A stretch of DNA of 64,000 nt from a virus, in IMG/VR virus record IMGVR_UViG_3300008117_004657, positions 1 to 64,000 of that record, one strand, 5' to 3'. A program made the translations under genes and the position numbers. The notes under the pieces are model-generated. The model did not search any database, was not told the origin of the DNA, and worked only from the letters and a program-made list of their open reading frames with translations. Below are positions 1 through 64,000 of the stretch, one piece after another (within the stretch, counting starts at the first letter, position 1; each line of letters opens with the position of its first letter).

Positions 1-507
1 ATTGTTAGAAGTTCCTATTGCAGCACCACCAGCAGCGGAACCTCTTTGTGCGCCACCACCACCTGAACCGCCAGGTGCACCTGGATTGGTTACACCACCA
101 GAACCTGCTCCACCTCCTATGGCAGTTCTTGTTGTAAAATCAGTACCCGCGATTTGAGAATTTGCACCATTCGTAGATGCACCAACACCACCAAGAGCAA
201 TATAAGGTGTTGATCCAGCAGCACCAGCACCACCTACTATAACAGTATATGTTATTCCATTAGTAAGTAAAATCGAAGATTCAAAAATTAATCCACCAGC
301 ACCGCCGCCTCCGCCGCCTCCGCCAGCGCGGCCACCGGCGCCGCCACCAGCAACAACTAAAATATCAACTATAGTTGGTGAACCAGGCCATTTATTAGAA
401 CTTTTTAAATATTGGGCTTCATTAATACTAGAATAAACTCCAGTACTACTACCAGTAATTGTTCTTTCTACTCCAATGATTCCAAAATTTGACCTAACTC
501 TAGGCAT
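1..507 (-). CDS. Glycine-rich fibre-tip protein, C-terminus beyond the window
   Basis: An open frame starts at an ATG at 505-507, overlapping the stop codon of the upstream gene by one base (TAATG), and runs off the left edge after 169 codons. The N-terminal 50 residues are ordinary. They are followed by the motif DILVVAGGGAGG and then a long glycine-rich stretch with short beta segments. Motifs of this kind (VVAGGGxGG) are typical of distal tips of phage tail fibres, where polyglycine loops form receptor-binding surfaces. It is the last gene of a fibre, small cap, tip series, which fits a receptor-binding role. The specific receptor cannot be inferred. Its C-terminus is not in the window. 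Confidence 0.7.
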   Translation of the reverse strand, partial: MPRVRSNFGIIGVERTITGSSTGVYSSINEAQYLKSSNKWPGSPTIVDILVVAGGGAGGRAGGGGGGGGAGGLIFESSILLTNGITYTVIVGGAGAAGSTPYIALGGVGASTNGANSQIAGTDFTTRTAIGGGAGSGGVTNPGAPGGSGGGGAQRGSAAGGAAIGTSNN

Positions 508-872
508 TAACTTATAACCTCATAAGAGACTACACCGTGAACAGTTGAATTTGCTGAACAAGACAATTGTAAAACATCACTTTCTTCCATATAAAATGAA
601 GTATCTTTTGCTACAACAACTAAAGTAGAAGTAGCAGGTATTGAAATAGATCCAGCAATATAATAAGATGTTGGTGAAGCAGAATTTCTATTAAAAATTA
701 CATTGGCTGTAACTGTTGCAGCACTATAATTTGCAAGTTGTATGTTATTTACTTTATATACTTTACCACTACTTGCAGAATTCGTCACCACGTTTGATAC
801 AACTGTGGTAACATTTGCTAAATTTGTATTCGCTGTTATTTGACTTACATTAACTATATTTGGTGCTGCCAT
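507..872 (-). CDS. Small beta-rich virion protein, paralogue of the 108-residue protein
   Basis: This is a 121-residue protein without cysteine pairs, signal peptide or membrane segment; it is rich in Val, Ser, Thr and Asn as expected for a beta-sandwich. It starts at ATG 870-872 behind a GGAGG ribosome-binding site and sits 4 bp after the 3656-residue fibre. It can be aligned by eye with the 108-residue protein encoded at 11849-12175. Both have an IAN or LAN segment, a Tyr-containing middle strand, a hydrophobic strand followed by a D-Y/V-L motif, and a VVS-x-x-E-I ending. Each therefore follows a long fibre gene, suggesting a fibre-associated cap or attachment protein. The function is inferred from position only. 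Confidence 0.6.
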   Translation of the reverse strand: MAAPNIVNVSQITANTNLANVTTVVSNVVTNSASSGKVYKVNNIQLANYSAATVTANVIFNRNSASPTSYYIAGSISIPATSTLVVVAKDTSFYMEESDVLQLSCSANSTVHGVVSYEVIS

Positions 873-876
873 TTAA

Positions 877-3800
877 TTATCCTCCGAATACTATCGCCAT
901 TGCAATAGATTTACCTGTTGTTGCTGCCGTATTTGCTTTATCAAAAGCCGCTTGTGCAAGAACTGTTGAACCACCAGGATCACCCACAAGTTCTCGCACT
1001 TGTACAATTTCACCATTCGTTGGTGCCGTTGAGAATGATAGTGTGCTTCCACTTACAGTATAATCAGTAATAGGTCTTTGTGCGATACCATTTTGGAACA
1101 CAAGAACACTATTTGCTGAAACGCCACTCGTAACAGTAAAGTTTGTATTTGAACCATCTCCAAGGTAATTTCTATTTATGAACGTACCAAAGATATTCTT
1201 AATAGTGGTAATTTCAATATTTGCAGTATTGGGTGGTGCTTCATCGAAGGTAATTGTTGTACCACTTACAGAGTATGTTAATCTGGATTGCGTTACACCA
1301 TCAAACACTGCGGTAACAAAATTCTCATTTGCCGGTGTGGTAGTTAATGTAAATTGTGTACATGCACCCGTGCCAGTAAAGTTATCAACAACAATTTCCG
1401 AAGAGCCGCCAGCAACTTTATTTACTAACGAAACAATATCAATAGCAATATTATTTTCTGGAGCTTCAGAGAATGTTACAATAGAACCCGATAAAGAGTA
1501 TGCTGACTTGTGTTGTAAAATACCGTTCAAAGAAACAATTGTATAATCTTCACCACTTGGTTCTTGTGTCAGTGTAAATTGTGTACAGGCACCAGTTCCA
1601 GTGAATGAGTCCACTTTCATCGTAGATGCATATTGACCTGTACCTCCAGCGGCACTTCTTGCCCACGAATCTGTACCAGAACCACCAGTATTTGCTGCAG
1701 CAAAAGCCGCATTAGCATAACTGGATGCTGAGTTGGCTGTTGAGAAAGCAGCATTAGCGTAGACTTCACCAGAATCAGCCGCAAATCTTAAATAATTTGT
1801 GCCATCATTTGTGAATTCCCATTTATCATCAGGTTCTACCCAACGAATTTGCACAGGATTTTCATCACCACGAAGAAGTCTAATACCAGCATTTTGTGTT
1901 GGTACTCCTGTTGTTCCGTGACCAATATCAATTATATGGTCTGTAGTTCTAAATGTAGATACAGTAAAGGTAACTGTGCATCCTGTCACACTAATATTAC
2001 CATTTACCGTTAAATCACCTGTTATAGTGCCACCACTTTCAACATTTAGTGAATTATTTGCTCTTGCGTATGCTGAGTTAGCATAAGACGAAGCACTATT
2101 CGATGCACCAAATGCTGAATTAGCATAGTCACCAGATGTTACAGCTCTCTGATCAGCAGTCACAGCATTTGTATTTGCAGTATTAGCAACACCAAATGCT
2201 GAATTTGCGTATGATCCTGATGATGAAGCTTTTTGATCAGCAGTATTAGCAGTACCATATGCCGCATTAGCATATACGCCTGAAGTTACAGCACGTTGAT
2301 CAGCAGTTGCGGCAGCAGTGTTTGCAGTGTTAGCGACACCAAATGATGAGTTAGCATACACACCTGATGTTACAGCTTTCTGGTCTGCTGTCGCAGCGTT
2401 AGTATTCGCTGTATTTGCCTGACCATATGCTGAGTTAGCATAGTCGCCTGAAGTAACTGCACGTTGATCAGCGGTTGCTGCATTGGTAGTGGCAGTATTT
2501 GCCTGACCGTATGCTGAGTTAGCATAAGTGCCACTTGTTACAGCTCTTTGATCAGCAGTAGCAGCATTAGTGTTTGCAGTATTAGCTTGACCAAAAGCAG
2601 CATTAGAATATTCGCCTGAGCTTACTGCTTTCTGCTCTGCGGTATTAGCTGCAGCAAATCCTGAGTTGGCATAACTTGATGCTGCGTTGGCAGCATTTCT
2701 TACCCAAGTGTCAGTGGCGTTGTTAGCAGCTGCAAAAGCTCCGTTAGCATAACTTGCTGCCGAATTGGCAACACCAAATGCAGCATTAGCGTAAGCACTA
2801 GAATCTCCTGAACCTCCACCAGCAAAAGTGTTAATTTCAATATCCGATTCATCTGGAGGTGCAGTAACAAAAGTAATCACATTACCAGATAGTGAATAAT
2901 TATTTTTAGACTGAACTAAACCGGAGACACTTACTAAAGTTAAATTCTCGTTCGAAGGAGTATTTACAAGAGTAAACTGAGTACAAGATCCGTTACCATT
3001 AAAGGTATCAATATAAACTGTTAGTGGTACAGCAGATCCAACTAATGTGTTGGCAAAATTAAATGCTGCGTTTGCTTGAATATAACTACTGTTCGCAGTA
3101 TTTCTTGCCCATGAATCTGTAGACGAACCGCCTGTATTAGCAGCTGCAAAGGCTGCGTTAGCATAATTAGAAGCTGAATTAGCAGCATCTCTTACCCAAG
3201 TATCTACAGCATTATTGGCTGCAGCAAATGCCGAATTAGCATAAGAACCAGCTGAAACTGCTTTCTGGTCTGCGGTGTTGGCGGCAGCATAACCACTATT
3301 AGCATACGAACCAGACGTTACAGCTTTCTGATCAGCAGTGTTAGCAACATCATAAGCCGAGTTAGCGTAAGCACCAGAAGTTACTGCTCTTTGATCTGCT
3401 GTAGCAGCATTTGTATTTGCGGTGTTAGCCTGACCATATGCCGAATTAGCATAAACTCCTGATGTTACAGCTCTCTGATCAGCAGTATTAGCCTGACCAT
3501 AAGCAGAATTAGCATATGTGCCTGAAGTTACAGCTTTCTGATCTGCGGTATTGGCAGCAGAATAACCACTATTAGCATAAGAAGATGCTGAATTGGCTGC
3601 GGTTCTTACCCAAGTATCAGTGGCGTTATTTGCAGCGGCATAAGCAGCATTAGCATAAGACTCTGCTGCCTGTGATGCTAAATTACTATAACTTGATCCA
3701 TCATTAGTAAACTGCCAATATTTTGAAGTTTCATTCCATCTAAATTGAACTGGAACTTCATCACCTCTAGTAATTCTCAGTCCAGCATTTTCTGTTGGTG

Positions 3801-6800
3801 TACCTGTTGTAAAGTTGCTATTTAAATCAATTAAATTGTCAGCTAAATTTAATGTCTCAGTGTTAATAATTGTTTGTGTACCGCTAACTGTCAAATTACC
3901 AGTAACAACAACATCACCAGAAATTGTACCTCCTGAAGATGAGTATTTTGTATTGGCAACACCAAATGCAGCATTAGCGTAAGCACCAGAAGTTACGGCT
4001 TTTTGGTCTGACGTAACTGCATTACTATTAGCAGTATTAGCAAATGCAAAAGCAGAATTAGCGTAATTTGAAGATGTGTTAGCAACATCAAATGCAGCAT
4101 TAGCGTGTGGTCTAGCATAATTATCTACTGAACCAGAAGATACCGAATTAGCTAAAGCATAAGCAGCATTAGCATAAACACCTGAAGTTACTGCTCTTTG
4201 GTCAGCCGTTGCAACATTGGTGTTAGCAGTGTTTGCTTGACCGTATGCCGAGTTAGCATAAGAACTAGATGAATTAGCAGCATCTCTTACCCAGGTATCC
4301 ACAGCGTTATTGGCAGCTGCAAAAGCGGCATTAGCATAAACACTAGCACTAACAATATTTGCGTTTAATACAGGTATAGAACTGAGAACAGAATTAACAT
4401 TAAGGTTAGCAATATTAGCAACATTAAATGCAGAGTTGGCATAAACACTAGCACTAACAATATTCGAGTTTATTGTAGGTAAAGCGTTTATAACAGTCGT
4501 AACACTATTATTAGTAATATTTGCATAACCATAGGCAGCGTTAGCATAAACACCACTTGTTGTCGCTTTTTGATCAGCAGTCGCAGCATTTGTATTAGCA
4601 GTGTTTGCTTGATCAAATGCAACATTTGTTCTTGTGTCTAGCCCAGTTAATTGAACTTGTTGACCAGAAGAAGTAATCGCTAACGATCCATTAACATTAC
4701 TTAAAACTATACCATCTATATTAACTGAACCCGGACCAACGAATAAACTATGCCAACGATAAGTTTCTGAGCCTAGGTAATGTACATTCGTTGTAGATGG
4801 TGTTAGATTACCAGTTATACTTGAACTACCAGATAATGGTATAGCATTATTAGCGATACCAAATGCTGAGTTGGCGTAATCACCAGAAGTTACTGCTCTT
4901 TGATCGGCAGTAGCAGCATTAGTGGTAGCTGTGTTAGCTTGACCATACGCACTGTTAGCATAACTTGATGCTGCATTAGCGGTATTAAATGCTCCGTTCG
5001 AATGTGGTCTAGCATACCCATCAACCGAACCAGCTGAAACTGTATTAGCTAAAGCAAATGCGGCATTAGCATAAACACTTGAACTATTTGCTACACCAAA
5101 AGCAGAGTTAGCATATGATCCTGAAAGTCCTGCGCCGCCGCCAGCAAATGTATTAATTTCAACTTTTGAATTATTTGGTGGCGCTGTACTAAAGGTAACT
5201 ACGTTACCCGTTAATGAATAATTATTCTTAGACTGAACTAAACCAGAGATACTGATTAAAGTTAAATTTTCATCAGCAGGGGTATTTACAAGAGTAAACT
5301 GTGTACAAGAATTATCACCAACAAAACTATCAACATAAACAGTTACGGCTGTTCCATTTCCTACTAATGTATTTGCAAAATTAAATGCTGTATTTGCATG
5401 TATCGAAGCACTATTAGACAAATCTCTAGCAGTTTGATCTACATTACCAGATGATAGTGTATTAGCTAAAGCATATGCAGCATTAGCATAAACACTAGCG
5501 CTTATAGAGTTATTATTAGCGGTATTGGCTGTAAAGAATCCACTATTAGCATAACTGGATGCTGAATTTGCAGCATCTCTTACCCAACTATCTGTTGAAT
5601 TGTTGGCTGCTGCAAACGCTGAGTTAGCATAACTTGATGCAGAGTTAGCAACAATATATGCTGCATTAGCATAACTACCCGATGTGACTGCTCTTTGATC
5701 GGCTGTTGCAGCATTCGTGTTAGCAGTGTTTGCTTGAGTATAACCACTATTAGCGTAACTTGATGCAGAGTTAGCTGCATCTCTTACCCAACTATCGGTT
5801 GCGTTATTAGCAGCTGCAAAAGCAGCATTAGCATATACACCTGAGGTAACAGTTCTTTGGTCTGCCGTATTGGCTGCACTATAAGCCGAATTGGCGTATG
5901 ATCCAGATGAAACAGCTTTTTGATCCGCAGTGTTGGCTGCAGCGAATCCTGAATTAGCATAACTACCAGATGTGACTGCTTTTTGATCAGCTGTAGCGGC
6001 ATCGGTAGTAGCTGTATTTGCTTGTACATATGCAGCATTAGAATATGTGCCTGAACTTGTTGCTTTCTGATCCGCAGTATTTGCTTGACCGTATGCTGAG
6101 TTGGCGTAACTTGATGCAGCATTAGCTGCATTTCTTACCCACGTATCCGTAGCATTATTAGCAGCCGCGAAAGCACCGTTAGCATAACTTGATGCTGAGT
6201 TGGCAGTATCAAATGCAGCATTAGCGTGTGGTCTGGCATACCCATCTACCGAACCAGCGGAAACAGTATTTGCTAAGGCATATGCTGCATTAGCATAAAC
6301 ACCTGCTGATACTGCTTTTTGGTCTGAGGTATTAGCTGCAGCAAAAGATGAATTAGTGTGATCTATTGGATCATAGCCTCTAATTCTAATTGTATTGGTT
6401 ATAACATTAGCAGTTAAATTAGCAATTCTAAATGATGAATTGGCAACATCGATTGTATTATTTGGTGAAAGTCCTTCGAAACTAGGATCCAAATAATTAT
6501 CAAATAAGTAGTATAGTCCATCCGTCGCATCACGGAATAAGCCTGTATGTCTCTTGTTTACACCGGCATCTGGACTATAGTGACCAAAGAAACCAATATC
6601 TAAGTTATCAGAGGTTTCATTATTAGCAGCTAACTGAATTAATGAATCATCTATTTTTATACTTGATACAGAAATAGAAGTGGCATTGCCTAATACTACT
6701 AAATTACCTGTAATGTTTAAATCACCCGAAATCGTTCCACCGGTTGCAGATAATTTTGCATTAGCAGTGCTGTATGCAGAATTAGCATAAACACCAGAGG

Positions 6801-9800
6801 TTACTGCTCTTTGATCGGCCGTATTTGCAACAGCAAAAGATGCATTAGCATAACTAGATGATGAGTTAGCAGCATCTCTTACCCAACTATCAGTTGCGTT
6901 ATTGGCAGCAGCGAAAGCAGCATTAGCATATACACCTGAAGTTACAGCCTTCTGATCAGCTGTATTTGCTTGACCATAAGCAGAGTTGGCATAACTAGAA
7001 GCTGAATTGGCAGCACCTCTTACCCAAGTGTCTACAGCATTATTAGCAGTTGCAAAAGCTGCATTAGCATAGGCACCAGAAGTAACAGCTTTTTGGTCTG
7101 CCGTATTAGCAACACTAAATGCTGAATTAGCGTAACTACCAGAAGTTACTGCTCTTTGATCAGCAGTAGCAGCGTTTGTTGTAGCAGTATTTGCTTGACT
7201 GTATGCTGAATTAGCGTAACTACCAGAAGTTACTGCTCTTTGATCAGCAGTAGCAGCGTTTGTTGTGGTAGTATTTGCTTGACTGTATGCTGAGTTAGCG
7301 TAACTACCAGAAGTTACAGCACGTTGGTCAGCTGTTGCAGCGTTTGTTGTGGTAGTATTTGCTTGACTGTATGCTGAGTTAGCATAAACACCTGATGATA
7401 CTGCTTTTTGATCTGCGGTATTAGAAGAAACAAAAGCACTATTAGCGTAACTGGATGCAGCATTAGCAGTATTAAACGCACCATTTGAATGTGGTCTAGC
7501 GTAATTGTCAACTGATCCAGAAGTTGCTGAATTAGCTAAAGCAAAAGCAGCATTAGCATATACACCAGCACTATTACTTTCTGGTGCTCCAGTAAAAACT
7601 ATTACATCGATATTATCATTTAATTTTGGAGCTTCAGAAAATACAACATTTGCTCCAGATAAACTATATGAAGATTTTAGTTGCGTAACACCTTCTATGT
7701 TAATTATTGTATAATCTTCACTTGCTGGAGTTGTTGATAATTGAAATGTTGTACAAGATCCTGTACCAACAAAATTTTCACTTAAAAGACTTAGTGTAAA
7801 ACTACCATTTCCTGCTACAGCTGAAGCTAAATTATATGCCGTATTAGCTCTATTGAAAGCACCATTAGCATAACTAGATGAACTATTTGCAACACCAAAT
7901 GCAACATTGGCGTATACACCACTTGTTACAGCTTTCTGATCAGCTGTATTTGCTTGACCGTATGCTGAGTTAGCATAAGATCCACTCGTTACAGCTCTTT
8001 GATCAGCAGTAGCAGCATTTGTTGTTGCTGTATTGGCTTGACCATAAGCAGTATTGGCATAAACACCAGAAGTTACAGCTCTTTGATCTGCTGTTGCTGC
8101 ATTTGTTGTAGCAGTGTTTGCTTGACCATATGCTGAATTAGCATAGTCACCTGAAGTTACGGCTTTCTGGTCTGCGGTATTGGCACTAGAGAAAGCAGAA
8201 TTGGCATAACTACCAGATGTCACAGCTCTCTGATCGGCAGTAGCAGCATTTGTTGTGGCAGTATTTGCTTGACCATATGCTGAATTAGCGTAGGCGCCAC
8301 TTGTTACAGCTTTTTGATCCGCAGTATTGGCCGCAGCGAATCCTGAATTAGCATAAACACCTGCTGATACTGCTTTTTGATCTGCGGTGTTAGCAACATT
8401 ATAAGCAGAATTGGCATAACTTGAAGCCGAATTAGCTGTAATATAAGCCGCATTAGCATGAGGTCTAGCATAAGTATCTACAGCACCAGACGATATGGAA
8501 TTGGCTAATGCATAGGCTGAATTAGCATAAACACCAGCACTTATAGCATTGGTATTAGCGGTGTTAGCTGCAGCGAATCCTGAATTAGCATAAGAACCAG
8601 AAGTTACTGCTCTTTGGTCTGCGGTATTGGCACTAGAGAAAGCAGAGTTAGCATATGTTTCTGCTGCCCTTGAGGCCACATTACTGTATGTTGTTCCATC
8701 TGTTGTAAATTGCCAATACTTAGAAGTTTCGTTCCATCTAAATTGAGTTGCAATTTCATCACCACGAATAACTCTGATACCGGCATTTTCTGTTGGTGTA
8801 CCAGCAGTAAAATTACTATTTAAATCTATAATATTGTCAAATATTTGAACGACTTCAGTATTGATATATGTCTGTGTGCCACTAACTGTTAAGTTACCTG
8901 TAATTACAACATCGCCACTTACTGTGCCACCAGAAGATGAGTAACGAGTATTAGCTAAAGCATAAGCAGCATTAGCATAAACACCAGAAGTTACTGCTCT
9001 TTGATCCGCCGTATTAGCCTGTCCATAAGCAGCATTAGCATAAACACCAGAAGTTACTGCTCTTTGATCGGCAGTATTAGCACCAGTGAAAGCAGAATTG
9101 GCATAACTACCAGATGCCACAGCTCTTTGATCAGCCGTATTAGCCGCAACAAAAGCACCATTAGCATAACTTGATGCTGAGTTGGCAGTATCATAAGCAG
9201 CATTAGCGTGTGGTCTAGCATAATTATCTACTGAACCAGAAGATACCGAATTAGCTAAAGCATAAGCAGCATTAGCATAAACACCTGAAGTTACTGCTCT
9301 TTGATCTGCTGTTGCTGCATTTGTTGTGGCAGTATTTGCTTGACCATATGCTGAATTAGCATAAGAACCAGATGTTACTGCTCTTTGATCTGCTGTATTA
9401 GCTGCACTAAACGAAGTATTAGCATAAACACCAGAAGTTACAGCTCTTTGATCTGATGTATTAGCAGCACTAAACCCAGAATTAGCATACGAACCACTTG
9501 TTACAGCTCTTTGATCAGCCGTTGTTGCATTTGTTGTAGCGGTGTTAGCTTGAGTATAAGCAGAGTTAGCATAAGATCCTGATGCAACAGCTTTTTGATC
9601 CGCCGTATTAGCCTGGTCATATGCAGTATTAGCATAAACACCAGAAGTTACAGATTTTTGATCAGCGGTAGCAGCGTTAGTGGTAGCAGTGTTAGCTTGG
9701 CCGTATGCTGAATTGGCATAACTCGAAGCAGCATTAGCAGCATTTCTTACCCAAGTATCAGTTGAATTATTAGCAGCTGCAAAAGCAGCATTAGCATATA

Positions 9801-11847
9801 CTCCCGAAGTTACTGCTTTTTGATCAGCCGTATTAGCTGCAACAAAAGCACCGTTAGCATAACTAGACGCTGAATTGGCAACACCAAATGCAGCATTAGC
9901 ATGAGGTCTAGCGTAAGTGTCTACAGCACCAGATGATATAGAATTAGCTAAAGCGTATGCTGAGTTAGCATAAGAACCAGCAATTATAGCATTAGTATTT
10001 GCGGTATTCGCACCAACAAATGCAGAATTCGCATAAGAACTAGCCGAGTCTGATTTTTGACTAGATGTATTCGCGGTTGCAAATGCCGAGTTAGCATAAG
10101 ATTCTGTGGATTGTGCCGCTACGTTATCATAAAACGCACCATTATTTGTAAACTGCCATGATTTTAGTGTTTCGTTCCATCTAAATTGCACTGGAGTTTC
10201 ATCACCACGTATAACTCTTAATCCAGCACTTTCAGTAGGATTACCTACAGTAAAATTACTATTCAGGTCGATGATGTTATCAGCTAACTGTATAGTTTCT
10301 GTATTAACTATAGTTTGCGTTCCACTTATACTTAAATTACCATTAATTACAACATCACCAGAAATCGTACCGCCTGATGAGGAATATCTTGTGTTAGCTA
10401 AAGTATATGCTGAATTAGCATAACTACCAGATGTTACAGCTTTTTGATCGGCTGTTGCAGCATTAGTGGTAGCAGTATTTGCCTGGCCATATGCAGAGTT
10501 AGCATAGGATCCACTTGTTACAGCTTTTTGATCGGATGTATTAGCGGTAACAAATGCTGAATTGGCGTATGATCCAGATGAAACTGCTTTTTGATCAGCT
10601 GTGTTAGCAAGACCATAAGCATCATTGGCGTAAGTGCCTGAAGTTACTGCTCTTTGATCGGCCGTGTTTGCTGAAATAAAAGCAGAATTGGCATAATCAC
10701 CACTTGTTACTGCTCGCTGGTCAGCAGTAGCAGCATTGTTAGTTGCTGTATTGGCTTGACCAAATGCTGAGTTAGCATACGAACCTGAAGTTACAGCTTT
10801 TTGATCCGCTGTCGCAGCATTGGTAGTTGCTGTGTTGGCCTGTCCGTAGGCTGAGTTAGCGTAGGTGCCAGATGAAACCGCTTTTTGATCTGCTGTAGCA
10901 GCGTTGTTTGTTGCTGTATTGGCCTGTCCATAGGCTGAGTTAGCATAATCTCCAGCACTTACAGCTTTTTGATCTGCTGTAGCAGCGTTGTTTGTTGCTG
11001 TATTGGCCTGTCCATAGGCTGAGTTAGCATATGAACCAGAAGTTATTGCTCTCTGATCAGCCGTATTAGCAATAGCATATCCAGCATTAGCATAAACTGA
11101 AGCTGAATTTGCTGTACCGTAAGCAGCATTGGCGTAAGTGCCAGAAGATGATGAAAATTGCGTCGCACTATTAGCAACACTATAAGCAGAATTGGCATAA
11201 TCACCTGAAGTTACAGCACGTTGATCAGCAGTATTAGCCGTGTTAAATGCAGCATTAGCATAAGAACCACTTGTTACTGCACGTTGATCTGCTGTAGCTG
11301 CATTGGTAGTTGCTGTGTTAGCCTGCCCATAAGCAGCGTTAGCATAAGAACCACTTGTTACAGCACGTTGATCAGCTGTATTTGCTGCAGCAAATCCAGA
11401 ATTAGCATAATCACCAGATGTTACTGCTCTTTGATCCGCAGTCGCAGCATTTGTTGTTGCTGTATTAGCCTGACCATAAGCAGCATTAGCATATGTACCG
11501 CTCGTTACTGCTCTTTGATCTGCGGTGTTAGCAACATTAAATCCCGAATTAGCATAATCACCTGAAGTTACAGCACGCTGATCTGCGGTATTAGCAACAC
11601 CAAATCCTGAATTAGCATAATCACCTGAAGTTACGGCACGCTGATCTGCGGTATTCGCTGTTCCATAAGCACTGTTAGCATATGATCCTGAAGTTACGGC
11701 TCTTTGATCAGCAGTATTTGCTTGCCCATAAGCAGCGTTAGCGTAAACTCCAGAAGAATTAGCGGTTAGATGTGCTGAGTTAGCATCTAACTGAACTTTT
11801 TTTAGTTTACTGTCAGTAGATTGGTTACCAATGTAAGTATATGACAT
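877..11847 (-). CDS. Giant repeat-built tail fibre (3656 residues)
   Basis: This virion fibre is made almost entirely of 21- or 28-residue modules of the type YANSAYGQANTA followed by ADQRAVTSG. Alanine recurs every 3 and 4 residues, giving an AxxAxxx heptad pattern that suggests a trimeric alanine-core coiled coil. Globular inserts interrupt the repeats. Collar-like domains with GGTxSGD, then a DNxIDLN segment, then RGDE and QFRWNE motifs lie near residues 485-580, 967-1061, 2634-2727 and 3267-3359. Variants lie near 1697-1832 and 2339-2409. Six domains with an F-x-G-x-G/N-S-C-T-x-F core lie near 1349-1424, 2165-2239, 2940-3009, 3407-3472, 3479-3549 and 3552-3626. The C-terminus ends IAMAIVFGG. 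The start at 11847 is 1 bp after the upstream stop. The frame is intact throughout despite recent tandem duplications. Confidence 0.85.
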   Translation of the reverse strand: MSYTYIGNQSTDSKLKKVQLDANSAHLTANSSGVYANAAYGQANTADQRAVTSGSYANSAYGTANTADQRAVTSGDYANSGFGVANTADQRAVTSGDYANSGFNVANTADQRAVTSGTYANAAYGQANTATTNAATADQRAVTSGDYANSGFAAANTADQRAVTSGSYANAAYGQANTATTNAATADQRAVTSGSYANAAFNTANTADQRAVTSGDYANSAYSVANSATQFSSSSGTYANAAYGTANSASVYANAGYAIANTADQRAITSGSYANSAYGQANTATNNAATADQKAVSAGDYANSAYGQANTATNNAATADQKAVSSGTYANSAYGQANTATTNAATADQKAVTSGSYANSAFGQANTATNNAATADQRAVTSGDYANSAFISANTADQRAVTSGTYANDAYGLANTADQKAVSSGSYANSAFVTANTSDQKAVTSGSYANSAYGQANTATTNAATADQKAVTSGSYANSAYTLANTRYSSSGGTISGDVVINGNLSISGTQTIVNTETIQLADNIIDLNSNFTVGNPTESAGLRVIRGDETPVQFRWNETLKSWQFTNNGAFYDNVAAQSTESYANSAFATANTSSQKSDSASSYANSAFVGANTANTNAIIAGSYANSAYALANSISSGAVDTYARPHANAAFGVANSASSYANGAFVAANTADQKAVTSGVYANAAFAAANNSTDTWVRNAANAASSYANSAYGQANTATTNAATADQKSVTSGVYANTAYDQANTADQKAVASGSYANSAYTQANTATTNATTADQRAVTSGSYANSGFSAANTSDQRAVTSGVYANTSFSAANTADQRAVTSGSYANSAYGQANTATTNAATADQRAVTSGVYANAAYALANSVSSGSVDNYARPHANAAYDTANSASSYANGAFVAANTADQRAVASGSYANSAFTGANTADQRAVTSGVYANAAYGQANTADQRAVTSGVYANAAYALANTRYSSSGGTVSGDVVITGNLTVSGTQTYINTEVVQIFDNIIDLNSNFTAGTPTENAGIRVIRGDEIATQFRWNETSKYWQFTTDGTTYSNVASRAAETYANSAFSSANTADQRAVTSGSYANSGFAAANTANTNAISAGVYANSAYALANSISSGAVDTYARPHANAAYITANSASSYANSAYNVANTADQKAVSAGVYANSGFAAANTADQKAVTSGAYANSAYGQANTATTNAATADQRAVTSGSYANSAFSSANTADQKAVTSGDYANSAYGQANTATTNAATADQRAVTSGVYANTAYGQANTATTNAATADQRAVTSGSYANSAYGQANTADQKAVTSGVYANVAFGVANSSSSYANGAFNRANTAYNLASAVAGNGSFTLSLLSENFVGTGSCTTFQLSTTPASEDYTIINIEGVTQLKSSYSLSGANVVFSEAPKLNDNIDVIVFTGAPESNSAGVYANAAFALANSATSGSVDNYARPHSNGAFNTANAASSYANSAFVSSNTADQKAVSSGVYANSAYSQANTTTTNAATADQRAVTSGSYANSAYSQANTTTTNAATADQRAVTSGSYANSAYSQANTATTNAATADQRAVTSGSYANSAFSVANTADQKAVTSGAYANAAFATANNAVDTWVRGAANSASSYANSAYGQANTADQKAVTSGVYANAAFAAANNATDSWVRDAANSSSSYANASFAVANTADQRAVTSGVYANSAYSTANAKLSATGGTISGDLNITGNLVVLGNATSISVSSIKIDDSLIQLAANNETSDNLDIGFFGHYSPDAGVNKRHTGLFRDATDGLYYLFDNYLDPSFEGLSPNNTIDVANSSFRIANLTANVITNTIRIRGYDPIDHTNSSFAAANTSDQKAVSAGVYANAAYALANTVSAGSVDGYARPHANAAFDTANSASSYANGAFAAANNATDTWVRNAANAASSYANSAYGQANTADQKATSSGTYSNAAYVQANTATTDAATADQKAVTSGSYANSGFAAANTADQKAVSSGSYANSAYSAANTADQRTVTSGVYANAAFAAANNATDSWVRDAANSASSYANSGYTQANTANTNAATADQRAVTSGSYANAAYIVANSASSYANSAFAAANNSTDSWVRDAANSASSYANSGFFTANTANNNSISASVYANAAYALANTLSSGNVDQTARDLSNSASIHANTAFNFANTLVGNGTAVTVYVDSFVGDNSCTQFTLVNTPADENLTLISISGLVQSKNNYSLTGNVVTFSTAPPNNSKVEINTFAGGGAGLSGSYANSAFGVANSSSVYANAAFALANTVSAGSVDGYARPHSNGAFNTANAASSYANSAYGQANTATTNAATADQRAVTSGDYANSAFGIANNAIPLSGSSSITGNLTPSTTNVHYLGSETYRWHSLFVGPGSVNIDGIVLSNVNGSLAITSSGQQVQLTGLDTRTNVAFDQANTANTNAATADQKATTSGVYANAAYGYANITNNSVTTVINALPTINSNIVSASVYANSAFNVANIANLNVNSVLSSIPVLNANIVSASVYANAAFAAANNAVDTWVRDAANSSSSYANSAYGQANTANTNVATADQRAVTSGVYANAAYALANSVSSGSVDNYARPHANAAFDVANTSSNYANSAFAFANTANSNAVTSDQKAVTSGAYANAAFGVANTKYSSSGGTISGDVVVTGNLTVSGTQTIINTETLNLADNLIDLNSNFTTGTPTENAGLRITRGDEVPVQFRWNETSKYWQFTNDGSSYSNLASQAAESYANAAYAAANNATDTWVRTAANSASSYANSGYSAANTADQKAVTSGTYANSAYGQANTADQRAVTSGVYANSAYGQANTANTNAATADQRAVTSGAYANSAYDVANTADQKAVTSGSYANSGYAAANTADQKAVSAGSYANSAFAAANNAVDTWVRDAANSASNYANAAFAAANTGGSSTDSWARNTANSSYIQANAAFNFANTLVGSAVPLTVYIDTFNGNGSCTQFTLVNTPSNENLTLVSVSGLVQSKNNYSLSGNVITFVTAPPDESDIEINTFAGGGSGDSSAYANAAFGVANSAASYANGAFAAANNATDTWVRNAANAASSYANSGFAAANTAEQKAVSSGEYSNAAFGQANTANTNAATADQRAVTSGTYANSAYGQANTATTNAATADQRAVTSGDYANSAYGQANTANTNAATADQKAVTSGVYANSSFGVANTANTAAATADQRAVTSGVYANAAYGTANTADQKASSSGSYANSAFGVANTANTNAVTADQRAVTSGDYANSAFGASNSASSYANSAYARANNSLNVESGGTITGDLTVNGNISVTGCTVTFTVSTFRTTDHIIDIGHGTTGVPTQNAGIRLLRGDENPVQIRWVEPDDKWEFTNDGTNYLRFAADSGEVYANAAFSTANSASSYANAAFAAANTGGSGTDSWARSAAGGTGQYASTMKVDSFTGTGACTQFTLTQEPSGEDYTIVSLNGILQHKSAYSLSGSIVTFSEAPENNIAIDIVSLVNKVAGGSSEIVVDNFTGTGACTQFTLTTTPANENFVTAVFDGVTQSRLTYSVSGTTITFDEAPPNTANIEITTIKNIFGTFINRNYLGDGSNTNFTVTSGVSANSVLVFQNGIAQRPITDYTVSGSTLSFSTAPTNGEIVQVRELVGDPGGSTVLAQAAFDKANTAATTGKSIAMAIVFGG
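7121..7372 (-). repeat. Three tandem 84-bp coiled-coil modules
   Basis: Units begin at 7121, 7205 and 7289 with a period of exactly 84 bp, which is one 28-residue module. The first two units are nearly identical, differing mainly near the variable TTN codons, and the third has a few more substitutions. A neighbouring module at 7373 begins the same way. This looks like recent in-frame tandem duplication inside the giant fibre. Confidence 0.85.
10880..11031 (-). repeat. Second tandem 84-bp duplication in the giant fibre
   Basis: A 68-bp stretch at 10880-10947 recurs exactly at 10964-11031, an offset of 84 bp or one 28-residue module. Most other modules encode the same peptide with different codons, so exact identity here marks a recent duplication. 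Confidence 0.8.
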
Positions 11848-11848
11848 G

Positions 11849-12175
11849 TTATGTTATTTCTAGTACGCTTAAGACAACATCTAATGAAGTAGATGTATCT
11901 GATTGAACTTTAAGATAATCGCTAGCTTCCAAAACAAGTTTTTGATCTCCTCCAATAGGAACTAATGCACTTCCAGGTTCTATCGTCGCGCTTTTTACTA
12001 GAAAATAATCTGTTCCAGATGAATTTACAAAAACGGTAGCTTTTACATCACTTGCAGTAATGTTCGCAATAGTCATACCTATTACAGTGGCTTGAACACC
12101 ACTACCAGCTGTATAAACTGTTTCAGCTGTTTGTCCTACAGATTGTTTAAAACTATTCTTAAATGTATTCGGCAT
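11849..12175 (-). CDS. Small beta-rich virion protein (108 residues)
   Basis: The protein begins with about 20 polar residues and then alternates hydrophobic and polar residues as in a beta-sandwich, ending in a VVLSVLEIT strand. No enzyme motif is visible. The start is ATG 12173-12175, with a GAGGAAA ribosome-binding site. A late-promoter-like box lies about 20 bp upstream and overlaps the stop codon of the broken fibre. It is followed after 1 bp by the 3656-residue fibre and resembles the 121-residue protein at 507-872. A structural cap or fibre-connector role is inferred from the repeated gene arrangement. Confidence 0.6.
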   Translation of the reverse strand: MPNTFKNSFKQSVGQTAETVYTAGSGVQATVIGMTIANITASDVKATVFVNSSGTDYFLVKSATIEPGSALVPIGGDQKLVLEASDYLKVQSDTSTSLDVVLSVLEIT

Positions 12176-12195
12176 TTATTTTCCTCAATAAATGA

Positions 12196-12203
12196 TATTT
12201 ATC
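12196..12203 (-). promoter_or_regulatory. Candidate T4-type late promoter box
   Basis: Reading the minus strand, the octamer GATAAATA matches the T4 late consensus TATAAATA at 7 of 8 positions. It lies about 20 bp upstream of the ATG of the 108-residue gene, leaving room for a leader and the ribosome-binding site. In AT-rich DNA such boxes arise by chance, so the call rests on its position at the head of the small-protein and giant-fibre pair. Confidence 0.35.
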
Positions 12204-13422
12204 CTAACGCAATGGCAAAGGCTAAAGCATCTGCTAAAGCAGTATTTGCCGCTACATAAGAGGCATTTGCATGAGCATATACACTATTTGCATAATTAAC
12301 TGGATCATAACCACGAACTAATATAGATTGAGTTACGACATTAGCTTTTAAATTAGCAATTACAAAACTTGTATTTGATACGTCAATAGTATTATTTGGC
12401 GTAACTGTATCAAAACTTGGATCTTCATAATTTTCAAACAGATAATATACACCATCTGATGCATCACGGAACAAACCGGTATGTCTCTTATTTACACCTG
12501 CGTCCTGACTATAATGTCCAAAAAAACCAATATCTAGTGCATCTGAAGTTTCATTATTAGAAGCTAACTGAATTAACGAGTCATCTATTCTTAAGGTCGA
12601 TACGTTAATTGTAGAAGCATTTCCAGATATGACTAAATTACCAGTAATTAAAACGTCACCAGAGATTGTACCGCCAACAGAATCAAACTTATTATTTGCT
12701 AAACCATACGCACTGTTAGCATAATCACCAGATGTTACTGCACGTTGATCAGCAGTAGCAGCATTAGTGGTAGCAGTGTTGGCTTGACCATACGCACTGT
12801 TAGCATAATCACCTGAAGTTACAGCACGTTGGTCTGCTACACCAGAACTATTAATAGCACTATTAGCCTGACCATAAGCAGCATTAGCATATGTACCGCT
12901 CGTTACTGCTCTTTGATCTGCGGTATTAGCAACACCAAATCCTGAATTAGCATAATCACCTGAAGTTACAGCACGCTGATCAGCTGTTGCAGCATTGGTA
13001 GTTGCTGTATTGGCTTGGCCATAAGCAGCATTAGCGTAAGCACCAGAAGTTACAGCACGTTGATCAGCTGTATTTGCTGCGACAAAGGCACCATTAGCAT
13101 ATGTACCACTCGTTACAGCTCTTTGATCGGATGTGTTAGCCGTACCAAATGCCGAGTTGGCATAATCACCTGAAGTTACAGCACGTTGATCCGCAGTAGC
13201 AGCATTGTTAGTTGCTGTATTGGCTTGACTATATGCTGAGTTAGCATATGAACCTGATGTTACAGCTCTTTGATCAGCAGTATTAGCTTGTCCATATGCG
13301 CTGTTAGCATAATCACCTGAAGTTACTGCACGTTGATCTGCTGTAGCTGCATTGGTGGTAGCAGTGTTGGCTTGGCCATAAGCCGCATTAGCATAACTAC
13401 CTGAAGTTACGGCTCTTTGGTC
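12199..13422 (-). pseudogene. Startless C-terminal fragment of a broken fibre gene
   Basis: The frame is open from the junction at 13422 down to the TAA at 12199-12201, about 407 codons, but has no own start or ribosome-binding site at its upstream end. It encodes about ten ADQRAVTSG repeat modules. These are followed by a GGTISGD domain and then a domain with GFFGHYS and GLFRDASDG motifs that closely matches the one near residues 1697-1832 of the giant fibre. The fragment ends AFAIALG, reminiscent of the IAMAIVFGG end of the giant fibre. It should be the C-terminal part of the fibre starting at 17514, cut off by frame breaks at 14042 and 13423. Whether the break is biological or an assembly error cannot be told here. 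Confidence 0.65.
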
Positions 13423-13423
13423 A
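13310..13423. repeat. 114-bp exact direct repeat, copy 1
   Basis: This stretch is identical to 13929-14042. It encodes one 28-residue fibre module and part of the next. Its right end is the point where the reading frame breaks, next to a short palindrome (CTCTTTG, two bases, CAAAGAG) at 13413-13428. Confidence 0.9.
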
Positions 13424-14041
13424 AAGAGCTCTCAAACCTGCATTTTCAGTAGGGTTACTTCCAATTTGTTCTATATTGACATCAATTATTCCATCTTGTA
13501 CTATGAAATGTGGAACACTAAATTCAGCCGTGTTACCTTGAATAGTTACATTACCTGTGATGATAACGTCACCACTTACTGTACCACCAGAAGATGAGAA
13601 CTTACCATTCGCAGTAGAAAATGCCGAGTTAGCATAAGATCCGGCACTTACTGCTTTCTGATCAGCTGTTGCAGCATTTGTTGTGGCGGTATTAGCTTGA
13701 GCGTAAGCAGAATTAGCATATCTACCAGAAGTTGTTGCTCTTTGATCCGATGTGTTAGCTGTACTAAATGCTGAGTTAGCGTAATCACCTGAAGTAACTG
13801 CTCTTTGGTCTGCTGTGGTTGCACTAGTAGTTGCTGTGTTAGCTTGACCATAAGCAGCATTAGCATAAGTGCCTGAAACTACAGATTTAGCATCAGCAGT
13901 ATTAGCTTGTACATATGCACTGTTAGCGTAATCACCTGAAGTTACTGCACGTTGATCTGCTGTAGCTGCATTGGTGGTAGCAGTGTTGGCTTGGCCATAA
14001 GCCGCATTAGCATAACTACCTGAAGTTACGGCTCTTTGGTC
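13421..14041 (-). pseudogene. Middle fragment of the broken fibre gene
   Basis: This is an open frame of about 206 codons without a start codon, in a different frame from both the fibre upstream (14026-17514) and the fragment downstream (12199-13422). It encodes several repeat modules and then a GGTVSGD domain. The frame stops at a TGA at 13421-13423, immediately after the motif NAGLR, where other copies of this domain continue into an RGDE segment. The collar domain is thus cut in half. It is flanked on both sides by the 114-bp exact repeat. Confidence 0.6.
13833..13903. repeat. 71-bp exact direct repeat, copy 1
   Basis: This stretch is identical to 14051-14121, an offset of 218 bp. It codes for the module ending in the TADAKSVVSG variant, which otherwise occurs rarely. 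The shared variant supports recent duplication, or assembly mixing, around the frame break at 14042. Confidence 0.85.
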
Positions 14042-14042
14042 A
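13929..14042. repeat. 114-bp exact direct repeat, copy 2
   Basis: This stretch is identical to 13310-13423. The 1162-residue fibre frame breaks at its right edge, where a TTN codon series jumps directly into the DQRAVTSG module one base out of phase. Confidence 0.9.
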
Positions 14043-17000
14043 TCGTGGTGGCTGTGTTAGCTTGACCATAAGCAGCATTAGCATAAGTGCCTGAAACTAC
14101 AGATTTAGCATCAGCAGTATTCGCTGCAACAAAGGCACCATTTGCGTATGAACCAGCACTTACAGCTTTCAAATCAGCTGTCGCAGCACTATTATTTGCG
14201 GTATTTGCCTGTGAATAAGCAGAGTTCGCATAGCTACCTGATGTTACCGCTCTTTGGTCAGCAGTATTAGCGGTACTAAATGAAGCATTGGCATAATCAC
14301 CAGAAGTAACCGCTCTTTGATCGGCTATTGCTGCATTAGTGGTAGCAGTGTTAGCTTGACCGTATGCTGAGTTAGCGTAAGATCCGGAACTTACGGCTTT
14401 CTGGTCAGCAGTATTCGATGCAGCGTAAGCTGAATTTGCATAAACACCTGTAGTATTTTGTGCAACAAAGGCCGCATTAGCATAAACTTCTGATGAAGAA
14501 GATGCTACATTTACAAAATTTGTACCGTCTACAGTATATTGCCAATAATCTACACTTTCATTCCAAATAAAAGATACATTCGAAGATAAACCTCTATCAA
14601 TTTCTAAACCAGCATTAAATGTGGGAACATCCGCTTGGCCAATAGATGCGTTTAACGTAACAATATTATCTTTAATTAAAATTGTTTCCGTGTTAGCGTA
14701 TACTGTAGTTCCAACGATTGTTAAATTACCAGAAACAGTAACATCACCAGAAATTGTTCCACCAGAACTAGAGAACTTACTATTTGCTGTTCCGTAAGCA
14801 GCGTTAGCATATACACCTGTAGTATTCTGCGAATCAAAAGCGGCATTAGCTTTTAAGAAAGCTGAATTGGCGTAATTGGATCCAACATTTTGAGAATCAA
14901 AAGCCGCATTTGCTTGTAAATATGCAGCGTTAGCATATACACCGGTAGTATTTTGACTAGTAAATGCTGCATTAGCATAAGCACCAGAAATTACTGCTCG
15001 TTGATCCGAAGTATTAGCAGCAGCAAATGCAGCATTAGTGTATACTCCAGTGGTGTTCTGACTTATAAATGCTGCGTTAGCATAAGCACCTGTAGTGTTC
15101 TGTGAATTAAAAGCTGCATTAGCATGTAAATAGGCAGTGTTTGCATAAACTTCTGCCGCTGCAGATCCCACAAAACTATACAAAATTCCATCATTTGTAA
15201 AGGTCCATCTTAATAAAGATTCATTCCATCTAAATTGAACTGGAACTTCATCACCACGAATGACTCTAATACCAGCATTTTGCGTCGGAGTACCTATAGT
15301 CTCGGCCGAAATATCGATAATATTATCTTCAATCGAAAGACTAGGCACACTTACTGTTACAGAAGAACCTTGTATTGTTAGGTTCGCATTAATTGTAACA
15401 TCACCAGAAATTGTACCACCAGCAGAAGCAAATTTTGTGTTTGCTAATGCGTGTGCAGAGTTTGCGTGACTATAAGCAGCATTTACATGTGGTCTAGCAT
15501 AAAAATCTATCGATGATGCAGCAAGAGTATTTGCAAAATTAAAAGATGCATTTGCATGAATATACGCTGTATTCGATTGATTAAAAGAAGCATTTGCGGT
15601 ATCATACGCAGCTTGACCTGTTGCTAAATCAATAATTGAGTTTGCCTTCGCATAGGAAGCAAGTGCAATAATTACAGCAAGATTTGCTTGTAAATGTGCC
15701 GAGTTAGCAAAGGCAAAATTTAAGTTGCCATTAGCATAAGAGGCATTAGCATGATTTCTTGCATATATGTCAGTTGCACCTAATGATATTGTATTTGCAT
15801 AAGCAAATGCAGCATTAGAATGTATAAAGGCGGAGTTAGCATAAGAACCAACCACATTTGCAACACTGTTTGACGAATCAAATGCTGCATTTGCTCTATC
15901 GAAAGCAGATTGGTTAAATGTTGGACTCGTAGCATTAGCAGCTGCAAATGCAGCATTAGCCTGTAGATATGCTGCGTTAGCATGTTCACTAGGAGTATTG
16001 GCTTTTGTAAACGCAGAATTTACCGTGTTATATACAACATTCAAAACACTTATAGTGGTGTTTACGGTTGCAAAAGCCGCATTTGTTCTATTAAATGCCG
16101 AAGCAACTGAAACAGTAGATTGAGTTCCTACCGCAAAAGCAGTATTAGCCAAATCGAAAGCGGCATTGGCATAAGAACTTGCTGCTCCCGATCCTACATT
16201 ACTATAGTTTGAACCATCATTTGTAAATGTCCAACTATCTGTGGTTTCATTCCAAATAAAATAAACATTTGGAGATGAACCTCTTTCTACTTCAATACCA
16301 GCATCTTGAGTTGGTTCTGCTGCTTGACCCAAATCAGCATTAAGTGTGATGATATTATCACCGATATTCAACTGATTTGTTGCTATGTAATTTACATTAC
16401 CAGTTACAGTTAAATTACCTGTAACTGTTAAGTTACCCGAAACTGTACCGCCACTTAAATTTAACTTAGAATTTGCAGTGTTATATGAAGCGTTTGCGTG
16501 AGCATATGCAAGTGTCGTCGATATATTTGTTGTGGTAGAAACGTAAAAAGCATTTATTGCATCATTCTGTACCGCATCTATATTGTCAGATAAAGCGTCA
16601 ACTAAAGCAGCAGTATTAGAAGATGTGCTTAAAGAACTATTAGCAACTGCAAAAGCAGCATTTACTGTAGTTGATATATAACTAGCTAAATTATATGCTT
16701 GATTAGCAGTTTCACTAGCATTTATATCTGTATTAGCTGCAACAAAAGCTGCATTTGCGTGTACGTAAGAATTTAAAGAACTTAATAGTGCAATATTAGC
16801 TATTTCAAAACTGGCGTTAGCATATAAAGAAGCACTTACAACATTGTTTGCAGTATTGAAGGCTGCGTTAGCATGATTAAATGCCGTTTGATTAAAAGAT
16901 GGTGTTGAAGTGTTTGCCGCATTAAAGGCCGCCTGCGCCAATACGTTTGCTAAATTAGCTTTCTCAAAAGCCGCATCAGATTGTTGCTGTGTTGCTACTG

Positions 17001-17514
17001 ATATTGATAGATTCGAAGCCTGAGTAATTCTACCACTTTCATCTACAGTGATTACAGGAATTGTTGTGGAATTACCATAAGTTCCTGCGTTAACGCCAGT
17101 AGAATCCAATTCTGTCTGAATAGTAACAGAATTACTAAAAGTTGTTACTGCTGTTCCGTTAAGGTTTCCAGTTAAAATTATTTCAACGGGGTTAAAAATA
17201 GAATTAGCAGAATTTGCTATACCATCTAAATTACCAATAAATCCAGGTGTAACAACCGAGGTTGAAACAAAAACGCGAGATTGTATATCACCAGCTGCAT
17301 TTCTCTCAACTATAGTATTAGAAGAAGTTGTATTACTTCTTCTATCCAACATATTAGTATAATATGAACCGCCAATGATTTCATAAGAACCTGCGTCTGT
17401 TCCTATGAATAAATTTCCCGAAACAAAAGAATAAGCTAATTCGCCGCCTAATAATTGATTTGGTTCTGGAGTAGTATTCGCTGTAGAATACTTTGTTACA
17501 ATTGCTGTTGACAC
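14026..17514 (-). CDS. Long tail fibre, 1162 residues, frame-broken at its C-terminus
   Basis: It starts with GTG at 17512-17514 directly after the stop of the 66-residue gene. The N-terminal 170 residues contain a GGSYYTNMLDRR segment and an LDGIANSA segment that look like a fibre base. Further on are Ala-Asn repeats with HANAAF and SQNTTGVYANAA variants, and several collar domains with DNIITLN or DNIIDIS motifs and then RGDEVPVQFRWNE or IEVERG motifs. The frame ends in a non-native tail MTKEP, because the sequence jumps out of phase at the 114-bp repeat at 14042. The rest of the gene appears as fragments at 13421-14041 and 12199-13422. If intact, it would exceed 1700 residues. Confidence 0.75.
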   Translation of the reverse strand: MSTAIVTKYSTANTTPEPNQLLGGELAYSFVSGNLFIGTDAGSYEIIGGSYYTNMLDRRSNTTSSNTIVERNAAGDIQSRVFVSTSVVTPGFIGNLDGIANSANSIFNPVEIILTGNLNGTAVTTFSNSVTIQTELDSTGVNAGTYGNSTTIPVITVDESGRITQASNLSISVATQQQSDAAFEKANLANVLAQAAFNAANTSTPSFNQTAFNHANAAFNTANNVVSASLYANASFEIANIALLSSLNSYVHANAAFVAANTDINASETANQAYNLASYISTTVNAAFAVANSSLSTSSNTAALVDALSDNIDAVQNDAINAFYVSTTTNISTTLAYAHANASYNTANSKLNLSGGTVSGNLTVTGNLTVTGNVNYIATNQLNIGDNIITLNADLGQAAEPTQDAGIEVERGSSPNVYFIWNETTDSWTFTNDGSNYSNVGSGAASSYANAAFDLANTAFAVGTQSTVSVASAFNRTNAAFATVNTTISVLNVVYNTVNSAFTKANTPSEHANAAYLQANAAFAAANATSPTFNQSAFDRANAAFDSSNSVANVVGSYANSAFIHSNAAFAYANTISLGATDIYARNHANASYANGNLNFAFANSAHLQANLAVIIALASYAKANSIIDLATGQAAYDTANASFNQSNTAYIHANASFNFANTLAASSIDFYARPHVNAAYSHANSAHALANTKFASAGGTISGDVTINANLTIQGSSVTVSVPSLSIEDNIIDISAETIGTPTQNAGIRVIRGDEVPVQFRWNESLLRWTFTNDGILYSFVGSAAAEVYANTAYLHANAAFNSQNTTGAYANAAFISQNTTGVYTNAAFAAANTSDQRAVISGAYANAAFTSQNTTGVYANAAYLQANAAFDSQNVGSNYANSAFLKANAAFDSQNTTGVYANAAYGTANSKFSSSGGTISGDVTVSGNLTIVGTTVYANTETILIKDNIVTLNASIGQADVPTFNAGLEIDRGLSSNVSFIWNESVDYWQYTVDGTNFVNVASSSSEVYANAAFVAQNTTGVYANSAYAASNTADQKAVSSGSYANSAYGQANTATTNAAIADQRAVTSGDYANASFSTANTADQRAVTSGSYANSAYSQANTANNSAATADLKAVSAGSYANGAFVAANTADAKSVVSGTYANAAYGQANTATTMTKEP
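14051..14121. repeat. 71-bp exact direct repeat, copy 2
   Basis: This stretch is identical to 13833-13903. It lies just upstream (in gene direction) of the frame break at 14042. Confidence 0.85.
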
Positions 17515-17715
17515 TTAGAAACTTCCACCATTAATTACTGGAATTTCTTTCATAACAAATTTATTAGAACCAGCCTCATAAGTCAAAACAAAACCGTCCT
17601 GAGATCCTTGAGTTTCTACATTATTTAATTGAGAGAGACTTAGATTTGCAGTTCTAGCCACGGTAACAGAAGATATGGTTGTTTTTTGCGGCTTTACGTT
17701 TACATTTATTGGCAT
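17515..17715 (-). CDS. Small fibre-associated protein (66 residues)
   Basis: The protein begins with about 25 residues of basic, beta-prone sequence. It then carries the motif LNNVETQGSQDGFVLTYE, a pattern common in marine phage fibre proteins where an L-x-D/N-V segment precedes DGxVLxY. It ends 1 bp before the GTG of the 1162-residue fibre and starts at ATG 17713-17715, 2 bp after the upstream stop, so the three genes are translationally linked. A role in fibre attachment or assembly is inferred from position. No enzyme motif is present. Confidence 0.55.
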   Translation of the reverse strand: MPINVNVKPQKTTISSVTVARTANLSLSQLNNVETQGSQDGFVLTYEAGSNKFVMKEIPVINGGSF

Positions 17716-17717
17716 TT

Positions 17718-18050
17718 TTATCTCGTTACGTTAGGGAGGACAGTAATTATACCTTCAAATATTCGTGTCACTTCACCTGCACCATCATCTATTTCAACAT
17801 CATAAACGTATCGTCCTGGGGTTAAATTTGCGGTATTTGCTGCCGACATTATCATAGTGATTTCTCCTATATTAGGAGTCGTCACCTGAACATTAAAATC
17901 GTATTTTGTTGAGGAATAATAAGATTTACGCATTTGAGACCTAGCGGTATAACCGAATAGGTTTTGACCAGCTCCAGTGCCATCATTCACTGTAATTACA
18001 GTATTAAAAGTAGCACCCTGATCTATTGTAAGTTCTACAAATTCAGCCAC
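17718..18050 (-). CDS. Virion structural protein of the marine T4-like type (110 residues)
   Basis: The start is GTG at 18048-18050, chosen because AGGAG lies 6 bp upstream and the nearby ATG is out of frame. The sequence reads as an immunoglobulin-like beta-sandwich. It has a DQGATF beginning, a GYTARSQMRKSY segment and an ending with RYVYDVEI followed by an RIFEGIITV strand. I recall proteins with this pattern from marine T4-like phages, annotated only as structural. It heads the fibre gene series downstream of the Fe-S carrier gene. Confidence 0.6.
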   Translation of the reverse strand: MAEFVELTIDQGATFNTVITVNDGTGAGQNLFGYTARSQMRKSYYSSTKYDFNVQVTTPNIGEITMIMSAANTANLTPGRYVYDVEIDDGAGEVTRIFEGIITVLPNVTR

Positions 18051-18099
18051 ATTAAACTCCTCTTGTTAACGTGGTATTTAGTCAAACCAATATCTTTAC

Positions 18100-18414
18100 C
18101 TAAACAGAAAAACTACTTCCGCAACCACAAGTTGTTTGTGCATTAGGATTTTCTATTGTAAAGGTATGGCCCATAATATCTTCTTTGAAATTCAAAGTTG
18201 CAGAACTTAAATATTGCATACTAAAAGAATCTACAAGAATAGAAAATCCATCAAGAGGAATTTCAAAATCATCTTCAGAAAGTTCTTCTTCAAAGTCGAA
18301 TCCATATCTAAATCCAGAGCATCCTCCACCCTCAACGTAGACTCGCAAGTACTTATTTTCTTCATCTAAATATTGTTTAATTTCGTTGATCGCAGACTCG
18401 GTTACATTTAACAT
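18100..18414 (-). CDS. iscA: A-type Fe-S cluster carrier (IscA/ErpA/HesB family)
   Basis: This 104-residue protein has the family's normal length. It carries the three conserved cysteines: C32 in the GGGCSGFRY motif, and C96 and C98 in the C-terminal CGCG motif. A-type carriers receive Fe-S clusters and pass them to apo-enzymes in the cytoplasm. The start ATG 18412-18414 has a strong AGGAGG site 5 bp upstream and a late-promoter-like box further up. Copies in marine phages are known. Here it adjoins an island with nine radical-SAM enzymes and a U32-type protein, all of which need 4Fe-4S clusters. A supply role for those enzymes is a reasonable inference. It lies head-to-head with the polysaccharide deacetylase gene. 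Confidence 0.9.
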   Translation of the reverse strand: MLNVTESAINEIKQYLDEENKYLRVYVEGGGCSGFRYGFDFEEELSEDDFEIPLDGFSILVDSFSMQYLSSATLNFKEDIMGHTFTIENPNAQTTCGCGSSFSV

Positions 18415-18436
18415 TAATACCTCCTATTAATACCTA

Positions 18437-18444
18437 TATTTATT
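18437..18444 (-). promoter_or_regulatory. Candidate T4-type late promoter box for the Fe-S carrier
   Basis: On the minus strand the octamer AATAAATA matches TATAAATA at 7 of 8 positions, about 22 bp upstream of the carrier's ATG and upstream of its AGGAGG ribosome-binding site. The 34-bp region also has to serve the divergent plus-strand gene starting at 18449. The assignment is by resemblance and spacing only. Confidence 0.35.
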
Positions 18445-18448
18445 TTGC

Positions 18449-19006
18449 ATGGAAAAGACTATTTTAATGATACACACGATTCAAGATAAACTCTTGAATC
18501 ATCGATTGGAAGATTACATTTTAACATTTGATGACGGTCTTTACAACCATTTTTATTACTATCCAAAAATTAAAAAACTAAAAACAGAAAAAATATTTTT
18601 TATTTCAACAGATATTATTTGTGACGGTAAACAATCCAAACTTTTTATTAATTCAGAAGAATGCCACAAAAAAGCTTATATGGGTAATAAAGAAAATTTT
18701 ATGACATTAGAACAGATAAAATATTTATCCGAAGAAAAAAATGTTTTCATTGGAGGACATTCACATTTTCATAAAAATTTAAATTTGTTTTCTAACTTAA
18801 ACGACACAATAAGTCATATTAAAAAAGACACTGAACTTATGTTAGAGTGGTTTCATAAAAAACTAAATTTATTTCCAAATAAGTTTTGTTTTCCTTATAA
18901 TGATGACTTAAATGGATTATATAAATCGATATTGAAAACTTATGGTATTAATCAATTTTATGGAAAAGAAAGACTCGCAATAGAAAATATTAATTTGTCA
19001 AGTTGA
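18449..19006 (+). CDS. Polysaccharide deacetylase-like protein (NodB/CE4 fold)
   Basis: The three family motifs are visible. LTFDDG (residues about 25-30) carries the catalytic and metal aspartates. GGHSHFH (about 110-116) carries the two metal-binding histidines. FCFPYN (about 151-156) is the proline-containing motif 3. The family removes N-acetyl groups from sugars in polysaccharides or lipid-linked glycans using a divalent metal. At 185 residues it is a compact single domain without signal peptide, so it would act in the cytoplasm. It is on the plus strand, divergent from the Fe-S carrier, and overlaps the end of the kinase-like gene by 17 bp tail to tail. No good ribosome-binding site is visible before ATG 18449. 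Confidence 0.8.
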   Translation: MEKTILMIHTIQDKLLNHRLEDYILTFDDGLYNHFYYYPKIKKLKTEKIFFISTDIICDGKQSKLFINSEECHKKAYMGNKENFMTLEQIKYLSEEKNVFIGGHSHFHKNLNLFSNLNDTISHIKKDTELMLEWFHKKLNLFPNKFCFPYNDDLNGLYKSILKTYGINQFYGKERLAIENINLSS

Positions 19007-19574
19007 GTTTTGATGACAACATTTTGAAATAGATGTCCGATCTAAATTCATTTTGCCAAACTTTCTTTTCATTTTCATCAAAAGAAAAACCATGATTAAG
19101 TTTTATGGGCGCAAAATCTAAATCAATAAAACTTAATTCTTCTTTATACTCTATTATATTGTGAAGATTTAGAGATACATATCCCCAACCACATTTGACT
19201 GAATGATCCACTAACTTTTTTATATATTTTAAAAATTTTACTTGATTGGTACTTTTGAGATTTTGATCTACGAGTTTTCCTCTATAAGTAGAGTAACCAC
19301 AACAAATACCATTGTCATAAATGAATTCATGAAATGCAGGCACAGTCTCTTGAGTTATTAAACCCGTATGATAAATAGACATTTCTTTCATACCTAACCA
19401 TTGTAAATTTAGTCCGTCTAAAATATAATAACCTAAAGAAGTTCTTGAATAATATGAAATATTATTTATTATTTTGTAATAAAAGTTATTATCATAGTAT
19501 AAGGTAGCTTTTAAGTTATTACCCACATTTTCAATTTTTTTTAAATGTGAAAGATTTATATTCTCTAGAATCAT
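18990..19574 (-). CDS. Protein-kinase-fold-like protein of unknown activity
   Basis: The C-terminal half has a segment NLHNII at about residue 145 followed by FIDLDFAP about 15 residues later. This resembles the catalytic loop (H-x-D-x-x-x-x-N) and the metal-binding D-x-D/DFG region of small-molecule kinases of the aminoglycoside phosphotransferase or lipopolysaccharide-kinase type. The usual catalytic aspartate of the loop is not evident, the position being Ser or Asn. It may therefore be an atypical or inactive kinase. It is 194 residues, shorter than typical APH-type kinases, and soluble. It sits among glycan-modifying genes, which would fit a sugar or lipid-A kinase relative. The assignment is tentative. 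Confidence 0.35.
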   Translation of the reverse strand: MILENINLSHLKKIENVGNNLKATLYYDNNFYYKIINNISYYSRTSLGYYILDGLNLQWLGMKEMSIYHTGLITQETVPAFHEFIYDNGICCGYSTYRGKLVDQNLKSTNQVKFLKYIKKLVDHSVKCGWGYVSLNLHNIIEYKEELSFIDLDFAPIKLNHGFSFDENEKKVWQNEFRSDIYFKMLSSKLNLTN

Positions 19575-19604
19575 AACAGATACGTTAAAATTTAAAATAA
19601 ATTT

Positions 19605-20249
19605 ATGCCACTACTTTTTGAAAATCCAAAATCAACTTTTATACACATTCCTAAAAATGCCGGAAATAGTTTCGAATCATGGGTAATTGAAAATAAAATT
19701 AAATATAAAAATGAATTCAATCACTACACTTTACAGCAATCTAAACAAATATGGCAAGATTTAGGTATAGTTTTTAGTTTTGTTAGAAATCCTTTTTCTA
19801 GAACCGTAAGCATTTTTCATTATTTAGGTCAAAATGCGGAAAGAAAAATTAAAGAAAAAAAATCAATCAACTTAATAGATGATTTGAAAACTGTAAAATT
19901 ATACAAAAAAGGTTTTGATTATTGGTTAAATTGTTTATTTGATACGTCTAGTGAATTTAATGAAAAGAATGAGGTTATGAGTTTTAATGGTGAAAGTAGT
20001 TGGCCTAGACGAGCACCTCAAGGATTTTGGTTTAATTGGGAAAAAATAGACTATGTAATTAAGATTGAAAAACTTAATCATGATATGGGAATATTGAAAG
20101 ACATATTCAAATTAAAAAAATGCACTTTAATACCTATTATAAATACTAGTGATCACAACGAATATAAAACTTATTATAATAATCAAAACAAAAAAATTAT
20201 TCGAAGTATGTTTGAATATGACCTGAACAATTTTAATTACGACTTTTAA
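19605..20249 (+). CDS. Sulfotransferase (PAPS-dependent, carbohydrate type)
   Basis: The N-terminus carries FIHIPKNAGNSF, matching the 5'-phosphosulfate-binding loop IHIPKTAGTS of the carbohydrate sulfotransferase family. FVRNPFSRTVS follows at about residues 59-69, matching the 3'-phosphate-binding R-N-P-x-x-R-x-V-S motif. The length of 214 residues fits a compact cytoplasmic member. The enzyme would transfer sulfate from PAPS to a hydroxyl group, most likely on a sugar. It lies on the plus strand, 30 bp from the divergent kinase-like gene and 2 bp before the B12-type radical-SAM gene, forming a two-gene unit. No PAPS synthesis gene is visible in the window, so host PAPS would be needed. Confidence 0.8.
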   Translation: MPLLFENPKSTFIHIPKNAGNSFESWVIENKIKYKNEFNHYTLQQSKQIWQDLGIVFSFVRNPFSRTVSIFHYLGQNAERKIKEKKSINLIDDLKTVKLYKKGFDYWLNCLFDTSSEFNEKNEVMSFNGESSWPRRAPQGFWFNWEKIDYVIKIEKLNHDMGILKDIFKLKKCTLIPIINTSDHNEYKTYYNNQNKKIIRSMFEYDLNNFNYDF

Positions 20250-20251
20250 AA

Positions 20252-21781
20252 ATGAATCATTGCTTATTATTTGGTGTAAATAACTATCACCGTTCTGCTG
20301 GTGCTCACAGAATAGCTTCTCAATTAAGAACAGACGGATGGGATGCCGAAGTTATAGACTTTTCAGTTAGATGGCCTTTAGAAAAACTTCAAGAATTAGC
20401 AAAATCTAGAATTAATAAAAATACAAAATTTTTTGGTTTTTCTTTTATATTCAATAGAATTCCCCAAGAAGAAGTGGTTGTTCAATTTATGAAATGGATT
20501 AAAAAAACTTATCCAAGTATAATTTTAATTGGTGGCGGTCAAGGCCTAATGACAGAAAAGTTTTCTATTTTAGACTATTATCTGGTTGGTTATGGGGAGA
20601 TAGGACTTAAAGCATTACTTTCTTATCTATTTTCGAATGGAGAAAAACCTAACTTTGATGCTGCGTTGATATTAAAAGAGAAAAAAACAAAAACAATCAG
20701 TACATTACACAAATATCCTGCACACCCTTTTCCCGAAGCAATTATAAAATATGAGCCTAGAGATTTTTATACTGAGCATGAATTTGGTCAAATAGAATTT
20801 TCTCGCGGTTGTAAATTTAAATGTTCTTTTTGTAATTTTCCTATTTTGGGAGTTAAAGGAGATTATACGAGAGATCCAGAAAGTGTATATGAACAATTAA
20901 TGTTTAATTATGATAATTATGGTATAAGAGATTACACTATTGCAGATGAAACGTTTAATGACTATACAGAAAAGCTTACTAAATTTGCTGATGTTGTAGA
21001 CAGGTTACCTTGGAAACCTTTTATGTCATCTTTCATAAGAGCAGATTTATTAGTATCAAGAAAAAAAGATAGGGAAGAATTATTACGTATGGGAGTGACT
21101 GCTCATTACTATGGTATAGAAACGTTCAATGAAAAAGCGGGAAAATATATTGGTAAAGGTATGAATCCTGAAAAATTAAAAGAAGGAATGATTGAAGTAA
21201 AAAATTTTTTTAAAAGTCATGTAGGAAATCGTTATAAAGGAACTATTGCTTTAATTGCAGGACTTCCCGGTGAAACTTTAGAAAGCTTAGAACAAACAAA
21301 AAAATGGTTAATAAAAAACTGGAGAGATCAAGTCGTAGCACCAAATGTTTTAGAAATTCACAAACCAATACCGGGTGCAAGAAATTCTAAACTTGATGAA
21401 GAATATGAAAAATTAGGTTATCGTGAAATAGTGTTGGATGAAAAAATAATGCTAGAAAAAATAAAAATGATAATCCACCATGATAACTTCGACATTAAAG
21501 TTGGAGATTCAGAAGGTTTTTCTTGGGAAAATAATGATATGAGTATATATGATGCTATACGTTGGACAGCAGAAATTGAAAAAGAAGTCTATGAAATTGG
21601 AGGAATTGATTTAAAAAAACCAGCTGCTCTTAAATTAGCTCAAATGTATTGTGACGAAAAAGGAAATGTTTTACCTTTAGACGATAAATTATCATTAACA
21701 TCGGTTTACCATGAAGATGCATTAGGTTCTAATTTTCAAATTTTTGTTGATAAATATATAGAAAAAAAATTAAGTATTTAA
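20252..21781 (+). CDS. Radical-SAM protein with B12-binding-like N-terminal domain
   Basis: In this 509-residue protein the first about 150 residues look like a cobalamin-binding Rossmann fold (an AGAHRIASQLR-x-x-GW segment, then ILIGGGQG). The classical D-x-H-x-x-G motif is missing, so cobalamin binding is uncertain. The radical-SAM domain has C187, C191 and C194 in CKFKCSFC. It continues with ADETFND and HYYGIETF segments typical of this B12-associated radical-SAM branch. Such proteins catalyse methylations, ring formations or other radical steps using a 4Fe-4S cluster. It is the only plus-strand radical-SAM gene here, directly behind the sulfotransferase gene, and overlaps the PIG-L deacetylase gene by 4 bp tail to tail. 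Substrate unknown. Confidence 0.8.
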   Translation: MNHCLLFGVNNYHRSAGAHRIASQLRTDGWDAEVIDFSVRWPLEKLQELAKSRINKNTKFFGFSFIFNRIPQEEVVVQFMKWIKKTYPSIILIGGGQGLMTEKFSILDYYLVGYGEIGLKALLSYLFSNGEKPNFDAALILKEKKTKTISTLHKYPAHPFPEAIIKYEPRDFYTEHEFGQIEFSRGCKFKCSFCNFPILGVKGDYTRDPESVYEQLMFNYDNYGIRDYTIADETFNDYTEKLTKFADVVDRLPWKPFMSSFIRADLLVSRKKDREELLRMGVTAHYYGIETFNEKAGKYIGKGMNPEKLKEGMIEVKNFFKSHVGNRYKGTIALIAGLPGETLESLEQTKKWLIKNWRDQVVAPNVLEIHKPIPGARNSKLDEEYEKLGYREIVLDEKIMLEKIKMIIHHDNFDIKVGDSEGFSWENNDMSIYDAIRWTAEIEKEVYEIGGIDLKKPAALKLAQMYCDEKGNVLPLDDKLSLTSVYHEDALGSNFQIFVDKYIEKKLSI

Positions 21782-22422
21782 TCTCTAGAAAAAATGAGTT
21801 GAAAAGCTTCAGCGTATTTTACTCCAACTTGAACACCTCTAAACTTTGATCGTATTTCCATCGACTCCACGCTGCGAGCATCTGGATACTCATAGATTTC
21901 TGTTGAATATAAATTTAAAACTCGTTTTTTTAAGTCTATAAAATTAGATACATCCACATATGTATTAGGTTCAAATTTAGAAACAATCTGAGAAAAAGAC
22001 CAATCACTACTTGCTGGCATTTCTGAAAAATAAAGTTTTTTTACTGTAGAATTTAGTTTAGGGCGGCATGCCACCATACATGATTGTGAAACTATTCTAT
22101 GGTCCTTGTGTAAATCACCTATACTGTGTGTATAAACTATTTCGGGTTTAAAATTATTTACAATATTTTCAACTAAACTTTTAGTTTCTGGTAAAGACAA
22201 TAAACAGTCGGAAAAGTTATATATTTCTGATCTAGCACCCAACAAATCACAAGCTTGTTTAAAAGATTTTTTTCTTTCGTAAGAAACTTGTTCATTTCCA
22301 GGTCTACTACCATCACATAGTGATACAACTAAAGTTTCATTTTTCAAAGATGTTTTAGCTATAGTTCCTGCCGGTCCATAACTTTCATCATCTGGATGGG
22401 CAAATAAAAAAAGTGTTCTCAT
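21778..22422 (-). CDS. PIG-L family deacetylase (LmbE-like)
   Basis: The zinc-binding signature AHPDDE lies at residues 8-13 and the second motif HKDHR lies in the middle of the protein, both diagnostic for PIG-L/LmbE enzymes. These Zn-dependent enzymes remove acetyl groups from N-acetylglucosamine-type substrates. At 214 residues it has the usual length and no membrane segment. It is the last gene of a tightly overlapping series; its start overlaps the end of the epimerase gene by 4 bp (ATGA). With the two SDR enzymes upstream it probably acts on an amino sugar that the phage incorporates into a glycan, either on the host surface or on the virion. Confidence 0.85.
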   Translation of the reverse strand: MRTLFLFAHPDDESYGPAGTIAKTSLKNETLVVSLCDGSRPGNEQVSYERKKSFKQACDLLGARSEIYNFSDCLLSLPETKSLVENIVNNFKPEIVYTHSIGDLHKDHRIVSQSCMVACRPKLNSTVKKLYFSEMPASSDWSFSQIVSKFEPNTYVDVSNFIDLKKRVLNLYSTEIYEYPDARSVESMEIRSKFRGVQVGVKYAEAFQLIFSRD

Positions 22423-23342
22423 AACATATCTCTAATAATGTCATCTATATTTTTAGATGGTGAATAATTAATATATTTTTTAATTTTTGTTAAATCTGGA
22501 ATCCTAACTTTTATGTCACCGTGATTTTTAGAAAAAGCGTTTTCATAAGGTACGTGAATTATCTTACTTTTGGAGTTTGTTATTTCTATTACTCTTTTTG
22601 CTAAATCGTCGATTGTCATAGGAATATCATTGCCTATATTGAATAATTCTCCTTGGATTGAAGATACTTTAATTAAAGAATTTAATGCATCATCTATATG
22701 ACAAAAACATCTTATTTGTTGTCCTGTCCCATATACTATTAAATCTTCATTCGATTTAGCAGCCTGTACAAATTTTGGAAGGACCATACCGTAATCTGCC
22801 AATTGGCCGGGACCTACAACATTAAAAAATCGAACTATCGTATATGGAAAATTACTAGCTCGAATCATAAACTCCATCATAAGTTTACTGGTAGCGTAAC
22901 CCCACCGAAGTTTACTACTAGGACCTATGTTAGCATTTGATTCTTCTGAAAATGGACCTTCTCCATACACCTCACTTGTACTAGAAAATACAACATGCCT
23001 TTTAACTTTTTCAAATAGTGGTAAGAGTTTATTATTTAATTCAATATTATTAAAAAGTGTTTCAGATGGATATTTGTCGATATATTCAACACCAACACTA
23101 CCGGCTAAATGAAATATCCTATGATTTTTCCTAAAAAGTCTCAGTAAATCATTATCATCCATTTTTATAATATCAGCTTCAATAAATTCAAACAAATTTT
23201 TATATTCTGAAAAGTCATCTAAATTTATACTAGAGGTTTTTAAATTGTCAATAATAGTAACACGTTCTTGTCTTGTTTTTAATAGTTTATGTGTTAAATT
23301 TTGACCAATAAAACCAGCACCACCTAAAATAATATTATTCAT
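22419..23342 (-). CDS. NAD-dependent nucleotide-sugar epimerase/dehydratase
   Basis: This extended SDR enzyme has 307 residues, the normal family length. It has a Rossmann motif GGAGFIG at residues 8-14, an HLAGSVG segment, an SSTSEVYG segment providing the catalytic Ser/Thr, and the YATSK catalytic motif. An RFFNVVGPGQ motif follows in the substrate region. These features match UDP-glucose 4-epimerase-like and dTDP-glucose 4,6-dehydratase-like enzymes; which reaction it performs cannot be decided by eye. It overlaps the 232-residue gene by 8 bp and the PIG-L gene by 4 bp, so the three are translationally coupled. Confidence 0.85.
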   Translation of the reverse strand: MNNIILGGAGFIGQNLTHKLLKTRQERVTIIDNLKTSSINLDDFSEYKNLFEFIEADIIKMDDNDLLRLFRKNHRIFHLAGSVGVEYIDKYPSETLFNNIELNNKLLPLFEKVKRHVVFSSTSEVYGEGPFSEESNANIGPSSKLRWGYATSKLMMEFMIRASNFPYTIVRFFNVVGPGQLADYGMVLPKFVQAAKSNEDLIVYGTGQQIRCFCHIDDALNSLIKVSSIQGELFNIGNDIPMTIDDLAKRVIEITNSKSKIIHVPYENAFSKNHGDIKVRIPDLTKIKKYINYSPSKNIDDIIRDML

Positions 23343-24033
23343 AAATTATATCATCAAATAAAATATACAAATATAAATTTGAATTTATGTCATCAATTCC
23401 ATGCAACCAATTTCTAGAATTAAAATTGATAATCATTTGTTGATTTATATTTGGTAAAAAATATTTTTTTTCTTCACCGGGAAAATTTACTCTAAGTTTC
23501 TCCCACCAATTAATAAAATCAAAAGAGTCATTAAACCCGGACAATAAAGATTTTTTAGGCATGGTATCCATAGTATTCTCTATATACTTGAACCAAAAAT
23601 ATTCCTTTATTTCTTCTCTAATTAAAATAGGTACAATAAAAGTGCGGGTGTTAATGGGAACTGAGTCATCATGTATTCTATATGGATGAGTATGAGCACT
23701 AAGTTTTTTTATATTATTAATAGGTAAAGATTTATCATTTCCTTGTATCCAACAAACGAATTGTGAGAGAGTTTTAATTTTATCTTTTTCAACTTCATCT
23801 ATAAAAATTTTTAAATATGAATAAAGTTTTGTATTAATTAAAAATTCTCTAACTTCTTTTAGAGTCCCTCCAGCATTAAAATGTATTTTGAAAAGTAAAT
23901 TGACTTCGTTTTCAAATCCAACTAACGCATTTTTCTCTTTCATATTTTGTTTACAGATGTCAAATAGTAATCCAACATCACTATCCACAATTTTTAATTG
24001 TGAGGGTTTATAATCAACATTCAAATTATTCAT
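23335..24033 (-). CDS. Unassigned protein, possible Fe(II)/2-oxoglutarate oxygenase fold
   Basis: The C-terminal half has YRIHDDSVPINTRTFIVPI (about residues 123-141) and later an FNSRNWLHGIDD segment near residue 210. This order, H-x-D followed by a long beta region and a distal histidine in an HGI context, is what double-stranded beta-helix Fe/2OG oxygenases show. An arginine for 2-oxoglutarate binding is not evident. The N-terminal 120 residues are helical and match nothing I recognise. It lies between two sugar SDR genes with overlaps of 4 and 8 bp, so a sugar or peptide hydroxylation role would fit. An unrelated cupin fold is equally possible. Confidence 0.35.
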   Translation of the reverse strand: MNNLNVDYKPSQLKIVDSDVGLLFDICKQNMKEKNALVGFENEVNLLFKIHFNAGGTLKEVREFLINTKLYSYLKIFIDEVEKDKIKTLSQFVCWIQGNDKSLPINNIKKLSAHTHPYRIHDDSVPINTRTFIVPILIREEIKEYFWFKYIENTMDTMPKKSLLSGFNDSFDFINWWEKLRVNFPGEEKKYFLPNINQQMIINFNSRNWLHGIDDINSNLYLYILFDDIIYE

Positions 24034-24623
24034 TTATCTAAACCCCTTTTACCTGAAGTAAAATTTTCGTAAATTTCACCTAAGGTTATTTGTTCGATCT
24101 CCAATTCTTTTAATTCTACCATACATTTAACAACTTTATCAACGTGAGCTATATAATGAATTTTGTTAAAATCTTTAGGTTTATATGCTTTTTTATTTAC
24201 ACATCGTTTAATAAAACAATCGTCTTGCATACCTATTCCGTAGACACTTGGTATCCTATAGTTTACATAATTTCTACCAGAATATTTCAAATAAACTTCC
24301 ATACTTTGTTTTGCTATATTATAACATTCTTGTGCTGTGTTGTCAACACTTAATACTCCCATACTACTGGCATTTACGAATAAAGCTGTTGAATTTATTT
24401 TTAATGCTTCTCTAGTAACATCGAATATTATATCCATAGTTTTGGTTGGATTATTTACTATAAAATTCGTTGTGCTTGGACAAGCTAAATGGTAAATAAT
24501 ATCGCAATCGATTTGTCGAAAATTTCTACCTATTTCGTAGACAGTATCACCATTTTCTTCTAAAAGTTTAACTAAATTTTTACCTATAAATCCAGTAGAA
24601 CCTGTAACAACAACACGTTTCAT
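24030..24623 (-). CDS. Short NAD-dependent SDR sugar enzyme
   Basis: This 197-residue protein has GSTGFIG at residues 8-14 and a YNIAK motif (Y-x-x-x-K) preceded by NASSMGV, a variant of the usual S-S-x-x-V-Y-G segment. It is about 100 residues shorter than normal extended SDR epimerases and lacks most of the C-terminal substrate domain, although NYRIPSVYGIG is retained. It may be a reduced sugar epimerase or reductase. It overlaps the downstream gene by 4 bp and starts 2 bp after the transketolase-like C subunit, inside the coupled sugar-modification series. Confidence 0.75.
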   Translation of the reverse strand: MKRVVVTGSTGFIGKNLVKLLEENGDTVYEIGRNFRQIDCDIIYHLACPSTTNFIVNNPTKTMDIIFDVTREALKINSTALFVNASSMGVLSVDNTAQECYNIAKQSMEVYLKYSGRNYVNYRIPSVYGIGMQDDCFIKRCVNKKAYKPKDFNKIHYIAHVDKVVKCMVELKELEIEQITLGEIYENFTSGKRGLDK

Positions 24624-24625
24624 AA

Positions 24626-25117
24626 TTATTCTTCCAACAAATTACTTTTCCAGAGAGCGTCGTCCCAACCTAAACGTATAAATCTGACTCCATTATATTT
24701 TAATCCATCTTTCAAATTTTTTATAAAAGTTGAAGAATCTTTTGGATCATAAAGAGGAATATCTAAAGCTTTCATAAGTTGGTGATCATCGAAAACTAAA
24801 TGTCCTCTACCACAAATACTATAACAACCATTATGACCAGCGTTAACAAATACTATACTTCCATATTTTTCTGCCCAACCTTTGATGTTTAGTTTAATCT
24901 GCTCATAAGATTTATAAATCACAAATCCGGCAACTCCGTAAATAATTACTTTTTTCCCTTGACTTGCTAACCCAGCTGCAATATTAATCATGTTGGGTTC
25001 CTGTACTCCACAATTTATTATATTGTAATTTCCATCTGTCCATTTCCACATGTCACAATGTAAAAAATAAACTTCTCCTTTATATAAATTTAAAAATCTA
25101 TTTAAATATTTTCTCAA
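24626..25117 (-). CDS. Transketolase-like pyrimidine-binding subunit (split TPP enzyme, half 2)
   Basis: This 163-residue protein resembles the central Pyr domain of transketolase and DXP synthase. It has INCGVQEPNMINIAAGLASQG, where the glutamate of the E-x-x-M segment is the residue that activates thiamine diphosphate, followed by VIIYGVAGFV. The C-terminal Rossmann-like domain of true transketolases, about 130 residues, is absent. It starts at TTG 25115-25117, which overlaps the halogenase stop (TTGA). Its partner half lies upstream at 26337-27077, on the far side of the halogenase gene. The two would form the active site together. The acceptor and donor are unknown; a branched-chain or ketose-type sugar reaction would fit the neighbours. 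Confidence 0.7.
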   Translation of the reverse strand: MRKYLNRFLNLYKGEVYFLHCDMWKWTDGNYNIINCGVQEPNMINIAAGLASQGKKVIIYGVAGFVIYKSYEQIKLNIKGWAEKYGSIVFVNAGHNGCYSICGRGHLVFDDHQLMKALDIPLYDPKDSSTFIKNLKDGLKYNGVRFIRLGWDDALWKSNLLEE

Positions 25118-26406
25118 TTATACCATCCATTACGTTCGCGTTCCAACCAGTCAATATAATTCATACCTTTTTGTATTTTAATAATTTCTGTTGGATCCAT
25201 TTGGTCACTAGGTGTTTTAATTTCACTGTCAAAACCGGATAGTATATAATCCCAAGCTTCCACAGGAAATATCTCCGTTTCTCTATACCTTTCTACTGGA
25301 ATATTTTTATAATGATTCCAGTATTCATTTTCTCGTTTACTGTACTTGTAATGTGCCACAACAAAATTAATTATATCATCATAATTTTTATTAACTTGAT
25401 TGTTATAATCATTTTCGGTTATTTCACCATCCAAATAACGTGTAATCTTTTCGAGAGCACTTGTTACGAGATAAATTCCTGTTGATTCTATAGGTTCTAT
25501 AAATCCGGAAGCTAAACCAACTCTAACTACATTATTCTTCAAATGTATTTTACATCTACCTGTACTAAACTTTACTCGACGAATATCTTTTTCTGTAACA
25601 TCGACATTTAATTTTTCTTTTATTGCTTGGATAAATTCAGACATAACATCAAATTTATCACTGTGTACATATCCCATGGCCAATTGATCTCCAAGTGGAA
25701 TATTCCAAACCCATCCGTAATTCATTGCCTTAAATATTGAGTATGGTTTGCATTGTTCTGCGCGATTTGTGTAAGAGTGGCGGTAAACTAATGCACAATT
25801 ATTTGGTATGATATGGCTAATATCAAAGTAATTATCAGGTATGTAACTAAACTTACTATTTAATCCCGTACAATCTATTAAAAAATCATAAGTATTTTCT
25901 ATTTCTTCCAAAACTGCTGTTTGCCTTTTAATAGTAACATTTTTTAAATTATGTACTTGTGTATCTAAATAATTCAACAATTCAGTACTTCTAAAATGTG
26001 TTGATGTATCTGGATAATTTAATACATTTTCCGACACTTTTTCTGTTTTCATCATACGTCTTGTGGACGTGGCATTATACGGTAAAGGTTCACCTAGACC
26101 AAAAGGAAAATCAAACTGTTCACCCGGCCTATTAAATCCATCAAATACTATACCTAATTTTAATGTTCCGTTACAATGATGAATTATATCTAAATTAGAC
26201 ATTCCTATTCCTATCTTAGAGAGGAAATGACTACTTCTAGGTACCAAAGCTTCACCAACACCAATAGGATTGTTTTCTTCTGGATATATCCAAGTAATCT
26301 CTTTGTCTGGATACTGATTACTTAGATAAAATGTAGTTAAGTATCCTGTAGTTCCACCACCAATGATTGTAATTCTGTTAATGTCTCTATTTTTTTGTAA
26401 TGCCAT
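25114..26406 (-). CDS. Flavin-dependent halogenase-like protein (tryptophan halogenase family)
   Basis: This 430-residue protein has the FAD motif GGGTTGY at residues 16-22 and GVGEALVP at 49-56. Lysine 83 (GTLKLG context) corresponds to the catalytic lysine of PrnA-type halogenases. The family motif appears as WVWNIP at 232-237, and E307-S308-T309-G310 corresponds to the catalytic glutamate and halide-binding residues. All expected active-site positions are thus present. The family halogenates aromatic or other carbon centres using FADH2, oxygen and halide. No flavin reductase is visible nearby. It starts at ATG 26404-26406 with an AAGGA site and overlaps the upstream transketolase-like gene by 70 bp. 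A halogenase from a marine cyanophage is already known experimentally, so viral activity is plausible. Confidence 0.8.
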   Translation of the reverse strand: MALQKNRDINRITIIGGGTTGYLTTFYLSNQYPDKEITWIYPEENNPIGVGEALVPRSSHFLSKIGIGMSNLDIIHHCNGTLKLGIVFDGFNRPGEQFDFPFGLGEPLPYNATSTRRMMKTEKVSENVLNYPDTSTHFRSTELLNYLDTQVHNLKNVTIKRQTAVLEEIENTYDFLIDCTGLNSKFSYIPDNYFDISHIIPNNCALVYRHSYTNRAEQCKPYSIFKAMNYGWVWNIPLGDQLAMGYVHSDKFDVMSEFIQAIKEKLNVDVTEKDIRRVKFSTGRCKIHLKNNVVRVGLASGFIEPIESTGIYLVTSALEKITRYLDGEITENDYNNQVNKNYDDIINFVVAHYKYSKRENEYWNHYKNIPVERYRETEIFPVEAWDYILSGFDSEIKTPSDQMDPTEIIKIQKGMNYIDWLERERNGWYN

Positions 26407-27077
26407 TTTTTAATATCCTTTTCCATAGAAATTACGCCACTACCCTTAATCGTTTTTAAAAAAATAATATTAGGTTTTTCAGAAGAAATACTATTATAAG
26501 AATCTAAAATTTCTTTACGATTATGTCCTTCCACTTCTTGTATGTGCCAATTATAAAGTTTACACATGTCAATAATAGGATGAACTGATAAAATTTCATC
26601 TATTTTACCAGTAACTTGTGAATTATTATAATCTACTGTTACAAAAATATTTTTAATATTGTTATGTCCTATAAATTGAATAGCTTCGATTGTGTTTCCC
26701 ATTTGAAGGGTCGCATCACTAATATTAACCCAAACTTTTTTATTTTTATTTACCAGTGCTATACCAATTGAAACTCCTAAAGCATTACCCATTGTTTCTT
26801 CACTGTAATCAACAAAACTAATTTCGTCATGTTTAACACCTATACTAAGGTTTTCTACCTCATCGAGGTATTTTAATTTTTTCCAGATTAAATAATAAGT
26901 TTGCGCACCAAAAGGTTTACCTATAACAATACAATCATTTGGAGTTACAATTTCATTTGTAAATAATTCATCAACATAATCTAACATACTTAAAGCACTA
27001 GGAATATGAGATAAATTTTCTTTATAAGAATATTCTAATAATTCTTTTACAGTTATTTTATTTTTCAAATTGAACAT
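26337..27077 (-). CDS. Transketolase-like TPP-binding subunit (split TPP enzyme, half 1)
   Basis: This 246-residue protein resembles the N-terminal PP domain of transketolases. SHIPSALSMLDYVDELF corresponds to the GHxGxxLSxxDxL segment, then come GNALGVSIGIA and a thiamine-diphosphate motif of the GDG-x-N type. The motif is divergent: the usual GDG reads SDA, but the aspartate and the downstream asparagine (VDYNN) are kept. A KGSGV segment near the end matches the conserved K-G-x-G. The active-site histidine of KGHA is replaced by a KPFGA sequence. The enzyme is split, its Pyr half being at 24626-25117. Divergent key residues suggest a specialised reaction rather than central metabolism. Confidence 0.75.
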   Translation of the reverse strand: MFNLKNKITVKELLEYSYKENLSHIPSALSMLDYVDELFTNEIVTPNDCIVIGKPFGAQTYYLIWKKLKYLDEVENLSIGVKHDEISFVDYSEETMGNALGVSIGIALVNKNKKVWVNISDATLQMGNTIEAIQFIGHNNIKNIFVTVDYNNSQVTGKIDEILSVHPIIDMCKLYNWHIQEVEGHNRKEILDSYNSISSEKPNIIFLKTIKGSGVISMEKDIKKWHYKKIETLTELQSLVVELQDT

Positions 27078-27094
27078 TAATAATTAATTTATAC

Positions 27095-27952
27095 TTATGA
27101 ATTATAAAAAATTAAACTTTGTGGAGCAAATAAAACTTTATTTCCAATTTTTGGTGATCCCCACATGCCATTAAATTCATTATTTTGATCGTCTACAGGT
27201 ATAAAATTTAATTTACTTGTTAAAGAACTCAATACTTTAACCCTCTGTTTATAAACACTTTCAATATGAATTAAATCGATATTGGATAATTGACCCGTAT
27301 GATACAATAATTTCATATCAAACCCTTTTACATCATCAAATTCAATATTATCATACAATTTATAAAGATCACCTTCTTTACTTAACCAAATTTTCTTTTC
27401 AACTAATTGATCAAATAATTCTCTATAATCATCCAGTGTAGCAAATAGATACTCATCATTATAGATAAAATTTTTGTAATAATCAAATAACGAATCACTC
27501 TTTTCAAATATAAAAAAAGCCGTTTCTTCTAATAAATCAAATTCTTTATTTTGTTGGTGTTTTTTACAATGATTATATACAAAATTTAAAAAATTATCTT
27601 TAAGTTCTATATTTCTATCATTCCAAAGTTTTCTATGAAACATAGTTTTTGAACTAGCATTAAGTTGAAATGCAAATTCGTTTAGTTCAAAAAAACCTTC
27701 CATACCTTTATGTACAATCATTTCAACAAACTCAACATCAAAATGAGGAATGTTAAAGTGTAAAGGATAATAAAATTTATTTTCATTATATTCTTTTGTT
27801 GTAGTATCTACTCTACGTTTAACTCTAAAATCTGGATAGCGTTCAAGTAATAACTTTTCTCTAGACAAACGAATGTTTCTCAAATAGTCACTTATTTGAG
27901 TATATTCTGAACCATTCAAATATTCTAAATTGTTTACATCATAAAGTTTCAT
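27095..27952 (-). CDS. Unknown protein in the modification island (285 residues)
   Basis: I do not recognise this protein. It is rich in aromatic and charged residues, predicted soluble and mixed alpha/beta. It begins with about 60 residues containing two RxxR-type basic clusters and ends with a segment GSPKIGNKVLFAPQSLIFY. A cluster of His, Phe and Glu lies around residues 65-110 (PLHFNIPHFDVEF, then MFHRKLW) but forms no clear metal site. Its start overlaps the end of a radical-SAM gene by 14 bp, and it ends 17 bp before the transketolase-like gene. Co-translation with a radical-SAM enzyme suggests a partner or a further tailoring step. Confidence 0.6.
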   Translation of the reverse strand: MKLYDVNNLEYLNGSEYTQISDYLRNIRLSREKLLLERYPDFRVKRRVDTTTKEYNENKFYYPLHFNIPHFDVEFVEMIVHKGMEGFFELNEFAFQLNASSKTMFHRKLWNDRNIELKDNFLNFVYNHCKKHQQNKEFDLLEETAFFIFEKSDSLFDYYKNFIYNDEYLFATLDDYRELFDQLVEKKIWLSKEGDLYKLYDNIEFDDVKGFDMKLLYHTGQLSNIDLIHIESVYKQRVKVLSSLTSKLNFIPVDDQNNEFNGMWGSPKIGNKVLFAPQSLIFYNS

Positions 27953-28874
27953 TTAATTCAACTTCAAAGCTAATTATGTTAAATTGACATTTTTTTTGTT
28001 GGCATTTTATAACTTTACCATTTAATAAATTTTTAGAAGGATCAAGAAAAATATTTCCTATTGGTTTTTGTTCATTTTCAAAACAACACATAGTAACATC
28101 TCCATTTCTATCTACCTCATAAGCTCGAACATTACAGTTTTTACCAGTAAATAATAATTTAGTTTCTTTATACATTTCATACTTACCTTTATTGTAAGGT
28201 AAAATAGAACCATCGATTTTATATATTACATCAAATTTATTTAAATATTTTTCAAATTTAGAATTCATATTAACTAATTGATTAATAGTTTCTAGAAGAT
28301 TACTGTTATCTAGAACCAGAGGTTGCAATTTCATATTTTTTAAAGAATCAAATACTTCCTCAATATAATCTATATCATTTAAATAATCGTTATCGGTAAA
28401 AAAGAATAAAGAAGAATATTTAAAATTATCATCAACCCATTTTACATTATTTTTAAATTGAACTTTATTTAAATTTTCAGTATGTAAAGTGCATGTTATT
28501 TTTACTTTATCTCCAAACTTTTTTAATAAATTTAGTCTTTTTTTAAAAAAAGTTGGTTTATGATCGGCATGAGTTATGATTGAAAATTTATGATCAGGAT
28601 GTGCATTAGTGTACAAATAATTTATTATTTCTTCAAAATTTTTATGTAAAAGAGGTTCTCCTCCTATCAATTCGATAATAATTTTTTTATTGTTCATAGA
28701 CATTATTTTTTCAAGTCCTCTGAGAACACCACTAATATCATTATTATAACGAACACCATTGGTGTCCGCAACATTGTAACAGTATGAACAACTCTTATCG
28801 CACAAAGTAAATAATTCAAATTCTACTAGAACATGATCTCCTATAAATTCATTATGTGTTTTTATATGTTTCAT
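27939..28874 (-). CDS. Radical-SAM enzyme with C-terminal cysteine region
   Basis: This 311-residue protein has the CxxxCxxC cluster motif at C25, C29 and C32 (CDKSCSYC) and a GGEPLLH motif about 45 residues later for SAM binding. The C-terminal 80 residues have cysteines in NCNVR, GDVTMCCFE and KCQQKKCQF contexts. This arrangement resembles a SPASM/twitch auxiliary-cluster domain, so it may bind a second Fe-S cluster. It starts 11 bp after the U32-type gene and overlaps the following unknown gene by 14 bp. Such enzymes often modify peptides or sugars; the substrate here is not known. Confidence 0.85.
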   Translation of the reverse strand: MKHIKTHNEFIGDHVLVEFELFTLCDKSCSYCYNVADTNGVRYNNDISGVLRGLEKIMSMNNKKIIIELIGGEPLLHKNFEEIINYLYTNAHPDHKFSIITHADHKPTFFKKRLNLLKKFGDKVKITCTLHTENLNKVQFKNNVKWVDDNFKYSSLFFFTDNDYLNDIDYIEEVFDSLKNMKLQPLVLDNSNLLETINQLVNMNSKFEKYLNKFDVIYKIDGSILPYNKGKYEMYKETKLLFTGKNCNVRAYEVDRNGDVTMCCFENEQKPIGNIFLDPSKNLLNGKVIKCQQKKCQFNIISFEVELNETL

Positions 28875-28885
28875 TTTGAAAAGTA

Positions 28886-29701
28886 TTATGACAAAGATTT
28901 TGCCTCTATACTTCGTTGAACAAATCTCATCAATTCATTGTAATATTGATCATCAGTCATTTCTCGACCAGTAATTTTAAAACTTTGTACTCCAACTTGT
29001 TTTAACTTTTTCATGGCATTAGGCATCAGATCCATACACTCGTATTTACTGTCTATATCTGGGTTAAATTTTGGCAACCAACATTCTTCTATTTCTCGAC
29101 TATAAGGTCTGCCTGCGGTATTTTCATCAGCGATAGCTTTAAAGTGTGCATCATAGTGTTTACATCCATAAACACAAGTATCATTTAACATAACTTCCCA
29201 TTTAGTTCTATCCAATTCGATAGTTCTAGGGTCAAATACATGCTCAAATCTAGGAACTATCCAATCATAATTTTTTTCGAGAACTTTAAAAAACTGAATA
29301 TCTTCATCCTGTAATGGAATATTCAGTTGTCCCATTCCAGTTATACTATAAATTAATTCATAATCTGGATAATTTGAACGAACATATTTTCTCAGATCAT
29401 CATTAACTATTATTAGTGCATTACCTTTTCGATGAAATTTTTCTAATAAATGATTACCAACTTCATCATTCAAATCTATCGTATGATTACTTAATGTTAA
29501 AGCTATACTTATACCTTTACTATAATAAAAATTCATTAGATTTTCATTATAGTAAACATCTCTGTTAATTCTACCACCATTCCATTTACATTTATTTACT
29601 CCATCATATACTAATATTTTTGTATTGTCTACAATTCTATTAGAAATAAATTTTATTATAGGAATGGTTTTACTGAAAGCACCAGCTATTAGGTATCTCA
29701 T
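28886..29701 (-). CDS. U32-family-like Fe-S protein
   Basis: Residues 234-262 read as the U32 signature: L-x-x-x-G-V-x-S-F-K-I-x-G-R followed by a tyrosine-containing helix. This is the segment written as GVxSxKIEGR in U32 proteins such as UbiU, YhbU and RlhA. Cysteines 176, 180, 207 and 222 follow a NDTC-x3-GC, EECW, YECM order that could bind a 4Fe-4S cluster as in UbiU/UbiV. The N-terminal half fits a TIM-barrel-like fold (ALTLSNHTI, then ALIIVNDD). U32 proteins are linked to oxygen-independent hydroxylation of RNA or quinones. The gene sits between radical-SAM genes 9 and 11 bp away. The family call is by motif only; the substrate is unknown. Confidence 0.55.
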   Translation of the reverse strand: MRYLIAGAFSKTIPIIKFISNRIVDNTKILVYDGVNKCKWNGGRINRDVYYNENLMNFYYSKGISIALTLSNHTIDLNDEVGNHLLEKFHRKGNALIIVNDDLRKYVRSNYPDYELIYSITGMGQLNIPLQDEDIQFFKVLEKNYDWIVPRFEHVFDPRTIELDRTKWEVMLNDTCVYGCKHYDAHFKAIADENTAGRPYSREIEECWLPKFNPDIDSKYECMDLMPNAMKKLKQVGVQSFKITGREMTDDQYYNELMRFVQRSIEAKSLS

Positions 29702-29709
29702 ATTCTATT

Positions 29710-30468
29710 CTACATTAAAAAACATTTAGGTTTTGGGCAAACGCCATCGGTTTTTATTCTATAACAACAGTTATATAAATCTAAGTTTGGCGCATAGAGA
29801 AAATATTTATCTTTATACAAACAAGGTTTCCCAAAAGTATTAAAGTTTGAATCTAACCACAATTCACTGCGTTGACGACCAAACCTATCGATATCCTCAA
29901 AATTAATTATCTTTTTATAAATCGAATTGTTTTTCAATGATTGATATTGTGAAAGTAAAGTATCACTATAACCATCTCCAAAGTCGGTAACTGGAGTCAA
30001 AAATAAATTGTCATGTGAAAAAGATTTTTTTATAGCAAAATAATAATCTATAGCTTCTTTTCCTGTGTACATAACATCTATGATTTTAATATTGACTTCA
30101 GTTTCTTTTAATCCGTCAACTATATCTTTTATTGATGTTTCTGTTGGATGAATACTAATATTAACTTTAAAAGGTTCTTTTATTTGTTCGATTATTTTTC
30201 GACTGTAATTACTAAAGTTTGTTTGTATAACAAAAGGTATACTAAATTCATTAAAAGTTTTTATTATAAATTCTATTTTAGGATGAACAAATGGTTCCCC
30301 ACCGAACACAAAAATCTCTACATTAGGATATTTTTCTCCTAAAGTTTTTATAAAACTTTTTATTTTTTCTTCATCCAATTCTGGTCTTATACTGGGGTCC
30401 AAATTCGTACAATATACGCATTTATAATTACACTTAAGTGTAATTTCCCATTCAACAATTTTATTCAT
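29710..30468 (-). CDS. Radical-SAM enzyme, short (252 residues)
   Basis: The cluster motif is C13, C17, C20 (CNYKCVYC) and the SAM-binding motif is FGGEPFVHP around residue 55. The C-terminus has cysteines in GKPCLY, YNCCYR and VCPKPKC contexts, suggesting a short auxiliary-cluster region. It overlaps the preceding radical-SAM gene by 8 bp and lies 8 bp ahead of the U32-type gene, so it is in the same co-translated run. An NxSxHPTETS segment is reminiscent of radical-SAM enzymes acting on nucleoside or sugar substrates, but no specific reaction can be named. Confidence 0.85.
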   Translation of the reverse strand: MNKIVEWEITLKCNYKCVYCTNLDPSIRPELDEEKIKSFIKTLGEKYPNVEIFVFGGEPFVHPKIEFIIKTFNEFSIPFVIQTNFSNYSRKIIEQIKEPFKVNISIHPTETSIKDIVDGLKETEVNIKIIDVMYTGKEAIDYYFAIKKSFSHDNLFLTPVTDFGDGYSDTLLSQYQSLKNNSIYKKIINFEDIDRFGRQRSELWLDSNFNTFGKPCLYKDKYFLYAPNLDLYNCCYRIKTDGVCPKPKCFLM

Positions 30469-31363
30469 TTTTTATTTTTAATTGTTTTAAAAGACCATCA
30501 CAATTACAAGCTTTATGTGGACAAATCATAGGAATAGTTTTCGTAATATTTTTAAAAAAATCTCTATTACTTAAAAGATTCACATTATCAGTTTTAGGCA
30601 TACAAAATTTTACTACGTTGCCTTTAACATCAATTTCATAATTATTATTGTAACAACTCCATCCCTTGAAGTTTGTCATCTTATCTCTAAAGATAATATA
30701 GTCATTAAAAAAATCGTCATCATATTTGAGTTCTTTTTCATAAGACTCTAAAAAAGAAAAATATTCCCAAAAATCTTTTCTATAATTAAACAATTTTGTA
30801 ATACTGTTGCCGTATAAAAAATGTGGATGCACTTTTAAATTAGGTATTTTTTCTAAAGTTTCAAACATGTTTTTTATTTTTGGCCAAAGTTTTTTATCAT
30901 GATGTAACATTACATTAACTTTACACTTATAACCTCTATTCAACATGTGATTTATATTATTTAAAAATCTATTTTCGTCAGTACAATCAGCTGGGTGATA
31001 ACTAAACAAAAATGCCAGTCTATCATAATCTGGGTGAGTTGTCAAATCTTTTTCAGCATTAGTAACAACATATACCCAATTAAATTTTTCCATTTTACTA
31101 ATTGAATCTAAAATATAATAGTAATGTGGACCTAGAGTTGGTTCACCACCTAATAATCCAAGATTAAAATTTAGACTGCTTCGATTTAGAGCGTCCAAAA
31201 CTGCATCTATTACTGTTTTGCTCGATAACTTACCCCATTCTTTACCATATTCATTTCTAGCGTAACAATAAGAACATTTAAGTTGACAGATAGTTAAACT
31301 GTCCCAATGAATATTAATGTGATCTGGATCTTGATCTTTATGATGTTGTATTTTATACTTCAT
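30461..31363 (-). CDS. Radical-SAM enzyme (300 residues)
   Basis: The cluster motif is C26, C30, C33 (CQLKCSYC), the SAM motif is GLLGGEPTLGP, and a SYHPAD motif lies in the middle of the barrel. The C-terminus has cysteines in GWSCYN, VKFCMP, MICPHKACNC contexts, the spacing C-x-C at the end resembling small twitch-type auxiliary domains. The radical-SAM protein at 37875-38723 has a similar architecture (KVICPKEIC ending), suggesting that they are paralogues. It overlaps the glycosyltransferase gene by 11 bp and the next radical-SAM gene by 8 bp. Confidence 0.85.
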   Translation of the reverse strand: MKYKIQHHKDQDPDHINIHWDSLTICQLKCSYCYARNEYGKEWGKLSSKTVIDAVLDALNRSSLNFNLGLLGGEPTLGPHYYYILDSISKMEKFNWVYVVTNAEKDLTTHPDYDRLAFLFSYHPADCTDENRFLNNINHMLNRGYKCKVNVMLHHDKKLWPKIKNMFETLEKIPNLKVHPHFLYGNSITKLFNYRKDFWEYFSFLESYEKELKYDDDFFNDYIIFRDKMTNFKGWSCYNNNYEIDVKGNVVKFCMPKTDNVNLLSNRDFFKNITKTIPMICPHKACNCDGLLKQLKIKNE

Positions 31364-32024
31364 ATTTTTTTAAAAAATCTAAAGACGAGGTTATGTTTAT
31401 ATCTTTTTTTGTGTCTGGAAAAGATATATTATCATTCCCATCTTTTGTCTGATAAAAAAACACTTTACCAGTAGTTCTAAATGATTTAGAGTTACCTGAA
31501 GCGTGATAAACTAATCTGATATCATTATGTATATTGTTGTCTTTACCAAATAAAAAATCACCTATAACTTCTTTATTAAATATAAATTGTCCTAATTGTA
31601 GATGTTCAAGATTCAATTTATTTAAAAAATCAATTTTGTTGTTAATATTTTCGTCTTTAAACATATTTACTATTTCTAATAAATTGTCAGGTTTGTAAGT
31701 TGGATAGTAATTTCCTGCTATTATATCAGAATCAAATTCTTGATTAAAAAAATCATTTCTCAAATAATCATCATCTTCCAAAAAATAGATATATTTACCT
31801 TTTGATTGTAAAAATAAAAATTCGTATATACTTGATAAGTTATCAAATTTTTTATAAAAATATTTGACATTAGGATTTAAAATTTCTTCAATATCACAAC
31901 TATCATTATTTACAATAATTTCTGTTTGGGGTGTTATTTGAGATAAAACCGATTTTATACATCTATCGAATAAAGTGGGTCTTTTGTGGGTTAATAATAA
32001 AATAGAAAGTTCAACATTTAACAT
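31353..32024 (-). CDS. Family 2 glycosyltransferase (GT-A fold)
   Basis: The N-terminus SILLLTHKRPTLFDRCIKS is the classic GT2 start. A YFLEDDDYL segment near residue 75 holds the D-x-D metal and sugar-nucleotide motif. The protein has 223 residues, shorter than most GT2 enzymes because the acceptor-binding C-terminal part is reduced. It lacks membrane segments. It would transfer a sugar from a nucleotide donor to an unknown acceptor. The gene lies between two radical-SAM genes, with overlaps of 7 and 11 bp, so glycosylation and radical chemistry may target the same molecule. Confidence 0.8.
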   Translation of the reverse strand: MLNVELSILLLTHKRPTLFDRCIKSVLSQITPQTEIIVNNDSCDIEEILNPNVKYFYKKFDNLSSIYEFLFLQSKGKYIYFLEDDDYLRNDFFNQEFDSDIIAGNYYPTYKPDNLLEIVNMFKDENINNKIDFLNKLNLEHLQLGQFIFNKEVIGDFLFGKDNNIHNDIRLVYHASGNSKSFRTTGKVFFYQTKDGNDNISFPDTKKDINITSSLDFLKKYEV

Positions 32025-33010
32025 ACAATTTTTATCTTCTCACCCAAGATAGGATTAAGATTGACCTTTCCTTTTAGTTCATTTTCTACACCATCACAAA
32101 CATAAAAATATTTACATTTTAAACATTCTTCAGTTTTAAAACAACTATAAATTCTCAAACGATCTGCTTCAGAAAAACACTGATCCACTTTTTGTTCATG
32201 TGTGTAAGAAATTTTAGTATTTAAAGTTTCATTATAAACTGCTTTATTCCAATCCTTCATATCATATATGTGATGATAATGATTTTTTATATACTTTTCT
32301 TTTGATGGCATGAAGCAGTAAGGAAAATATCTAGCGTTTACTTCAACAAAATCTTTTAATTGATCAATATAATCAGATACATGTGAACAAATAATTTCAT
32401 AATTTATAGGTTGAAAATCTTTATTGTCTCTCCAATAATTTAAAGCTATAAAATTTACCTGTGAAGGGCTTAAAGACTTTATAAATGAGGTATCTATTTT
32501 ATCAAAGTTTTCATGATATATTGTTGTGTTTAACCTAACTTCGATATTTAATTTGTGTGAGTTTTCGACAGCTTTAATTAAATTATTAAAAGCTCCTTTT
32601 TTACCTACAATTTTGTCATGAATATTTTCATCCGTACAATGCAAACTAAAAAGTATTTCTCTTAATCCTAAATCATAACTTTTTCTTATAAAATCTTCAT
32701 CACTAAATTTTCCTCCATGACTAAGGCAACTGATTCTATCGAATTTATTTCGACAGTAATTTAATATATTAAACCAGTTTGGTTCAACGCTACTTTCACC
32801 ACCACTTAGATCGATTTCTCTTATGCCATAATCAAGTAAATAATCTATTCTTTTGTATATTTTTTCAAGTTCATCTCTTTCAGTCAAACTATTTTTATAG
32901 TAACAAAATTCACATTTATAATTACAAAGTTTACCTGTGTCCAATTTAGCCCTACTATTAATAGGTCTATTATAATCAACAGTAACTTTATTAACACTTA
33001 ATTTGTTCAT
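32018..33010 (-). CDS. Radical-SAM enzyme with SPASM-like C-terminus (330 residues)
   Basis: I place the start at ATG 33008-33010 rather than the TTG one codon upstream. The cluster motif is C29, C33, C36 (CNYKCEFC) and the SAM motif is DLSGGESSVEP, with Ser-Ser in place of the usual Pro. The C-terminal part carries SCFKTEECLKCKYFYVCDG, a cysteine pattern (C-x6-C-x2-C-x5-C) typical of SPASM domains that bind auxiliary 4Fe-4S clusters. SPASM enzymes often modify peptides such as RiPP precursors. The gene overlaps the GT-B-like gene by about 20 bp and the GT2 gene by 7 bp. Confidence 0.88.
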   Translation of the reverse strand: MNKLSVNKVTVDYNRPINSRAKLDTGKLCNYKCEFCYYKNSLTERDELEKIYKRIDYLLDYGIREIDLSGGESSVEPNWFNILNYCRNKFDRISCLSHGGKFSDEDFIRKSYDLGLREILFSLHCTDENIHDKIVGKKGAFNNLIKAVENSHKLNIEVRLNTTIYHENFDKIDTSFIKSLSPSQVNFIALNYWRDNKDFQPINYEIICSHVSDYIDQLKDFVEVNARYFPYCFMPSKEKYIKNHYHHIYDMKDWNKAVYNETLNTKISYTHEQKVDQCFSEADRLRIYSCFKTEECLKCKYFYVCDGVENELKGKVNLNPILGEKIKIVC

Positions 33011-33869
33011 CAATGTACTTTATTAAAAGGTCATCTTTTGTTAGGGACGTGTTTTGAATACCATCTTTTTTCCTAACTTCCAGTGCCTTATCATAATAAT
33101 CTACATCATAAATAATTTCTTTATCATAATACATACACTCCAAAATAAATCTACTAGAACAATCTTTTTTACCTGGCAGTTTGGTATAAACATATGTAGA
33201 AAACTTGTTCCACATATCAGGCACAGGAACTTTATATGTATTAAAATTTTGGTATAATTCTGGTTTATTCGTAAAAATTATACTATCTTTAATTGAATAT
33301 TTATTGATGACTTCAGTTAAATCTTCTTGTGGTAAGAATCGACTAACATCAGTTAAATAAAACATGGAAGAGTTTTCAATTTTTCCATCTATAGTTTTGA
33401 ATTTAGAATATAAAATTTTCTTTTTATAATCTATAACATTTAGTCCTTCTGGTATATCATCATATATCTCAAAATCTTGAAATAGATGGCTTGAAAATTT
33501 TTTATTTGAATAATAACTGAAATCTTTCTCATGACATCTTAAAAGAAAAAAGTTGTCACAATAAATTTCAGAATTATTAAACTTGGAATATCCGTCAACT
33601 ATTAATAAATTTTTCGTTAATAATAGTTTTGGATAAGGATGATAGACTAAATTTTCAATGGTTAAATCATGGTATTTCGATTTTAAAGCTATATTGAATT
33701 CTTCAATAGTCGTACCATCAGACAATAATATACAAGGATTTAAATTTGTCCAATTTTTTATAGCCCAATAGTATTCAATCATTTCAAATAAATGGCCACA
33801 AATACCAAATTTAAAGTTATATGAAGTGGTTATTACCAAATCATAACTTCTCAAATTAATTAAAGACAC
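32991..33869 (-). CDS. Unassigned protein, possibly a GT-B-type glycosyltransferase
   Basis: This 292-residue protein starts with GTG at 33867-33869; no better start or ribosome-binding site is visible. The N-terminal part (ITTSYNFKFGICGHLFEMIEYYWA) could be the first Rossmann domain of a GT-B fold. The C-terminal part (IIFTNKPELY, then SRFILECMYYDKEIIYD) resembles the donor-binding end, where a glutamate followed by a 'gk-x-v' strand is usual. There is no diagnostic motif, so the assignment rests on fold-like patterns and on its position between a radical-SAM gene and an unknown gene in a sugar-modification setting. Confidence 0.4.
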   Translation of the reverse strand: MSLINLRSYDLVITTSYNFKFGICGHLFEMIEYYWAIKNWTNLNPCILLSDGTTIEEFNIALKSKYHDLTIENLVYHPYPKLLLTKNLLIVDGYSKFNNSEIYCDNFFLLRCHEKDFSYYSNKKFSSHLFQDFEIYDDIPEGLNVIDYKKKILYSKFKTIDGKIENSSMFYLTDVSRFLPQEDLTEVINKYSIKDSIIFTNKPELYQNFNTYKVPVPDMWNKFSTYVYTKLPGKKDCSSRFILECMYYDKEIIYDVDYYDKALEVRKKDGIQNTSLTKDDLLIKYIDEQIKC

Positions 33870-33875
33870 TTAAAA

Positions 33876-34979
33876 TTATTTCAAAATAATTTGATCTATA
33901 CTAAGTGGATTGTATCCTAGATACTCAAAAAAGTTTTTTGGAACTTGATTTACAACATCTTGTTTTAAATTGTTGTCTAAAATATTTTTAACATATTCAG
34001 ATTTTAGTACATCAAAAAATAAATTTAAATTTTGATTCAAGTCAAAATTTGAAAAAATTTCTTGAAAATTGTCGATAGAGAAATTTTCTATAGATGAAGA
34101 TTCGCATTTAAATAATTCAAATTCGTTTATAATACTATTATAATTTGATAATTGATTTCTCAAAAAAATTTCTTTGTCGTCAAGTAAAAATTTTTCGTTT
34201 TTTAAATAATCTTCATATTTAATATTGATTACATTTGGTAAAGATTTTACTAATACCATATTAAAGATAGAAAAAATAAAATTTTTAAACTTATTATTTT
34301 TTTTAATATAATCTTCTTCATACCTTATTGCATCAAAATTATAATCTAAATTATTTATGAAAGAGCAAACACTAGGATTTCTTATAATATTTAAAACTCT
34401 AACATTTTCTTCTCCTAGTTCTTCTTTAACTTTTTGTATAAAAGATGGTGAAAATATTCCTGTCCATATATTATATGAATTTTTTTCTTTAAAAGAATTT
34501 AAGATATTCTGATACTCTAACGCATTGGATATTAAAATTTTTTTAATATCTTCATTAGAATAAATATCTTTATACCTAGAGTTTGATTGTAGATTTGTTA
34601 TTTCATCTTCCATTAAAACAAAAGATTCAAGATTGTAAAAAAAACTATCAAGATTGGTAGTTATCCAAGAAACTTCAATATGGTTTTCATTAAAAATTTT
34701 ATCTGTTAGTTCAATATTAAATTCTTCTATCCTTTGTATTAAAGAATAATTTTTTTGTTTTAATTCATCATCTTCAACATTCAGTAAACCATAATTTATT
34801 TTTCCTAAAGATTCATTATTACAATATACATTTTTTTGTTCAGAATCAAAAATTATAAAATCATCGTTTCTATATTTTACGGTATATTCATCAAATTCCC
34901 AAACTTTTTCGGCGTCAAGAATACTTCTAGATATGTATTTTAGATTTACAGTTTTAGGACCATTTATTAAGGTTATCAA
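33876..34979 (-). CDS. Unknown protein, weak sulfotransferase-like features (367 residues)
   Basis: The start is TTG 34977-34979, supported by AAGGAG 6-7 bp upstream; no in-frame ATG occurs near it. The sequence is acidic, rich in Asn and Phe, and has no membrane segment. Around residue 190 VLNIIRNPSVCSF followed later by INIKYEDYL resembles the R-N-P and Y-E-D-L segments of sulfotransferases. The N-terminal phosphosulfate loop is not convincing (LINGPKTVNL). It starts immediately after the 134-residue gene. It could be a diverged sulfotransferase, or a structural or chaperone-like protein linked to the preceding cysteine-repeat protein. Confidence 0.45.
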   Translation of the reverse strand: MITLINGPKTVNLKYISRSILDAEKVWEFDEYTVKYRNDDFIIFDSEQKNVYCNNESLGKINYGLLNVEDDELKQKNYSLIQRIEEFNIELTDKIFNENHIEVSWITTNLDSFFYNLESFVLMEDEITNLQSNSRYKDIYSNEDIKKILISNALEYQNILNSFKEKNSYNIWTGIFSPSFIQKVKEELGEENVRVLNIIRNPSVCSFINNLDYNFDAIRYEEDYIKKNNKFKNFIFSIFNMVLVKSLPNVINIKYEDYLKNEKFLLDDKEIFLRNQLSNYNSIINEFELFKCESSSIENFSIDNFQEIFSNFDLNQNLNLFFDVLKSEYVKNILDNNLKQDVVNQVPKNFFEYLGYNPLSIDQIILK

Positions 34980-34981
34980 AA

Positions 34982-35386
34982 TTATCTCCTTAAGTAAGAC
35001 TCAATAATTTCATTAACACTTTTCTCATCATTTAAATCTGGTAAAACTTTTAATTTATCAATTATATTATAAAATTCGTCTTTTTTTTCTTGTAATTGTT
35101 TAATTGAATCCATAAGGTTGATATATTTTTCCAACTTATTAATAAGTTCAACATCGCCTGTTTCTATAATTTTGATATAAACTTCTTCTCTAAGTTCTTC
35201 GGTTATGATGTATCCCTTTGAAGCCAGTTCATTGTTAATAGTCATAAAACTGACGAAATCCAATAATTTAAACGTCAAAAGTTCATCACCAAAAATTCCT
35301 CTAGCTTTTGTTTTACATGCTAGAGCAGCTTTACCCGCATAAGTATTCGCGTCTATACCTTCAATTTCAACTCGTTTTTCTTCCAT
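34982..35386 (-). CDS. Unknown small protein following the cysteine-repeat gene (134 residues)
   Basis: I choose ATG 35384-35386 over a GTG 15 bp upstream, because that GTG is part of a GTGGAG ribosome-binding site placed 9 bp before the ATG. The protein is acidic and mostly helical, with a likely coiled coil in the last 60 residues (ELINKLEKYINLMDSIKQLQ). It has no cysteine-rich or catalytic motif; only one Cys (ALACKTK) is seen. Directly following the fibre-tip gene, it may be an assembly chaperone. A modification partner is an alternative. Neither is shown by the sequence. Confidence 0.55.
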   Translation of the reverse strand: MEEKRVEIEGIDANTYAGKAALACKTKARGIFGDELLTFKLLDFVSFMTINNELASKGYIITEELREEVYIKIIETGDVELINKLEKYINLMDSIKQLQEKKDEFYNIIDKLKVLPDLNDEKSVNEIIESYLRR

Positions 35387-35410
35387 AAAATTTATCTCCA
35401 CTATTAATAA

Positions 35411-36337
35411 TTATTTAATCTCAAAAGGAAGTTCAGAATAATTAACCATATAAAAACCATTTTTGGTCATATAAACAGCATTAGAATATTTTGTTTTTAG
35501 AAGTTCTTGGGCCATAACACCGACAAAAGTCTCATTACTCCAAATATAAGAAAAACTGTAAACATTAATTCCAAAAATATTCTTCAAATATTTAATATTC
35601 CTTTTCAATCGTCTGTCACTATAATTACAATTGCATGTGCAAGAATAATTGCAGTTACATGTACAATAATTACAGTTACATGTACAATAATTACAGTTAC
35701 ATAAACATACTGCGCCAGCATCTTTTACTTTTTTAATTAAAGCATTAATGTCTGTCGCACTTATTCTAGTTGATAGTTGTGCGTTATTAGTGGTAGATAT
35801 ACCGGCAAATCCAGTAACAAAACCTGCTACCGAAATTGCAGGACCTCGGTCTACTTGTGGATTAGTAGTATTTGGTCCACCCCAGAGTTCAACACCACCA
35901 AAAGCTACAAATTGAGTGCCGTTAGGAAAAATTCGTTGCGTTAATTGAGAACCCGAACTTACAACACTTTCTCCTCCGGATGACGATGTAGTTATGAGAC
36001 CAAATGTCCTAGCTCCCGTTCTCTCTATCGAGGCTTTTAAATTATTTATTTGGGACGATGTTATGGAAGTGCCGGAACTGACAGTTGATCCTGACGGTGC
36101 AGAAAGTCCTCGCCTAGTACATTCAGACGCATAAGCGGTTCTAATAGCATTTATTGATGCAGCCCCAATTAACGATCCTGCTGTAACATCAGTCAAAGAA
36201 TAAGTTGTAGCAACTGCAGCGCCATTATAAACGTTTGCTTTTACTATGTAGGTTCCACTAGCATCGTTGTCAGGGTTGTAACCCTTTGCATGACCAGAGG
36301 AAGCAGGAGGTCTTTTTTTGGAAGATGAATACGGCAT
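35411..36337 (-). CDS. Cysteine-repeat fibre-tip protein with S74 chaperone domain
   Basis: This 308-residue virion-type protein has three parts. Residues 1-205 are Ser/Thr/Gly-rich and contain two similar helical segments (SSQINNLKASIERTG and SATDINALIKKVKDAG). Residues 211-237 hold 12 cysteines in a CNCNYCT repeat: two full units, one CNCNYSCT and one CNCNYSD. From about residue 240 follows SDRRLKRNIKYL and a GVMAQELLKT segment, diagnostic of the Peptidase S74 intramolecular chaperone of endosialidase. S74 domains trimerise fibres and then cut themselves off at this Ser-Asp. The mature protein would therefore end in the cysteine repeat. It is the last gene of a coupled radical-SAM run, its start 1 bp after the 126-residue gene's stop. 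Confidence 0.8.
   Translation of the reverse strand: MPYSSSKKRPPASSGHAKGYNPDNDASGTYIVKANVYNGAAVATTYSLTDVTAGSLIGAASINAIRTAYASECTRRGLSAPSGSTVSSGTSITSSQINNLKASIERTGARTFGLITTSSSGGESVVSSGSQLTQRIFPNGTQFVAFGGVELWGGPNTTNPQVDRGPAISVAGFVTGFAGISTTNNAQLSTRISATDINALIKKVKDAGAVCLCNCNYCTCNCNYCTCNCNYSCTCNCNYSDRRLKRNIKYLKNIFGINVYSFSYIWSNETFVGVMAQELLKTKYSNAVYMTKNGFYMVNYSELPFEIK
35626..35707 (-). repeat. Tandem 21-bp repeat encoding CNCNYCT
   Basis: The repeat unit codes TGT-AAC-TGT-AAT-TAT-TGT-ACA. Two copies are identical in DNA, the third carries an inserted serine codon, and the last ends before the S74 start. The spacing between cysteines is regular, C-x-C-x-x-C-x-C. Near-identity of the DNA implies that copy number can change by slippage. 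Confidence 0.85.
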
Positions 36338-36338
36338 A

Positions 36339-36719
36339 TTAAATCTCTTTTGATAAGAAGTTTAAATTATCTTTAACTTTATTTTCTTCTAAAAATTTTT
36401 CATAATCATCAACATCAACAGTAGATGATAAAAAGTCCATAGTTTCTTTATCGGGTTCTTTATCTGACAAAGAATCTTCTGAAGATTCTTTAATTATATA
36501 CATCACCATTTCTTCTAAAGAAAAACCTAAAATGTTAGAAACAAGATTTATTTGATCGGAAATATCTAAAGTTCCTTTAAAGTCCTCTTTAGAAATAGTT
36601 TCCAGAACATTTATTGATAGACCTAATCCATCCAATAATACTCTACCCGCAACATTATCTTCTTCAGATATCTCACCCATAAGTCTAATTATTTCTTCTA
36701 TTTTTTCAGTGGTTTTCAT
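36339..36719 (-). CDS. Unknown acidic protein (126 residues), coupled to radical-SAM gene
   Basis: The start ATG overlaps the stop of the radical-SAM gene upstream (ATGA), and its own stop lies 1 bp before the ATG of the cysteine-repeat protein. It is strongly acidic, helical, has no Cys, and includes a serine/glutamate-rich linker (KESSEDSLSDKEPD) between two helical parts. I recognise no family. Its position between the last radical-SAM enzyme and its candidate substrate suggests a chaperone or a recognition partner for the fibre-tip protein. This is inferred from gene order only. Confidence 0.5.
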   Translation of the reverse strand: MKTTEKIEEIIRLMGEISEEDNVAGRVLLDGLGLSINVLETISKEDFKGTLDISDQINLVSNILGFSLEEMVMYIIKESSEDSLSDKEPDKETMDFLSSTVDVDDYEKFLEENKVKDNLNFLSKEI

Positions 36720-37579
36720 ACCAATTCCTTTTCTTTAAAATCTCGAAATTTTGGGGAACTCTCAATATTGAAATGTGTAGTAACATTTCCTTCGTCTGTA
36801 AAATACGTTTTAATTTCTTTTCTAATACTACATCCGTCACAAATATCACAAAATAGAGAACATACAGGCGACTGAATCTCATTATTTATCCAACTTAACC
36901 TGAGATTTTCTTTCATAGAATCTAAAAGTTTTAAGTCTTTCTCACTCAAAGTATCCCAGGCGACAGAGGTTATAAGTCTCTCCGGCCTAAAAGTTTTGAT
37001 TAGTTTAGTTATATCTTCGGAAGCTCGCCTTATATTCAATTTATGAATGGTATATCTTATTCGAAACCTGAAATTATTTTCCAATAACTTCTTAAATATC
37101 TTTACCATAAATGGTGTTGATTCCATACCATTGTGAAAAACTCTGTCTTTATTACCAACTCCATCAAAACTCACATCTATAGATAATAACTTCTTCTTAT
37201 AAAAAAAATTATTTTTAGTTACGTCTATGAAATCTTGGCTTAAATATTTAATACCATTTGTTGTCATATTAAAATGAACATTCTTCTTTTTACTATAGGC
37301 ATAGTCCATAGCAAAACAAACATTTTCCCATTCTAATGTTGGCTCTCCACCAAACAATACTATAAGAGTTTGCTGACTCGGATCCTCACGTTCTAAAATT
37401 TTATCAATACTTTTTACAATATCTTCTTTACTTAAAATTTGCGGCGGTCTTCCTGGTAAATCTTCATAGCAATACGTGCAAGCTAAGTTGCATTTATTGG
37501 TAAAATATAATACATTTACACCAGATCCAGAAACTATTGGTTTATTAGGATCTTGTATGTAAAATTGTTCTACATTCAT
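36716..37579 (-). CDS. Radical-SAM enzyme, candidate fibre-tip modifier (287 residues)
   Basis: The cluster motif C30, C34, C37 (CNLACTYC) is followed by VLFGGEPTLEW and an NMTTNG segment in the barrel. Near the C-terminus VCSLFCDICDGC packs four cysteines in 12 residues, suggesting an auxiliary Fe-S cluster of SPASM/twitch type. About 30 N-terminal residues precede the barrel. Start ATG overlaps the stop of the 99-residue gene (ATGA), and its own stop overlaps the start of the 126-residue gene by 4 bp. It is the radical-SAM gene closest upstream of the cysteine-repeat protein. Confidence 0.87.
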   Translation of the reverse strand: MNVEQFYIQDPNKPIVSGSGVNVLYFTNKCNLACTYCYEDLPGRPPQILSKEDIVKSIDKILEREDPSQQTLIVLFGGEPTLEWENVCFAMDYAYSKKKNVHFNMTTNGIKYLSQDFIDVTKNNFFYKKKLLSIDVSFDGVGNKDRVFHNGMESTPFMVKIFKKLLENNFRFRIRYTIHKLNIRRASEDITKLIKTFRPERLITSVAWDTLSEKDLKLLDSMKENLRLSWINNEIQSPVCSLFCDICDGCSIRKEIKTYFTDEGNVTTHFNIESSPKFRDFKEKELV

Positions 37580-37875
37580 TGTATTATCATTTTATGAGAA
37601 TTTTTATATCTATTTTCTTTTGGACGTTTTTTAGCTTCTTCAATTATGTGTCGCATGTTGTCCAAAAATTTGATATAATCTAATTTGTAATCAAATAAAT
37701 GTCCGGCTTCATTATATCCAACATATTTACTATCAACTTTAGCTTTACCTTTTCTAGCTTCTTCAATCTGCACTGATAACTCATCAACAGGAATTACTTT
37801 GTTTGATGCATGTTCAACAGGTTGCATCTCAACCTTTATTGGTATAGATAATAAACTTTTAAAATTTTTTTTCAT
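37576..37875 (-). CDS. Unknown small basic protein between radical-SAM genes (99 residues)
   Basis: Its start overlaps the stop of the preceding radical-SAM gene by one base (TAATG), and its stop overlaps the next radical-SAM start (ATGA), so all three are coupled. The sequence is soluble, Lys-rich, with a helical C-terminal half (YIKFLDNMRHIIEEAKKR) and an N-terminal beta-like part. It contains no Cys, so it is not a cysteine-type RiPP precursor. It may be a recognition or adaptor partner of the flanking enzymes, or unrelated to them. No family recognised. Confidence 0.5.
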   Translation of the reverse strand: MKKNFKSLLSIPIKVEMQPVEHASNKVIPVDELSVQIEEARKGKAKVDSKYVGYNEAGHLFDYKLDYIKFLDNMRHIIEEAKKRPKENRYKNSHKMIIQ

Positions 37876-38723
37876 TAAATTTCCTTAGGATACATCATAA
37901 GTCCACCTTCACAAATTTCTTTCGGACAAATAACTTTTTTTGTAATATCTTTTAAAGATAACGGCATAATTTCATTAGTGCAAACATTTTTAACCAAATT
38001 ATCCAATTCTATTTGAAAAGATTCTGGCACACATTTATAATCTCTAAAAGAATTTTTTTTCTCATATAATAATTTTAAATCTGTTGTTCTTTCTTCCGAA
38101 CCATCATCATATAAAACATTTATATCTATCATATCTTCAGCATTAGAAGCTTCTGTAAAAAAATCTTGATCTAAGTTATTTGTGTAATATGGAGTATCAA
38201 CTAAAAAATTTAATTTAAATTTAATATTATTAGATTTACAGTTATCAATAATATTTAAAATATAGTTTTTATACTCTGGCATCATACTTATATGAACTTC
38301 ACAATTTAGATTTTTACACTTTTTTAAAAAATCCTCTTTGTGATATTCTGGATGAAAAGATGCATAATACTTAACTTTTGAAAAACTTTTTATACTTTTA
38401 TAAAAAGTTTCCGATCTAGTCAAGTTGGTAAAAAAATAAATTTTTACCAAATTTTTAATTTCATTTAATCCTTCCAGTATTTCTTCAATATTTGGATGTA
38501 ATGTTGGTTCACCACCAGTTAAACAAATCTCAAAAGGTTTAGAAATAGTTTTTAATCTACTTATTATTAACTTGTAACTTTGTGCAATCTGAGTCGTATC
38601 ATTGTAATCATAACTTAAATTTTCCTTTACATTACAGTATGAACACTTCAAATTACACCAATTCAATATATGCCAGTTAATTCTAAGAATTTTATCTTGA
38701 CTGGTGCAAGAAATAATTTTCAT
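37875..38723 (-). CDS. Radical-SAM enzyme (282 residues)
   Basis: The cluster motif lies at C23, C27, C30 (CNLKCSYC). The SAM motif is CLTGGEPTLHP, and a YASFHPEYH segment sits at the middle of the barrel, matching the FSYHPAD of the paralogue at 30461-31363. The C-terminus has cysteines in YKCVPE, KNVCTN and VICPKEICEGG contexts, a probable auxiliary-cluster module. It starts 1 bp after the stop of the SPASM enzyme upstream and overlaps the 99-residue gene by one base. Confidence 0.87.
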   Translation of the reverse strand: MKIISCTSQDKILRINWHILNWCNLKCSYCNVKENLSYDYNDTTQIAQSYKLIISRLKTISKPFEICLTGGEPTLHPNIEEILEGLNEIKNLVKIYFFTNLTRSETFYKSIKSFSKVKYYASFHPEYHKEDFLKKCKNLNCEVHISMMPEYKNYILNIIDNCKSNNIKFKLNFLVDTPYYTNNLDQDFFTEASNAEDMIDINVLYDDGSEERTTDLKLLYEKKNSFRDYKCVPESFQIELDNLVKNVCTNEIMPLSLKDITKKVICPKEICEGGLMMYPKEI

Positions 38724-38724
38724 A

Positions 38725-39849
38725 TTAATTCCTACACTCTACGCCTTCATTTTCAACACCAACATTTTCAATATAATGTAATACTAAATCTTGAAAAACT
38801 GGAACATCCTTACACTCATCAACAACTCTTAAACCCTGTTCATAATATATGTGAAATAATTCACAAATACTATCCAATGGTTTATTGTCATTCATAATTT
38901 GAGAATAAGTGCATCCAGTATTACATACTTGTTTTAAATCGCAAGGTTCACATTTATCAAAACTTTTAGGATTAAATATATCTTGATAATATTTAAAATT
39001 ATATTGTTCGTCCATCTTCATAATTTTTTTAGATGCAAATCTGGCGCAAGGATAAAATTCACCAGAACTCATCAAAACTCCACCATTGGTTCCTGCAAAA
39101 CATCCAAATGATCTTTTTCCTTTTACTAATCCATATAGTGTGTCCAAAATAGCTAGTCTGAGAAAGCCAACTGAACAAGCTTTACCTGATTTTAGTTTTT
39201 CTATCCAAAAATCCGCCAATCTTTCACATTCATATCTAAACTGTTTGATATCTTCTACAGTCCAAACATCATCTCGAACTATACTAAAATCGGGATGATC
39301 TATACCCCAATCTAGTAAGAATTGGAAATTCTCCGTCATATCTTTGGTATTACCTGGCCATATCATAACTTTACAACCGTTTGTTAAATCTTTTATGATT
39401 TCTTTCTTGTACTCATACATTGAAAGAATACCATCAAATAAATCTCCAGTTTCTGGATTAGTATTTTCTAAAAGTGGTAATAAAGGTCTAGTTTCATTTG
39501 AACTCATACCATCAAAAGACCAAGAAACACCGACACCATTTTCTTTTAAATAATGAGCTTTATTTTCATCAATCATCGTAAGATTTGTGATGATATTAAT
39601 ACCTTTACATTTCTTATCCGATTTCAAATAAGGAACGGCGTGAGTTATAAGATCCCAATTTAATAGTGGTTCACCACCAAAAAAACTTACATGATAATCC
39701 CTATCTCCCGATCTTTGCATCAAGTTGGGCAAATCTTTCATACCTTGATCGAAAACCTCTTTCGTCATCCAAGTTGGCCTATTTGCTACATAACAATAAG
39801 GACAACCTAGATTACATTTTTCAGTAACACTTACCTCTAATGTAAACAT
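38725..39849 (-). CDS. Radical-SAM/SPASM enzyme (374 residues)
   Basis: The cluster motif is C12, C16, C19 (CNLGCPYC), followed by VSFFGGEPLLNW and a WSFDG segment as in anaerobic sulfatase-maturase-like (anSME) and peptide-modifying SPASM enzymes. The SPASM region shows a CFAG, YPCARF, then CEPCDLKQVCNTGC and later ICELF series, enough for two auxiliary 4Fe-4S clusters. This family modifies Ser, Cys or other residues in proteins and peptides. It follows the first SPASM gene with a 10-bp gap and starts the coupled run that ends at the cysteine-repeat protein. Substrate identity is inferred only from context. Confidence 0.9.
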   Translation of the reverse strand: MFTLEVSVTEKCNLGCPYCYVANRPTWMTKEVFDQGMKDLPNLMQRSGDRDYHVSFFGGEPLLNWDLITHAVPYLKSDKKCKGINIITNLTMIDENKAHYLKENGVGVSWSFDGMSSNETRPLLPLLENTNPETGDLFDGILSMYEYKKEIIKDLTNGCKVMIWPGNTKDMTENFQFLLDWGIDHPDFSIVRDDVWTVEDIKQFRYECERLADFWIEKLKSGKACSVGFLRLAILDTLYGLVKGKRSFGCFAGTNGGVLMSSGEFYPCARFASKKIMKMDEQYNFKYYQDIFNPKSFDKCEPCDLKQVCNTGCTYSQIMNDNKPLDSICELFHIYYEQGLRVVDECKDVPVFQDLVLHYIENVGVENEGVECRN

Positions 39850-39859
39850 TCTTTTATCC

Positions 39860-40966
39860 TTAAACTGTGCATTGTTCAGCCTCGATTTTAATCGTAGGCT
39901 TTTTATAACTCTTTAGTGCTGTTCTTAGAGCATGATGTACTATCTCATTCGTTTTGAATACCTTACATACCTGCCAATTAGCTGTATGATCACTCCATTT
40001 TTCTAAATAAGTTTCTTTTTCAGATTTCTCATAAGTCGCAGCATTACACTTCATACAAAACTGACTATCGCAACTCATACAGTCTAGTGGTTGATTTTTC
40101 AATGCGTCTTTATACATCTGAGATTTTTCTTCAATCAACTGATCTAAATCTGGAACTTTAAAAATATTACCGAGTTTATGTGAATGAGATTCTTTATACA
40201 TGCATCCGTGACAAGGACTTAAATCCCCATTCAAGTCCACACTCACATAATTTATACCTGCAGCACATAGAGCTCTAGACTGTTGAAACCATCCAAATTT
40301 TTCAGGAGGTAATTTGTTATCATAAATGTGTTTAGCAATTTTTTTCAATCCATCCTTCAAAACTTCTAATCTAGGCATGAATTCTTCTTCATTCAACTGA
40401 CTGTATAAGTCTGGTGTTGGAAAATAATTATTATCCATTTCTATTACATCTAGAAATGCTTCATAAATTAAATGGAAATTATCGGATGTCAAAACAGATT
40501 TCAATGAAACATTTAGCCCAGCTTGTTTAGCTGCAATATAGTTTGCTTTAACTAAGGCTGATGATGGAGTACCAGACTTAGTTACTCTTGCGATATCATT
40601 TACTGGTTTTCCATCATATGAAACTTGTAACTTTAGTCTACCTGGAATTTCATTATGAATTCTAACCAAATCTTTTAAATATCTTTTTAAATATGTTCCA
40701 TTTGTATAGAAGAAAAAAGAAAACCCAGGATCGTGTTTAAACTTCTCAATAACACCTTTACAAAAATCCCAATTAACAAACGGTTCGCCACCCCAAAAAT
40801 AAACATCCTTTTTAGGATCAGAAATTTTAGCCATAAATTCTTCAACATTATCTAATGTCAAAGAAGTATTTTCTTCAAACTCAGTAGATAGACCACACTC
40901 AAAACCTTCGGAACAATATGTGCAAGCTAAATTGCAAATACTTGTTACGTTTATATCTACTACCAT
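39860..40966 (-). CDS. Radical-SAM/SPASM enzyme (368 residues), first gene of the island's right part
   Basis: The cluster motif is C11, C15, C18 (CNLACTYC), then YFWGGEPFVNW and a VSYDG segment. The SPASM domain has RALCAAG, LSPCHGCMY and LDCMSCDSQFCMKC cysteines, the standard pattern for two auxiliary clusters, and a WQVCKV cysteine at the end. Length and motif order match anSME-like and RiPP-maturing enzymes. The start ATG 40964-40966 has a strong AGGAG site, and a sigma70-like promoter candidate lies just upstream at 41001-41029. It is probably the first gene of a transcription unit running to the fibre-tip protein and perhaps beyond. Confidence 0.9.
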   Translation of the reverse strand: MVVDINVTSICNLACTYCSEGFECGLSTEFEENTSLTLDNVEEFMAKISDPKKDVYFWGGEPFVNWDFCKGVIEKFKHDPGFSFFFYTNGTYLKRYLKDLVRIHNEIPGRLKLQVSYDGKPVNDIARVTKSGTPSSALVKANYIAAKQAGLNVSLKSVLTSDNFHLIYEAFLDVIEMDNNYFPTPDLYSQLNEEEFMPRLEVLKDGLKKIAKHIYDNKLPPEKFGWFQQSRALCAAGINYVSVDLNGDLSPCHGCMYKESHSHKLGNIFKVPDLDQLIEEKSQMYKDALKNQPLDCMSCDSQFCMKCNAATYEKSEKETYLEKWSDHTANWQVCKVFKTNEIVHHALRTALKSYKKPTIKIEAEQCTV

Positions 40967-41000
40967 TTTTTCTCCTTTTATTTTAAATCAAAGACGCACT

Positions 41001-41029
41001 AGTATATAGTAGTTGATAAACTCAATCAA
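41001..41029 (-). promoter_or_regulatory. Candidate sigma70-type promoter upstream of the radical-SAM run
   Basis: On the minus strand TTGATT (-35, 4 of 6 matches) at 41024-41029 is followed by a 17-bp spacer and TATACT (-10, 5 of 6) at 41001-41006. It lies partly in the end of the dehydrogenase gene, in one of the few intergenic gaps of the region (55 bp). The predicted start would leave about 30 bp of leader including the AGGAG site. A perfect 6-bp inverted repeat (GTTGAT, seven bases, ATCAAC) at 41012-41030 overlaps it and could be an operator. AT-rich DNA makes chance matches likely. Confidence 0.35.
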
Positions 41030-41759
41030 CATTTCTGTAGTATTCGTTCAGTTCTAAAACTTTTTTAAGTAATTCTACATCATAATTTTTCACCAAACAC
41101 TCGGTATCTTTTGGTAAGCAAGGACCTCCAAATCCTCTTTTTCCGTCAGGTCCAGGAACTTTAAAATGATTGGATCCCATCCAAGGATGTTTAGAAAGTA
41201 TTTCGATAGCTTCCTCATAGTTTACCTCCATCTTTTTAGCTACATCATACATTGAATTCATAAAAATAACTTTTGTTGCATAAAAAGAATTCATTGAGTA
41301 TTTTATAAAAGAAGCAGTATTGATATCCGTTATGAATGTATTACTCATATCTACAGTAGAATACTTTCTATAAATTTCTAATGCTTGTTCAGATTTATTA
41401 CCCGATAAAATCGTTAGAGGAGGATTTACAAAATCTTCCTTTGAAGTGGACCTTGATAAAAATTCTGGATTATATACTACGTCATATTGTTTTAAATATT
41501 GTGGTAACACAGTTGATTTGACTATGACAACTCCTTTATAATTCATTCGTCGTATTTCATCAAGTACAGAAATCAACAAAGAATAATTAGTGTTATCTGT
41601 GGGAGTAGGAACACAAACGAAGATAGCCTCAGGATTTAATAAACAAAGGCCTTTCACCGTTACGTGATTATATTTCGGATCACAAACAAAAACTTTAGTT
41701 TTGGAAAAGCCGTATTCAACGGCTTGTCCAACCATTCCATAACCAATAATTCCAATCAT
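41022..41759 (-). CDS. UDP-glucose/GDP-mannose dehydrogenase-like enzyme, shortened
   Basis: The Rossmann motif GYGMVGQ at residues 6-12 and the CVPTPTD segment are typical for UDP-glucose 6-dehydrogenases. The catalytic cysteine is C214 in FGGPCLPKD, the usual GGxCxPKD motif, and lysine in FIKYSMNSF is the conserved K-x-x-x-N. The protein has 245 residues, ending 31 residues after the catalytic Cys, whereas full enzymes have about 400. The C-terminal UDP-binding domain is therefore missing. Oxidation of a nucleotide sugar to a uronate is the family reaction; activity without that domain would need a partner or a different substrate. It lies between the first long fibre and the radical-SAM genes. 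Confidence 0.8.
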   Translation of the reverse strand: MIGIIGYGMVGQAVEYGFSKTKVFVCDPKYNHVTVKGLCLLNPEAIFVCVPTPTDNTNYSLLISVLDEIRRMNYKGVVIVKSTVLPQYLKQYDVVYNPEFLSRSTSKEDFVNPPLTILSGNKSEQALEIYRKYSTVDMSNTFITDINTASFIKYSMNSFYATKVIFMNSMYDVAKKMEVNYEEAIEILSKHPWMGSNHFKVPGPDGKRGFGGPCLPKDTECLVKNYDVELLKKVLELNEYYRNVD

Positions 41760-41762
41760 AAT

Positions 41763-44700
41763 TTACATGATAGCTACTTCTATCTTTCCTTCTTCTTCAG
41801 TGTTTTTATCTTCTAAACAAATTAATCTTAATGGTAATTTGTTACCATCAGATACTTTAGCTACTCCTGGTACATCAGACATTTCAAGTAAATCACCTTT
41901 TTTACATGTGCCTAAAATTCTAACAGGCAATCTACCTTTGAGTCCAACAACTATACCACCTTCTAATCCATCATTCATTAAGAAAGCAGGTTTTTCCGAA
42001 ACAACTCCTATTATAACATGTAATTTATCTTTTGTCGCGGCTGTAACTTCTTTATTGCCGCCAATCATCATAATCGTTCCATAATCATAAGATTGGTCTG
42101 GTAAATAACATTCGGCTAAGTCCGCAGAATAGTATGCTGATGTTGCGATGCCTCGGAAGAAATCAGCTACAATATCCTTTTCACAGAATATACCACCTTC
42201 AACATATAGAGAAGCACCAGCGGCAGGACTAGTAGAATTATCTTGACCAGTTGTAGCTTGAGTGCTATTTCTAATTCTAACCCTACCATAAAGATCGGAA
42301 GCACCATAATTAGTTAAATTAGCAGAAGTTGCTTGGCCAGCGACGCCAGTAACAATCGTTCCTCCAGAAGTAACATTAGTTGTACTACCAGCAGTTGTAG
42401 CGCTACTAGCAGATGTAGCACTACCAGCACTAGTTGCATATCCAGCATCACCGGTAATATTCATGGGATAAGTTCTAGCGCCACCTGTGTCAGTTCTTGA
42501 AACTCTATTTGTAGGTAATAAACCGGCAGCATCAACTTGAATATATCCAGTTAAATTGGGAGCAGAAATTTCAGACCAACTAAATCCAGTACCCGTCCAA
42601 TTTAAAAAACGATTTAAATTTGCTGGAGGAGCAACAATGAAAGCTGTAGTATCTTGTTCTGATTGATATACAATTCTACTTGCAGCACCGCCAGTAATAT
42701 TATTCGCTCTATCAGAAACAAAACCTAAAGTTGTAAAATCTGCTGGATCTGAAGTTGCATGTGTATATTGCCATCTGTCAATAGTTTCATTATAACGGAA
42801 TATAGCATTTGGAGAAACACCCCTATCAACTTCAATTGTAGCACTTAAAGACGGACTCTGATTTTGGTTTTGATTACCATTAAATACAAAAGTTCCACCT
42901 TGTAGGAGTGCTGTGCCTCCATTAAACTTAATGTTGCCACTTTCCAATTTACCAGTAACATTTATATTACCATTTATGGTTTGAATATCACTACCACCCG
43001 TTCTATAAACAGCATTATTTGCATTACTGAACGCAGCATTGGCATGCCTAAATGCCACATCTAAATGTACGTTTGCTGTATTTGCAAATAAAAATGCCGC
43101 ATTAGCGTGAATAAATGCTGGAACAACATTAGCTAAAGCTTGAGATGCAGATTCTTGTGCAACAGCAGCAGCAGCTGCAGCAGTATTGGCAGCTCCAAAA
43201 GCTCCATTCGCATAAGAACTAGCACTATTTGCACTTCCAAATGCTGAGTTAGCATATCCACCAGAAATTACACCACCACTCAATGCAGCAGCATTAGCCG
43301 CAGCAAAAGCAGAATTAGCATACACGCCTGCACTATTTGCACTTCCAAATGCTGAGTTAGCATATCCACCAGAAATTACACCACCCTGCAAGGCAGCAAG
43401 ATTCGCTGCAGCATAAGCGCCATTAGCATAATTTGATGCACTCGTTATATTAATTGTAAACAGAGCCGAGTTAGCATTAGCAGTATTAGACACTACGTTT
43501 GCCCAATTAAATGCAGCATTAGCATGAGTGTAACCCGAGTTGGCATATCTACCAGATGTTTGTGCGACTGAGTGCGCGGTGTTTACCGCTAAAGGCGTAG
43601 CTATATTAGATGTACTTAAATTTGAAACTTCAGAATCTAAGAAACTTGCATCCAAAATTCCATAAAGTTCACTATAGGTATTACCTTTTGAGATTTTCCA
43701 TTGGTCATCAGTTTCAACCCATCTAATAATCGCATCATCACCAACAGGCCTTTCATTTCTAAAAACTGCATCAGCGTTTGTTGGTGTTCTCTTATTTAAA
43801 ATTATCTCACTTGTCTCATATTCAATGTCACCTAAAGCTGTCCAAGTTCCCTCAACAGTTAAATTACTTGAAATGTAAGCTGTATTGAGTGTAGTTTTTC
43901 CATCAACGATTAAAGATTCATATTGGCTGCCCGGAGCATAAATCCTTAATTGCGATCCACTTTGCATCCATAGATTAGAAGAAACATTTACCCAAGCAGC
44001 ATTAATTGTGGAAACTTCAACATTATTTGTAATAATATTATTAGCGGTAATTCTATGAGTTGAAGTTAAATTATATGATGTTAATATGTTAATTGAAGAT
44101 GTATTGATTGAAGCTACATTTATACTTGAACTATTTGAAACTAGATTTACTACATTACCATTTAATATGGTAGCGGTATTGATCGAAGATACATTGATTG
44201 AAGCTAAATTTGATACTAGAGTTACTACATTACCAACTAATGTGGTTGACGCATTTACTGTAGCAACATTAATTGATGATGAATTCGACACTAGAGTTAC
44301 TACATTACCATTTAATATGGTAGCGGTATTGATCGAAGATACATTCGAACTAAAATTAACAATATTACCAGAAATATTGGCGACCAAATACCTTGTGGAA
44401 ACGGAATTAGAGGTATGCGAATTCGAAGAAAGATAGTAAGAATTGCCTGTTACATTTTCTAAAATACCTATTCTAGCAAAAGCGAGATCATCTAAAACAT
44501 CTATTCTAGCAAACGAAGCATATAAATTTGCAGTGCTTACGTTAGTAGAAAAAGTATCTGTGGAGTATATTGTATTAGATTTTATGGATCCATTATTAGC
44601 ATAAGCTACATTTCCTGTACCACTTAATCTTAGAGTGCCGGTAGATATTGTTAAATTGTTCGCTACAGTTACACTACCATTTGCAATATAATTATTCGAA

Positions 44701-45074
44701 TATACATTACTTACTACTTGTAAATCGACACCAATATATGAATTATTCGAAACAGAAAGAGCTGATCCAGGACCTCTTACCGAAACTGTGCCGCCAGCAA
44801 TAATATTACCAGTTGCGGAACTTTGTACTCCTAAGAAAAGAGTATTTCCTAAAGTTAAACTACTTTGAAATAAAACGTTGTTTGCAACTTGTAGAGGGGT
44901 ACCATCAGCTGTAATATTTAAAATAGAAGTATTCGAAAGTATTAATGTTCCTTGAGTTTTATCGTAGTTATAAAACCCAAGGTCATTCAAATCTGATGCA
45001 GATTTGTTTGTTTGAATTCTCCATTCGTCAATGGTATTCGTTCTAGCAATGATTGGTATTAATGAGGTAGGCAT
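41763..45074 (-). CDS. Long tail fibre with C-terminal ADLAE-type domain (1103 residues)
   Basis: The N-terminus ITRT/IARTNTIDEWRIQTNKSASDLN is a baseplate- or fibre-attachment-like start common in marine T4-like phages. The middle is a beta-rich TSNSSSINVATI repeat region, a collar domain with an NERPVGDDAIIRW motif, then ANSAFG repeats of coiled-coil type. A third part has SGNIKF and a domain with TIEVDRGVSPNAIFRYNE. The C-terminal about 110 residues (ADLAECYLPD, then GVVSEKPAFLMN and GLKGRLPVRILG) form a domain I recall from the ends of cyanophage fibres. It precedes the dehydrogenase gene by 3 bp and follows the small coiled-coil gene. It is a structural component of the tail. Confidence 0.85.
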   Translation of the reverse strand: MPTSLIPIIARTNTIDEWRIQTNKSASDLNDLGFYNYDKTQGTLILSNTSILNITADGTPLQVANNVLFQSSLTLGNTLFLGVQSSATGNIIAGGTVSVRGPGSALSVSNNSYIGVDLQVVSNVYSNNYIANGSVTVANNLTISTGTLRLSGTGNVAYANNGSIKSNTIYSTDTFSTNVSTANLYASFARIDVLDDLAFARIGILENVTGNSYYLSSNSHTSNSVSTRYLVANISGNIVNFSSNVSSINTATILNGNVVTLVSNSSSINVATVNASTTLVGNVVTLVSNLASINVSSINTATILNGNVVNLVSNSSSINVASINTSSINILTSYNLTSTHRITANNIITNNVEVSTINAAWVNVSSNLWMQSGSQLRIYAPGSQYESLIVDGKTTLNTAYISSNLTVEGTWTALGDIEYETSEIILNKRTPTNADAVFRNERPVGDDAIIRWVETDDQWKISKGNTYSELYGILDASFLDSEVSNLSTSNIATPLAVNTAHSVAQTSGRYANSGYTHANAAFNWANVVSNTANANSALFTINITSASNYANGAYAAANLAALQGGVISGGYANSAFGSANSAGVYANSAFAAANAAALSGGVISGGYANSAFGSANSASSYANGAFGAANTAAAAAAVAQESASQALANVVPAFIHANAAFLFANTANVHLDVAFRHANAAFSNANNAVYRTGGSDIQTINGNINVTGKLESGNIKFNGGTALLQGGTFVFNGNQNQNQSPSLSATIEVDRGVSPNAIFRYNETIDRWQYTHATSDPADFTTLGFVSDRANNITGGAASRIVYQSEQDTTAFIVAPPANLNRFLNWTGTGFSWSEISAPNLTGYIQVDAAGLLPTNRVSRTDTGGARTYPMNITGDAGYATSAGSATSASSATTAGSTTNVTSGGTIVTGVAGQATSANLTNYGASDLYGRVRIRNSTQATTGQDNSTSPAAGASLYVEGGIFCEKDIVADFFRGIATSAYYSADLAECYLPDQSYDYGTIMMIGGNKEVTAATKDKLHVIIGVVSEKPAFLMNDGLEGGIVVGLKGRLPVRILGTCKKGDLLEMSDVPGVAKVSDGNKLPLRLICLEDKNTEEEGKIEVAIM

Positions 45075-45083
45075 TTCTGATTA

Positions 45084-45323
45084 TTAATCCTTCTTATGAA
45101 TCAGCGTCTGTAATAGAGATTTTATTTCATTCATATCATTAGACATTTCTTCAATTTTAGTTTTTAAGTTATTTATCTCGTCATCATTTCCGCTTATTTT
45201 TTTACCTAATTTTTTTCTAGCTTCATTCTGTTGCAAAATAGTTTTATTTACGGCCAATAGAGCACCATTTGTTTTATTTTTAACAAATTGGCCGCCTTCG
45301 ACCTTAAGTAAATTATTTTCCAT
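45084..45323 (-). CDS. Small coiled-coil protein after the DUF4815 gene (79 residues)
   Basis: The N-terminal half is a polar segment (LKVEGGQFVKNKTNGALLAVNK). The C-terminal half is a clear coiled coil (NLKTKIEEMSNDMNEIKSL), with hydrophobic residues every 3-4 positions. Start ATG 45321-45323 lies 1 bp after the upstream stop, and it ends 9 bp before the fibre start. Similar tiny proteins lie between baseplate and fibre genes in marine T4-like phages. The role is unknown, perhaps a fibre-assembly helper. Confidence 0.55.
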   Translation of the reverse strand: MENNLLKVEGGQFVKNKTNGALLAVNKTILQQNEARKKLGKKISGNDDEINNLKTKIEEMSNDMNEIKSLLQTLIHKKD

Positions 45324-45324
45324 A

Positions 45325-48300
45325 TTATCCTGCCGGTAAAGCTATAATTCTCAAATCTTTAATTCTAGGTATAACTGATGGGTCTTGAGATGTCATTACA
45401 ATTTTTATTGCGAAAGTTTTAAAAGTATCGTATGTTACACCAGCATCAGAAATATAAGTAACTTGATCTTCAGTCAATGAAGGTCTATATTCATATTCTC
45501 TAAACTCATTTTCATTAATGGATGCAGCTACCGTTGGGTTTAAACATTCAAATTTACCATATGGTCTGTCTTTGAAATTTGTTGTATCAGATCCAGACAA
45601 TATTTTATAGAAAACATGAATTTCGGTTCCAACTGGTTTATTGGCGGCTAAGAAAACTCTCATGTCGCCGGCATCAAAACCATCTGTTAAAACTATAGGT
45701 TTAGTAATATATCTAGCTAAGCAAGGACCGCCAGAACTGTCAAACTCAGAATTTAAAGTAATTGCAGCGTTTGATGTTACGTTTGGTGTATTTCCAGTAT
45801 CAGGATAAGAAATAGTAAAATCATCCGTATAACCTATACCGGAAGAAACAACATTAGCAGATAAAACATTTCCATTTACTCCATCACAACTCATATAAAC
45901 AAGAGCGCCTTCACCAGTAGATGAAGTTATTATAATCGTATTTGAATTAGAATATCCAGCGCCTTTACTAATAATATTGAAATCTTCATTGTCTATTTCA
46001 CCATTATCTATAAAATTTTCCCAACAATTCAACTGTAAGCTTTCCAGAGAAACTAATGGTGTCACAGAATCATCATTTGTTGACATTTCAAGTTTAACGG
46101 TAAAATCGTTTTTATCTAAAATCTGTTTTCTTCTATTACCAATAGCATACTGAGTATCATCTGCCATATTATAAATTGTATATGGAGTTATACTTCTATA
46201 AATTGTTTCTTTTGATCCTCCAGCCACTTTAGAGATAAATGAATATTTCAGAGAAATTGGAGATTCTGACTGTGACGTAATAGACTTTTCCAATAATCTG
46301 AATCTATCGATATATTTGACACTATCTTGTTTTTCACTTTGTAAAGCAAAAGTGGCAGTTGATGTTGAAAATTTACAACGATTAAACTCAAACATCAAAT
46401 CTTCATTTAAATATGGTACGTATTCCATAGCATTTTGAGACTTGTAAAGTGTACCAACATAAGGATTAACAGAAACAATTTGATTATTTAAAGTTGTCTG
46501 TCCTTTTTCTGCTGTCCATACCACATAATCCGGAGAATCTGTGAGAATAACTAGAGCATATAAACCAGGTTTTAAGAAAACAGGAGAATCAAAAGTAAAT
46601 TTAGTTTTACTTGCTTCAACGTCTATACTTGGAGTGCTTGTTGTAGTAATTTCATTAGGAAACTTTTCTACGACAGATTCGGGATACCAATAATCAAAAG
46701 AAGGCGTTCCATTTACGGTAGGTCTAATTTGAACTCTAACTGGAAGTCCTTCATCATCCACGGCACTAAAAAACAAATTAACACTTTCCATATACAAACC
46801 ATGTGGATAAGTTTGTTCATCGACATAAAATGTTTGTGCTAAAGGATCTACTCTCCAGGTGCTGGTTATTCTACTCGAAACTGCTGTACTTTGAAGTATG
46901 GGTGAAGTTACTGTTCCAACAATTTTAGTACTTGTTCCAACATTATAAACAGTATCAACTAAAGATGTTTTTGTAGTAGTTATACCAGAAGAAACAAAAG
47001 TTTTTTCAGCAAAAGAAATAGCATCTCTATCATAACTATTATTAAAGGATTCTGTTAGTCTATATTTTCTCTCTCCACTTCTAAAAGTAGCTACTGGAGG
47101 ATAGAAAATTCCACCAATTTGACCTTTACTGTTTGTAAAGTTAGTTCCTATACTATAAGAGAAAATTTTTCCTTGTTGTGTTGATGGTATAGTTTCTGAA
47201 ACCGTAGCGACTTTAGTTGTAGTATTGTAAGCTATAATAGTATATTTTGAACCTGTTCCAGAAGCCTCATCACTTTTTCTTACTAAAGTTACATTATTTC
47301 CAGCAATATTAACACTTGGTGCATCAGGCGCTAAAGTAATTGTGCTCGAAGTTATTCCTCTTGTCATACCACATCTGTGATCAACAACGGTAGAAATTAC
47401 TTTTGTGGTAGAAGAATCTAATCCAATTATATATTTTCCTGCAAGTGATAAAGGAAAAGTTTCATTAACTATACTTACATTTGAACTGCCAGATTCAGAC
47501 GCAGCACAAACACCCAAATGATAAACACCACTATCTGCCGCAAAATTTGCGAGTTGTGTAGCGATTTCACCATTAGTATTAGCAATTAGAACCATTTCTC
47601 CAGATTTAAATGGATTAGTTCCACTTATAGTTAATTTATTAGGAACAATGGTATAGTTATCAACTAGAACATCATCAAAGAAAGAATAGAATCTAGTTTT
47701 CGGTCTTAGTGAAGATCCAGCAAAAACTATACCTCTAGGTTTTAGATACGGATTAACAGCAATATCCGTAATATAAGATCCTAAATCAACTTTAGATGAT
47801 GTTACATCTATCGATTCAGCACTTAATGTTGTTCCTTTTTTGACAAAAACTTGGTCTGTTGTTGTTTGCAAATTACCAAATGTATTATTTCCTAAATCAA
47901 CAGTCGCATTAGTTTGCGTTTTGACCGTTTCAAACCATGAAGAATCCGGAACTTTAGCAAAAGGACTGTCTTTATCACTCAACCATGTTGGATTTTTATC
48001 TGATATAAAGTCGAAAGCTTCATTTATAAAATTAAATGCATTTTCTAATCCCTGAACCGAATTTAATGTAATCTTTGAAGTTACACTGGTATCATGGTCA
48101 CTTGTAAATTCTGGAAATAATCTTAAATTTCCATTAAAGTTACCATAAAGAGCACTAGCAACAGGAATAGTTTTCGTTGCATATGGTTGCGAAGCAAAAA
48201 CTGATGATGTATAATCCATTATTAAAGACTTTTGAGTGTTGGTACCCATAATTTTGTAACTACCGGCTGATCCACTTTGTGACCAGAGAAGTTTTATAGT

Positions 48301-51300
48301 TCTCATTAAAGAAGCAGGCTTTAACTCACCATCTTCAATCTTATTTCTGTTATCAAAACTAACATCAGTATAAGTAGCTTGTACCGAATCTGAAGTAAAA
48401 TTATCTACTAAAATTCCATACTTTGATCTTTCTAATCCATTTGCATCTAAAATTTTTGAGTCATTAGCATTTTTTTCCAAAGTATTTAATGAAACATAAT
48501 ACTCTAATCCTTTAATACGATTTTCAAAAGCGCCAATGTCTCTCATCGTAAATCTACGATTATTTTGAAAATCTGCACGAATTTCTTTTACACTTGAAGT
48601 ATATGGAGGAATATACAAAGTATAGATTAACATATCATTAACACTATGTGGAGGTGTTAATGGTTTAACAGCGGATTCTCCTTCTATTACTACCATCTCT
48701 TTCGAAGGTTTTACAACAATCTTATCGATTCTTGATAGATAATTTTGAAATGAAAGTTCTGCTGTCGTATCGGGATCAGGACAAACTGCGCCTGTGATGT
48801 TATCTCCAGCTATTTCTCTTGAAGGTCTAAAGTCAAAAGACGCTCTATTTGAAATAACTTTACCTCCAGATTTGTCTACAAATTTTGATATGGTATCATA
48901 TGTAATATTTGAAGCTCCACCCAAATAAGAATCTACTGTAAATAGTCCAATATTTTGTGGTGAAGGCGCCTGGCTATGTCTAAAATATTTGTACATGATA
49001 TAGATTGAACCACCTACAGGAGAACTGAATCCTCTTTTTAATTTTATCGATGAATGATCGTAGTGTGTTCTTTTTTGACCATTGTCGAGTTCATATCTGT
49101 TCGTAATGTCGTATGTTGGATCGGTCAACATAGCAGTTGTGATATTACCGGTTGTAGTTCTAGAATCTATAATTTTAACTATTTCATATACATCAGGAAC
49201 TTGTAAACTGACAGGAACTCCTGGAGTTTTTAACATTCTCACTTTACCATCACTACCTGAAGATTCATTATCAAAATACGTAACGCCTAAGTCAGGGAAA
49301 ACATATCCTCCAGAAATTGGTGTTACTGTTCCCGTATTAGCTGAAGTTAATCCTGTGGTGGTGTCAATAGTATAAGCAACTTTTTCATGTTTGTCATCTA
49401 AAAGTGGATATAATGTTTTTACTCTAACTGCTCCGTTAGTTCCATCTTCCGCATTATTAACTTTTGTTGTAACTAAGAAATCGGCTCGAACACCAGCAGT
49501 GTTAAAATCAATCTCAAGTGTTGAGTCATTAATAGCCGTTACAGTGAACAAATTATTAGCTAAACTCAAAACTGTATTTGGAGTTATACCCGAAGAACCA
49601 TTTGAAGCAGAATCGTGTCGAATAAAACAAATAATATTATTTAAAATTGTATTGTCCGAAAGTGTTCCTGGAGAACCAGCAAATGGAAAAGTGTCAGTGC
49701 CAACAGTTGCTAAAGTAACAATACCGCCAGCGTTAGAAACTTTATTTGAATAAACCTTTCTTGCTATAAAATCAAAATTAGTAATTGTATTCGCTTTGAT
49801 CGCGTCAAAAGGAACATCAAAAATTAAACCTTGTCTGTTAGGTTCCGTTATTAACGCATTACCATTATTATCTTTTGATCTAGAATGTATATTTGCACCA
49901 AATACTTTTGCGGACGAATTTCTTAGGATAACAGATTCCGCAGATTTAAAATCAGAATCGATTGAGAAGGTATTCGATGAGGGAGTAAAAGGTAAAGCAG
50001 AAGAAAGCCAAATTGCTTTGTATGCTCCATCTGAACCTTCAATTTTTATTGGAGCTAAATTTAATCCTGCACCATCTTTAACACTAAAATAAAGACCAGA
50101 ATAACTATTTGCTGGCAATTGAGCAAAAGAAGATGGTAAAACAACGTATCTTGTATTTGATCCTGAAGAAGCTAAAGTTCCTGTAATTGATGATGAATTG
50201 GCATCAAAAACATTCATAGTAAAAATATGGGTAGTGCCATTATCCGATGCAGCTGAAGCAGTATCATACTTCAACATGTGAGCTCTCAGTGATCCTATCT
50301 TTGATGAATTATATTCTGCGGTTGTTGAAAGGACTACGTTTGCATGATCTGTACAGTGTACATCCAATACGCTAAAATCAGATATGGTTAAAGTACCATG
50401 AACATTCGCAACATGAACATAACTTGAATAATTTGTGGGTAAATCGTAATCATTAATGTTAGCCGTTTGTCTACCTCTTGCTATCTGCAATTTTGTTGGC
50501 GATATAGTTTGAACCTCATAACCTCCAACATAAGCTTTTCCTGGATCTAAAACAGCAGTTAAATAATCCGGATCAACATAATTATTATTTGCTGTATCAA
50601 CATATTCTTCTTCTAAAGATAACACAAAAGGATCAACAGTATAGTTACCAGATTCATCAAAAGTTCTTCTAGCCAAAGTTTTTTCTATTTCACTATAAAC
50701 GGGATAATCAATCTCTTTTGTTTTTACACCATCAACAATTCGAATAACTTCAAAGAAAGAAGATTCGTCAGCCGAATCCAGTGTTCTTTTACTTAATATA
50801 GTATTAATTTTGTATCTGTTAGCGCCTGGTGCTTGATAGTTAAAAGATCCTTGTGCGGGGTCTAACAGAGTTACATCATCAATTTCATCAATAATTAATT
50901 CTTCAAATTCAATACCAATTCTATATGATGGTTGTTTATTAATTGTTGAAGTATTTAACCCGAGTCTATAGTAAAGTTCTAAAACTAAAAATTGGGGAAC
51001 AACTTTTACAAATTGGCCTTTAAAATAATATACACCTTCTTGAATACTCGCTACATATGATCTTCCGGTTGCATTTGTGTCTGCAAGTTCAGCAAAAATA
51101 TTTTGTCCATATATTTTTAATTCATCACCTTCTTCAAAAAAGTCTCCACTCAAATATTTTAATATTAATATAGGATTAGCTGAAGAATTATCAATAGCAA
51201 TAACTTTAGCTCTAGCTGTTTTTGTAGAATTGTATGATATAATAGTTTTATTTAAAAAATCTTCTAATACGATATCCTGTCCACTATATTGTGGTTTTAG

Positions 51301-51528
51301 AACTGTATAATACGCTCTATCATCTAAAGATATTTTACCACCGACTATTGGACTACCACTTTTAAAAATGTGATTGCCAAACTTTTCGATCTGATTCGAC
51401 AAAATAGTTTGCAGCTGCGTAAGTTCTCTCGCCTGTAAAGAATATCCTGGGCGAAACAAAACTCTCATGAAGTTTTTATCTTCATCAAAATCGTCAAAAT
51501 ATGGATCGAAATTAAAAAGCTTAGTCAT
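45325..51528 (-). CDS. Large DUF4815-type baseplate/fibre protein (2067 residues)
   Basis: The N-terminus (LFNFDPYFDDFDEDKNF, then LFRPGYSLQARELTQLQTIL) is the diagnostic start of the DUF4815 proteins found in marine T4-like phages. This is followed by SNQIEKFGNHIFK. About 2000 residues of beta-rich domains follow, including a jelly-roll-like segment near residues 1560-1640 with a TFYVDEQTYPHGLYMESVNLFF motif. The ending is IPRIKDLRIIALPAG. No catalytic motif is visible. It is a virion component at the baseplate periphery, possibly in the place of T4 gp10 and fibre-connecting proteins. Start ATG 51526-51528 has an AGAGGAA site. Confidence 0.8.
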   Translation of the reverse strand: MTKLFNFDPYFDDFDEDKNFMRVLFRPGYSLQARELTQLQTILSNQIEKFGNHIFKSGSPIVGGKISLDDRAYYTVLKPQYSGQDIVLEDFLNKTIISYNSTKTARAKVIAIDNSSANPILILKYLSGDFFEEGDELKIYGQNIFAELADTNATGRSYVASIQEGVYYFKGQFVKVVPQFLVLELYYRLGLNTSTINKQPSYRIGIEFEELIIDEIDDVTLLDPAQGSFNYQAPGANRYKINTILSKRTLDSADESSFFEVIRIVDGVKTKEIDYPVYSEIEKTLARRTFDESGNYTVDPFVLSLEEEYVDTANNNYVDPDYLTAVLDPGKAYVGGYEVQTISPTKLQIARGRQTANINDYDLPTNYSSYVHVANVHGTLTISDFSVLDVHCTDHANVVLSTTAEYNSSKIGSLRAHMLKYDTASAASDNGTTHIFTMNVFDANSSSITGTLASSGSNTRYVVLPSSFAQLPANSYSGLYFSVKDGAGLNLAPIKIEGSDGAYKAIWLSSALPFTPSSNTFSIDSDFKSAESVILRNSSAKVFGANIHSRSKDNNGNALITEPNRQGLIFDVPFDAIKANTITNFDFIARKVYSNKVSNAGGIVTLATVGTDTFPFAGSPGTLSDNTILNNIICFIRHDSASNGSSGITPNTVLSLANNLFTVTAINDSTLEIDFNTAGVRADFLVTTKVNNAEDGTNGAVRVKTLYPLLDDKHEKVAYTIDTTTGLTSANTGTVTPISGGYVFPDLGVTYFDNESSGSDGKVRMLKTPGVPVSLQVPDVYEIVKIIDSRTTTGNITTAMLTDPTYDITNRYELDNGQKRTHYDHSSIKLKRGFSSPVGGSIYIMYKYFRHSQAPSPQNIGLFTVDSYLGGASNITYDTISKFVDKSGGKVISNRASFDFRPSREIAGDNITGAVCPDPDTTAELSFQNYLSRIDKIVVKPSKEMVVIEGESAVKPLTPPHSVNDMLIYTLYIPPYTSSVKEIRADFQNNRRFTMRDIGAFENRIKGLEYYVSLNTLEKNANDSKILDANGLERSKYGILVDNFTSDSVQATYTDVSFDNRNKIEDGELKPASLMRTIKLLWSQSGSAGSYKIMGTNTQKSLIMDYTSSVFASQPYATKTIPVASALYGNFNGNLRLFPEFTSDHDTSVTSKITLNSVQGLENAFNFINEAFDFISDKNPTWLSDKDSPFAKVPDSSWFETVKTQTNATVDLGNNTFGNLQTTTDQVFVKKGTTLSAESIDVTSSKVDLGSYITDIAVNPYLKPRGIVFAGSSLRPKTRFYSFFDDVLVDNYTIVPNKLTISGTNPFKSGEMVLIANTNGEIATQLANFAADSGVYHLGVCAASESGSSNVSIVNETFPLSLAGKYIIGLDSSTTKVISTVVDHRCGMTRGITSSTITLAPDAPSVNIAGNNVTLVRKSDEASGTGSKYTIIAYNTTTKVATVSETIPSTQQGKIFSYSIGTNFTNSKGQIGGIFYPPVATFRSGERKYRLTESFNNSYDRDAISFAEKTFVSSGITTTKTSLVDTVYNVGTSTKIVGTVTSPILQSTAVSSRITSTWRVDPLAQTFYVDEQTYPHGLYMESVNLFFSAVDDEGLPVRVQIRPTVNGTPSFDYWYPESVVEKFPNEITTTSTPSIDVEASKTKFTFDSPVFLKPGLYALVILTDSPDYVVWTAEKGQTTLNNQIVSVNPYVGTLYKSQNAMEYVPYLNEDLMFEFNRCKFSTSTATFALQSEKQDSVKYIDRFRLLEKSITSQSESPISLKYSFISKVAGGSKETIYRSITPYTIYNMADDTQYAIGNRRKQILDKNDFTVKLEMSTNDDSVTPLVSLESLQLNCWENFIDNGEIDNEDFNIISKGAGYSNSNTIIITSSTGEGALVYMSCDGVNGNVLSANVVSSGIGYTDDFTISYPDTGNTPNVTSNAAITLNSEFDSSGGPCLARYITKPIVLTDGFDAGDMRVFLAANKPVGTEIHVFYKILSGSDTTNFKDRPYGKFECLNPTVAASINENEFREYEYRPSLTEDQVTYISDAGVTYDTFKTFAIKIVMTSQDPSVIPRIKDLRIIALPAG

Positions 51529-51541
51529 TTATTCCTCTTTA

Positions 51542-52879
51542 TCAGAAACTTAAAATAAATCTAATTCTATCTGTTTGGTCTGGATCTCTTATAACCGGAA
51601 CTTTATCCGATACAAATAAAACTTTACCAGAATATAACTCTAAAGTTGGAGGAGTAGTATTAATACCTACTCTAATTGCTCCACTAGTTAAACCTTTTAT
51701 CGGTTGATTGGGATTAAAAGTGCCATTGAAATTATTAACATAGATTATATTAGTGCCTTCATCAAAAGATATAACTTCGGCACTAAATGTGGAATTTTCT
51801 AAATTCTCACCCTGTATAACAATTTCATCATTATTGTAATCTCCAACACCTGGAGAAACTGTAATCTTTGTATATAGTGTGTATAAATCGGCAGATGCTA
51901 AAGTTTCAGTGTCTCGTACATAAGGGTTATACACCAAAGAAACTTCCCTATATTCATTTTCTGCTGGAAAAACACCATTTACACTACCCTCAAAATCTAC
52001 ATTAAATATAACAGTATTCGCATATAATTCTTCTACAGGATCATATCCATGTCCATTTTGCGGTGACAAAACAACATTGGCTGAAGCTCCTGTTCCGATT
52101 CCTCCAGAAATGTCAGTAAAAATTAAATTGGCTTTTGTGTAGTCTTGGCCTCTGTTCTGAATAACAATATTCACAACATTTCCATCAACAACATTCGCTT
52201 TTAAAACAGCATTTCTTCCATCACCTTCGATTGTTATAATATTTTGTGTAGGTCCATCCACATAATTATTTCCCGCATTAGTAATTCTTACAATATCAAT
52301 ACTTCTATTAATTGCGGCTGATCTAACGAATCTATTAAACGTAACTGGCATCCACTCATCATTTAAAAACTTTTGTCTTTGATTTGAACTTAAAGTATAT
52401 AAGTATTTCCACTTGTAACCGTCAGAAGTTATAAAGAAAGGTTCTTCCAATGAAGTAGCTGAAAGAAATAGTTCAGGTTCATCGGTAGATGGTGAATTAT
52501 TATTGTTATCTAAACATTTAAAAACCTGTCCTTTGGAATTTAAAATATAAAATGGAGTTCCTATTGGACAAACTGTGCATCCGTATCTCGAATATGTGGT
52601 GCCACTTGTCCAATCATATCTTGGCACAACAAAAGACACATTTTCTAAAGAAACTCTTTTAGCTACTATGGCTCTATCGTTATAAGCAATTAGGTCTCTG
52701 GTTGATTGTCCAGGAGTTGGAGGAGTGTCAGATATACCCCAAGGAGTCTGTTTTCCTATAGTCGCAAAAACATAAGACCTTCTATTCAAAGGAAGGTAAG
52801 AATTAGCACCAACATCCAATAAATTTATGAATTGTTGAGCAATTAAAGTAGAAAAATTAGTTGTTATAATTGTTGACAT
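51542..52879 (-). CDS. 8: Baseplate wedge subunit gp8
   Basis: The 445-residue protein contains GKQTPWGISDTPPTP, corresponding to the GRSEPWxxxExxxGFAPPxPTD stretch of T4 gp8, and a VVPRYDW segment matching gp8's VIPRRDW. GYKWKYLYTLS matches the GYVWEYLFEIP segment. The last 30 residues (VPVIRDPDQTDRIRFILSF) line up with T4 gp8's RPPIIMAMDQTEEINILFTF-type end. The protein is about 110 residues longer than T4 gp8. It is a structural element of the baseplate wedge that joins gp7 and gp10. The neighbours gp25 and gp6 confirm the context. Confidence 0.88.
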   Translation of the reverse strand: MSTIITTNFSTLIAQQFINLLDVGANSYLPLNRRSYVFATIGKQTPWGISDTPPTPGQSTRDLIAYNDRAIVAKRVSLENVSFVVPRYDWTSGTTYSRYGCTVCPIGTPFYILNSKGQVFKCLDNNNNSPSTDEPELFLSATSLEEPFFITSDGYKWKYLYTLSSNQRQKFLNDEWMPVTFNRFVRSAAINRSIDIVRITNAGNNYVDGPTQNIITIEGDGRNAVLKANVVDGNVVNIVIQNRGQDYTKANLIFTDISGGIGTGASANVVLSPQNGHGYDPVEELYANTVIFNVDFEGSVNGVFPAENEYREVSLVYNPYVRDTETLASADLYTLYTKITVSPGVGDYNNDEIVIQGENLENSTFSAEVISFDEGTNIIYVNNFNGTFNPNQPIKGLTSGAIRVGINTTPPTLELYSGKVLFVSDKVPVIRDPDQTDRIRFILSF

Positions 52880-52887
52880 AGACTTAT

Positions 52888-55680
52888 TTATCTCACTTTT
52901 TGAACGATAATTGAAACAAAATTATTTGTTGAGGTAACATTTGTATCAACTAAAATTGTGTTTGCGTTTGCAAAAGAAACATTTTTGGTTTCATCAAAAA
53001 CCACATTTATTGTCGAGTCGGTGGAAGAAACATTTAAAACACTAGTTGCATAAATGGTATTTGCGTTAATAACAGTTTTTACAACAACAGTATTTCCTGA
53101 AGAAAGATATATGGTTTGTCCATCGACTAAATCATTTATAAAGTTGGTTCCATTACCAGTAATTACATTTGAACTACTGGTTATATTTGCAGTACCAACA
53201 ATAGTTTTAAACACATTTTTCAGTACTATAAAATCACCAATTGAAACCTGAGAAGAAACATTAGGTGTTAAACTTGTAGAAACAATATTATTAGATCCAT
53301 TACTTACATTAAATGTATTTGAGTGATACTCTTGTGTTAAATATATTATAGATGCATTTTGATTAAATACGTCTTTGGTGTGGGTATCAATACGTGTTAC
53401 AAAAGATTTTGTTCCTGTTGGATGTGCAACTTCTTGTAAAGTTTTCTTAAATTTATAGTAATCGTTTGTTGTATTAATCACATAAGAGTAATTATGGTAT
53501 TTTTTATCATCTTGTAACTTCTGATCAGAACTTGGTTGCCCATCATTGTTTAAATAAATTCCAGGATAACGTATTAGACCGTTTTCAAAAACAGCTGTTG
53601 CTTTTGCTCTACCATCACCATAAGCCGAATATGTGATAACATTTCCAGTGACCAAATCGTCATCAGACTTAATAGGAAGGGCACTATCAAAAGTGCCTTT
53701 GTAATTATAAATTCTTAAGAAATTATTTGATGTGATATACTTGTCAACAAAAGCTGTCCAAGTCGCTGTTGTATTAGTTGCTCCTTGATATACTTTACTA
53801 TTAGCGATATAAATTTGACCTTCGGTTACATTATTCAATAAAATATCAGCATTTCTTAAAGAAATTAATGGAGCTGAAACATAATCATACCCGTAACTTA
53901 TAACTCTTATTGTTGAAATAGATCCAATTCTCGAAGTCGAAACATCTTTTTGAACACCCTCACCTAAAATTTCCGTAACTTTTAATATTGCTCCTGAACC
54001 AGAAGTGGTGCTAACATTTACTGTTGGCAAATCTTGCATCGTGTAACCTTCACCACCTCTAATATAAGAAGAAGATTCATTAAAAGTTATTGTCTTGATT
54101 CCGTTGTTACCAGCGTGTACAGAAGAAACATTAGCGTTAGCTCCATAACCTCGACCATTACTACTAAATGTTAAATATTCTCCTACAGCATAACCACTTC
54201 CACCATTGACTATTTGAATTCTTCCTAAAGAACCCACATCATTTAATTTTCTTCTATTAATTTTATATACTGATAAGTTGTCAATATTATTTTGAAAAGG
54301 TTCTAAGAAAGTAATAGTATTTGATGAAACATTTGCAATTTTTCTAACATCTTCAAATCTATTTTTCAAAAATAATCTAACAGATTCACCTGGCTCAAAC
54401 GATAATGTTAAGTCTTGAGACTCGTCCATCAAAATGTTGGTGTCTTTTACAGCAACAGTTGAATTTATTATTAAAGTATCATCAAGTTCTTCCATATATA
54501 AACTGTAAATATCAATTTCAGGTTTACTTCTATAACCTCCACCAGAAGAATCTACAGTTATAAAAGATATTGGAAAAACATTTAATGTTTGTTTTGTAGT
54601 TAATTCATTTAATGTTTTATTATTAGCTACATTATCAGTCGCATTAATAGTTAAAGAAAATAAAGATTCTATTGTTATATTACTTACATTTATTGTTCTA
54701 TAAGTTGCTTCATCTAATAAAAGTATTCTAGCTTTAGCTTCAGCACCTAATAGTACATCTTCAAAACCGCCTCTAAAGTCTATTATTGAAGAATTTGTAT
54801 TAACAGAAGGATTTCTAAAACCAAAACCTCCATTCGTTACTAAAACATCTTCAACTGAACCCTTCAAAACACTACCAACAGTGGCTACAGCGCCAATAGG
54901 ATTACCCGATGTGGGATTTAGACCACCGATAATTGTAACGGGGTCGCCATCATAGTCCAATTCTGGATCGTAAGCATTATAGTATAAACCTCTATTTTTA
55001 GGATCAATCTTAATTTCAGAAAGAGATCCAATTAGTTTAGCTGTGACAAAATCTTCTGTGCCATTGGTTCTAACTACAGTGGTAGATACATTTTCACCCG
55101 TAGTAAACAATTTATCAATATTCGAAATATAAAGTTCGATATATTCAATACCAAGTTGTCTGTCTACAGATTTTATTACCTTTTCAACTATAGCTGTAGC
55201 TTTGGAATTATTTCCCGTTATTTTACATCGTTCTATGTCGAAAATATTCGTATCACCAGTTTCAACTCTTAAAGATAATGGTAAAACCCATTTACCATCG
55301 GAAGATTTTATTACCTGTTCTTTAGGAAAATAAATCTCTATTTCTTCGTTATATAAAATTCTAAAAAGAAATTTTACAGCTTCTGGAGTTCCTTTTGATC
55401 TATAAAAACTACCAACATGTTTTATAAAAGTCGATTTGTCTAATAATATTTCTTTTGGAAAGTAAGGTAAAACTTCTTTTATTATTTCGTTAAGATAATA
55501 GTCATCTACTAAATCTATATCTTTCGAATCATATAAAGTTTTAACTTCATACAAAGCATTATTACTGCTTTCCAACCACTCATAGTATTTTTCTAAAAAC
55601 AATACAAATTTTGGGTTATCGGATCTTATAAAATCGGGCAACTGGCCCGAAACTAAGTTTGAAACAATTAATTCTGACAT
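52888..55680 (-). CDS. Large baseplate wedge protein, probable gp7 counterpart (930 residues)
   Basis: The N-terminal half has a helical start (FLEKYYEWLESS, then DLVDDYYLNEII and KHVGSFYRSKGTPEAVKFLFR) that is conserved in marine T4-like phages in the slot between gp6 and gp8. The remainder is beta-rich with many GGxGYxxxP segments. Position and length fit T4 gp7 (1032 residues), the central wedge scaffold, but sequence similarity to T4 gp7 is not visible by eye. The virion-structural call is firm; the gp7 equation is an inference from gene order. Confidence 0.65.
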   Translation of the reverse strand: MSELIVSNLVSGQLPDFIRSDNPKFVLFLEKYYEWLESSNNALYEVKTLYDSKDIDLVDDYYLNEIIKEVLPYFPKEILLDKSTFIKHVGSFYRSKGTPEAVKFLFRILYNEEIEIYFPKEQVIKSSDGKWVLPLSLRVETGDTNIFDIERCKITGNNSKATAIVEKVIKSVDRQLGIEYIELYISNIDKLFTTGENVSTTVVRTNGTEDFVTAKLIGSLSEIKIDPKNRGLYYNAYDPELDYDGDPVTIIGGLNPTSGNPIGAVATVGSVLKGSVEDVLVTNGGFGFRNPSVNTNSSIIDFRGGFEDVLLGAEAKARILLLDEATYRTINVSNITIESLFSLTINATDNVANNKTLNELTTKQTLNVFPISFITVDSSGGGYRSKPEIDIYSLYMEELDDTLIINSTVAVKDTNILMDESQDLTLSFEPGESVRLFLKNRFEDVRKIANVSSNTITFLEPFQNNIDNLSVYKINRRKLNDVGSLGRIQIVNGGSGYAVGEYLTFSSNGRGYGANANVSSVHAGNNGIKTITFNESSSYIRGGEGYTMQDLPTVNVSTTSGSGAILKVTEILGEGVQKDVSTSRIGSISTIRVISYGYDYVSAPLISLRNADILLNNVTEGQIYIANSKVYQGATNTTATWTAFVDKYITSNNFLRIYNYKGTFDSALPIKSDDDLVTGNVITYSAYGDGRAKATAVFENGLIRYPGIYLNNDGQPSSDQKLQDDKKYHNYSYVINTTNDYYKFKKTLQEVAHPTGTKSFVTRIDTHTKDVFNQNASIIYLTQEYHSNTFNVSNGSNNIVSTSLTPNVSSQVSIGDFIVLKNVFKTIVGTANITSSSNVITGNGTNFINDLVDGQTIYLSSGNTVVVKTVINANTIYATSVLNVSSTDSTINVVFDETKNVSFANANTILVDTNVTSTNNFVSIIVQKVR

Positions 55681-55683
55681 TTA

Positions 55684-57678
55684 TTATACCGTCTTTAATT
55701 CAACAACAACACTTGTTGGGTCAGTTTGATCAAAAGCTAACATTTTATTTTTAATCGACTGTAGAACTGTAGATTTAGGTCTAACATTTACGGTTAACTC
55801 ATCAAAGTCATTATCTATTGATAAAGGAGAAAAATCGTTTATTGTAATTTTACCTAAAACATAATCTATTGTTCCAGTAATTCCTTCATTCTTTGAAGCA
55901 TTTAAAATAACTTTCGTACTTTTGCTGGTAACTTCATCAGGTTTAAAATATGCTAAACGAATTTTACCGAATCTATTTTCTAAAACAGCTTCAGCTGTAG
56001 CTCCAGTTCCACCACCACCAATAATTCTTATAGCTGCGGTAGTGTAACCGATACCGGGATTAGTTACTTTTACGGAGTTTAATTTTCCATTTATTATAAT
56101 AGCCGTTGCTTTAGCTCCTCTACCATCACCAACAATTTCAATAGTAGGAGTGGTAGTATAATTTGATCCTGGAGTTATAACTGAAATTGTTTCTACTCCA
56201 GTAAACGAAGAAGGAACTTCTTCAATAAAACAAGTTCTTTCGACAAGATTTTCGTCTAATATAGTAAATGTTGGAGAAGAATAAAAATTATCTAAAGTTG
56301 TACCTCTGGATAGTTCAACTCCAAAATCTAAAATATAAGTATTTGTTTGATTTAATCTAAGTTTTGATGAACTAAAAATAGAATTAAATTTATTTAAATT
56401 TAAATTAGAAAAAGAATTTATAGCTGTGCTAATTTTTGATTGTAATGTTTGAGAATTTAAATCCGTTTTTGTTGGATCATAATAAACTGTAGAAATTAAT
56501 TTTACATAGTTATAATCAACGTCAACAAATTCTGGAGTAACAGTTAGAACACTTATTGGCTTAACGATTTCATTTATAAAAAAATCTTTTTCTGTGTCAG
56601 AAACTTCAAATCCTAATTTTGGTTTAGCAGAAATAAAAACTTTACCATAAACAGGAGGAATATTTTCTTCGCCACCCCAAACATTTACGGCATCAAATTG
56701 TGGATATTTTTGTTGTATTAATTTTACATAATCATTTTTTGTAACAGCTCTATTCTGAGAAATAAACTGTAAAGGAGCAGCAAATTTAATTTGATCTACA
56801 GATTCTTTCTCTGATCCTCCTGCTGATGCTGCAACTGGAATCACCGTAAAAGTGGTGAATGAAGAAACTGGTGACGTAGCTACAAAATTATTTGCTTTGT
56901 TTGCAACAGAACCGCTGGTTGAAAGATAGGTTACATTCACAACTCCACCATCAGGTATTTTTTTACCAATAATATTATCGCCAAAATAAATTTCGTATTG
57001 ATTATTAAGGCCTTCTTGTAAAAAATAGACGTTCGAATTTGATGTTAGATTTAACACATCGGTTGCTAAACTATAAACAACTGAGTCTGTATTAGATGAT
57101 GCTTGCTGTACAGTAACTTTTAATGTTGAAGTGTCTACATTTTCGTTTGGTATAGTAAATATTTGTTTTGGATTAGAAGATTCTGAGTAATTAAAAGAAT
57201 ATCTGTTAAGAGTTCCTTCATATATCTTCAAATTATTAAATACAAAATTTGTTCCTGTTTTTGTTACTGTGGTATCTTCCAACGTAACAAAATTATAAAC
57301 TTTATTATCGATTAGACTAGAAAGAAATACATATCCCCTAGGTAAAGTTAAACTACCTGGTGTAGAGTTTAAACTATTAATAGTAAAATTAATCGTTGCC
57401 CTTGCAGCTGTTGCTGATCTAGGAACGTAACCAAACTTTTTAGAATGAGAGACAACAGAATTTCTAAGTAAAGCCGTATCCAAAAAAGATTCATTTGCTA
57501 TCATGTTTAGATAGTAAGCATTATAATGCGTGTTATAAGCCAAAATATCTAAAAGAACACTTAATCCGGAACCATCAAAATCATAGTCAGTAAATTCATT
57601 TTGACTTTTTAAAAAATTTTTTAAATTTGTTTTGATTTCATCAAAATCAAGTTCTGTTACTCTTAAACGATCTGTCAT
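55684..57678 (-). CDS. 6: Baseplate wedge subunit gp6
   Basis: The N-terminus (DFDEIKTNLKNFLK, then GSGLSVLLDILAYNTHYNAYYLNMIANESFLDTA and KKFGYVPRS) is the hallmark of gp6, the J-like wedge protein of contractile tails. It is 664 residues, close to T4 gp6 (660). An AxAxxGGGxGAxAEAV-like repeat appears toward the C-terminus, as in marine homologues. The gp6 ring holds the wedges together in the baseplate. It lies 1 bp from gp25 upstream and 3 bp from the gp7-like gene. Confidence 0.92.
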   Translation of the reverse strand: MTDRLRVTELDFDEIKTNLKNFLKSQNEFTDYDFDGSGLSVLLDILAYNTHYNAYYLNMIANESFLDTALLRNSVVSHSKKFGYVPRSATAARATINFTINSLNSTPGSLTLPRGYVFLSSLIDNKVYNFVTLEDTTVTKTGTNFVFNNLKIYEGTLNRYSFNYSESSNPKQIFTIPNENVDTSTLKVTVQQASSNTDSVVYSLATDVLNLTSNSNVYFLQEGLNNQYEIYFGDNIIGKKIPDGGVVNVTYLSTSGSVANKANNFVATSPVSSFTTFTVIPVAASAGGSEKESVDQIKFAAPLQFISQNRAVTKNDYVKLIQQKYPQFDAVNVWGGEENIPPVYGKVFISAKPKLGFEVSDTEKDFFINEIVKPISVLTVTPEFVDVDYNYVKLISTVYYDPTKTDLNSQTLQSKISTAINSFSNLNLNKFNSIFSSSKLRLNQTNTYILDFGVELSRGTTLDNFYSSPTFTILDENLVERTCFIEEVPSSFTGVETISVITPGSNYTTTPTIEIVGDGRGAKATAIIINGKLNSVKVTNPGIGYTTAAIRIIGGGGTGATAEAVLENRFGKIRLAYFKPDEVTSKSTKVILNASKNEGITGTIDYVLGKITINDFSPLSIDNDFDELTVNVRPKSTVLQSIKNKMLAFDQTDPTSVVVELKTV

Positions 57679-58083
57679 TTATCTTACTCGATCTAGAAAA
57701 AAAGTTATTGTTATGGGTTCAGTTCTATTTACTATAGTAAATTCCATATCTACTGTAAAACCATTGTTGTCATAATCAGGTAAAGCTCTAACTCTGTAAA
57801 CGGAAGCCCTAGGCTCAAAGTTTCTTATGGTTTGAAGAATTTCTCTTTCTAACGCAGAAGCCGTAACAAAATCTAAATTTTCAAATAATAATTTCGAGAC
57901 ATTTGACCCTATTTCTGGTTGAAAAGGTCGTTCATAATGGTTGGTTAAAACCAAATTTTTAATAGAATTAATCACAGACATTTCTGCTGTGTGTTTATTA
58001 ATATCTTTTTTTATTGGATGAACATTAAAAAGGAGGTCTAAATCCTTATAAGTTCTTGCAACATTAGTAGTAATTGTGGCCAT
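57679..58083 (-). CDS. 25: Baseplate wedge subunit gp25 (lysozyme-like fold, GPW/gp25 family)
   Basis: The 134-residue protein has the family's usual length and key features. These are TYKDLDLLFNVHP, then AVINSIKNL-type helix, ERPFQPEIGSNVSKLLFE, and a C-terminal DxxGFTVDMEFT strand pair. This matches T4 gp25 and phage P2 W proteins, which initiate sheath assembly in the baseplate. The gene is 7 bp from the upstream structural gene and 1 bp from gp6, typical for this module. Confidence 0.93.
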   Translation of the reverse strand: MATITTNVARTYKDLDLLFNVHPIKKDINKHTAEMSVINSIKNLVLTNHYERPFQPEIGSNVSKLLFENLDFVTASALEREILQTIRNFEPRASVYRVRALPDYDNNGFTVDMEFTIVNRTEPITITFFLDRVR

Positions 58084-58090
58084 CTATTAT

Positions 58091-58903
58091 TTATTCAATT
58101 CCTAAAGAGGTTTTGAGTTTCGCAGTTCCTATTTTATTGGCAATTAGACTTTTCTCAGTACTTCCTGAATTTTGAAGCCCATTTAATATCTGGAAATCTT
58201 TTAAAATTTGTTGGGAAGTATAAAAATAGTTCTCATCTTCAGTTCTTCTTGTATAAAGTAATGTATTTGCGGTGTTTATAATCACGTTCATTGCATTTAC
58301 TTCAGATGTGTTTAGTGAAGAAGGTACGGTCTGTAATGAATTTTTTGTATTTCCTATACTCCAATTATTAGCAGACAACTCGTCCTCAATATATAAACTA
58401 GTAAATTGATTCAAGATAGGAGTGGAATTTCTAACATTATCAGTTGTTCCTAGTATCGTTAGTAACATTCCACCAGATCCAACACAATCTTGATAATTAG
58501 GTTTTATAACTCCTGTAGAAGAATCAAAATAACTTTCCGAAACACCCGATATTCTATTTGTATGTTGTAAAAATAAATTTAATTGAGTTACCAAATTATT
58601 AGAAGAATTGGCTAGATTCTGTACGGCAGCCGTTGAAGATGGATAATTATTGGCTGGATCCGAAGTGCATAAAGTTATTATTAAATTTAAATTAGAAGAT
58701 ATACTAGAAACATAAGATGCAACAGGATTTTGAAAATAATCTGAACGTGTTACTGCACCGTTAGCTAAGTCACTAGCTGCCCAAGAACTTATTTTTATAG
58801 GACCAGTATTTAAAAAAGCTTTAGCTCTATCACTTAAATTGATATCATCACCGAATTTGGTCGAATTGAAAGTAGTTGTTAATCTATTTAAAACATTTGC
58901 CAT
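58091..58903 (-). CDS. Unassigned structural protein between spike and gp25 (270 residues)
   Basis: The protein is largely helical and Asn/Ser-rich, with no signal peptide or membrane segment. It begins with MANVLNRLTTTFN and has two cysteines around positions 79 and 138. Its start overlaps the stop of the spike gene by one base (TAATG). In marine T4-like phages an unassigned protein often occupies this slot. A baseplate role is inferred from position only. Confidence 0.55.
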   Translation of the reverse strand: MANVLNRLTTTFNSTKFGDDINLSDRAKAFLNTGPIKISSWAASDLANGAVTRSDYFQNPVASYVSSISSNLNLIITLCTSDPANNYPSSTAAVQNLANSSNNLVTQLNLFLQHTNRISGVSESYFDSSTGVIKPNYQDCVGSGGMLLTILGTTDNVRNSTPILNQFTSLYIEDELSANNWSIGNTKNSLQTVPSSLNTSEVNAMNVIINTANTLLYTRRTEDENYFYTSQQILKDFQILNGLQNSGSTEKSLIANKIGTAKLKTSLGIE

Positions 58904-59712
58904 TATAAAGCTCCTATGCTAGGAATTCCAGTAACTCCTCCAGAATCTCCTGGATGAAAATGATATGTATACGCATGTCTGAATATCTGTATTGGTCCAA
59001 CAATATCGTTCAAAACGGGTGCTGTAACCGAAGAAAGTGACGAAATAGGACCAGCAGAATATATTCCAGGCAAAATAGGACCTGCGTCGGGAAGGCCAAC
59101 TAAAACTCCAGTAGGAGTTACTAATCCTAAAGCACCAAAAACTTTTTTACTTGCTATTATATTTTCAGAACAAGCAATAGGTCCTGTAGAAGATATTCCT
59201 CCGTTTACTGTTAAATCACCTTCGACATGAACCGAAAAAGGAGCATTTAAATTAATTTGTCCAGTTAAACCGCCAGCTGTTATATTTACATCTGCTTCTG
59301 AAGTTAAATTTACCTCACCGGTGACAACAGCGTCCATCTGACCTTCAATGTTTTGATAAACATTACCTTCAATGTTTTGATAAACATCTCCCTTAACATT
59401 TAACTTAGAGTCACCTTCTATAGTCACAGAGCAATAACCTTTTATCAAAACATGATTGTTCTTAACAACTATTTCATAATTATCACCAATAATTTTATGT
59501 ATCTCGGTTCCATCAGATTGTATTTCAGTATAATTTCCTATTCTATGTTGTAATCTTATTCGTTCAAACGATGGGGTATCATCCATCTCAACAAAATGTC
59601 CAGAATCAGAATAAAATCCTTTTACATGAGGATAAACTGAATTATTTGCTTGAGAATCGGGTTCATACCAAGTACTATCACCTTCTGGTTTTTTAACTTC
59701 TGTATCTGCCAT
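58903..59712 (-). CDS. Baseplate central spike with beta-helix repeats (gp5 C-terminal equivalent)
   Basis: I place the start at ATG 59710-59712 rather than one codon earlier. The middle of this about 269-residue protein has repeated V-x-G-x-x-x-x-x type octads (VTIEGDSKLNVKGDVYQNIEG, and so on), which form the triangular beta-helix of T4 gp5C-like membrane-puncturing spikes. An HRIGNYTEIQSDGTEIHKI segment before it matches the OB-to-helix connector of such proteins. A HFHPGD motif near the C-terminus could hold a metal at the tip. The upstream gene encodes the OB-fold part, so the T4 gp5 function is split over two proteins. Confidence 0.8.
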   Translation of the reverse strand: MADTEVKKPEGDSTWYEPDSQANNSVYPHVKGFYSDSGHFVEMDDTPSFERIRLQHRIGNYTEIQSDGTEIHKIIGDNYEIVVKNNHVLIKGYCSVTIEGDSKLNVKGDVYQNIEGNVYQNIEGQMDAVVTGEVNLTSEADVNITAGGLTGQINLNAPFSVHVEGDLTVNGGISSTGPIACSENIIASKKVFGALGLVTPTGVLVGLPDAGPILPGIYSAGPISSLSSVTAPVLNDIVGPIQIFRHAYTYHFHPGDSGGVTGIPSIGAL

Positions 59713-59714
59713 CA

Positions 59715-61523
59715 CTATACCTTTTCAAATGTTGCTTCTATCGCTTTAATTTCTGTATACACTATCGCTGTTGCTTCTACTGTTTCTGTTGCTGTTTGAA
59801 TTGTACTTTGCGTTTGTTTTACCAAATCAGTTACCTCGGAAAAAGATACACTTCCACCACTATCACCAGTCAAAGACAATGATTCGGAAAAAGCATCATT
59901 TAATGAATTGAAAAAGTGATTCAAACAGTCTTGTAATAAAACTAAAAGTCTTGCTGGTAAACTTAATATCCAATTTATTAATTGTCTTATTTGTGCCGTA
60001 ATTTTTGCAATCTCCAAAACTATCTCATTTATAAATTTTAAAAACTTTTGAATACTTTTAAGAACAGCTGTTAAAAGTTTAGCCGTTTCTTTAATCCACT
60101 GAGCCGTAGCAGAATTTCCATCAATTGGAAAAAGAGCAAGTATTTTATCTCTTAACCATCTAACAGCTTGAATTATTTCTTGTCTTTTAGTAAGAATCTT
60201 TAATCTAGTTTCATAAGAAATATCACAATTCCAAGTTTTATCATTATTTGATTTTTCTATAGCTACGCTATCCGAAGGATCTATAATTGTACTCAGTTGG
60301 CCAGATTTTGAACCATTAAGATTTGTTGATTGTAAATAAGATTCTTCACTTATTCTACCTTTCGAATCTATTGGTATTAATTTTTTTCTGTCCGGTATAG
60401 AAGGTCCAGGCTGTAATGCGTAACCAGGCAAGTAGAAAAAATATCCTGTCCAATTACCTATCAATTCTTCTTGCGTATTATAAACTTTTCCAGAAGTTTC
60501 ATCATATCGGCCAACTCTAGCATCCAATGATCTCGCCTGTTCTATAGAAGTTAAAGAATTTGGAGCATTCGGAGCCTGAGACTTTAACTCTGCAAGTTGT
60601 TTATCTATTTCTTGTATTTTAAGACTTTGTTTATCTATATCTGATTGAATGGATTTTTTAAGATCATTTACTCTATTTAATTGATTTTTAGAATTTGAAA
60701 TAAGATTAGCTAAAGTACTTTCTGCATCAAATAAATTACGATTTAATAACCCTAATCTATCTACTAATTTTGTTCTTTCAGATAGTTGTTCAGCGGTAAC
60801 TTCATCAGTATATTGTTCTAATGTTAAACCATTCTTTTTTTCATCACTATTATCATAAGTTACAATAGCAAAATTTCTTAAAGATTTTATGTTTGTATCC
60901 AACTGTTCAATTCTACTGTCGTAAGATTGACCAGATATTGGACCAATTGAACCAACATCATTTAAAAAATTATCACGTTCAAGTTTTAAGTTTTCAATAG
61001 TAGAAGTATAAGCAACTTCATCTATAGGTGAAACTTGATATTTTTCTTCATCCGTATTTAAAGCATTTAATTCTTCTAGGTTAGCATTTAACTGACCTTC
61101 TAATTGTTTTTTTTCAAATTCTAAATCAGATATTTTATTTTTAATCGTTGAATAGTCCACCGGACTTTCATTTAAAAATTTTTGATTTTCACTATCATAT
61201 TTTAGATAAAGTCTTGGATCTCTATTTCCAGTTATTTTTAAGTAAGGAGAAGGTGAATGCCACTCTAAAGCATCTTGAGCAGCAAACGATCTCATTGCAT
61301 TTCCAAAAGAAAATTTATATCTGACTTTTATTGGAGTCCATATTTTTGGAATAGAAACAACATTTGGAGATTGTGTTGAAAATGCCCAAGGAAGATTTTC
61401 GAAAGGAGTTTTAATTCCAGTTATATCATGTACACCGTAAATGAAAACTTGAAGTCGACCTATTCCAAGTGGGTCAGCATTATTCACAACTATAGCATCT
61501 CGTTCTACAACTTGCATCGTCAT
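59715..61523 (-). CDS. 5: Baseplate hub gp5-like OB-fold protein without visible lysozyme domain
   Basis: The N-terminal region (DPLGIGRLQVFIYGVHD, then LPWAFSTQSPN) is the OB-fold of gp5 and its marine homologues. Residues about 125-330 form a long coiled coil (LEFEKKQLEGQLNANLEEL and others). Residues about 440-560 are amphipathic hydrophobic helices (WIKETAKLLTAVLKSIQKFL, then WILSLPARLLVLLQDC). The E-x8-D/C-x5-T lysozyme motif of T4 gp5 is not seen. The spike follows as a separate gene. The hub probably supports the spike at the tail tip; the hydrophobic helices might contact a membrane during injection. Confidence 0.75.
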   Translation of the reverse strand: MTMQVVERDAIVVNNADPLGIGRLQVFIYGVHDITGIKTPFENLPWAFSTQSPNVVSIPKIWTPIKVRYKFSFGNAMRSFAAQDALEWHSPSPYLKITGNRDPRLYLKYDSENQKFLNESPVDYSTIKNKISDLEFEKKQLEGQLNANLEELNALNTDEEKYQVSPIDEVAYTSTIENLKLERDNFLNDVGSIGPISGQSYDSRIEQLDTNIKSLRNFAIVTYDNSDEKKNGLTLEQYTDEVTAEQLSERTKLVDRLGLLNRNLFDAESTLANLISNSKNQLNRVNDLKKSIQSDIDKQSLKIQEIDKQLAELKSQAPNAPNSLTSIEQARSLDARVGRYDETSGKVYNTQEELIGNWTGYFFYLPGYALQPGPSIPDRKKLIPIDSKGRISEESYLQSTNLNGSKSGQLSTIIDPSDSVAIEKSNNDKTWNCDISYETRLKILTKRQEIIQAVRWLRDKILALFPIDGNSATAQWIKETAKLLTAVLKSIQKFLKFINEIVLEIAKITAQIRQLINWILSLPARLLVLLQDCLNHFFNSLNDAFSESLSLTGDSGGSVSFSEVTDLVKQTQSTIQTATETVEATAIVYTEIKAIEATFEKV

Positions 61524-61544
61524 ATATTTTACCTTTTAATTTTT

Positions 61545-62897
61545 TTATGCAAAGGATTCGTGGGCATAATCAACAACTCCAATCATTTTATCACTCATAT
61601 CGCTTCTATTTGAACTGTTTGTACAAGCTTCAAAAATAGTCTCATGTTTATTGTCAGGAGTTAATTTGTGTCTAGCTGCAATCACCAAATAGTGTCCATA
61701 CAAAGTTCTATCCAAATTATTTTCGCCAGGAATTTTTTCTGAAAATTTTGGTATATTTAAATATACGTTTACTCCAGACGAAACAGCAAAATTTCCAGGA
61801 ATAACTAACTTAACTCTTTGAGAAAAGAGATTTGTAAATATTGATTTCCGTTGAAATAATATTTGTTCGTAATTTATCTTTTTCTCAAATTCACCAGGAC
61901 TATTTTCTTTAACATCATTTAAAGAACTAGTTACTAAACTGGTTGAACCTTCAACAATACTAGATTCAGAAAAAGTGTTTAAAATATCACCATCAGTAAG
62001 TTTTAAATTTGCTACAGCTGGGCCATTATTTCTGGAATTTTTAGGATGATTTATAGAATTATAATCAAAATTTAATTCCATACTTTGTCCTATATTTCTA
62101 TCATATCCAATAAATTTACCAGAATAAACTCCATTTTTAATGTTTGTTAATATATCAAATTGTTGAATTACTTGAAAATATCTAGCCCCTAACATATCCT
62201 TGGATTCGTCTGAGCTATTTAAATTTTTAGGATCAAAATTTATATTTACAACAGATTCTTTATTTAACAAATTACTCAAACTTGTAAAATTATAACCAAA
62301 AATATTTTCATAAAATAAGAAACAAGGCCTGTGTTCCATATCAATAGACAATTTTGCTATCCACAATATAGCATCAATTGGATTTAAATATAGAGGAACT
62401 ATTACGTCTCTAATTCCTAAAGAATCATTAAATTCTCCTCCTTTAATTTTTTCTTCAGGAGTTTTCATATAATCTCTAAGTATTTTAAGAGTTGTATTAG
62501 TATAAGTTGTATTTAAAAAACACTGACCAACTTTTTTAAACTGAGATGTTATATATTCTTCAGAAATGAAATGAAGTATATAAGTTTCTTTATTTTGATT
62601 AACGACCGTTCTATCAGATTGTTTATAAATCCTAAACATTCTTTTAATGTCCAACAAATCATCATCAACTTTACCAATATGAATTTTTAAAAAATCGTTA
62701 CCATCAAATAAAAAGGAATCCGATAGCCCAGAAGAATCTTCTATTAATATATTTCCAGTTAAACAAGGTTGCAGTATAGAATCAAAAATATTTAATTCTT
62801 TATAGTGACCAATAAGAGTTCTTTCAGTTTTATCTTTTGCAACTAGACTTAGTTCTTTTATTCTAAATCCAGTTGAAATTAAGTAATCATAGCTCAT
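61545..62897 (-). CDS. Baseplate hub subunit (gp27 equivalent by position)
   Basis: This 450-residue, soluble beta-rich protein carries a YLNPIDAILWIAKLS segment and an FNFTSLSNLLN-type motif. Both resemble marine T4-like hub proteins annotated as gp27-like. In T4, gp27 forms the trimeric torus to which gp5 binds. The gene stands next to the gp5-like gene and gp53, which supports this role. No direct sequence match to T4 gp27 can be seen by eye. The next gene starts after 21 bp. Confidence 0.6.
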   Translation of the reverse strand: MSYDYLISTGFRIKELSLVAKDKTERTLIGHYKELNIFDSILQPCLTGNILIEDSSGLSDSFLFDGNDFLKIHIGKVDDDLLDIKRMFRIYKQSDRTVVNQNKETYILHFISEEYITSQFKKVGQCFLNTTYTNTTLKILRDYMKTPEEKIKGGEFNDSLGIRDVIVPLYLNPIDAILWIAKLSIDMEHRPCFLFYENIFGYNFTSLSNLLNKESVVNINFDPKNLNSSDESKDMLGARYFQVIQQFDILTNIKNGVYSGKFIGYDRNIGQSMELNFDYNSINHPKNSRNNGPAVANLKLTDGDILNTFSESSIVEGSTSLVTSSLNDVKENSPGEFEKKINYEQILFQRKSIFTNLFSQRVKLVIPGNFAVSSGVNVYLNIPKFSEKIPGENNLDRTLYGHYLVIAARHKLTPDNKHETIFEACTNSSNRSDMSDKMIGVVDYAHESFA

Positions 62898-62898
62898 A

Positions 62899-63552
62899 TT
62901 ATTTTGTTAATTCTTTAAACTCTTTTTCCAATAAAGGAACAAATTCTGTTTTTAATAATTTAATTTTTCTTTTGTTTTCATTATTTTCTAATTCGTATTC
63001 ATAATAAGTTTTTGATCCTCTTGTTTTTTTAAGTTCTATTTGTGTACTGTCACTTAACGTATAGTTATTAGTTGTTACTGGAGATGTATTAGCATAGTCT
63101 TGTTGAGTTATAATTAAAGTTTTTTCTGTATATTCTCCCGTACTAATTACGGTATTTTTTTCTTTTATAAAATACTCTTTTATATTGGATTTTGACCAAG
63201 ATAAACCGCTTACTGAAGTGTTAGCAGAGTCAGCATAATTATTTGCAGAATATTTTGAATTAATATATTTGTTTAAAGTTATGTAATTCATTGGCCAGTC
63301 AATTAATGGATTAATTATATTATTAACCATCAATATTATCCAATGTCTTTCCGAGGAATTATAAAATTTATCAGCTAAAATTTCTGGAGTTTCTCCTTCG
63401 GGAACTATGTAATCATAATACACAACAGAATTTTCTTTGAATCCTTCATTAAATTTAAACTTAAAAGTTAAATTCGTTATAATATCTAAAGAGGGTTGAT
63501 CTCTATCAGAAAAATAAACAACTTTAGGAAAGTAATTAAAAAATTTTGCCAT
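62899..63552 (-). CDS. 53: Baseplate wedge subunit gp53
   Basis: The 217-residue protein matches gp53 in length (T4: 196) and in the LysM-like segment YYDYIVPEGETPEILADKFY followed by SERHWIILMVNNIINPLIDWPM. The C-terminal half is basic and helical. gp53 bridges neighbouring wedges in the baseplate. The gene overlaps nothing and lies 1 bp after the hub start and 11 bp before the end of the gp48-like gene. Confidence 0.92.
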   Translation of the reverse strand: MAKFFNYFPKVVYFSDRDQPSLDIITNLTFKFKFNEGFKENSVVYYDYIVPEGETPEILADKFYNSSERHWIILMVNNIINPLIDWPMNYITLNKYINSKYSANNYADSANTSVSGLSWSKSNIKEYFIKEKNTVISTGEYTEKTLIITQQDYANTSPVTTNNYTLSDSTQIELKKTRGSKTYYEYELENNENKRKIKLLKTEFVPLLEKEFKELTK

Positions 63553-63563
63553 TTAATAGCGCC

Positions 63564-64000
63564 TTATCTTAAATCTTTAGATTCATTATAACGAGTTTCA
63601 ATAGAACCACTACTGTCAGAAGTAAAGTCTGTTGTAACGACATTATTAAAATTGTCTTTAGTCAGAATTTCTGTTTCTTGGAAATTCAGTGATAACTTTA
63701 TGCCTACTGGCATACCAGTTTTTCCTAATGCTGGAGCTCCACCATTTTCAGGAACTTCATACGCAGACCAACCGTTTGGAGCATAATCAGTGTCTATAGA
63801 CGTTAAAACACAAGTTGAAATTCTAGGTATGTTAGGATTAATTCTACCATTGTAGTAAAATTCAATATCAAACTCTGAAGGAGGCACCATAAAAAAACCT
63901 CCTAATGCGCCTATACCTTCTTTGAAAATTTCTGGTGCTTGATGAAATCTTAATCTGTTTAATATTCTTTGTACTTCAAGAGCTTCTTTAGAACTTCTAG
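63564..64000 (-). CDS. 48: Baseplate tail-tube cap protein (gp48-like), N-terminus beyond the window
   Basis: The frame stays open from 64000 through the whole segment, so the ATG at 63888-63890 is probably internal. Before it the frame reads a helical segment ending FHQAPEIFKEGIGALGG. Downstream, PPSEFDIEFYYNG, a cysteine in a STCVLTSI strand, DTDYAPNGWSAYE and GMPVGIKLSLNFQETEILTK correspond to the C-terminal strands of gp48/gp54 tail-tube initiators. In those proteins C-x-I-x-S-I, PNG and a P-x-x-x-x-L-x-I-x-x-x-E-x-x-T series occur. It caps the baseplate side of the tail tube. gp54 is the alternative. Confidence 0.65.
   Translation of the reverse strand, partial: RSSKEALEVQRILNRLRFHQAPEIFKEGIGALGGFFMVPPSEFDIEFYYNGRINPNIPRISTCVLTSIDTDYAPNGWSAYEVPENGGAPALGKTGMPVGIKLSLNFQETEILTKDNFNNVVTTDFTSDSSGSIETRYNESKDLR

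Follow-up and report, generated by a model that had tools for sequence, protein, structure and literature searches.

Distantly related phages probably cross-link a cysteine-repeat protein of their own with a conserved set of radical-SAM enzymes, and the cross-linked protein may belong to the host-recognising part of the tail. The set was found in a window of 64,000 nucleotides (positions 1 to 64,000 of the IMG/VR virus record IMGVR_UViG_3300008117_004657). It consists of three enzymes, here called A, B and C, and a protein with a tandem array of CxCxCNY heptads, here called the array protein.

Gene run and array protein

The predicted run of radical-SAM and array genes is present in the window, with all of its genes on the minus strand (Table 1). 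The order of transcription is A, B, D (a further radical-SAM protein), a 99-residue protein, C, a 126-residue protein and the array protein. Because the run consists of seven genes, it has six internal junctions, not seven. In the same order these are gaps of 10 and 1 bp, overlaps of 1, 4 and 4 bp, and a gap of 1 bp; the original count of six overlaps or 1-bp gaps in seven junctions is thus corrected to five in six.

Table 1. Features of the radical-SAM and array gene run and of its surroundings in the window
Feature	Positions	Strand	Remarks
Further radical-SAM genes, same island	27939-28874, 29710-30468, 30461-31363, 32018-33013	-	Interspersed with other genes
Next downstream gene	34982-35401		9 bp from array gene
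Cysteine-array protein, 308 aa	35411..36337	-	Variable N-terminal domain with ExxRR, four-unit array, S74
S74 intramolecular chaperone/autoprotease domain	35411..35620	-	PF13884, 29.6 bits
Array, proposed enzyme substrate	35621..35707	-	Ends computed from residue numbers
126-aa protein	36339..36719	-	Family without match
Enzyme C, radical-SAM, 287 aa	36716..37579	-	Short four-Cys C-terminal cluster
99-aa protein	37576..37875	-	Family without match; conserved VDSKYVGY..GHLFDYK.DY
Protein D, radical-SAM, 282 aa	37875..38723	-	No SPASM match; variable accessory
Enzyme B, radical-SAM/SPASM, 374 aa	38725..39849	-	Best NCBIfam match PapB ranthipeptide maturase
Enzyme A, radical-SAM/SPASM, 368 aa	39860..40966	-	
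Fibre-like protein, 1103 aa	41763..45074	-	Upstream of run; "fibre-like" read from its repeats
Baseplate and tail genes	51542-63552		Beyond the 1103-aa gene

Neither small protein matches a Pfam or NCBIfam family at E values up to 0.1. The 126-residue protein keeps its place between C and the array gene in close relatives. The 99-residue protein is also kept in close relatives, and other small proteins occupy the same spot in distant ones. In most close relatives, three of the further radical-SAM genes of the island (29710-30468, 30461-31363 and 32018-33013) are again found close to the array; distant relatives seldom have them there, one case being a gene of the 32018 type in L266. The 1103-residue protein upstream matches only families of unknown function. 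The window also encodes a glycosyltransferase, a UDP-glucose dehydrogenase and a halogenase.

In the 308-residue array protein, four heptads (CLCNCNY CTCNCNY CTCNCNY S CTCNCNY) stand directly before the S74 autoprotease domain. This domain starts with SDRRLK straight after the last tyrosine of the array, and its serine adjoins the array. The S74 assignment made originally is upheld by the Peptidase_S74 profile (PF13884, 29.6 bits against a cut-off of 22) and by the presence of the Ser-Lys pair.

The array is under strong purifying selection and is not a chance repeat, because its nonsynonymous/synonymous ratio, corrected for opportunity, is 0.016 among 13 related arrays. Nearly all codon changes in the array are synonymous; the domain that precedes it is only 32% identical.

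Array proteins span 125-534 residues, and usual RiPP precursors are shorter. Eight array proteins without S74 stop 0-4 residues past the last unit, which matches the predicted cleavage product. Five other types without S74 (L255/L269, L277/L280, L279, L283 and CP220) extend past the array. Tandem array genes with differing N-terminal domains occur in two contigs. Neither the array protein of the window nor CPT_0180, its counterpart in the Campylobacter phage CP220, has an NCBIfam match up to E 0.1, TIGR04117 included. The structural model of the array protein has a mean pLDDT of 61.9; it gave no match in a fold search, and no fibre fold is seen in it.

Enzymes and their association with the array

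A, B, C and D all exceed the Pfam Radical_SAM cut-off (PF04055, 29.5 bits), in line with the four radical-SAM genes originally counted. The three cysteines of CxxxCxxC are invariant in alignments of B, A and C. Two enzymes had been credited with SPASM domains, and two are found. B has seven invariant SPASM-type cysteines (24 orthologs aligned). A passes the NCBIfam SPASM cut-off (TIGR04085, 31.5 against 27 bits) and lies slightly under that of Pfam (21.1 against 21.5). C falls outside SPASM because it has only four C-terminal cysteines.

The top NCBIfam match for A, B and C is PapB (NF047865), at 130.8 bits for B, 89.2 for C and 77.4 for A against a cut-off of 340. Scores for the SCIFF maturase TIGR03974 (cut-off 425 bits) are 87.1 for B, 61 for C and 49.7 for A, and TIGR04115 is a weaker match of all three, below its own cut-off. 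Thus none of the enzymes passes the cut-off of a RiPP-maturase family in NCBIfam. A PqqD-type recognition domain was not found with Pfam in A to D or in the two small proteins. The solved structures nearest to the model of B are 5why and 5wgg; B aligns with 5wgg, which we take to be the SCIFF maturase CteB, over profile positions 6-335 (E 2e-42). In sequence and predicted fold, A and B come nearest to peptide maturases, and the closest characterised enzymes of the set are thioether makers.

Evidence for a link between the array and these enzymes can be provided by searching with the repeat. A tblastn search of INPHARED with the whole array protein gave only one S74 match, a protein of a Microcystis phage that carries no array. 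This was taken as masking of the repeat by BLAST, and DNA patterns of the repeat alone were therefore used on IMG/VR contigs. Repeat proteins were found in 45 contigs, 44 of which carry radical-SAM genes; in INPHARED, a match to enzyme A is likewise present in each of the 15 records that encode a CP220-type repeat protein. Such proteins are therefore not common in phages that lack radical-SAM genes. The one exception, G036 (43.8 kb, the whole contig), has no radical-SAM gene, and its array is surrounded by tail, baseplate and fibre-type genes, as in the window.

Two sets of controls were compared. Radical-SAM genes occur in 0 of 34 chance-hit contigs, a control that is weak alone because these contigs are mostly short, and in 3 of 27 S74 contigs, with 1-2 genes each. 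The three positive S74 contigs are the three longer than 150 kb. Contig size as a confounder is addressed by considering contigs below 100 kb, where radical-SAM genes are present in 29/30 repeat contigs and 0/24 S74 contigs. The proposed tie between the CNCNYCT repeat and the SPASM enzymes is borne out by these frequencies and by the co-inheritance of A, B and C with the array.

Of the 33 mapped regions, 31 have a radical-SAM gene no more than 1.4 kb from the array gene, and in nine of these the distance is 0-30 bp. A, B and C are all present in 27 of 35 mapped array-bearing records; G041 has a weak A, and in G010 and G022 the A gene is broken or cut. Within the DNA fetched, C is the only one of the three in G046, C is missing from G019 and G044, and A is missing from G047. 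A MAG contig recovered through the repeat alone has the gene order C, A, an unknown and the array.

A, B and C form three clades, one each. Since several of the 45 contigs are near-copies, clusters of B were counted, and there are ten below 50% identity. The three enzymes still accompany the repeat at only 25-40% identity. What is conserved is the trio A, B and C; D and the remaining radical-SAM genes close by are variable.

Searches that start from the enzymes reveal no other obvious partner. At 300 bits or more, 43 of 48 B loci have a cysteine-array ORF within the fetched DNA, with CP220 included through a different Cys-rich ORF only, its repeat gene being elsewhere. The other five are an array-deleted contig, three loci on a short contig or at contig ends, and CPt10, whose repeat gene is away from the B locus. 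One of the three, L318 (a contig of 8.6 kb), has A and B with tail genes next and no array. At the same score, the array threshold is reached by 17 of 21 A loci. A sparser cysteine array sits directly behind A in three others, two of which have S74 next, and the last is the array-deletion contig. The deletion in G033, counted on the alignment, is 284 bp. Seven gut-phage fragments in INPHARED encode enzymes 24-31% identical and have no array, so distant homologs of the enzymes alone do not imply one.

An example in cultured phages can be found in CP220, where the repeat is 2.2 kb from A, and B and C are elsewhere. One A, one B and one C are retained although they are dispersed. The Campylobacter group II phages CP220, CPt10, CP21 and IBB_35 share the heptad, as CTCDCNY in CPT_0180 and its orthologs. 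CP220 differs from the window in its unlinked B and C and in its array, which is internal and has no S74. Where Timms 2010 (PMC2853527) describes them, a 21-bp coding repeat and 11 radical-SAM proteins are reported separately and are not connected.

Proposed maturation of the array and alternatives

The balance tips slightly towards the array being the substrate of A, B and C, and towards its becoming a cross-linked C-terminus that is exposed by S74 and belongs to the host-recognition apparatus. The array protein would be made along with the tail genes. A, B and C would recognise its N-terminal domain, perhaps by docking at ExxRR, and introduce radical cross-links into the array. These would most likely be cysteine thioethers of the ranthipeptide or sactipeptide type, in which Cys is bonded to a carbon of another residue; a rule of the CX2[ND] kind inside the unit is conceivable. 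Where S74 follows, Ser-Lys autocleavage right after the last tyrosine would leave the array as the mature C-terminal end. Such a stapled, all-cysteine C-terminus may serve as a rigid, protease-resistant piece of the host-recognition apparatus. The term "RiPP-like", for a core peptide modified under the guidance of a leader, may fit a protein with a variable N-terminal domain carrying ExxRR, a conserved core array and SPASM enzymes nearest to thioether maturases; no recognition domain is found with Pfam. Weighing against this reading, among other points, are G036, which has the repeat and no radical-SAM gene, and the absence of CPT_0180 from the published virion bands of CP220.

Alternatively, the array may be modified by A, B and C to give a toxin, a signal or a superinfection-exclusion factor that acts inside or outside the infected cell rather than in the virion. 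This is unlikely. A figure legend of PMC2853527 names 11 virion bands of CP220, none of which is CPT_0180; S74 is absent from several array proteins, no fibre fold is seen in the model for the window, and tandem array genes with different N-terminal domains exist, all of which would suit such a product. However, S74 domains, in cis or split, chaperone phage fibres and tailspikes, the neighbours in the window and in G036 are of tail, baseplate and fibre type, and the scanned genes of the window include none recognisable as serving transport or immunity.

It is a little less likely again that the array is unmodified, with cysteines that act as ligands of metal or Fe-S clusters or pair as disulfides, and that it shares the island for other reasons or only supplies clusters. 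CxCxC patterns bind metals in other proteins, and an A-type Fe-S carrier look-alike was seen by eye in one cluster (L252:17033-17362). PMC7029224 also describes cassettes of radical-SAM genes within the variable island for host recognition in pelagimyophages. Yet A, B and C go with the array across ten clusters of B and, although unlinked, in CP220; the other radical-SAM genes of the island do not. Simple metal ligation also does not account for the conserved Asn6 and Tyr7.

Finally, it is very improbable that the array is incidental and that the enzymes work in the metabolism of the host, in activating other enzymes, on surface sugars or in modifying DNA: PMC2853527 suggests a metabolic advantage and PMC3322345 activases or methylation for the phage genes, and the glycosyltransferase, UDP-glucose dehydrogenase and halogenase would agree with this, but A and B are nearest to peptide maturases by sequence and predicted fold, and radical-SAM genes associate with the array, unlike in the controls.

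The preferred reading, that A, B and C cross-link the array, can be extended. Phages might possess a general, unrecognised route by which radical chemistry staples cysteine arrays in their structural proteins, although this is put forward tentatively. CxCxCNY with A, B and C would be one branch; others would combine distant radical-SAM enzymes with other arrays (CxxC, CTCTC, CNxxCxCN), carried by proteins as large as fibres, and in some cases Hint-like domains would take the place of S74. If so, RiPP-type cross-links would occur in viral adhesins. If the preferred reading itself is true, viruses are building their own proteins with radical-SAM peptide maturation, so far known from bacterial natural products, and this would bear on how phages recognise their hosts. 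The Campylobacter phage radical-SAM genes, noted in 2010 and left unexplained as possibly metabolic, would gain a partner, and modular enzyme-substrate sets would become available for stapled-peptide engineering.

Comparison with known systems

Among the matches listed in a literature search, no report of the CxCxCNY motif or of its link to radical-SAM enzymes was found. The PapB and SCIFF ranthipeptide maturases are similar in that PapB is the top match of A, B and C and the substrate is Cys-rich. They differ in that here there are three enzymes with scores far below the family cut-offs, an array protein of 125-534 residues with S74 or no protease domain, and phage genomes. The Cys-Xaa-Xaa-Xaa repeat systems (TIGR04115/TIGR04117) likewise pair a radical-SAM/SPASM enzyme with a tandem-Cys-repeat protein, but the phage repeat is CxCxCNY rather than CXXX and the array protein has no NCBIfam match.

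S74 fibres and tailspikes include K1F endosialidase and T5 pb1. The cleavage mechanism is taken from PMC4690869, and the Ser/Lys spacing of SDxRLK equals that of Ser1264 and Lys1269 in T5 pb1. Here, in contrast, a cysteine array rather than a fibre tip precedes the predicted cleavage site, and five relatives have the S74 domain divided between two genes.

The gene run and its array protein

The virus record, 72,977 bases long, carries a run of seven minus-strand genes at 35411-40966. They encode three radical-SAM enzymes that resemble peptide maturases (A, B and C), a fourth, variable radical-SAM protein (D), two small unknown proteins and a protein with an array of tandem CxCxCNY heptads (units). 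The run is as originally predicted, save that the genes overlap or stand 1 bp apart at five of its six junctions, not six of seven. Upstream of the run are baseplate and tail genes and a fibre-like gene of 1103 aa.

The window's array, CLCNCNY CTCNCNY CTCNCNY S CTCNCNY, directly abuts SDRRLK, the start of the Peptidase_S74 (S74) domain, an intramolecular chaperone and autoprotease. In the five split cases examined, the array gene ends in SDxRLKxxIxY and the remainder of S74 is encoded by a further ORF that starts at an ATG of its own; in other array proteins S74 is reduced to its first residues or absent. In T5 pb1, cleavage occurs before a serine, with a lysine five residues further (PMC4690869). 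The Ser-Lys spacing of SDxRLK is the same, and therefore cleavage would leave CNCNY as the C-terminus.

The 39 array proteins contain 292 units, 4-28 per protein. Asn occupies position 6 in 269 units, Tyr position 7 in 270, Asn or Asp position 4 in 259 and Thr position 2 in 230; Cys at positions 1, 3 and 5 is imposed by the search pattern. Among 12 close relatives, mean identity is 32% in the pre-array domain and 96% in the array, and 79, 81 and 68% for A, B and C. All pairs of 13 arrays give 968 synonymous and 93 nonsynonymous codon differences, the latter all at positions 2, 4 and 6 (opportunity-corrected nonsynonymous/synonymous ratio 0.016). Besides the start, the only invariant pre-array residues in 19 aligned relatives are E72, R75 and R76.

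Features in the window (no prefix), in fetched loci (L-numbers) and in database records
Feature	Location	Strand	Remark
Radical-SAM A	39860-40966	minus	above Pfam Radical_SAM cut-off
Radical-SAM B	38725-39849	minus	above Pfam Radical_SAM cut-off
Radical-SAM D	37875-38723	minus	above Pfam Radical_SAM cut-off
Radical-SAM C	36716-37579	minus	above Pfam Radical_SAM cut-off
Two small unknown proteins	within 35411-40966	minus	99 and 126 aa
Cysteine-array protein	within 35411-40966	minus	308 aa; above Pfam Peptidase_S74 cut-off
Tryptophan-halogenase gene	25114-26406		same island
Sulfotransferase-like gene	19605-20249		same island
UDP-glucose-dehydrogenase gene	41022-41759		same island
Glycosyltransferase gene	31353-32024		same island
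3656-aa ORF	877-11847
S74 whole	window, L251, L252, L257, L259, L264, L271, one of L258		eight
S74 split over two genes	L073, L262, L265, L266, L281		five loci examined
No S74, ending 0-4 residues past last unit	L247, L248, L254, one of L260, L268, L272, L275, L284		eight
No S74, not ending at array	L255/L269, L277/L280, L279, L283, CP220
Gene resembling A-type iron-sulfur carriers	L252:17033-17362		by eye; between B and C
Acyl-carrier-protein-like and dehydratase-like genes	L279:16277-16958		by eye; contig G041, adjoining 28-unit array cluster
Tandem array genes	L256:11197-13761; L258:8850-10907		four and three; differing N-terminal domains, one enzyme set beside
Array deletion	L273:8428-8643		contig G033
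A and B, then other, tail-like genes	L318:533-8605		by eye; 8.6-kb contig, no array seen
CNxDCxCN-type sparser arrays	L331:12430-12897; L372:11130-11840; L387:11113-11832		directly behind A-type enzyme; L372 and L387 directly followed by S74, an intermediate repeat form
Cys array running into Hint/intein-like stretch	L369:11770-12444; L414:7855-8850; L432:2238-3467		below Pfam cut-offs; autoprocessing domain at the position S74 has in others
Other Cys-array proteins near distant radical-SAM genes, phage contigs	L338, L341, L349-L352, L354, L356, L359, L378, L380, L392, L398, L413, L418, L431		CxxC, CTCTC, other spacings; up to 2018 aa
Second Cys-rich ORF of CP220	L328:17842-18213		about 24.2 kb
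Array protein annotated N-acetylneuraminate pyruvate lyase	HE815464.1 74991-76592; OP654737.1 20183-21742		CP21_105 in the former

Linkage of array and enzymes

IMG/VR was searched, blind to the enzymes, for a DNA pattern of two tandem heptads. All 30 contigs found have in-frame repeat ORFs, and all have radical-SAM genes, 3 to 16 per contig; the survey also took in three contigs outside the 30 to which enzyme A had led. Relaxing the pattern to one heptad gave 80 stretches, including 50 loci beyond the first 30. In-frame repeat proteins are present at 16 of these (15 new contigs, 14 with radical-SAM genes) and absent at 34. Combined, 44 of 45 repeat-protein contigs have radical-SAM genes, as against 0/34 chance-hit control contigs and 3/27 S74-type-motif control contigs of at least 25 kb (1, 1 and 2 genes). 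A co-occurrence test of this kind was proposed with the original prediction. The three positive controls are the three largest control contigs; below 100 kb, the counts are 29/30 for repeat contigs versus 0/24 for S74 controls. Of the 27 S74 controls, 26 have an in-frame S74 start preceded by no more than 3 Cys within 60 residues; two of these 26 start at the motif, with little sequence before it. The repeat was also sought in a genome collection and occurs there at one locus, on a 3-kb MAG contig that carries a partial C, A, an unknown gene, the repeat gene and then the remainder of S74.

In 31 of 33 mapped regions, some of them from near-identical contigs, no more than 1.4 kb separates the array gene from a radical-SAM gene, and in nine the distance is 0-30 bp. 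The other two are Campylobacter phage CP220 (2.2 kb) and contig G036 (no radical-SAM gene). Neighbouring enzymes were assigned to A, B and C by BLAST and profile searches. All three occur in the fetched DNA of 27 of 35 mapped array records, if G041, where A is weak, and G010 and G022, where the A gene is cut or broken, are included. Of the eight incomplete records, G019 and G044 have A and B, G046 has C, G047 has B and C, the MAG contig has A and C, G005 and G034, both with the array at the contig end, have none, and neither has G036; of these eight, only G005, G034, G036, G046 and the MAG contig were fetched in full. An 89-row tree places A, B and C in three separate groups (support 100/99, 100/99 and 91/50), and B sequences form 10 clusters at 50% identity. 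In distant phages the gene order becomes B-small-C-A-array, with the set retained.

Searches starting from the enzymes are not independent tests for array-linked rows, because the A and B profiles were built from array-linked sequences. A Cys-array ORF was defined as one of at least 100 aa that has 9 or more Cys within a stretch of 30 residues. Among the best 76 loci of a longer list for B, 43 of the 48 at 300 bits or more have such an ORF, CP220 solely through a second, different Cys-rich ORF. The other five are L067 (contig G033, array deleted), L301 and L308 (contig ends), L318, and CPt10 (L329, array gene elsewhere). Compared with G018, a 284-bp out-of-frame deletion strips the array from an otherwise identical gene in G033, either a real loss or an assembly collapse. 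The A profile gave 80 loci, and 17 of the 21 at 300 bits or more pass the threshold. Three below it (L370, L372, L387) have a sparser array directly behind A, for instance CICNSDCACNLVCDCNGNCGCNYSDERLK in L372, with S74 next in two of them; the last is G033.

The predicted modification

In NCBIfam, A, B and C and the A enzymes of CP220 and the MAG all match PapB ranthipeptide maturase best, always far under cut-off; D is nearest to viperin-type models, also under cut-off. In profile searches of the PDB, A (1.9e-25) and B (2e-42) both match 5wgg. The structure model of B (mean pLDDT 89.9) is closest to 5why/5wgg, entries titled for thioether bond formation, and then to anaerobic sulfatase maturases. 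Ranthipeptides have non-alpha-carbon Cys thioethers, whose acceptors include Asn and Asp (reviewed in PMC8326336).

The most likely role of A, B and C would be to introduce thioether or related radical cross-links into the array, either ahead of or in the course of the assembly of a tail-associated protein. Where S74 follows the array, its autocleavage would expose the CNCNY end. The match between three enzymes and three cysteines per unit is suggestive. The original prediction held the repeat to be the substrate or cluster acceptor of the adjoining radical-SAM/SPASM enzymes, in a RiPP-like virion-protein maturation. Genomic linkage and conservation support its substrate reading, and the chemistry stays predicted. 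Radical-SAM maturation of Cys-repeat targets is of a known kind and would here occur in an unexpected place.

Wider arrays and Campylobacter phages

A wider set comprised the A- and B-profile loci, minus seven re-listed earlier loci and L428. Of its 112 loci without a CTC[ND]CNY ORF, 53 have a Cys-array ORF as defined above, compared with 0/114 control loci, which are shorter; by ORF, the counts are 65/1833 versus 0/962. Merging loci with shared DNA leaves arrays in 43/92 clusters, or 34/79 without B-ortholog clusters. The array types differ (CxxC, CTCTC, PCNCDF), and carbohydrate-binding or spike-fibre matches, under cut-off, occur in two of the proteins, of 847 and 1025 aa. No array is present in seven INPHARED gut-phage fragments whose enzyme homologs are distant. 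The wider set suggests that the class may be broader.

In CP220, A lies 2.2 kb from the array gene CPT_0180; B, at 16.3-17.5 kb, and C, at 83.8-84.8 kb, are distant from it. Timms et al. (PMC2853527) report a 21-bp repeat in coding sequence and, separately, 11 radical-SAM proteins; the CP220 bands that a figure legend there names, 11 in all, do not include CPT_0180. In two records the array protein carries the lyase annotation; its CP220 ortholog has no NCBIfam match. Enzyme A also has a match in each of the 15 INPHARED records with a CPT_0180 homolog. The second Cys-rich ORF of CP220, of NCKNCINCSNCKNC type, lies several kb from enzyme B.
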